From the IMG/VR virus record IMGVR_UViG_3300035204_000233, positions 1-28,023 of that record: DNA of 28,023 nucleotides; one strand, given 5' to 3'. Every line of letters begins with the position of its first letter. The first letter of the stretch is position 1. Made by a program: the position numbers and the translations under genes. This stretch comes from a virus. A model generated the notes under the pieces. The model searched no databases and had not been told where the DNA came from. It worked only from the letters and a program-made list of their open reading frames with translations. Shown in pieces: positions 1-28,023 of this stretch.

Positions 1-87
1 ACCCCTCAACGGGCAGTTCGTTGGGACCGCACCATCTACAAGTCCATGAGGGTCTGGAGAGTGCAGGGTTCGGGTAGCGAGGCGTGA
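1..87 (+). CDS. C-terminal end of an upstream gene (partial)
   Basis: Frame 1 is open from the first base to a TGA at 85-87 and encodes 28 residues rich in Arg and Trp (RWDRTIYKSMRVW is visible), ending GSGSEA. It is cut by the window edge, so neither its start nor its function can be read. Its position just before fibre-type genes, on the same strand, suggests the end of another virion gene. Its stop codon overlaps the foot of a strong hairpin (86-118). A chance open frame of this length is possible, but the dense coding around it and the abrupt end of coding character after 87 favour a real gene. Confidence 0.45.
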   Translation, partial: TPQRAVRWDRTIYKSMRVWRVQGSGSEA

Positions 88-118
88 AGGCGAACGCTGG
101 CGTAGCCAGTGCGCCTTC
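86..118 (+). other. Strong stem-loop overlapping the stop of the first gene
   Basis: GAAGGCG (86-92) pairs with CGCCTTC (112-118). Inside it CGCTGGC (95-101) pairs with GCCAGTG (105-111) through one G-T wobble. This gives 14 base pairs with an AA bulge at 93-94 and a GTA loop. No T-tract follows, so it is not a textbook intrinsic terminator. It could be a 3' end stabiliser, a processing site or a factor-assisted terminator for the upstream gene. Confidence 0.6.
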
Positions 119-285
119 CGACAAGGCGGGGATGTGCCTGAGGCCCCCTTCTATATTATGTGTCAGGCGTATTTGGGGGTGTGTGGACACCGGATGGGGG
201 TTGTTTTGGGGTGTAGGCACCCCTTGGGTTCCCTCCGTCCGTTTGTGGCACGGTTCCGCCTGACCTAGTACCATCGTTTGGTCTG

Positions 286-359
286 CCCCTGCGCCTCTTG
301 GCTGTGTGCAGGGGGCGGTTGCCCTTCTGACGGGCGAACGTGACCGGGTGAGGGTTCGC
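286..359 (+). other. Structured leader with alternative hairpins
   Basis: CCCCTGC at 286-292 is complementary to GCAGGGG at 308-314. TTGCCC at 319-324 pairs with GGGCGA at 332-337 (one wobble). GCGAAC at 334-339 pairs exactly with GTTCGC at 354-359. The last two stems share bases 334-337, so they cannot form together; this is the arrangement expected of a conformational switch but also common by chance in GC-rich DNA. No known riboswitch class is recognised. Confidence 0.3.
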
Positions 360-401
360 AGACCTCGGTTTATGTTGGCCCTGTGGTCTGGACGGGGCGG
401 G

Positions 402-410
402 TGCTATAGT
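402..410 (+). promoter_or_regulatory. Possible extended -10 promoter before the fibre genes
   Basis: TGC-TATAGT reads as a TGn extended -10 element, about 50 bases upstream of the start codon at 458. No good -35 hexamer is seen at the usual 16-18 base spacing (TGTGGT at 382-387 is the best available), which extended -10 promoters tolerate. A start of transcription near 417 would give a leader of about 40 bases. It fits a sigma70-type host polymerase; it could also be chance AT-richness. Confidence 0.35.
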
Positions 411-457
411 TCTATCATACTGGCGGGCTGCCGCAACGTCATTCGGAAGGATTTTTT

Positions 458-853
458 ATGGCTTCGATGTCTGACTACTTGGAACGCAAGTTGTTGGATC
501 ACACATTGGGGACGACGGCGTATACTTTTCCTTCGACGGTGTATCTGTCGTTGCATACGGCGGATCCGACTGATGTGACTGCGACTGCGTTGGCTAATGA
601 GGTGACGGGTGGGTCGTATGGCCGTCAGATTATCGAGTTTGTTGCTGCGGCGGGTACGTCGGGGTTGACGAGCAATGAGATTGCTTGTGTGTTTCCTGAT
701 ATGCCGGATGTGACTGTGACCCATATTGGGATCATGGAGGATTTGACGGGTGGCGAGTTGTTATATCATGGTGTGTTGACGACGCCGAAGGATTTGGATG
801 CGGGTGACACTGTGTCTGTTGCTATCGGTGCGATTAGTGTTACTCTGGCATAG
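458..853 (+). CDS. Small phage virion protein, tail-fibre-like
   Basis: 131 residues. The N-terminus (SDYLERKLLDHTLGTTAYT, then VYLSLHTADPTD and GGSYGRQ) is a pattern I recognise from small phage structural proteins often labelled tail-fibre or minor structural protein; this is recollection. There is no signal peptide or membrane segment, and the rest is short beta-prone stretches rich in Thr, Gly and Val, as expected of a particle component. The start is well supported: GGAAGGA at 445-451 sits six bases before the ATG; a second ATG at 467 would lose only three residues. It is the first gene after the leader, followed ten bases later by the fibre gene, so it probably opens an operon. Codon choice favours T-ending codons and TTG leucine, somewhat unlike the terminase region. 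Confidence 0.75.
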   Translation: MASMSDYLERKLLDHTLGTTAYTFPSTVYLSLHTADPTDVTATALANEVTGGSYGRQIIEFVAAAGTSGLTSNEIACVFPDMPDVTVTHIGIMEDLTGGELLYHGVLTTPKDLDAGDTVSVAIGAISVTLA

Positions 854-863
854 GAGGATTTAG

Positions 864-1679
864 ATGCCTACGCAATATCCGACTTCTTTAGACACTTCGG
901 CGCAGCAGCCGTCGCCTTCTGCGACGACGGATTTGGATGGTGTGGGTTATGAGCATGACATTGTTCATACGTCCCATTCGGGAGCCATTATTGCGATTGA
1001 GACGAAACTTGGCGCGACCGATTCCAACGCTGTGGCGGATACTGTCTTGGGTGGGACAGGTGCATCTACGAGTGCGTGGACTGGATCACCTACCCTCTCG
1101 GGGACGGTGACTGCGACTACGTTTATTGGTGCTGTCACCGGCAACATTACTGGCAATGTGACTGGCGATCTGACAGGGAACGTTACTGGCAACGTGACCG
1201 GAGATGTCACTGGTAACGTGACCGGAGATGTGACTGGAGATGTGACCGGTAACGCTTCTGGCAACCTGCTGCTGTCCGGTGGGACGATGGCCGGTGTGAT
1301 CGACCACAACGATCTGGGTGTCACGAAGCCTCTCCTGAAGGACTATTCGGAAACAATCAACGTGATTGCTTCATCGACTGCGACCACCGATATTGATGTT
1401 TCGTTGGGGAACGTCGTTGACATGACGTTGGATAACAGCCCGACGTTGACGTTCTCCAATCCGGCTCCTACCGGCACGGGGGGTTCGTTCACTTTGATGC
1501 TCCGTCAGGATGCTTCCGGGTCGCGGACGGTGACTTGGCCCGCTTCGGTCAGGTGGGCTGGTGCTACTGCTCCGACGTTGACGACCACAGCGAGCAAGGT
1601 GGATATCCTTACCTTCGTGACGATGGACGAGGGTACGAAATGGTACGGCTTCGTCGCAGCGCAGGACTTCGTGGGCTGA
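864..1679 (+). CDS. Tail-fibre protein with G-x-x-x tetrapeptide repeats
   Basis: 271 residues. Residues 1-40 are polar; residues 89-136 are twelve consecutive tetrapeptides of the form G-N/D-V-T; residues 137-271 form a beta-rich C-terminal domain whose end (FTLMLRQDASGSRTVTWP, then KWYGFVA) resembles phage fibre C-termini. Short Gly-led repeats are typical of elongated trimeric fibre shafts, so the likely role is a distal fibre or host-contact protein; the receptor is unknown. The start has an excellent Shine-Dalgarno (AGGAGGA, 852-858) that overlaps the previous stop. Its TGA overlaps the ATG of the next gene (TGATG at 1677-1681), so the Gly-rich protein is probably translated by coupling and may join the same fibre. 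Confidence 0.75.
   Translation: MPTQYPTSLDTSAQQPSPSATTDLDGVGYEHDIVHTSHSGAIIAIETKLGATDSNAVADTVLGGTGASTSAWTGSPTLSGTVTATTFIGAVTGNITGNVTGDLTGNVTGNVTGDVTGNVTGDVTGDVTGNASGNLLLSGGTMAGVIDHNDLGVTKPLLKDYSETINVIASSTATTDIDVSLGNVVDMTLDNSPTLTFSNPAPTGTGGSFTLMLRQDASGSRTVTWPASVRWAGATAPTLTTTASKVDILTFVTMDEGTKWYGFVAAQDFVG
1128..1271 (+). repeat. Twelve 12-bp tandem units encoding G-x-x-x tetrads
   Basis: Twelve in-frame four-codon units read GAVT, GNIT, GNVT, GDLT, GNVT, GNVT, GDVT, GNVT, GDVT, GDVT, GNAS and GNLL. Gly is invariant at position 1. Codons vary between units (GTG/GTT/GTC, ACT/ACC), so the repeat is conserved in protein more than in DNA and does not look freshly duplicated, except for the near-identical units from about 1188 to 1247. 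Copy number could change by recombination without breaking the frame. Confidence 0.9.
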
Positions 1680-2602
1680 TGCCTCTAGGATTCGCACGCA
1701 ACGCCGGTCTAATCGCCGCAGGCGGCGGTTCTAGCGTCAACGCTACTTGGTCCGGTCAGACCTCTGACTGGCAGTCCGGCACCTACCAGTTTGTTAAATG
1801 GAACGGCAGCGGCAACTTGACGGTTATTTCAAACGGTGCTGGTCTTTGCGACGTAATCATCGTCGGAGGTGGTGCCGGTGCCCGCTATCCGGGGAACGGT
1901 CCTTACGGTGCGGGTGGGGGCGGGGCAGGTAACTGCCGTCACCTCATCGGCTGCAACCTACCTGTCGGATCGCACACCATTAGCGTAGGTGCCGGTAACT
2001 CCCCGCCCTCCCATTCAAACGGAGGCCAGTCCGAACTCCCCGCAGTCTTCAACTCTGGTACCAGTTGGTCGCCCGCGTCGGGCATAATTTACTCTTGGGG
2101 CGGTGGGATAGGTGCCCACTGGCCTTACGGTGGCCCGAACGCTGGTGGTTGCGGCGGCGGCGGCGACGGACAGTATACTAACGGAGCAGCGGGGAACCAA
2201 CCGGCCTTGAGTCCGCAGTGCGGCTACGACGGTGGCGCCGGATCGTACCAAGCAAACTACGGCTACTACGGTGGCGGTGGTGGCGGCGGCAGTCAGAGTG
2301 CTGGGGCGCCCCATCCCTACTACATGACTTATATGGCTGGTGGCACCGTTTCACAAGGCGGGCAGGGGCGGTCCTACACGGCGTTCCGCGACGGCGCAGG
2401 ACCGGGCGGTGCAGGGTATGAGTATTTTGCGGCTGGTGGCGGAGGGTATATCACCCCCGGCTGGTACGGCAGCACAGCCGGTGGTACCCAGTACGGGTCC
2501 AGCCCCGGAGCAGCCGGTACGGCTGGTTCAGGTTCTGGCGGATCAGGAGCGAACAACATCGCAGGTGGAAGTGGCACCATTATCATCCGCTGGCCGCTAT
2601 AG
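1679..2602 (+). CDS. Glycine-rich tail adhesin-like protein
   Basis: 307 residues from the ATG that overlaps the previous stop. The same frame is open further upstream (ATG at 1535), but that start would overlap the fibre gene by 145 bases and lacks support. After a short N-terminus (MPLGFARNAGLIAAGGGSS) comes a Trp/Ser segment, then a core with many Gly runs (DVIIVGGGAGAR, GAGGGGAG, YGGGGGGG), ending GGSGTIIIRWPL. I recognise this layout, an IIVGGGAG entry and a GSGTIIIR exit, from Gly-rich domains at the ends of phage tail proteins. Polyglycine helices form the receptor-binding tip in some phage adhesins. A host-recognition role is therefore likely, probably as partner of the preceding fibre. 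The Shine-Dalgarno is weak, consistent with coupling. The Gly runs lie on GGN-repeat DNA that may be prone to slippage. Confidence 0.75.
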   Translation: MPLGFARNAGLIAAGGGSSVNATWSGQTSDWQSGTYQFVKWNGSGNLTVISNGAGLCDVIIVGGGAGARYPGNGPYGAGGGGAGNCRHLIGCNLPVGSHTISVGAGNSPPSHSNGGQSELPAVFNSGTSWSPASGIIYSWGGGIGAHWPYGGPNAGGCGGGGDGQYTNGAAGNQPALSPQCGYDGGAGSYQANYGYYGGGGGGGSQSAGAPHPYYMTYMAGGTVSQGGQGRSYTAFRDGAGPGGAGYEYFAAGGGGYITPGWYGSTAGGTQYGSSPGAAGTAGSGSGGSGANNIAGGSGTIIIRWPL

Positions 2603-2611
2603 TCTCCACAT

Positions 2612-3298
2612 ATGGGATTTGGATTTTCTGTTGACCCTGACACAACCGGGTTTAACAAGCACGCCGAGGCGGGGCTGCGGCCTATCAGATCGCCTGAGGA
2701 AGCGTTTATGGAACCCAAGTATGAGATCCTGCACAACCCTCTGACGGATGAGTATTACGAACTGAAGGACTGGGTGACGGCTGATGAGATCACCTTCACC
2801 CGACAGGGGTATACGGGGTTGCAGGACGAAGTTCTGATGCCGTACAACTATCTGGAATTGTTCGGGCACACCCTTCTAGGCAGGCCGGTCTTTGAGGTAG
2901 GTGAAGAATACCGGGCGGGGCGTGAGGACTCACCGAAGCGTGAACTGGCAGCAACGGTTGTTCAGCAGATCGGGCACGCCAACGGGTTTGAGCCTGAAAT
3001 ATACCGGATGAACATCAACCTTACGAAATGCACCAAGGCGGCAAGGTCGATTATTCACAGAGACCACGACTTCGATCATTGGAACATGATCATCTACCTG
3101 TCTACCTTCCACGGTGGGCGGACCTACGTTGACAACGAACCCTGCCCGGAACCGAAAGAAGACCTAATCATCACCTTTGAGGGCAAGGACACCCTCCATT
3201 GGCATGAGCCTCCTGAGGGGATCGATGACAACCGGTTCATTTTGATAGCCACCTACATGCCGAGGGAAATCGATTCATTGGAGCGTCATCTTGGATAA
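2612..3298 (+). CDS. 2-oxoglutarate/Fe(II)-dependent oxygenase 1
   Basis: 228 residues. The C-terminal half fits the double-stranded beta-helix oxygenase pattern: an H-x-D iron motif at H149-R150-D151, the strand WNMIIYLSTF, a Gly-rich turn FHGGRTYV, a distal histidine at H198 (LHWHEPP) and R208 ten residues later for 2-oxoglutarate. Such enzymes couple decarboxylation of 2-oxoglutarate to hydroxylation of a protein, nucleic acid or small molecule; the substrate cannot be read. It is the first of three adjacent oxygenases and nine bases after the Gly-rich gene. The start is uncertain: ATG 2612 has no clear Shine-Dalgarno, while ATG 2708 has GAGGA at 2696-2700 and would give 196 residues. The upstream segment still looks coding, so the longer form is listed. 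Confidence 0.75.
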   Translation: MGFGFSVDPDTTGFNKHAEAGLRPIRSPEEAFMEPKYEILHNPLTDEYYELKDWVTADEITFTRQGYTGLQDEVLMPYNYLELFGHTLLGRPVFEVGEEYRAGREDSPKRELAATVVQQIGHANGFEPEIYRMNINLTKCTKAARSIIHRDHDFDHWNMIIYLSTFHGGRTYVDNEPCPEPKEDLIITFEGKDTLHWHEPPEGIDDNRFILIATYMPREIDSLERHLG

Positions 3299-4052
3299 GG
3301 TTAAGGAAGCGCAGTACCGTCACAATAAGAAGGAGGGGATGGGGCCGTGGAGCGGCAACATGCCCGCTTCGACCAAGGTCACCGACCCCACCGAATATCA
3401 GGGCGAGAACTTTGGGGATATCGAAGAACTCTTTCCGACCCTCATCTACTTCACGTTGCCGGGTAGGAAGGCCGCGATAAAGAAAGAGATCGATGATTAC
3501 TTCCCGCAACTGACTTTTCAGTACGCTAACGAGCGGGGGGGGTGGACGGGAAACTGGGGGCGGACACACCAGATCAATATCCCTGATGGGGACGAAAGTT
3601 TCTTCCAGCAGAACATCTTGGCGCATTTCCCGGTGCTGTCGGAAACGATTAACGACCACATCCACTGGTACTTGCGAGTATTGGGGACATGGAACCCGGA
3701 TCTGCCCAAACGGACATACGACATAGCGTCATGGATGACTGCCATGAATAAGGGCGATTATGTGCATGAACACATGCACGGAGCCGCTGATCTGGCGGGG
3801 GTGTTCTACTACAGGACGGACGGCCAGAAGAGCGTCAAGTTGGATTTCCACCCACCACAGATGATGGAATACGACCCCCTGATGGCTAACGTCTCCGCCG
3901 GTTGGGACCATCCAGCCGTTGAGGGCAAGTTGTTGATCTTCCCAGCGTGGCTGCGGCACTCTACGGTAAGATCCGAAGAGGACGATGTTAGATACGCCAT
4001 CTCTTTCAATATCCTATTTAACGATGGTTCCGTGAGAAAGGTGACCCCATGA
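3291..4052 (+). CDS. 2-oxoglutarate/Fe(II)-dependent oxygenase 2 (TIGR02466-like)
   Basis: 253 residues from a TTG. The pattern SWMTAMNKGDYVHEHMH, then LAGVFYY, a G-K-L-L-I-F-P-A-W-L-R-H block (H223) and VRYAISFN (R234) matches my memory of the TIGR02466 group of putative 2OG-Fe(II) oxygenases, common in phages. Iron would be held by the H159/H161/H163 cluster and H223, with R234 contacting 2-oxoglutarate. The substrate is unknown. TTG 3291 is chosen because GGAG at 3280-3283 lies seven bases before it and it overlaps the previous stop by eight bases. ATG 3339 follows AAGGAGG too closely (two bases), and ATG 3360 is also in frame. It ends ATGA with the third oxygenase, so the three are probably made together. 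Confidence 0.75.
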   Translation: MDKVKEAQYRHNKKEGMGPWSGNMPASTKVTDPTEYQGENFGDIEELFPTLIYFTLPGRKAAIKKEIDDYFPQLTFQYANERGGWTGNWGRTHQINIPDGDESFFQQNILAHFPVLSETINDHIHWYLRVLGTWNPDLPKRTYDIASWMTAMNKGDYVHEHMHGAADLAGVFYYRTDGQKSVKLDFHPPQMMEYDPLMANVSAGWDHPAVEGKLLIFPAWLRHSTVRSEEDDVRYAISFNILFNDGSVRKVTP

Positions 4053-4699
4053 TCGAAGACGACATTGTATGGGTAGACAACTTTATGATGCAGACTTACA
4101 TGGCGAAAGAGTTGCTGCCCTTTCTGGATGACATGATCGCTGATATAGAAAAGAGCAACCGTTGGCTACCGGCAATGCACGGAAGCGGAGAACAGAAAAA
4201 AGATGTAAGAGATTCGGACATCATCTGGTACAGCACCGATATGCCGCCTCCAACCCATGAACCGGTCTTAGCACACCTAAAACTAGTTTTCGATAAATAT
4301 CTTGAAGCGAAGCCTTTGATAACGGAGGGTGACGTACCCAGTTTCTACGCATACGACTACAGCATTTGTCGATACAAGCCGGGGCAGGCTTACCACAGCA
4401 CACACAGCGATGCGGCTACTTGGCTGAACAATTCTCCGATGGGCCAGAGGTATCTGACACAGATTCTCTATCTGAATACCTGTGAGGGCGGCGAAACCAA
4501 CTTCCCCAATCAGGATGTTAGTATCAAACCGGTTGCCGGTAAGTGCGTAACGCACCCGCCGTGGTGGACTCACTGTCACAACACTTCCCCAGCGATTGAC
4601 ACCAAATACACCTTGATTGTCTTCTACGCCTTTGGCACTTCACAATCGCCTTCTTCTTCGTCTAACATGACGGTCGAAGACTTTATCGCTGGAGGCTGA
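4049..4699 (+). CDS. 2-oxoglutarate/Fe(II)-dependent oxygenase 3 (prolyl-4-hydroxylase-like)
   Basis: 216 residues. The catalytic half reads as a prolyl-4-hydroxylase-type fold: YSICRYKPGQAY before the H-x-D motif H119-S120-D121, the strand RYLTQILYLN, the turn CEGGETNFP, then PVAGKCVTHPP, a distal histidine (H177 in CHNTSP, or H175) and K186 nine residues later in the usual 2-oxoglutarate lysine position. The GGETxFP turn and the terminal Lys, rather than Arg, separate it from the two preceding oxygenases. A hydroxylase acting on a peptide or protein is likely; the substrate is unknown. The ATG overlaps the previous stop (ATGA). By eye the first 300 bases are more A+T-rich than their neighbours, which may hint at separate acquisition. 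The C-terminus is Ser-rich. Confidence 0.8.
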   Translation: MIEDDIVWVDNFMMQTYMAKELLPFLDDMIADIEKSNRWLPAMHGSGEQKKDVRDSDIIWYSTDMPPPTHEPVLAHLKLVFDKYLEAKPLITEGDVPSFYAYDYSICRYKPGQAYHSTHSDAATWLNNSPMGQRYLTQILYLNTCEGGETNFPNQDVSIKPVAGKCVTHPPWWTHCHNTSPAIDTKYTLIVFYAFGTSQSPSSSSNMTVEDFIAGG

Positions 4700-4701
4700 C
4701 G

Positions 4702-5250
4702 TTGGCTCACTACGCACGTTTAAATGCAGATAACGTGGTTGTCTTTGTTACGCCTCTTTCCGATGAAGTTTCCTTAACTGACGGCGTTGATGACGAGGCC
4801 AAGTCTATTGCCTATTTGGAGTCGCTGTTCGACACCGACGACACTTGGGTCCGCACATCGTACAACGACAACATCCGAGGCCACTACGCTGGGGTAGGGG
4901 AAACCTACGACCCGGTTAACGACATCTTTGTTAGCCCCCCATCGGAACATCCTTCGTGGATTCTGGACACGACCACAGGACTATATGAGGCTCCTGTACC
5001 GGAGGTCAGTGGTTACGATTGGAATGAAGACACCGGGGCTTGGGAGCAGCCACCGAAGCCCGAAGACTTCCCATCGTTTACTTGGCAGACGACATGGCAG
5101 GCCGATGGACGGGAGCGCCCCAACGGGTGCTGGTCACCACCGGTAGCCCACCCCGGCACCTACACATACACGGATGATGGTGCGAGGATCTACACCGAAC
5201 CCTATTTTAAATGGGATGAGGCGACACTCTCTTGGCTTGAAGAAACCTAA
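4702..5250 (+). CDS. Phage structural-type protein with Trp motifs
   Basis: 182 residues starting at TTG, set by a perfect GGAGG at 4691-4695 six bases upstream; no nearby in-frame ATG fits. The sequence MAHYARLNADNVVVFV at the start, WVRTSYNDNIRGHYAGVGETYDP in the middle and aromatic closing motifs (PSWILD about 84, YDWNEDTGAW about 105, FKWDEATLSWLEE about 169) are a combination I remember from small conserved proteins of marine phages, where they lie near tail genes. Function is not established; a tail-fibre-associated or assembly role is a guess from context. Three short W-centred motifs suggest small repeated beta modules. Its TAA overlaps the next ATG (TAATG). Confidence 0.65.
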   Translation: MAHYARLNADNVVVFVTPLSDEVSLTDGVDDEAKSIAYLESLFDTDDTWVRTSYNDNIRGHYAGVGETYDPVNDIFVSPPSEHPSWILDTTTGLYEAPVPEVSGYDWNEDTGAWEQPPKPEDFPSFTWQTTWQADGRERPNGCWSPPVAHPGTYTYTDDGARIYTEPYFKWDEATLSWLEET

Positions 5251-5873
5251 TGGCTGCCCCGACCGGGTATCGGGAGTCAGGGTTCCTATACAACGGAGTT
5301 GATTTCTCCGTATACCCCGGCTACCAGTGGAACTACCGGGGGTTCTCTGACCAGCAGGGTGGGCTGCAATACACCCAGCAGGCCCCCTACCGTCAGACTG
5401 AATACAACTATCAGGGTTGGCGGATCTTTCAGTACGGCCCGTATCGGCACCCGACAGCAACCTACCGGGAAGCCAATCAGGAATACCGGGGCATCAACCT
5501 TGATTTCCCCGAATATCGGGAACCGGGCCTTCAGTATGGGATGTCACGGAACTACCGGTATGACTTCATCGTACTGGGGGTTGAAGCCTTCCTGTCTGGT
5601 TCAGCGACAATAGGGGCTGCTGCTGAGATACCTATAGTCATCGAACCCGCCGGATTGACAGGGACGTTCACGTTCACCATACCGGCGTCTGATTCAGGTG
5701 GCCCAATCAAGTTCGGTGTCGTTGGTTTACCGGGGCCGGACTCCTCGTCCATGTCGGCTTCAGCCCTGCTGGACCTGATCGACCCGGAACAGTTGATTCA
5801 GAAGCCGATACCAGACGTTCAGTTGGTAGTGACATCGCCTAGTGGTGTTACTCTATTGGTAACTACGGTTTAG
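5250..5873 (+). CDS. Tyr/Arg-rich repeat protein, probable virion component
   Basis: 207 residues. Residues 1-105 carry about 17 tyrosines, mostly in short aromatic motifs followed by R, N, Q or G (GYRES, NYRGF, PYRQTEY, TYREANQEYRG, EYREPGLQYG). This makes an irregular repeat with few hydrophobic residues. Residues 106-207 switch to a beta-prone, Thr/Ser/Pro-rich domain (GSATIGAAAEIPIVIEP, TGTFTFTIPASDSGG) with a hydrophobic end, VTLLVTTV. No known family is recognised. The two-part layout and the position between a structural-type gene and an Ig-like gene suggest a surface or tail protein. The start overlaps the previous stop (TAATG at 5248-5252), implying coupled translation. An aromatic-rich carbohydrate-binding surface is possible but unproven. 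Confidence 0.65.
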   Translation: MAAPTGYRESGFLYNGVDFSVYPGYQWNYRGFSDQQGGLQYTQQAPYRQTEYNYQGWRIFQYGPYRHPTATYREANQEYRGINLDFPEYREPGLQYGMSRNYRYDFIVLGVEAFLSGSATIGAAAEIPIVIEPAGLTGTFTFTIPASDSGGPIKFGVVGLPGPDSSSMSASALLDLIDPEQLIQKPIPDVQLVVTSPSGVTLLVTTV

Positions 5874-5881
5874 GAGGGGTT

Positions 5882-6193
5882 ATGCCTATTTACGATAAGG
5901 GGGATCAGGTTCGGATAACGGCCACATTCACCTCCGATAGTGTCAATACTGACCCGACGGATGACGCAGCCGATGTTGAGGTTCGGCATCGACGCCCTTC
6001 ACGCAAGGATGTGAACGGTGTCGCAGGTCAGGACACCTACCCGACCGCCACTAAGACCGCTACCGGGGTCTACTACGCGGATATATTACTTGACGAAGAA
6101 GGCGTGCATACAGTCCGTGTTAAGGGACTGGAAGGCGTTGTTGCCGCAGATATTGTTGAGTTACAGGTAGCGCACTCTGTGTTTGCCGATTAA
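5882..6193 (+). CDS. Small Ig/beta-sandwich-like virion protein
   Basis: 103 residues. The order of features (YDKGDQVRITATF at the start, a DPTDDAADVEVRHRRPS segment, GVYYADILLDEEGVHTVRVKG, then an alternating V/A/E ending) matches small beta-sandwich proteins that I recall from phage structural modules. No catalytic residues are seen. A head- or tail-decorating role is inferred from its neighbours only. AGGAGG at 5872-5877, four bases before the ATG, overlaps the previous stop and is one of the best ribosome sites in the window, so this protein may be made in high amounts. The terminase gene follows after 13 bases. Confidence 0.65.
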   Translation: MPIYDKGDQVRITATFTSDSVNTDPTDDAADVEVRHRRPSRKDVNGVAGQDTYPTATKTATGVYYADILLDEEGVHTVRVKGLEGVVAADIVELQVAHSVFAD

Positions 6194-6206
6194 TCCACCA
6201 CGGCCC

Positions 6207-7925
6207 ATGACTGATACTGCGGCAGAGCAGCATGGCGGCAACGTCAGCAAAGTCAAGGGCCAGAAGACCCGCGAATTGTTCCTTGAAGGACTCGCGGAGC
6301 ACGGCACTATCTCCAAGGCTTGCCTTATAGCCGGTGTCACACGGTCGGCGTACGATAAGTGGCGTCAACGTATCCCTGAATTTAGTGAACGCGCCGACGC
6401 CATCAGAGAGAAGGCTCTCCGTGACGGTGGCAAAGAGGACTGGGACGGCACGTTTCAGAGTTTCCGAAGTAAGTATTTCGGTCATCTCTCCCCGTGGTTC
6501 CATATCAAAGCCATCGAAGCCTACGAGAACACGCCACCCGGTAACGTCACCCTGATCCTGTGGCCTCCTGAACACGGCAAAACTACGCTTGCCGAGGATT
6601 ACTTCTGCTTCAAACTGGCTACCAACCCCGAGTTCAGGATCACCGTCGGATCTGAGGGACAGGACATGGCCCGTAAGATTCTTGGACGGATTCGTTCTCG
6701 TATGGAACCTCAAGGCCCCTACCCCCGTTATGTAGCAAAGTATGGTCCGTTCGTCCCCCAGAACCAGTCAGGGCGTAAGACTGCACAGCCGTGGGGCGCT
6801 GATTACTTTAGCGTATACAAGAAGAGCAGGCATGATGAGCGCGACTATTCGATGGTTTCACTGGGTTGGCGATCCAAGATTGCTGGTACCCGAACCGACC
6901 ACCTACATATTGATGATATTCAGTCAAGGGTTTCTCTCAATCTGACCGAACAGATGTTCGAGATTTTCCGGCAGGACTGGTTGACCCGTCCCGGCGAGCA
7001 GGGCCGGACGAGCATCAACGGTACCCGTGTCGGTGAGGACGACTTCTACGAGCGGGTGATGGAGCAGATCGATGGGGACATTCTCAGGGTGATTAAGTTC
7101 CCGGCGATTGTCACAGATGAGAAGGGCGAACCGGAACCGTTGTGGCCGGAGATGTTCTCATTGGAATCGTTGGATCGTATTCGCAGGAAGGTCGGTGAGG
7201 AGGCGTGGTCCCGTAACTATATGCAGGAACCTAGTTCCTCTGCCGCCGCGACCTTTGACGAGAAGTCTATTCAGAAGTGTCTGAATCCGTTGAGGTCGGT
7301 GAACCATGAACCCCCCAAAGATTGTTCTGTGTATATTGGCGTTGATCCCGCTCTTGGCTCTAACAATTGTGTTATTGCTGCTACACCGCATGAAGGAAAA
7401 CTTAAAATCCTTTTTGTTCGGGAAGACGTAGGGCTGACTCGTAATGAACAGATCCTCGGTATCGTGGAGGATGCTGTGCTCCAATGCGGCAGGAACGGCA
7501 GCAGCGTGTCGGATGTCATCATCGAAGCGATGGTGTTCCAGAAGGGGCTGTCCCGTGATGAGCGCCTAATCGAGATGACGCAGCGGTACGGTTTCAGGGT
7601 CAGGGAACATCTCACAGGGATGAACAAATACGATGAAACGATTGGTGTTCCGTCGATGGCGTTGTCGTTTATGCGCGGCGAGATTGACATTCCGTATGCG
7701 GATGACCCTTCGACACGCCACCAAGCAGACCAGTTAATCCGCCAGTTGAAGGCGTGGCGTCCGATGAAGCGCGGAACGAAACTTCGGCAGGATCAGGTCA
7801 TGGCATTGTGGTTTATTTGGATCCTTTGGCGACAGCGTAAACAGTCGTTTGATGTGGACACTTCACAGTTTAACTTTGGTGGACTACCGTGGGGATCAAG
7901 TGTGCCCGTCAGACAGGTGTTTTGA
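6207..7925 (+). CDS. terL: Terminase large subunit with N-terminal helix-turn-helix domain
   Basis: 572 residues from the ATG (580 if the in-frame TTG at 6183 is used; neither has a clear ribosome site). It is the ATP-driven DNA-packaging motor and nuclease that docks on the portal. Residues about 15-70 form a helix-turn-helix-like region (FLEGLAEHGTISKACLIAGV, then AYDKWRQRIPEF) resembling small-terminase DNA-binding domains. The ATPase follows with Walker A PPEHGKTT (120-127, Lys125) and Walker B HLHIDDI (Asp236/Asp237). The RNase H-like nuclease shows GVDPA (Asp380), VIIEAM (Glu440) and RQDQVMALW (Asp529). All key residues are present, so it should be active. No separate small terminase gene is seen in the window. 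Its TGA overlaps the portal start (TGATG). Confidence 0.93.
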   Translation: MTDTAAEQHGGNVSKVKGQKTRELFLEGLAEHGTISKACLIAGVTRSAYDKWRQRIPEFSERADAIREKALRDGGKEDWDGTFQSFRSKYFGHLSPWFHIKAIEAYENTPPGNVTLILWPPEHGKTTLAEDYFCFKLATNPEFRITVGSEGQDMARKILGRIRSRMEPQGPYPRYVAKYGPFVPQNQSGRKTAQPWGADYFSVYKKSRHDERDYSMVSLGWRSKIAGTRTDHLHIDDIQSRVSLNLTEQMFEIFRQDWLTRPGEQGRTSINGTRVGEDDFYERVMEQIDGDILRVIKFPAIVTDEKGEPEPLWPEMFSLESLDRIRRKVGEEAWSRNYMQEPSSSAAATFDEKSIQKCLNPLRSVNHEPPKDCSVYIGVDPALGSNNCVIAATPHEGKLKILFVREDVGLTRNEQILGIVEDAVLQCGRNGSSVSDVIIEAMVFQKGLSRDERLIEMTQRYGFRVREHLTGMNKYDETIGVPSMALSFMRGEIDIPYADDPSTRHQADQLIRQLKAWRPMKRGTKLRQDQVMALWFIWILWRQRKQSFDVDTSQFNFGGLPWGSSVPVRQVF

Positions 7926-9745
7926 TGTATACGTTCGATGAGATCGTGTCGATTATTCGGCTCAGGCAGGACGCGCAGTCCCCCCTCATTGCCCGCATGC
8001 AGGATGTCAAGGAGAGGTATAACGGCGATTATGTGATACCACTCCCGTCAATGGAAGAGGAACCTGTTCTTCCTCCTTTGACGCCTGCTCTAATAGCAGA
8101 GAATATCGACGCTGTGGCCCAGCGGGCCTCGTCTGTCACACCGTTTATTGGTTGTCCTGCTATCGATCCTTCTAAAGAAAGGGGGATCCGGTCGCGCGAG
8201 TATGCTGATATCCGACGGAAGGCGCTCGCTGCTACATGGTATGACTCTAAATACAAGATCAAGATTCGTCGGGCTTACAGGCACCTAGCCGGGTATGCCA
8301 CGGCCTGTCTAGTGGTAGCACCTGATTTCGATAAGGGGTTACCACGCATTCAGGTTCGTGACCCTATCGGTGTGTTCCCGGAGCCAAAGGCGTACGAGGA
8401 TGTAGACCCTCCGGCGAATGTTGGGTTCATCTATGGCAAGTCGGGTGGGTGGTTGCGTAGCCATTATCCGCAGAGCCGTCAAGAGAATGGTGGGCCTGTA
8501 CCGGGAGATGAGAACTCTCGTCAGGAGTTGTGGGATGTGGCCGAATGGGTGGATTCCGAACACATTGTGATCGGCATCATGGGGCCACGGTATAGCCGGT
8601 ATTCGTATACGGAGCCACGGGCTACAACAACGATGGAACTGACCCGTGTTCGCAACAAGGCAGGGATGCCGTGCGTTATCACACCCGGACGGGTGACGCT
8701 AGACAGGATCGCTTCTTCTATTTCCAACGTCATTGGCATTGTCGATTTGATGTCGAAGATGATGGCTTTGGAGATTATGGCGCAGGAGAAGGCAATCTTC
8801 CCTGACAGGTATATTATTGGTCGGTCGGGTCAGGTGCCGATGATTGTCGGTGGCGAGTGGAAAGACGGACGCGAGGGACAAGTAAACGTTCTGCTTGATG
8901 CTGAACAAATCGGTGAACTCCGGTCGTCACCTGACCCGTCCACCAATATTGCGATTGATCGATTGGAGCGCAATGCAAGGATCTCTACTGGCACGGTCCC
9001 GCAGATCGGGGGAGAGTCATATGGTGCTCTTCGGACTGGTAGAGGCATTGATGCGCTCATGGGCGCGGCGCTTGACCCGCGTATTCAGGAGATGCAGGAG
9101 ATCATGGAGGGGCACCTCCCGCATCTGAACGAATGCCTGTTCGCTACCTATAAGGGCTACTGGGGTAGCAAGAAGTTCTCTATGTTCACCGGGTATGCCG
9201 GTGACTTTGGACAGGTTGACTTCGTACCAAACGATCACTTCGAGACATTTAATAATGTTGTTTCGCATTCCATCCCCGGTGCGGACATACAGGGAACTAC
9301 AATCCAGTTGGGGCAGTTGCTCTCCATGAAGGGCATCAGCCTCCATACGTTCAGGGCCAAGCATCCGTTTATTGAAGATGCCGAGATGGAGGCGCGACGG
9401 GTCGATGAGGAACAGTTGGAAGAGGCGGTTCTGGCAGCCATCCAGCAGCAGGCTTTGTCGGGTCAGTTGCCTGTGGTGTATGTCTCTAAGATTGAAAAGC
9501 ATCGCAAGAAGGGTCTGGATATCTTTCAGGCCATCGAAAAGGCTGACGCTGAGGTGAGGGCGGAGCAGGCAGCGATTGCTCCTGAACCTGAAGCGGGTAT
9601 GGCTATGGCACCTGAGCAGGCAATGGGCTTGGCAGCAGGACCGGAAGGTATGGGGCCGCAAGGACCGGGCGGTCCTCCCGGTGGCGCGCCTTCGCCAGAA
9701 GCGGCACAGCAGTTAGTTGCTGCCTTGGGTCAAGGAGTTGGCTAA
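7925..9745 (+). CDS. Portal protein
   Basis: 606 residues from the ATG overlapping the terLstop; a start at 7889 is open in frame but would overlap terL. Portals form the dodecameric ring through which DNA enters and leaves the head. Support comes from position directly after terL, typical length, and segments typical of portals: an N-terminal helical region (ALIAENIDAVAQRASSVTPF), a basic stretch (KYKIKIRRAYRHLAGYATACLVV), a middle beta region with D-P-I-G-V-F-P, and a helical crown region around TGTVPQIGGESYGALRTGRG. The last 60 residues are Ala/Gly/Pro/Met-rich and probably disordered. The closest portal subfamily cannot be named by eye. It is coupled to the next gene by TAATG (9743-9747). 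Confidence 0.85.
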   Translation: MYTFDEIVSIIRLRQDAQSPLIARMQDVKERYNGDYVIPLPSMEEEPVLPPLTPALIAENIDAVAQRASSVTPFIGCPAIDPSKERGIRSREYADIRRKALAATWYDSKYKIKIRRAYRHLAGYATACLVVAPDFDKGLPRIQVRDPIGVFPEPKAYEDVDPPANVGFIYGKSGGWLRSHYPQSRQENGGPVPGDENSRQELWDVAEWVDSEHIVIGIMGPRYSRYSYTEPRATTTMELTRVRNKAGMPCVITPGRVTLDRIASSISNVIGIVDLMSKMMALEIMAQEKAIFPDRYIIGRSGQVPMIVGGEWKDGREGQVNVLLDAEQIGELRSSPDPSTNIAIDRLERNARISTGTVPQIGGESYGALRTGRGIDALMGAALDPRIQEMQEIMEGHLPHLNECLFATYKGYWGSKKFSMFTGYAGDFGQVDFVPNDHFETFNNVVSHSIPGADIQGTTIQLGQLLSMKGISLHTFRAKHPFIEDAEMEARRVDEEQLEEAVLAAIQQQALSGQLPVVYVSKIEKHRKKGLDIFQAIEKADAEVRAEQAAIAPEPEAGMAMAPEQAMGLAAGPEGMGPQGPGGPPGGAPSPEAAQQLVAALGQGVG

Positions 9746-10122
9746 TGGTCCGAGCAAAGAAAACATTAGATACCCCAAGGGTGCAGCAGCGCGAAACGCC
9801 CTCTTTGGAGGCTGGTGCTTCTTACGGCGAGGTTGGTGAGAACCGGGCGGCGATAAACGCGATCCCCATCGACGGGAAGCCTCCTGTCGGACAGGCTGAG
9901 GCTCCAGCCTTTAAACCTGCCCCTCAGGGTAATCCGTTGGAGGCGGCAGCGGCATATACCCCTACGGTTACGCCGTTGACGGCGCCGGGTGCAGGGGGTC
10001 GGGTCAGGCCCCAACGCCCAATGGTTACCCCTGATGAGGAAACGGCTCAGACATTGACTAACTGGTATGAAGCCACGGGCGAACAGCGTTTCTTGGACGC
10101 TGCGATACAACTGAGTCAATAG
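9745..10122 (+). CDS. Small Pro/Ala-rich protein between portal and giant protein
   Basis: 125 residues, acidic overall, with low-complexity Pro/Ala/Gly content from 40 to 95 (for example AEAPAFKPAPQGNPLEAAAA) and a short helical end (ETAQTLTNWYEATGEQRFLDAAIQLSQ). No family is recognised. Its place between portal and virion proteins would fit a scaffold, head-completion or chaperone-type protein, but it is shorter than usual scaffolds and has no long coiled coil. It is not a capsid protein. Both ends overlap neighbours (TAATG in, TAGTG out), so it is made in step with the portal and the giant protein. Confidence 0.65.
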   Translation: MVRAKKTLDTPRVQQRETPSLEAGASYGEVGENRAAINAIPIDGKPPVGQAEAPAFKPAPQGNPLEAAAAYTPTVTPLTAPGAGGRVRPQRPMVTPDEETAQTLTNWYEATGEQRFLDAAIQLSQ

Positions 10123-13100
10123 TGGCTGAACGCTCTGGGCTTCGGCGGGCAACGAATACGATTAGCACTGCGCCGCTATCGTCGTTTAACGACGAATGGT
10201 ACGGGCGTAGGATGCAGTTGCTCATGCGTAATGGTGCGAGCCGGTTCTTGGAAAGCACGCCTGAAAGTCTTATGGTGTTGGCGCAGAGCAGCAAGTCTGA
10301 TGGCGACATGCTGGATGAGTTCCTGCGTGCGTATAACCAATCTGAGTTTAATCAGATGCGGCATACCTTCGAAGCGATGCCGGATCAAATCCAGTTAGCG
10401 GAGTTCAACCGGCTGGCAGAACCGACCCAGCAGATTCTCCTGAGCGGTGGATACGAGCCGCCGAATGAGGAGAAGAAGTCGCTGGTTAGACGGATGCTGA
10501 CATGGGATATCCCACTCCTCCCTGAAGAACACATGGGTTCGGTGATAGCGGCTGGCATGGCCCCGATCCGGATGATGGGTTTCTTCGCAGGCAAGACCGC
10601 TAGCGCCTTGTGGGAGGGCGGGGTGATGAAGCCATCCCGGTTCGCTACACGCTTGGGCCGGTCTGGTGCCTATCTTGCCGAGAAGGGGTTGGGTTCCTTC
10701 GCTGACCCTCGTGATTGGCGGGAATCATGGAATGAAACAAAGATAGAAGAAAACTCCTATTACTCCGGAACCGTCAAGAAAGCCGAACGGCTTGTTGGCC
10801 GTCACCAGACGCGGCTACTACGGGCCTATCTGGAAGGTGGACAACAGGCCGTATACGACCTGATACTGAAAGAGGGGCAGAAGAACGGCCTTACTGAAGA
10901 GAGGGCCGGAATCTACTGGCGCAATTGGCAATCGACACTGAGTGAAGAAAGTAATGTCAAGGCACTAGAGATTCTTGAGTCGGGGAAACTCACCCTTTTT
11001 GATGCGTCCCAACGCGCATTTAATACAGTGTCGCCTTGGGATGTGAACCCTGATAGTTGGCAAGGCAAGTCTGTCGGCATGGTTGGGGCACTGGCTACTG
11101 AGATTCTGTTGGACCCGACGACATGGGGCGGTGGTGCGCTCTTCAAGATTGCCAAGCATGCGAAGGTTGGGATGCGTGCAGGCATGACAGCAGATGCCAT
11201 CCATTTCTCTGAACGGCTGTCTAAGGCCCTCCGGGCAGAAGCCAAAGATACGGGCCTATTCGCACCAATCAGAATTTGGAATCCGACTACCGGCCAGTTC
11301 GATGACGCTCTCAGCGAGGTTAAGGAATGGGTCGCTAAGGGTGGGGTCGGTAGCAGTGGATCACTCACTCAGGGCAATGTCCCAATTGGGCGTGGTAGGA
11401 GGCTGATTAGAAGCGGCGCTCAGTATCTAGCCCAAACGAATCCGATGCTTCGTGCCCAGCACAGGTCTATTAACCGGTTGATTGATCGGGTTAACGCTGC
11501 ATTTAAGAAGCAGGATGAAATAGATGAGTTCAGCCGTGCGTTCAGGGCTGCGAACCCCGATGAGAACGTGCACAAGGCTGTCATGGAAGAGTTCGGTACC
11601 GACACTGGTCTAGGCCAGTTGATGCGCGATGTACCCGCGATGGCCCCGATCATCGGTGATATGTGGAATTGGCATCTGATGAGGCGGAGGATGAGTCTCA
11701 CGGTAGATGCACGGCATATCGACGGTAACGGCATGTGGAGGGTCCACGATAGCGAAGGCAAGTTGCTGGGTGAGGCTCGCGTCAAGGGCGATCCAAGCAA
11801 CCCGATGCTGGAAGACGATGCGGTATTCACCAATGAAGGCGTGCGGGTTGTCAAGCACAACGGTGAATCAGTTGATTTCCAGACCAGAACATTCCCGACA
11901 TTAGCGACAGAGCAGGGCTTCTGGGACTTCCTTAAATCCCAGACAGGTTGGGAGATGCTGGCCTCCAAGGTGGGGGCAGTTGACCCGGATGCCATCTTCA
12001 TACCACGGATGAGCAAGTTCGGAGAGAAGTGGGCTGACGGCAAGAGGTACGTTAAGAATGAGATACTTAGTTTCGATAATCTAGAAACAGAAGTCGTCGC
12101 TGATCTCGCACGCGGTGCTGCAAAATGGCTAGTGGATCAGGGCGAATATATCCATGTTGGGCTTAGGCGACGGATCGATGAAGGGGCGCTTGAACTCAGC
12201 AATGATATAGATGATCTCGGTCTCCAGTCGGTACTGGACGATCCGTCTATCAGCAACGCGCGGCGGCACGGCTTAGGTGAAACGGATCTAGCGAAGATCG
12301 AAGAGGCCCGCCTTGAGTTGGAACCAGAAGCCATACGGCACATTCTAGATAACGGGGAGATGGACCCCCTTCTCATGTTCCATCAGGGCAAAGGCATAGA
12401 GATTATCGACGGGGTACCCGTCCAAGATGTATGGGAAATACCATTCGCAGGGGTGCGTCGTGCACGCAAGAACTATTGGGAAGGTCAGATCCATAAGGCG
12501 GGTGGAGCCAACGCTGAACTTGACTGGTGGGTCAGGACCGGCATGATCGCTAAGACAGCCGTAGCGACACTGGCTTATTATCCGGCCCGTTTCGCGGAGA
12601 AACTAGTTACCTATGTCCCGAAGGCAGCCCACATAGATGTAAGCGACACCCAGTTGGCGCTTGCGGAATTCCAAGGGCTAGTCGATATGGGCATCATGGT
12701 GGATATGCCACGCACCCAGATCGACAACTATCTGCGTGCGTACACGATGGGTACCGATGCCGAGAAATGGCTAGTCACTACAGAGTTCTATTTGGATTTC
12801 CTTGGTCGGTCGGGTGTATTGATGCACGGCGGATCAGATGTCCAACGCTTTGTTGAACGGTTCATCCGGCAGGGGGCGCACAGGTACGGCAACATCGTTG
12901 ACGACATGGTTGGGCTTCCTGCTCTTGGCGGGCTGCATGTCCGTAAGGCCATCATGCCCGGTGAGGCATATGCGGCACAGTTGGCGCGGGCCAATGTCAT
13001 ACCCAACTATCGGGAACTAGGGGCTGTAGCAAAGTATATGTCCTTCTACCGAAGGCTCGGCTGGGGGCTGCATCTCCCAGCCGTTGACAGCCTTCTTGCC

Positions 13101-16100
13101 AGAACATGGCGTCCTGCTGTTCTGCTCCGCATGGGGTATGTGGTTCGTAACGGTGGGGAAGAGTTGTTCACATGGATGATGAGGGAAGGCCCATCGCATT
13201 ATGGGAAGCAGAAACTAGCCAAGGTCGCAGCCGACTTTCACCCTTCATGGGATGCATACGGCAGAAAGACACTGGTTAAGGGATCGAAACTGCCCGACGA
13301 GGAGCGTCTACCCCTCCTGTGGAAGCCTATCTCTGGGATATGGCGGTCATTCAATGAGATCGCCGGGGTCGGTGACTATGCCATCTTCCGGAAGTCGCTC
13401 TTGGAGGTCGTTGAGAAGAACAAGGATAGGTGGGCGGCTCTATTGGAGGACAGCCCAGAGTTGGCCTTTAAGTTGTTCGAGGACACCCATGAGGCTGTGA
13501 AACTGCGGACGGGTCGTACCGTATTGGGGAAGACCTCTAAGCGGCTATTCGAGTTTTCTAATGCAAAGGCTAATGAACTCTCACTTATAGCGCGAGATGC
13601 GTTCGGTCGCATACCGGGTATGCCTACCCGGCAGGGGATCGCTAACCGGGTACTCACTAAGGTAGCGAAGAACCACGAAGAGCGTGTCGCTGCTGTCGCT
13701 GCCTCTCTTACTATCCCCACCTTGCTGGATGCCCAGATGAGGGACGTTCTGGGAACCTTTGATAATTATCTCAACTACAGCAAGAACACTATGGATGATG
13801 CGCTGCGGCAGGGGACCAACGTTACCTCTGTAGACCGGCTGCTAAAGATGACGGTCGATTACCAGAACACAGAACTGGCGTGGGTATCCAATGAGCCGGG
13901 TAGTGAGATGGGTCTTGTCCGCAAGTCGCAGGCAGTCGCGCAAAGACTAGCAATGCACTCTGATGACATATTCGCTCGCGCATACTTAAACGAAATAATC
14001 AACTATGTCTCGCCACGGATCAGGCAGGAACTCACTGCTACCGCTGAAGGTCTAAGCCTCGCTGCCCTGACCGGCGGTTCCCCTGATGAAGTACGCCGCA
14101 TGCGTACTCTGCTCGCGGACAAATCACCAGAGCAAATCGTTCTACTCCTCGCACAAGAGCATCCGGATGCCTTGGACACACTGCGACTGGCATTTGATCG
14201 GGTCGGCCCCGGTGCTTACTTCGACGAGGCGGGCGACTTGGTTGTCACCGATATGCCGTTTGAGGCCGGATGGCCGGATGCTGTCGATGACTTCATTGAA
14301 GCGATGCCCGAAGCGCAGCGTGATCTCTGGCGGAACCTATTAGACCCGGAGGTTGGTGGGCAGAAGGTCGGCGCTGATGTCAACATCGTTGCCTTTCTGC
14401 TTGGTCAGTCGGATGCCGCTCGGTTGACCGACGACTGGGATGAGGTTGTCCGGCGTGGACGGCTGGCGTACGTCAACCGGGTGATGACCCCTGATGGTCA
14501 GGATATTCTTCGGACGGTTCACCGGTCGAACGCAGGGTTCGCTGCCTTGGGCGGCAAGGCCAGTGAAATTCTGCCGCCCGGTGCTACACGCCTGTTTGTC
14601 CCAATGATCCCAGTGGAATACAGGGAAACTCTAGTTGAGATGCTTGCAGAAGGACGGGCCGGGGAGGGCTGGTTTGGCGAGGTCGTGGACCTTCTCACAG
14701 CAAAGTTCAAGGATATAGGTTACGGGGAAGTAGAGGCATTGAAGGCGGCGCGTATGTTGCAGCCGTCGTACGGGCCGGGAAGCACGGGGCTGACCGCAAG
14801 TTCCCTAGTGGCTAATGCGAACCTATGGCAAGAGGTGGGGGAGGGTTTCTTCCCAGTCGTAGTTGGTAGCGCCAACCCCAAGGTGGCGCACATCATATCG
14901 CAAGTCTTGGAAGAGGTCTTGGCCGCACGGACGGCTACCCGATATCGGTATGTCGGGAGAGGGCACCGTATCGGCTCTGGACGTATCCACACGATGGATG
15001 TGAATAGTGAGGAACTGTGGAACGCCCCCGGTCTAGCAGCAGCGAATAGGCCAGCCGAACTTGATGTAACCGTTGTCAGGAATGCAGTCGGGTCGCGCAC
15101 AGCGCATCAGGATATGGCTACGGCTTTGGGCGGCGAATATATGAACTCCTACTACGGATGGGGTAGCGAGGGGGCGACGACAGCACGGGACTTTGGGCCA
15201 CGAGGGCTACGCGATGAGCCTGTGATTGGTATTGCTGCACAACATCTGATATCTCCACGCCCCGGTGGTCTTTCACCTGTGGCTATGCTAGACGGCGAGC
15301 CTGTCACCCATATGACCCGGTACTACAGGCATCCGACAAGCGGTGAGTTTGTTGTATTGAGGCACGGTCGTGAACCCTCTGACGACTGGTTCCTTGATTA
15401 CGAGTTGGTAGAGGAGCAGATCACAACGGGGAACGATCTTCAGGATATGGCCGAGGAACTGGCTTATCTGAACTCCTTCGAATTGAACGACTTGATTGGC
15501 ACAGGCAGCAGACAGGACCACACGGAGGTCTTTCATCCGTGGCTTCGTGAGGTTCTTATGCCGCATGAAGTCAGCACTGTTCGAGTTGCTGCCTATGCCA
15601 GCAGGGCTAGGTGGTGGTCTAACGCCCCTGAGAACATTCTTGCATTTATGCCGGTCACGGAAGAGGGCGGCAAAGTAGGGGAGAAGATTAGCAAAGCGTG
15701 GACATCGATTCTACGCAACTGGTTCGATGGGGTAGTCAACCCGATGATTGGGGCGATGGTCCGTGAACCTTTGTTCCAGCATTATCTAACTATAGGTAAA
15801 GAGCAGACAGTCGGGGTCCGACGGATCTACCACCGGCCCAAGATTGAACGGCGGGCACCGGGGGGGAAGGGCGTATGGGAAGAGGTTCCGTATAATTACA
15901 GGCTCTACGATTCTCTTGGTATCGGGTACATAGATGGGGACGCCCAGTATGTCATTGATGAACTAGAAGGGTTTATCGAATTCGACTGGCCGTTGGCTAA
16001 AGCCGATCCGGAGGCTGCCGCTTCCCAGTTGGCTTCCGCTATTGAGGTGAGAAGCCCATTCGCCACTATCAAAGCGATAGATAAGATTATCGCAGAGGGG

Positions 16101-18020
16101 GATACCCCTGCCGATGTCGCTAATGCGTTGAAGAGAGTTAAGCGCATCATGCAGGATTCAACGTCAGCGAATCCAACAGTTGTCGCAGCAAGAGAGAGAT
16201 TGCAGAACGAGTTCTTTGGTTGGGCGCTGCATCGCAAGGTCATGGCAGACAGTCATCGTGACATAGCCGCCCGTCGGGCTATGACTCTGACCAGCGCATT
16301 CATCGATGACCATCGCATCCGTTCACAGTTTCAGCAGATGGTCGGTACAGTCGTACCGTTCTGGTTCGCTGAAGATAACTTCCTACGCCGTATCGGACGC
16401 AGCCTGAAGCACAACCCGTTGATGTTCCGTAACCTCCACCTGACGATGAACGCTGGGGTATACAGCGGCATCGTTCAGGAGGACCAGTTCGGAGAGAAGA
16501 AACTTGTTATCCCCGGCAGCGAAGTCGGCGTTCATGCGATGCTGTCGATAGCGGACAAGACTCCCATTGTCAACAGCGTCTTTGGTGGTGACCTTGGTTC
16601 GGTGCAGCGCCCCGGTATGGGTCTTGCAATGAACATCCATGTTATCCCCGGTTACGATCTGGACTCAATCGGACAGTTGGGCTTGGGTCCGCTACTCGCT
16701 GCCCCGATCAACTTTGCTTCAGGTCGTGACGCTGAGATCCGGAAAACGTTTGAACATAACCTTGTCGGGGGTCGGTATCCGGGTGCTAGCAAACTGAGCA
16801 CGGGTGCGGGCGGGACAATATCTAACGTCTTCGAAGCAGCGTGGTCGTCGGTAGCGCCCGCATTGGTTGTTAGGGCTATCTCGTTGGCAGGTATCGACGG
16901 CCCGAATGGCGAGGCCCGCGCCAAAGCAAAGGTTGATGTGCTCAAGTTCATGGCGATGCATGGATCCATCCCTGACGAACAGGAGATCGCATCTCATTCC
17001 AACCCAGCGTTGTATGAGGAATGGTTCCTAGAGGATGTAGATCAGATGGCTCGCCAATACCAGTTGTTGCAGGCGATGTCGTGGTTCTTTGGTCCGGCTA
17101 CTGGCAACTTGGCTGATCTGACCTTGCATGAGAATTGGGAATGGAACCAAGAGTTCCATGAGTTGTTGGAGATGGGGATTCCTTATGAGGAGGCGTACCC
17201 GCAGTGGGTCAAGAACGTGGAGGCCCGCACAGGGGAGAAGTTCGATCCGATAGAACACTCGCCGTTCAGGACTTCCGGCCAGTCCAAGATCCCGTTCGCA
17301 GTGTTGGAGACTACACAGGACGCTAATAAGTGGTTGGTGGACAATGACGCCTTTGCCCGTGACTTCACTATGTCCTCAGCGTTCTTCATGCCCCGCAAGT
17401 TCGATGTGGAGGACGATGAGTATGTGGCGGAGGCCAAGCAGCGTCAGTTGAACATGGGGTTGCGTAAGATGGATACCCCTGAAGAATTCTTATCTGAGTT
17501 GTATTTCAATATCTCCTATCCCGTTTACCACAAACGGCGTGTCACTTATATGACACGGAGGAACGCGATGCGGTCCATGAACATGGACACTACAGAGTTG
17601 GATGAGAAATGGGATCTGTGGTATGCGTCGTTCCAGATGCAGCACCCTGTGTTTGTCAACCAGATCACTACTGGTACCGCTCGGATCAAACGAGATTCTA
17701 CTGTTAATGAATTCAGGCTGCTTATCGAATCGCCGGAACTGGTGCCTGAGGGGTTGCACCGAACAGACATTCTCAATGCGATGGCTACCATCGTTGGGTT
17801 CTCAGACAAGATGGACAGTCTCAAAGGGCAGTCAGACCCTATGGCGAGGGCGAAGCGTGATGCCCTTCGGTACCAATACAGCCGTATTATGGAGGAGTTT
17901 GTCCATAACAAGCCTTGGTTGAATGAACTATATTACAGTGTATTCCTGCCTATCATCGGGGAGAGTTGGATTGCGAAGCATAAGGCTGGGCTGGTCAGCA
18001 TCGACATGGGTGTGATATGA
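10122..18020 (+). CDS. Giant 2632-residue protein, probable virion-internal/ejection protein
   Basis: An uninterrupted 7.9 kb gene starting at GTG within TAGTG (10120-10124). The protein is mostly soluble-looking and helical with beta insertions (about 520-605 and 1560-1810); no signal peptide, RNA-polymerase, lysozyme or protease signature is seen. Residues about 2065-2133 (RIRSQFQQMVG, VVPFWFAEDNFLRRIGR, then LHLTMNAGVYSG) resemble a segment I recall from very large proteins of uncultured and actinobacterial phages. Those are probable virion proteins; that match needs checking. Size, position behind the portal and four large coupled partners suggest a head-internal or DNA-ejection protein, like the large internal proteins of podoviruses. 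A tape measure is less likely, given the folded-looking domains and the lack of tail-tube genes. It ends ATGA with the next gene. Confidence 0.85.
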   Translation: MAERSGLRRATNTISTAPLSSFNDEWYGRRMQLLMRNGASRFLESTPESLMVLAQSSKSDGDMLDEFLRAYNQSEFNQMRHTFEAMPDQIQLAEFNRLAEPTQQILLSGGYEPPNEEKKSLVRRMLTWDIPLLPEEHMGSVIAAGMAPIRMMGFFAGKTASALWEGGVMKPSRFATRLGRSGAYLAEKGLGSFADPRDWRESWNETKIEENSYYSGTVKKAERLVGRHQTRLLRAYLEGGQQAVYDLILKEGQKNGLTEERAGIYWRNWQSTLSEESNVKALEILESGKLTLFDASQRAFNTVSPWDVNPDSWQGKSVGMVGALATEILLDPTTWGGGALFKIAKHAKVGMRAGMTADAIHFSERLSKALRAEAKDTGLFAPIRIWNPTTGQFDDALSEVKEWVAKGGVGSSGSLTQGNVPIGRGRRLIRSGAQYLAQTNPMLRAQHRSINRLIDRVNAAFKKQDEIDEFSRAFRAANPDENVHKAVMEEFGTDTGLGQLMRDVPAMAPIIGDMWNWHLMRRRMSLTVDARHIDGNGMWRVHDSEGKLLGEARVKGDPSNPMLEDDAVFTNEGVRVVKHNGESVDFQTRTFPTLATEQGFWDFLKSQTGWEMLASKVGAVDPDAIFIPRMSKFGEKWADGKRYVKNEILSFDNLETEVVADLARGAAKWLVDQGEYIHVGLRRRIDEGALELSNDIDDLGLQSVLDDPSISNARRHGLGETDLAKIEEARLELEPEAIRHILDNGEMDPLLMFHQGKGIEIIDGVPVQDVWEIPFAGVRRARKNYWEGQIHKAGGANAELDWWVRTGMIAKTAVATLAYYPARFAEKLVTYVPKAAHIDVSDTQLALAEFQGLVDMGIMVDMPRTQIDNYLRAYTMGTDAEKWLVTTEFYLDFLGRSGVLMHGGSDVQRFVERFIRQGAHRYGNIVDDMVGLPALGGLHVRKAIMPGEAYAAQLARANVIPNYRELGAVAKYMSFYRRLGWGLHLPAVDSLLARTWRPAVLLRMGYVVRNGGEELFTWMMREGPSHYGKQKLAKVAADFHPSWDAYGRKTLVKGSKLPDEERLPLLWKPISGIWRSFNEIAGVGDYAIFRKSLLEVVEKNKDRWAALLEDSPELAFKLFEDTHEAVKLRTGRTVLGKTSKRLFEFSNAKANELSLIARDAFGRIPGMPTRQGIANRVLTKVAKNHEERVAAVAASLTIPTLLDAQMRDVLGTFDNYLNYSKNTMDDALRQGTNVTSVDRLLKMTVDYQNTELAWVSNEPGSEMGLVRKSQAVAQRLAMHSDDIFARAYLNEIINYVSPRIRQELTATAEGLSLAALTGGSPDEVRRMRTLLADKSPEQIVLLLAQEHPDALDTLRLAFDRVGPGAYFDEAGDLVVTDMPFEAGWPDAVDDFIEAMPEAQRDLWRNLLDPEVGGQKVGADVNIVAFLLGQSDAARLTDDWDEVVRRGRLAYVNRVMTPDGQDILRTVHRSNAGFAALGGKASEILPPGATRLFVPMIPVEYRETLVEMLAEGRAGEGWFGEVVDLLTAKFKDIGYGEVEALKAARMLQPSYGPGSTGLTASSLVANANLWQEVGEGFFPVVVGSANPKVAHIISQVLEEVLAARTATRYRYVGRGHRIGSGRIHTMDVNSEELWNAPGLAAANRPAELDVTVVRNAVGSRTAHQDMATALGGEYMNSYYGWGSEGATTARDFGPRGLRDEPVIGIAAQHLISPRPGGLSPVAMLDGEPVTHMTRYYRHPTSGEFVVLRHGREPSDDWFLDYELVEEQITTGNDLQDMAEELAYLNSFELNDLIGTGSRQDHTEVFHPWLREVLMPHEVSTVRVAAYASRARWWSNAPENILAFMPVTEEGGKVGEKISKAWTSILRNWFDGVVNPMIGAMVREPLFQHYLTIGKEQTVGVRRIYHRPKIERRAPGGKGVWEEVPYNYRLYDSLGIGYIDGDAQYVIDELEGFIEFDWPLAKADPEAAASQLASAIEVRSPFATIKAIDKIIAEGDTPADVANALKRVKRIMQDSTSANPTVVAARERLQNEFFGWALHRKVMADSHRDIAARRAMTLTSAFIDDHRIRSQFQQMVGTVVPFWFAEDNFLRRIGRSLKHNPLMFRNLHLTMNAGVYSGIVQEDQFGEKKLVIPGSEVGVHAMLSIADKTPIVNSVFGGDLGSVQRPGMGLAMNIHVIPGYDLDSIGQLGLGPLLAAPINFASGRDAEIRKTFEHNLVGGRYPGASKLSTGAGGTISNVFEAAWSSVAPALVVRAISLAGIDGPNGEARAKAKVDVLKFMAMHGSIPDEQEIASHSNPALYEEWFLEDVDQMARQYQLLQAMSWFFGPATGNLADLTLHENWEWNQEFHELLEMGIPYEEAYPQWVKNVEARTGEKFDPIEHSPFRTSGQSKIPFAVLETTQDANKWLVDNDAFARDFTMSSAFFMPRKFDVEDDEYVAEAKQRQLNMGLRKMDTPEEFLSELYFNISYPVYHKRRVTYMTRRNAMRSMNMDTTELDEKWDLWYASFQMQHPVFVNQITTGTARIKRDSTVNEFRLLIESPELVPEGLHRTDILNAMATIVGFSDKMDSLKGQSDPMARAKRDALRYQYSRIMEEFVHNKPWLNELYYSVFLPIIGESWIAKHKAGLVSIDMGVI

Positions 18021-20134
18021 CCGACATCTTTGTAGAGCAGCCTGAAGAAGAACTGATCAGTAGCCTTACCCCCGACGAGAGGGATCCTCTCATCCCGTCC
18101 GGGGTCGGGGAATACGTCGATGATGTCGGTCAGGTTATAGATGAAATCTTTAGTTCTGGTTGGTGGGGCGACAACTATGTGACTCAGGTCGGGAAGGTAG
18201 CGACAACTCTTAGGGATTTCGTCCAACGAGAGGGCACGTTCGCTCCCCCCGAAGAAGAAGAGCCGACAACGGAAGACCGGAAAGCCCAGCGAGCGCAGGA
18301 GATAATGCCAGCAGGGGCGACCCCTGAGGACCAAGGCACTTCTGCTGGCCTATCTGCTTTAAAGACGCTGCACTTCGAACAGATGACGGGCGAGTCGGCC
18401 TTCGTGAAGTTTATTAACTGGCTTAGGAAAAGTGGCGTTACCACGCTTTCGCGTGAAGGCGCCGGTATCGGCAGGTCAGCCATCTACGAACCGGATGGCA
18501 GGGTCACCCCTGCATTCCAAGGTGATACGAGCAATAAACCCACTGCTGAAGTTCTTAGTTTCGATACTGAAGCAGGCCAAAAGCAGATACTTGATTACCT
18601 GCGAGCCGATTGGCGCAACATCCCTGACCTTGTTGAAGCAGTCCAACAGAAGATCGCTGACAACTGGTCAACGTTTATGGCCGGTGTTGTCGATGGTAAG
18701 AAGCCGGGGACTTTAGATAGTGCGGAAGCGGATCCTGCCCTGTTCGGTGAACTGATGCGACAGTTCGGTGGGTACGGAGATGGCACCACACTATTGGTGG
18801 ATGTTGATGATGCGTTTGGTGGGGGGTCAGCAGCGGACATTCTAGGTGGGACGCTGGACGCCGCTATCACAGAATACGCAGCGGCTCTGAGTAAACAGAA
18901 CCCGTCCATGCTTGTCGGCCCTGAAATCGGAGGAGAGGGCAAGGTCGGATTCATCACATCGTTTGATGGCACACCTTACGGAGATATCAGATCGGTCAAT
19001 GATCTATTCTCTGGTGGCAAGATCGGCCCGATGGACGCCTATAGGTATATGAAGGCGTTGTATAACAACACTAGAGACGCCTCCGGCTACTCCCCCATCA
19101 TCGATCAGATCCAACAGGAGTTGTTCGCATGGGGGATATTGGAACCCACTGACACATTCGTATGGGGCCATCTAGATATACCCGGTATGGAGGGTACGGC
19201 TGACCGGACTATTGATGCGCTACAAATGTTCCAAGTAGACATTATCAATGAGGCGTTGGCTGTGCCGGAGAGCGAACTGGATACTGACGCTACGGCTTAT
19301 ATCGATACGGTGATGCGGAACCTCCTCAGCCGGAATGTCAATACTGGTGAACTACAGGACAACCAAGCCTTTAAGCAGCAAGAGAAGGTGATCAAGCAGA
19401 TATCACAGAAGATCCAGACAAGGATCTCTAATAACCCTAATCGGTTGATAACCGATCAGGGCGTTAGGGAGTTGGAAGCGACGATCACGGAGATGATGGG
19501 AGAACTTGGGTCCGAGCAGCGAGAAAAGTATTTTGGCCGGGGCGGCTCCGCGAAGCAGCAGCAGTTGGTGGATTTGTTGATGTCTGACTTCTACGGAGAC
19601 AGCGATTGGGGTTCGCAGATTTACTTCGGTAGTCGGAACAGCGACGATGATTTTATGAGGTATGCCAGTAGGGCCGGGGCATTAACTGAGAATGAGGTTT
19701 CTTTGTTGGAGCGGGGCATGATGCGGCCCGATAACTACAGAGATAACTGGGATCCGAACGATGTGATGGCATTACAGCATGCTGAAAAGGATGTGGTCAC
19801 TGCGAATCTTGTCAAGTTCATCACTGATAACGGGGGCTGGGAGGACGCCAACGCTCTTCGTAAGGGGTTGATTACCTATGCCCACACCATCGGCCAGCGC
19901 ACCGCCTCTGAACGTGGGTACAGCAATGAGGACTACGGTCGTATGGTACAGAAGGCTATGCAGGCGGCGGTTGGTGCCCCAGCGGAATCAGAGTTGGTTA
20001 CTACGTTGGATGAGAGGCTTGCACAGTCGATGGATCTGGTCGGTGGTGAGGGCGCTCCCGACTTCCGGCGCTTGATGGATTCGGTTAATAACCGTCGTAA
20101 GAGTTTGAATACGTTGAGAGTGAGAAACGTATGA
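18017..20134 (+). CDS. Large protein of unknown function (705 aa), giant-cassette member
   Basis: 705 residues, acidic, with an N-terminal disordered Glu/Pro stretch (about 75-95, APPEEEEPTTEDRK). Mixed helical segments follow, including DAYRYMKALYNNT and SPIIDQIQQELFAWGI around 345-390, a polar helical stretch about 455-520 and a basic C-terminus. No catalytic motif or known fold is recognised. It is coupled at both ends by ATGA-type overlaps and is likely co-assembled with the 2632-residue protein, perhaps as a second internal virion protein. No good Shine-Dalgarno precedes the start, which supports coupling and leaves ATG 18017 as the natural start. Confidence 0.8.
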   Translation: MTDIFVEQPEEELISSLTPDERDPLIPSGVGEYVDDVGQVIDEIFSSGWWGDNYVTQVGKVATTLRDFVQREGTFAPPEEEEPTTEDRKAQRAQEIMPAGATPEDQGTSAGLSALKTLHFEQMTGESAFVKFINWLRKSGVTTLSREGAGIGRSAIYEPDGRVTPAFQGDTSNKPTAEVLSFDTEAGQKQILDYLRADWRNIPDLVEAVQQKIADNWSTFMAGVVDGKKPGTLDSAEADPALFGELMRQFGGYGDGTTLLVDVDDAFGGGSAADILGGTLDAAITEYAAALSKQNPSMLVGPEIGGEGKVGFITSFDGTPYGDIRSVNDLFSGGKIGPMDAYRYMKALYNNTRDASGYSPIIDQIQQELFAWGILEPTDTFVWGHLDIPGMEGTADRTIDALQMFQVDIINEALAVPESELDTDATAYIDTVMRNLLSRNVNTGELQDNQAFKQQEKVIKQISQKIQTRISNNPNRLITDQGVRELEATITEMMGELGSEQREKYFGRGGSAKQQQLVDLLMSDFYGDSDWGSQIYFGSRNSDDDFMRYASRAGALTENEVSLLERGMMRPDNYRDNWDPNDVMALQHAEKDVVTANLVKFITDNGGWEDANALRKGLITYAHTIGQRTASERGYSNEDYGRMVQKAMQAAVGAPAESELVTTLDERLAQSMDLVGGEGAPDFRRLMDSVNNRRKSLNTLRVRNV

Positions 20135-23100
20135 TAGATGCGTATTATCTGGAACTGCTGAGGTCGGCGCATCTCCATGCCGTGCAGGCTGGTGTCCCGT
20201 TGACGGACGGTAGGGAGATGGGGTTGGGTGGTCGCATCTCCTCACGCGATGAGATTCGGGTACCTCAGGAATCGTCACAACTAGATGCTAAGGCCAATGA
20301 GTTCTTGGGGCAGTTGGGTCTCACCCGAGAACAGGTTGTCAATCTGTTAACTAATCAGTTGGGCGTTACCCAAGAAGAATTGGTTTACGCATGGGACATC
20401 CCCACCTATCCCGTGATGCGGGAAGGTAGGCGACAGGAGCCGTTCGAACCAGAGTTCTTTATGGGGAACCCGCTAGACCCAGAGAGTTCCCCATACACGG
20501 GTGGTGCCTACCGTCCTAATAACTGGTTCACCTATAGGCAGGGTAGGGATGTTTCTCAGGACATGACCACCCAGTCGGCGCCGATGAGCGGCGAAGGTTA
20601 CAACCCGAACAATCCGTTGAAGCGGTTCGGACGGGAAAGCGTCCGCACCCACCCCGATGCCGAAGGTCCGATCTACGAACACACCCAGCCGTTTATACAT
20701 AATAAACCTCTTGGGTGGATGTTGGAAGCGACTGTCGGTGCTGCGTTCGGCCCGACTGGCCGTCATATTGCGAGGGCTGGTGGTGGTCGGCTGTTCCGGC
20801 TGATGGCTCAGAACCTAAATGTGTTACCAGATTCCCTGCTGGCGAAGTTCACGAGGATGTCTGAAATCTTCGACCCCAGTCTGAAACCACCCGGTACGCC
20901 TAAGTGGCGGCTAGAGGGGACGCCTCCTGAACTCAGATATAAGGTGGAGGGTCCACCCGGTACACCTACACGCTGGACGGACTCTCAACTGGGTGACTTT
21001 TACGAGGCTCTGGGCCATCGGGGCAGAGACGAACAGGGATTTAGGATTCCGATGGCCGAGCCGGATCGTGCTGCTGTCGATGATTTCATAACAGAAATGA
21101 TCCATAACGCTGGTTACGGTGATTACGTTGATGATCCTTTGTTCCGTGAATTCGTTGAAGGTGTCGTTAGTCCTCAGTCAGATCAGAGACTTCGTGGATT
21201 TCCGTCAGCCAAGAACCGCGCCGATCTGGATAGATTGGCACCAGAGGGATGGCCTAGTCAGTCCGATATAGAAGCGCATCCAGAGATAGCGCGTTGGTTG
21301 GAGATCGAACGGGAGTTGGCTGCGAAATATCCTGATAACCCAGACTTTGTTCAACAGGCTCACGACACGATGGACAAGTTGCATGGCGTAAGAACACAGG
21401 ACTTGTGGGAACAGTACCCGGATGCCGAAACTGCCACTACTGAGCAGTGGCGTGAACGATTAGGTGCCCCACCCGGTTCAACAGCGGGAGATGTAACGCC
21501 CGGTTTGGGGGATCGGGTAGATGAAGCATTCGAGGATGTTCTGGATCTTGAGGAAATAACAGGCGCGCATTTGTCTACGATCCCAGAGGACATGCTGCCT
21601 GAGGGGTACAGCCAAGGTAGCGGTGGACCGGGTATGTGGCTACCTGATGAGAATCATATGGAGCCGCTATTCCCAGAGGACTTGGCGGGGGATGAAGAGA
21701 TCCTTGATTTCCTTGGTGTCACCCATATCGGGGGGGTGGCTCGCAGAGACATGGCATACGAGGGGATAAACCTCGAAGAAGTCGCTGCCTTGCATAACGT
21801 CCCGGTGGAAGATTTGGGACCACAACATATCCAAGAGATGCTTGATGCCGATGCACTTTCAGAAGCCGCTGCTGTGGATCTACAGGATGCTCTTAGTACC
21901 TATCGGGCTTGGATGTTTGAAGGCTCGGAACAGGAGGGGCGTCGTCTCCGGCAGGGGTTGTGGGATGATGTCAACGAGACGGTTGCAGGCGTACCTCCCG
22001 TTACAGACATTCTCAATGCGAGGGGTGGGGTTGAATATAGGGCTAGGCATTTCCCAGAGGGCGTGGACCGTGACAAAAGTATTCTAAATAATTTTGATCC
22101 GATGAAGGAACTGGATCCTTGGTCGGGCAGCGCATCCCGGCGCAGGTTCCGGGTAGGTGATGTCGATTTCTCCCTTGTCAACGACCAGCCGGGTGAGGTC
22201 CATGTTTTCTGGGATATGGCATCGATGCCCGCCGATACGCCAATGGAGCGTGCGGGTAGCCAGACGCGGGATGCTTTGCGTGAAATGAATAGGATGGTGG
22301 ACCGTCTTGTGGCGAGTGGTGTAAAGGTCACAGCGATGGTCGATTCGAGTAGACCTTCCTTGGTCAATATGTATCGGCGCGCGGGTTTCACAATCAGCCA
22401 CGAATTTACAGGGGAGGTCATCCCGCCGTCTGGGCGCTATGCCGGAATGGGCATGCTGGATGCGGTGAAGGATCCGAATGAAATGTTCAGGCAGGCGGCG
22501 CTGCGCGGTGATCACCGAAGCGGATATGGACTCCCCTTCCGTGGCGAAGAGGAGTGGTCTGGCAACATTTGGGCGCTGGGCAAGATCAACGGATACTCCG
22601 ATGATGATATTGCTCATTACTATTTGGTGCGTGAAATGGAGGGGTACAAGCCGGGTTCGACTCGCAGCCCGTTCTTTGAGCAGCGCCCCGGCAGAGACCC
22701 TTATGCCCGACATCACAATATTAAAGAGATGGAGCAGGTACCCCAAGACGTAGTGGAACGTGCATATCAACGAATGCGTGAAGATAGGGCAGCCACAGGG
22801 TACGGCTATCCGGGGTGGGCGGATGACGAGGTGGTCCCCATTCCGGGGATGGAAGAAGAATGGACATCTTTCCAATCCACCGTGGGCGTAGCAGCCGATG
22901 AGGTAGAAGAGGCTGCCATGTCATTTGGCGGTCACGGAACGTTCCGTCCGGAACATGATATAGGTGATGGGAACATTCGCATTTCCAACATTATGCGTCA
23001 TACGAGCACGGATGGCGCTTCGCGCGATATTATCGTTGTCGAATTAGAGGATGGGACGATGCAGCCGTTCTATCGCCGTTCGGGTTCAGGCGATGCAGTA

Positions 23101-24246
23101 GGTGATGACGCGCTTCTCACTACAGGTGGTGGTGGCGGTGCCCATATGTGGGTTCCGTTCGACGGGATCGGCCAATACGGCATGGGTCGTCATTGGTTCA
23201 GAAAGACACGGTTCACTCAGGGGAGAACCGCAGACGATCCGCTCTACCGATATGGGACTGAGGAGTTGAAGGATGTTGGTGATGCCTTAGATCAATACTT
23301 CCTTATGTCACGAGGCGCTGACCCATATTGGGATGTTGATGGCGTTGACGAGATGATGCCTTATGCCTACAACTACCAAGAGGTCGGGCCTAACGATATC
23401 CGAGCGGGGGATGAGGGTTTCCTTACGCCTGAGCGGACAAACGAACTGCTCGGTGTCCATAACACGGACGACTACAGTGCCATGCTGGGTACCAGTACGC
23501 ATGTCTCACCTATGATACAGAACCCGTCCCCGGAGGGGCTGTCCCGGTGGAACTCGTGGGGACAGGGCATTGTCGGCACTGCGTATGGGGCAGGCGCCTT
23601 GGGAGCGGTGGGTGCGACAGACTTCTTGGCGCCTCTACTGGCACAACGAGAGGTCACCTTTGAGGAAGCGTTGGCAGGCACAGCCCCACAACAGCAACCG
23701 GTGCACAGCATGCTCGCTTGGCAGGCTAAGAACAATGAGGGTTGGTGGTCGTGGATTAGGGACTACCCGGAGCATTTGGAATGGATGGCTAAAGCCACAG
23801 CGGCCACAATGGATGCGTTGGAACGGACTAACCGCAGCACCAATAACGAGGTATTGGACGGGTTAAGCGACGGGTTCCGTCAGCAGGCGTTTGGGTTGGC
23901 TACTCAATTGAAGGAAAGTGCTGTACCTCTTGTGGGTCGGGAAGACCCAGAGTTGTTGCAGGGTGTGAGTAGGGATCTTTCTCAGAATGGGTACAACGGT
24001 CACCAGATATTCTCCAACGAAATTCGTAGGGAGATTGAAAATGGCGACGCAATGATCGTTGGATACCGCAGCGATGCGGATCGTCAACGTGCTCTGGAGG
24101 CAGCGAATGCCTACGGTGTAGTGGTTGATGGCAACTACTGGCGTAGGCCATCTGATAACAGTCTTAAGCCGCGTGAGGGTGAGGACTGGACCCGTGAACA
24201 CTTGCAGAAGATGGCTACAGCCGGATACTTCGGGGGTGCGTCGTGA
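20131..24246 (+). CDS. Giant 1371-residue protein with embedded GNAT-like domain
   Basis: 1371 residues. Residues 1-240 are polar with an N-terminal helical part and a Pro/Asn-rich stretch. Residues 260-650 are acidic and helical. Residues 678-753 resemble the core of a GNAT acetyltransferase: a central strand (EVHVFWDM), an R-A-G-S-Q-T turn at 707-712 in the acetyl-CoA loop position, a long helix, a strand VKVTAMVD and the closing N-M-Y-R-R-A-G-F (746-753). Residues about 1145-1170 are small and hydrophobic (GTAYGAGALGAVGATDFLAPLL), possibly membrane-interacting. The C-terminus is polar. An injected multidomain protein that acts on host targets is one reading; a structural protein with a degenerate enzyme domain is another. 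It starts ATG within ATGATAG and ends GTGA with the next gene. Confidence 0.82.
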   Translation: MIDAYYLELLRSAHLHAVQAGVPLTDGREMGLGGRISSRDEIRVPQESSQLDAKANEFLGQLGLTREQVVNLLTNQLGVTQEELVYAWDIPTYPVMREGRRQEPFEPEFFMGNPLDPESSPYTGGAYRPNNWFTYRQGRDVSQDMTTQSAPMSGEGYNPNNPLKRFGRESVRTHPDAEGPIYEHTQPFIHNKPLGWMLEATVGAAFGPTGRHIARAGGGRLFRLMAQNLNVLPDSLLAKFTRMSEIFDPSLKPPGTPKWRLEGTPPELRYKVEGPPGTPTRWTDSQLGDFYEALGHRGRDEQGFRIPMAEPDRAAVDDFITEMIHNAGYGDYVDDPLFREFVEGVVSPQSDQRLRGFPSAKNRADLDRLAPEGWPSQSDIEAHPEIARWLEIERELAAKYPDNPDFVQQAHDTMDKLHGVRTQDLWEQYPDAETATTEQWRERLGAPPGSTAGDVTPGLGDRVDEAFEDVLDLEEITGAHLSTIPEDMLPEGYSQGSGGPGMWLPDENHMEPLFPEDLAGDEEILDFLGVTHIGGVARRDMAYEGINLEEVAALHNVPVEDLGPQHIQEMLDADALSEAAAVDLQDALSTYRAWMFEGSEQEGRRLRQGLWDDVNETVAGVPPVTDILNARGGVEYRARHFPEGVDRDKSILNNFDPMKELDPWSGSASRRRFRVGDVDFSLVNDQPGEVHVFWDMASMPADTPMERAGSQTRDALREMNRMVDRLVASGVKVTAMVDSSRPSLVNMYRRAGFTISHEFTGEVIPPSGRYAGMGMLDAVKDPNEMFRQAALRGDHRSGYGLPFRGEEEWSGNIWALGKINGYSDDDIAHYYLVREMEGYKPGSTRSPFFEQRPGRDPYARHHNIKEMEQVPQDVVERAYQRMREDRAATGYGYPGWADDEVVPIPGMEEEWTSFQSTVGVAADEVEEAAMSFGGHGTFRPEHDIGDGNIRISNIMRHTSTDGASRDIIVVELEDGTMQPFYRRSGSGDAVGDDALLTTGGGGGAHMWVPFDGIGQYGMGRHWFRKTRFTQGRTADDPLYRYGTEELKDVGDALDQYFLMSRGADPYWDVDGVDEMMPYAYNYQEVGPNDIRAGDEGFLTPERTNELLGVHNTDDYSAMLGTSTHVSPMIQNPSPEGLSRWNSWGQGIVGTAYGAGALGAVGATDFLAPLLAQREVTFEEALAGTAPQQQPVHSMLAWQAKNNEGWWSWIRDYPEHLEWMAKATAATMDALERTNRSTNNEVLDGLSDGFRQQAFGLATQLKESAVPLVGREDPELLQGVSRDLSQNGYNGHQIFSNEIRREIENGDAMIVGYRSDADRQRALEAANAYGVVVDGNYWRRPSDNSLKPREGEDWTREHLQKMATAGYFGGAS
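22162..22389 (+). other. GNAT acetyltransferase-like segment inside the 1371-residue protein
   Basis: Residues 678-753 of the parent protein. The visible elements run in GNAT order: strand EVHVFWDM (689-696), phosphate-binding-type loop R707-A-G-S-Q-T712 (family form R/Q-x-x-G-x-G/A, here with Q in place of the second Gly), an amphipathic helix ending near 729, strand VKVTAMVD (731-738), and N746-M-Y748-R-R-A-G752-F753, the N-x-x-A/Y...GF ending typical of the family. The upstream donor-side strands are less clear, so activity cannot be judged. Confidence 0.55.
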
Positions 24247-25811
24247 CTACTGTGCCCGGTCAGCAACCGAACCATCCCACCCCTGATCCTTCGACGCTAC
24301 CCGGCCAGTTCCCTCCTGTTGAGCAGGTGGGCGGGATCACTGATCCATTCCAATGGGAGAATCCTGCTTATGTTGTCCCGGTGGACTTTAAGGCCGCTAT
24401 CGAAAGAGACCCTAAATGGCAGGAGCGAACGGCTGAGTGGCTGCTAACTGACGAACAAAAAAAATTCTTGCTTCGTTACATGCATTACAGGTTTGTAGCG
24501 GGGTATGGCCCGGATGAAAGTAACCCAACGAACTGGAAGCCGGGTGGCTCAATAGAAGATTTCATGGGTGGGCTGGAAGATGACACCGCTGAGAACAGGT
24601 CTGATTGGGCTATCTACGATCAGATCGACACGGATTTCTTTGGGTCCGATATCTTTCTCCCAGAGGGTGCGGTTGGATCTGACTATACGCCTAGTAGCGG
24701 GTCGCTTCCCGAGGGGTGGCTAACATTCTGGGGGGAGGACGACCCGATTGTTTATGAGTGGTTGGACTCGTGGGTGGACCGATTCAACCAGAATGCTCAG
24801 GCTACCGGGGCGCCGGGTGACCCACGGTATGACCCAGCGGACTTGATGCATGACTTCTATAACCACGAGGTTGATGGTCTGTACGCACAGGGCTGGTGGG
24901 CTAAGAAAACAAACAATTTCACAGCGATGATGCAGATGTGGTACACGGGCGGAGGTCCGGGTACCGCCGCAGGCGGAGGCTTGAGTCTTCCCCCGGATAA
25001 GACTTGGGAAGAAGTCCAAGCAGGATGGCAGAATGCCGCTGATTGGGGTGGGGTAGGTAACTGGGGCAAGATTTGGAACGACTCCATTGAGATCATCAGG
25101 GCTACCGCTGAGGATCTAGGGGTTACAGAGCGGTTGTCTGACGTTCTTGTGAGTCAGATTGCTTTCACTTTGATGAAGGAGGGTGGGGCCGCAGCGCATC
25201 TGGAACCTCAAACCGCTGAAGGTTGGCCGAATCAGGCTAGGCAAACTGTTGAAGGCATCCTGATAGATGAGATCAGGAAGGGTACCTTCGATCAGCCCTT
25301 GGGTGTGGGCAGCGTTCAGGACATAGAGAACCGACTCCGCGCTTATGCCGATTCGCAGATGATTGATATCGATGCGTTGGCTTCGACATCTAACACCAGC
25401 GTCAGAGATTGGGCTTTGGATATCAAATCAGAGAAGGGTTTGAACGAAAGTCAAGTGATGTCAACGATTGCCAATCAGGCGCATTCAGAGTATGGCTTGA
25501 CAGCGGAACAGATTGAGAGTATGGGTCAGCCCGGTACTGATACCCATAGCACTATCAGTACCTTTGTGACTCCGTTGTTGGCTGCTGCTAGTCAGGTATG
25601 GGAAGATTACAGTTACCGCAAAGACGACGAGTGGCTGATGGACAACTACCAGATAGTTAACGAAGATGGATCTAAACGATTCAGGACGCAGCAGGAGATG
25701 CGTGCGTTGGCGCGCACTAACCTTGATCGGTTCCAACATTCCACACAGTTCCAGAACCCAATGAACCGGTTCATTCAGGGTGCGGCTTCGATGTTCAGGA
25801 GTGACTACTGA
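24243..25811 (+). CDS. Large protein of unknown function (522 aa), giant-cassette member
   Basis: 522 residues from a GTG overlapping the previous stop (GTGA, 24243-24246). The N-terminus is Pro-rich and disordered. The middle is Trp/Gly/Asp-rich (GWWAKKTNNFTAMMQMWYTGG about 218). The last 150 residues are helical, with an ending FRTQQEMRALARTNLDRFQHS (about 480-500) and a short tail. I recall similar helical endings, with a basic-aromatic motif near the C-terminus, in large virion proteins of uncultured phages that sit next to giant genes; unverified. No enzyme motif is seen. The family is unnamed; a virion-internal role is inferred from the cassette. Confidence 0.78.
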   Translation: MTTVPGQQPNHPTPDPSTLPGQFPPVEQVGGITDPFQWENPAYVVPVDFKAAIERDPKWQERTAEWLLTDEQKKFLLRYMHYRFVAGYGPDESNPTNWKPGGSIEDFMGGLEDDTAENRSDWAIYDQIDTDFFGSDIFLPEGAVGSDYTPSSGSLPEGWLTFWGEDDPIVYEWLDSWVDRFNQNAQATGAPGDPRYDPADLMHDFYNHEVDGLYAQGWWAKKTNNFTAMMQMWYTGGGPGTAAGGGLSLPPDKTWEEVQAGWQNAADWGGVGNWGKIWNDSIEIIRATAEDLGVTERLSDVLVSQIAFTLMKEGGAAAHLEPQTAEGWPNQARQTVEGILIDEIRKGTFDQPLGVGSVQDIENRLRAYADSQMIDIDALASTSNTSVRDWALDIKSEKGLNESQVMSTIANQAHSEYGLTAEQIESMGQPGTDTHSTISTFVTPLLAAASQVWEDYSYRKDDEWLMDNYQIVNEDGSKRFRTQQEMRALARTNLDRFQHSTQFQNPMNRFIQGAASMFRSDY

Positions 25812-27169
25812 TGGCGGGCGAGGCCCTTGAGGCGCTAGTCCAGAAGCATCTGGGTGATATCTCGGATGCTATGTCTCCGTTGCAGTTGTTGAACCAGACG
25901 CTTGACCGTGCGTCTATGACGGGCGTACAGGACAGTACGCAGGATGCGTTTGGGATCGGTGGTGCAATCACCGGTTCAGACATTGATCGTTGGCGAGGTG
26001 CGATTGAAAGCGGGCAAACGCAGGAGGAACGGTGGCTTACGGCTGAACAGATCCGTGCCGACATCCTTAAGTACCGGGTTGGTAAGAGTGAATTCGAAGA
26101 GGCATTTGGGGGCACCAGTTTTGCGGCGGCGACACATGCTGCGTCTACATCGGAAACGCTGGTGGATGGTGAATACTCTGGTACGAAGCGCATGCTTGAA
26201 GGCGGGGATATCGCCGCTAATTGGATGTCAACGGGCAACGTCCACCGCTCCAACTTTGGCGTTACTTCTCAGGGGCTAAGGGTTAATACTGACGACGACG
26301 ACGACGACAGTCCAGACACAGCGAAGATGATGCAGAATGCGTTCTTCGCTGGCCTGCGCGGGGCAGGTTTGGATAAGGCAACCATTGATTCGTTGTGGAA
26401 TTGGGCTAAGGCACAGATGGCGAATGACCCATCGATGTCAGCAGAGCGTCTGCTCATCGGCATGTATGACAGTGAAGCATTCAAAAGAAGGTTTCCGGGG
26501 ATATCGCAGATGGCTCCCGGTGATCGGGACATACCTACCCCCGGTGAATACATTGCCCTTGAGAAGCATGTCTCTAAGGAACTCAAGCGGGTGGGGATGG
26601 TCAAGTCGCAGGAGTCTTTCGACACGCTGATTACTAGCCTAATTGTGAATAACGTTAGTGGCGACGAGGTGACTGAACGGTTGAACGCAGCGGAGCAGGT
26701 TATGTTTAACATGCCGCAAGAAGTACGCGATGCGTTCAGCGACTACTTCGGTGAAATGGGTACAACTATTTCAATGGAAACATTCCTTGATCCTACAGAT
26801 TCGTGGGCGCAGGTACAGAACGATATCTCTACAGCCCGTACGAGTGGCTGGGGTACGATGCTCGCTGGGTTGGAGCGAGGTTGGGATGAGGATCTTGCCA
26901 ACAGGGTCTCTGATCTGGGCTTGTCTCAGGCGGAACAGTGGAGCAGATTCGCTGAGTTGAAAGAAAAGGAAATGTTATTTGCTGAAAGATTGAATGAGAA
27001 AGTGGATCTCGATTACGATACAGAGGGTGTAGAGGCGGTGTTCGGTATGGACGCTGATCTGAGTGAGACCCTTACCCGGCGAGCAGCAGAACGCAGCGCA
27101 GAATTTAGAGGCGGCGGTGGTGCTATGGTCGTTGGTACACAAACCGGATATGGGGCAGCCAATGCCTAA
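25811..27169 (+). CDS. Large protein of unknown function (452 aa) with FKRRFPG motif and Asp6 run
   Basis: 452 residues. An N-terminal Ala/Thr/Ser-rich half is separated by NTDDDDDDS (Asp161-166, from six GAC codons) from a helical second half. That half contains AFKRRFPG at about 223-230, then GEYIALEKHVSKELKRVG, a DPTDSWAQVQNDISTA segment and a Gly-rich end (FRGGGGAM). I recall a very similar order (F-K-x-R-F-P-G, E-Y-I-x-L-E, D-P-x-x-A, closing GGGG) in virion proteins of uncultured phages; a database search is needed. AGGAG at 25797-25801, nine bases before the ATG, supports the start, which overlaps the previous stop (TGATG). No catalytic residues are evident. It closes the giant cassette before the lysis genes. 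Confidence 0.8.
   Translation: MAGEALEALVQKHLGDISDAMSPLQLLNQTLDRASMTGVQDSTQDAFGIGGAITGSDIDRWRGAIESGQTQEERWLTAEQIRADILKYRVGKSEFEEAFGGTSFAAATHAASTSETLVDGEYSGTKRMLEGGDIAANWMSTGNVHRSNFGVTSQGLRVNTDDDDDDSPDTAKMMQNAFFAGLRGAGLDKATIDSLWNWAKAQMANDPSMSAERLLIGMYDSEAFKRRFPGISQMAPGDRDIPTPGEYIALEKHVSKELKRVGMVKSQESFDTLITSLIVNNVSGDEVTERLNAAEQVMFNMPQEVRDAFSDYFGEMGTTISMETFLDPTDSWAQVQNDISTARTSGWGTMLAGLERGWDEDLANRVSDLGLSQAEQWSRFAELKEKEMLFAERLNEKVDLDYDTEGVEAVFGMDADLSETLTRRAAERSAEFRGGGGAMVVGTQTGYGAANA
26291..26308 (+). repeat. (GAC)6 microsatellite encoding Asp6
   Basis: Six perfect GAC codons in the frame of the 452-residue protein give Asp161-166 between its two halves. Triplet slippage would only change linker length. 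Confidence 0.9.
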
Positions 27170-27266
27170 GGTCGGCAAGAAGAAGTTTGCTTATACCAAG
27201 AAGGGTAAGGCTGCTGCAAAAAAGCACGCTAAGAAAACAGGGAAGAAGGTGAAGAGTGTTTACTAA
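27162..27266 (+). CDS. Lys-rich microprotein (34 aa)
   Basis: 34 residues beginning MPKVGKKKFAYTKKGKAAAKKHAKK and ending KVKSVY, nearly half Lys or Arg. I recognise the MPKVGKKKF-x-Y-T-x-K-G opening as a common small protein in tailed phages, which decides the ATG at 27162 over an in-frame ATG at 27150 and the longer open frame from 27063. The strong charge suggests binding to DNA or to acidic virion proteins, or a packaged peptide; the role is not known. It overlaps the end of the 452-residue gene by eight bases and the GTG of the holin-like gene by eleven. Confidence 0.75.
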   Translation: MPKVGKKKFAYTKKGKAAAKKHAKKTGKKVKSVY

Positions 27267-27447
27267 AGACGTTCTTGAACGGGTAGTTGCTACCTTTATT
27301 CAGGCGTTCCTCGGTATCTTTGTAGTCGGTGGGGATATCGGTAATGCTAAGGCGGCGGCGCTGGCCGGTGCTACGGCTGTGCTGAGTCTTGTCAAGGGTG
27401 TTGTCGCCTCTAGGTTCGGTGACGGATCGGCATCGGCAGCGTCGTAA
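27256..27447 (+). CDS. Holin-like membrane protein (class II type)
   Basis: 63 residues from a GTG, with GAAGG at 27245-27249 as ribosome site. Two hydrophobic segments (about 10-28, VVATFIQAFLGIFVVGG, and about 33-52, AAALAGATAVLSLVKGVVA) are separated by a short Asp/Lys turn, and the C-terminus is Ser/Ala-rich. The pattern and the ERxxxTFxQ-type first helix resemble the phage r1t holin group, though at the short end of it. Holins make the membrane lesions that release or activate the endolysin. No endolysin is in the window; it may be downstream. The overlap with both neighbours places it in a small late operon. Confidence 0.75.
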   Translation: MFTKDVLERVVATFIQAFLGIFVVGGDIGNAKAAALAGATAVLSLVKGVVASRFGDGSASAAS

Positions 27448-27656
27448 TGGACTTCACACCGGAGGAAATCCGCAAGGCTAGAAATAGTTGGATGGTGAAG
27501 ATGGGGCAGGGACGGGCCACCCGTAAGAACAAGAAGAATTACGGGCGTCCTAGTATGCCTGAAAGGAAACGCGCCCCTTCATTGCAGGATCTCCGGGAAC
27601 ATATGACGCGGAAGAAGCATGGTCCGAAGGGCTGGAATCGGGCCACCGATGTTTAA
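27447..27656 (+). CDS. Small basic protein (69 aa) of unknown function
   Basis: 69 residues, strongly basic (RKNKKNYGRP, PERKRAPSLQDLREHMTRKKH). It starts with MDFTPEEIRKARNSWMVKMG and ends GWNRATDV. No known domain is recognised, and no zinc or helix-turn-helix pattern is clear. The start overlaps the stop of the holin-like gene (TAATG at 27445-27449), so production should be tied to it. DNA or RNA binding is possible from charge alone. Confidence 0.65.
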   Translation: MDFTPEEIRKARNSWMVKMGQGRATRKNKKNYGRPSMPERKRAPSLQDLREHMTRKKHGPKGWNRATDV

Positions 27657-27665
27657 TGGAAACTG

Positions 27666-27842
27666 GTGACCAAACTAACCAAACTCATAGCGGGTATCAC
27701 CGCGCTATTGGTCGCTATCGGCACGCTCGTAGGCACGATCAGTATGACAATAGGCAAGAAAGAGAAACCAGCGGGTGTGACTATCGTTTTGAATAGTCCT
27801 GAGGCATACGCCGAATTCATTGCCAACCACCCAGCGGGTTAG
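27666..27842 (+). CDS. Single-pass membrane microprotein (58 aa)
   Basis: GTG-started, 58 residues: a short basic N-terminus (MTKLTK), one hydrophobic helix of about 24 residues (LIAGITALLVAIGTLVGTIS to about 30), a basic patch (KKEK) and a soluble C-terminus (VTIVLNSPEAYAEFIANHPAG). GGA at 27658-27660 is a weak ribosome site. An overlapping frame from ATG 27656 gives 47 unconvincing residues and is not called. Near a holin it might be a second holin, an antiholin or a spanin-like partner; sequence alone does not decide. Its stop codon lies inside the promoter called at 27820-27848. Confidence 0.6.
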   Translation: MTKLTKLIAGITALLVAIGTLVGTISMTIGKKEKPAGVTIVLNSPEAYAEFIANHPAG

Positions 27843-27848
27843 TATAAT
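27820..27848 (+). promoter_or_regulatory. Sigma70-type promoter for the next transcription unit
   Basis: TTGCCA (27820-27825), a 17-base spacer and a perfect TATAAT (27843-27848). Only two bases of the -35 differ from TTGACA and spacing is optimal. Transcription would begin near 27855. It overlaps the last codons of the 58-residue gene and is the best promoter match I see. It probably drives genes beyond the window. Confidence 0.65.
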
Positions 27849-27924
27849 AACTTTCACGTTGGCCGCTGTGCGCCATGTATTTGGCCGGTGAGTGCCATCG
27901 CCATTGGGATCGCCCACGCCCCCG

Positions 27925-28017
27925 ATGAGTAACAAGTGGAGACTGACCCGGCTGACGCCCGGTGAGGTTGAACAAGTCACCCCGCATAGTCCCTCCGGCT
28001 ATGTGCGACTCGGTTAA
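27925..28017 (+). CDS. Possible 30-residue leader ORF
   Basis: ATG to TAA, 30 residues (MSNKWRLTRLTPGEVEQVTP, then HSPSGYVRLG), about 70 bases after the predicted transcription start. There is no good Shine-Dalgarno; a GTG at 27892 would give 41 residues. It may be a short gene or chance. A GGAGAG follows directly, which would serve a gene past the window. Confidence 0.35.
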   Translation: MSNKWRLTRLTPGEVEQVTPHSPSGYVRLG

Positions 28018-28023
28018 GGAGAG
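28018..28023 (+). promoter_or_regulatory. Shine-Dalgarno for a gene beyond the window
   Basis: GGAGAG directly after the TAA of the small ORF, at the very end of the window; the start codon it would serve is not visible. Confidence 0.4.

Follow-up and report, generated by a model that had tools for sequence, protein, structure and literature searches.

The window analysed here is the 28,023-base virus record IMGVR_UViG_3300035204_000233 of IMG/VR, probably a fragment of the genome of an uncultured marine tailed phage. On the + strand, it carries in order a gp80-like gene, a repeat-bearing fibre gene, a glycine-rich adhesin gene, oxygenase genes 1, 2, and 3, a phrog_7759 gene, two small genes, the terminase and portal genes, and an open reading frame (ORF) of 2,632 residues. 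The features relevant to the analysis are the following.

458-853, + strand: Gp80-like (podophage GP4 fibre I) structural gene (PF23140, 1.1e-38)
864-1679, + strand: tail-fibre gene with GN/DxTG repeats (phrog_9017 tail fibre, 1.8e-21)
1679-2602, + strand: glycine-rich adhesin, predicted receptor-binding tip and proposed substrate (phrog_2295, 7.5e-9)
1713-5247, + strand: block of adhesin, oxygenase, and phrog_7759 genes that is exchanged as a unit (DNA comparison with related contig L008)
2612-3298, + strand: oxygenase 1 (gene 1), phrog_274 family, HRD/H/R ligands, prolyl-hydroxylase/AspH-like predicted fold
3291-4052, + strand: oxygenase 2 (gene 2), PF13759, HxH/H/R ligands, relative of 3bvc and 2rg4, TTG start
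4049-4699, + strand: oxygenase 3 (gene 3), PF13640, prolyl-4-hydroxylase-like, HSD/H/K ligands, constant member of the cassette
4702-5250, + strand: phrog_7759 protein, TTG start (phrog_7759, 1e-32)
6183-7925, + strand: terminase large subunit (TerL), backbone marker (phrog_38, 1.8e-49)

On its left the fibre locus is bounded by the conserved Gp80-like gene, which is 87% identical in DNA to that of L008 across the gene. The GN/DxTG tail-fibre gene is kept in oxygenase-positive and oxygenase-negative relatives alike. The adhesin, for which the ATG at 1679 was chosen as the start (the ORF list opens at a TTG at 1535), contains 27-30% glycine and 5.9% proline; its match to PF21722 (Gly_rich_2, 9.9e-4) falls under the family cut-off. 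The phrog_7759 protein has a conserved N-terminal domain and a variable C-terminal end of Trp/Pro-rich repeats that finish in a WDEDTTSWV-like motif, and it is a constant partner of glycine-rich adhesins across many marine phages. Elsewhere in the window, the ORFs at 10122-18020 (2,632 residues) and 20131-24246 (1,371 residues) have no Pfam or PHROG match, and a tblastn search of the phage collection with the N-terminal 1,126 residues of the former gave no hit. No relative of the window TerL was found in genome_contigs, and no isolate TerL exceeds 28% identity to it.

The three oxygenases

The preliminary description had reported three adjacent Fe(II)/2-oxoglutarate (2OG) oxygenases with recognizable ligands that are not recent duplicates of one another. 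Both points hold. The named ligands are present and conserved in relatives, the BLASTP E value is 0.036 or worse for each pair, and no profile match connects the three families. The genes follow one another on the + strand with overlaps of 4-8 bases, which suggests a single transcript. Their GC content (0.49-0.54) is similar to that of neighbouring genes.

Gene 1 has no Pfam match and is placed in phrog_274 by profile search (1e-19). Its ligands, H149-x-D151, H196, and R208, are invariant in 12 relatives. The best structural matches to its AF2 model (pLDDT 76, core >90) are all 2OG oxygenases with a double-stranded beta-helix fold, with Z scores of 15.1 to 6n1f, 13-14 to human PHD2, and 12.4 to AspH; 4iw3 and AlkB (Z 12.4-12.7) are also among the matches. 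By this model, gene 1 is an Fe(II)/2OG oxygenase fold closest to protein hydroxylases, including prolyl hydroxylases. The predicted fold with its iron ligands is not that of an endonuclease V, as the PHROG label of phrog_274 would have it, and that name appears to be an annotation error. A short gene-1 relative (in L043) touches an aspartyl/asparaginyl hydroxylase profile with an E value of 0.0011, under the cut-off. The member of phrog_2297 ("DNA endonuclease") in cyanophage S-RSM4 is also a PF13640 protein. Families 274 and 2297 therefore both appear, by fold or by Pfam, to consist of 2OG oxygenases rather than endonucleases, and cyanophage denV counts probably tally oxygenases.

Gene 2 matches PF13759 (2OG-FeII_Oxy_5) with an E value of 2.8e-14 and 53.7 bits against a cut-off of 27. 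The TIGR02466-like character ascribed to it earlier is borne out as a resemblance, with the H-x-H...H...R pattern, and stops short of membership, the score being 50.4 bits against a cut-off of 62.5. Its ligands, H161-x-H163, H223, and R234, are conserved in relatives. In all of them the triad is H-x-H...H, without the carboxylate of the canonical 2-His-1-carboxylate arrangement; alignment to 3bvc and 2rg4 reveals the same histidines and no carboxylate in these PDB relatives. Structure prediction of the active sites, which was informative for gene 1, gave a model with a pLDDT of only 35 for gene 2. Gene 3 matches PF13640 (1.4e-8, 36 bits against a cut-off of 27), with ligands H119-x-D121, H177, and K186, the last position being K or R in relatives. 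Its relatives of known structure are prolyl 4-hydroxylases (P4Hs) from bacteria and algae (5c5t, 3itq, 5hv0). By sequence, gene 3 is a P4H-like enzyme nearest to peptidyl P4Hs. It may hydroxylate peptidyl proline, for which the proline content of the adhesins offers indirect support.

Conservation and exchange of the oxygenase block

A search with TerL yielded 80 related marine contigs. The full trio recurs in five of them (L002, L057, L062, L063, L064), and a sixth, L003, is cut within gene 1. Because of this recurrence, a chance origin of the trio is excluded. Genes 1 and 3 occur without gene 2 in L004, L007, L008, L009, L010, and L043, and gene 3 occurs alone in L023, L032, L045, and L056. 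Among the contigs that show a fibre gene upstream of the terminase, 12 of 36 carry oxygenases, and in the TerL relatives these lie only between the fibre genes and TerL. Whole-contig searches, in contigs of up to 47 kb, found none outside the fibre locus, and six relatives whose fibre locus lacks oxygenases have none anywhere in the contig. In a dereplicated set of contigs with the adhesin, gene 3 occurs alone in 16, with gene 1 in seven, and with both genes 1 and 2 in three; gene 1 or gene 2 never occurs there without gene 3. This count is biased to gene 3, as many of the contigs were fetched by a gene-3 search, and the terminase-based survey gives the same nesting. Such nesting fits stepwise action on one target, as had been suggested, although an order of steps cannot be derived from it.

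The DNA comparison with L008 delimits what is exchanged. Identity is 87% up to position 1713 and 82% from position 5247, with no similarity in between, and the dissimilar stretch comprises the adhesin, the oxygenases, and the phrog_7759 gene. Contigs L023 and L027 have identical TerL proteins and differ in the same block, with an oxygenase present in one and absent from the other. Mapped most simply on the TerL tree, oxygenase presence requires 10 changes, at least 6 of them on supported branches. On the adhesin tree, it requires 1 to 3, a figure to be read with caution, as proteins so repetitive do not give reliable trees and there may have been as few as one independent origin. The oxygenases follow the adhesin type, not the phage backbone. 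The link to fibre genes proposed in the preliminary description is thus strong, the lineage's oxygenases being confined to the fibre locus and exchanged together with the adhesin. With oxygenases and adhesin in one hypervariable block, the locus belongs among the oxygenase-bearing host-recognition islands of marine phages.

Two gene orders are found, namely adhesin, gene 1, (gene 2), gene 3, phrog_7759 gene, and adhesin, phrog_7759 gene, gene 3, phrog_2954 gene. The phrog_2954 gene, named "ferrochelatase", nearly always follows gene 3 in the latter order (L045:5328-5900, L056:4343-4915, and many others). Another family named ferrochelatase, phrog_3531, partly matches a 2OG domain, and phrog_2954 may be misnamed. 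Other enzyme genes occur at related loci. A PF04820 tryptophan halogenase-like gene (8.6e-32) directly follows gene 3 at L043:7915-9045, with a homologue in L010; in L012 and L013, a relative of gene 3 has a halogenase-like gene nearby. PF13469 sulfotransferase genes lie in the same fibre loci at L059:647-1486 and in L021 and L164, in the last case flanked by the phrog_7759 gene and gene 3. Modifying enzymes of several kinds may reside in this variable locus. Two tandem adhesin modules are present in the fibre loci of L071, L084, L085, L153, and L166, an arrangement in keeping with phages that bear two receptor-binding tips.

The statement that such enzymes occur singly in phages proved wrong, as runs of three to seven are found in S-RSM4, S-B64, S-CAM8, P-RSM4, S-MS29, and HTVC008M. 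S-RSM4 has at least five annotated or profile-matched oxygenases in a run shortly after a tail fibre. Four lie in a row, or nearly so, in S-B64, S-CAM8, S-MS29, and HTVC008M, and P-RSM4 and S-SSM5 have runs of three. One to five oxygenases were reported in 14 of 16 cyanophages by Sullivan et al. in 2010 (PMC3037559), and published counts reach 24 per genome (PMC9602691). Fe(II) oxygenases were already listed in a 2014 study of marine-phage host-recognition islands (PMC3909814). Since both runs and island oxygenases were previously known, the trio itself is a further example of them and not a new kind of arrangement.

Proline content of the adhesins

The composition of the adhesin differs with the presence of oxygenases. 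Adhesins encoded beside oxygenases contain 5.3-8.9% proline (n = 11), as compared to 1.3-4.6% for those without (n = 15), a complete separation (p 2e-5). Proline was first spotted post hoc in a scan of residue composition. A test of all 20 residues, on adhesins less than 80% identical, then identified it as the strongest separator, and a replication followed. In contigs fetched later, 14 adhesins with oxygenases average 7.3% proline and 5 without average 1.8% (p 1.7e-4); two low values among the 14 are the second adhesins of L153 and L166, which do not lie beside gene 3. Each of these contigs has two adhesin modules. The module with gene 3 contains 9.3% proline in L153 and 9.7% in L166, and the other contains 2.9 and 2.0-2.2%, respectively. 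No proline difference was observed in the TerL, fibre, or phrog_7759 proteins of the same phages, and gp80 proteins show a small one (p 0.008). The GC content of the genes and flanks does not explain the difference, and the adhesin prolines share no strict sequence motif. Two other candidate targets were rejected. The counts of GN/DxTG fibre repeats do not separate loci with oxygenases from those without, and the proline content of the phrog_7759 protein is equal in both groups.

Cultured and complete phages were examined using phrog_7759 as the anchor, which does not select for oxygenases, with 14 loci taken first and seven held out. The 21 phages with an adhesin include S-RSM4; the Greip locus, fetched without an adhesin, was left out. 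Mean adhesin proline is 4.7-7.4% in the 10 phages with a PF13640 oxygenase near the adhesin and 1.4-3.7% in the 11 without, under a rule narrowed to PF13640-type enzymes only after the exceptions MW202483 and DSL-LC04 were seen. These two phages have only phrog_81-type enzymes and proline-poor adhesins, which points to a proline link that belongs to gene 3 rather than gene 2. When any oxygenase is counted, the association is weaker but persists (p 3.3e-4), and p values in this set ignore kinship, seven of the ten PF13640-positive phages being Kyanoviridae. In HTVC023P, one proline-poor ORF (L226 9387-10313) adjoins a phrog_81-type oxygenase. Melnitz, which is assigned to the family of HTVC008M, has proline-poor adhesins and no oxygenase close to them. 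A rule based on any PF13640 gene in the genome fails for this phage, whose enzymes lie at least 26 kb from the adhesin, whereas the adjacency rule holds.

Shared ancestry could explain part or much of this covariation, because the adhesin tree allows for as few as one to three origins of the trait. In a phylogenetic sign test on the TerL tree, all independent pairs are concordant, and with four on supported branches they are too few for significance.

Proposed function and relation to known systems

The oxygenases adjoin the adhesin and travel with it, and the adhesins they partner are proline-rich; the phage therefore probably hydroxylates its own tail tip. As the best single explanation, to which we give an even chance, the substrate of gene 3 is proline in the adjacent adhesin, and genes 1 and 2 play an accessory modifying role in a host-recognition cassette. 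We infer the catalytic activity, substrate, timing, and benefit that this explanation contains. The three enzymes would be protein hydroxylases of the late module. Gene 3 would act on the glycine-rich adhesin encoded just upstream, in the same transcript region, using iron, oxygen, and 2-oxoglutarate in the infected cell, either ahead of assembly or in the course of it. Further residues, of the same adhesin or of a neighbouring tail protein, could be hydroxylated by genes 1 and 2. Hydroxyproline might stiffen glycine-rich helices or loops or provide hydrogen-bonding groups for receptor contact, so that receptor-binding loops would be stiffened or chemically diversified. Among the targets suggested in the preliminary description, DNA bases are disfavoured; adhesin prolines, which it did not name, are now a concrete candidate.

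The same cassette could act on another target, such as a host ribosomal protein, EF-Tu, or another tail protein, and hitchhike with a proline-rich type of adhesin. EF-Tu is a substrate of cellular relatives with the same fold, the structural matches of gene 1 include 4iw3, linkage in one block would by itself explain joint exchange, and independent origins on the adhesin tree are few. We nevertheless consider this unlikely, given that only the gene-3 module is proline-rich in contigs with two adhesins and that the same association appears in unrelated phage families. Modification of cell-surface or virion glycans, which would aid adsorption or exclude rival phages, is less probable still. It is in keeping with the gene-2 homologue of P-SSM2, which sits amid glycosyltransferases and nucleotide-sugar epimerases, and with the sulfotransferases and halogenase at related loci. 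However, neither the window nor the surveyed cassettes yielded an identifiable glycosyltransferase, peptidyl P4Hs are the enzymes closest to gene 3, and proline covariation is not among the predictions of a glycan model.

Two further functions seem very improbable. As auxiliary metabolic genes, the oxygenases would draw down 2-oxoglutarate or supply succinate and thereby reset host nitrogen signalling, as proposed for the cyanobacterial hosts of cyanophages (PMC3037559); such a role would not lead one to expect oxygenases restricted to the fibre locus, their joint exchange with the adhesin, or proline covariation. As slight a chance attaches to enzymes of DNA or nucleotides that serve in repair or base modification. 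The phrog_274 label, the AlkB matches of gene 1, and a phrog_274 homologue beside replication genes in S-CAM9 would fit this role, but protein hydroxylases are the closest structural matches to the gene 1 model, gene 3 resembles P4Hs, and the trio is located among virion genes in a cassette exchanged with the adhesin. For DNA-base modification as such, we found nothing in favour beyond the PHROG label.

More broadly, and somewhat more tentatively than for the window itself, we propose that adhesin-modification cassettes are widespread in marine phages, each pairing a Gly/Pro-rich tip with its own prolyl hydroxylase, here joined by two further oxygenases, to yield loops of hydroxylated residues. 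On this view the oxygenases would serve to mature the adhesin and would not be auxiliary metabolic genes. Genes for 2OG oxygenases, which rank with the commonest unexplained genes of marine phages, are mostly filed under auxiliary metabolism, with two PHROG families filed as DNA endonucleases. If oxygenases do mature the adhesin, many annotations would shift from host metabolism to host recognition, and the supply of iron and oxygen would bear on phage host range. Such phages would also be a source of prolyl hydroxylases that are compatible with bacterial cells and act on non-collagen, glycine-rich proteins. Full-text literature searches, in which few subscription journals were covered, returned no account of a phage adhesin that contains hydroxyproline.

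Several known systems resemble parts of this locus. The metaviromic islands of marine phages, which are hypervariable host-recognition regions, count Fe(II)-dependent oxygenases among their frequent genes, as here; the available text of that work proposes no substrate (PMC3909814), and our analysis adds a measured exchange block and proline covariation. The P4H of PBCV-1 and collagen-type P4Hs have the PF13640-type fold and the ligands, including the lysine, in common with gene 3, and action on a virus-encoded structural protein is possible for both the PBCV-1 enzyme and gene 3. The window adhesin is not a Gly-X-Y collagen, unlike the substrate of collagen-type P4Hs, and PBCV-1 is a eukaryotic virus whose virions reportedly lack hydroxyproline despite the viral P4H (PMC7019647, reference 162). 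The gp38 adhesins of T2-like phages and S16 are glycine-rich receptor-binding tips with variable loops, as is predicted for the window adhesin, whose sequence similarity extends to phrog_2295/PF21722 only. The available text on gp38-type adhesins mentions no oxygenase partner (PMC12892980), whereas three adjoin the adhesin here. The closest parallels are the runs of cyanomyoviruses and pelagiphages (S-RSM4, S-CAM8, P-RSM4, HTVC008M, HTVC023P), in which several unrelated oxygenases are likewise consecutive and adjoin a glycine-rich adhesin (phrog_2295) and a phrog_7759 gene. These runs often include the phrog_2954 "ferrochelatase" gene, which the window lacks, and the window backbone differs from that of the cultured phages, its TerL being at most 28% identical to those of isolates. 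Unlike the cultured runs, that of the window consists of exactly phrog_274, PF13759, and PF13640 genes, placed between the adhesin and the phrog_7759 gene.
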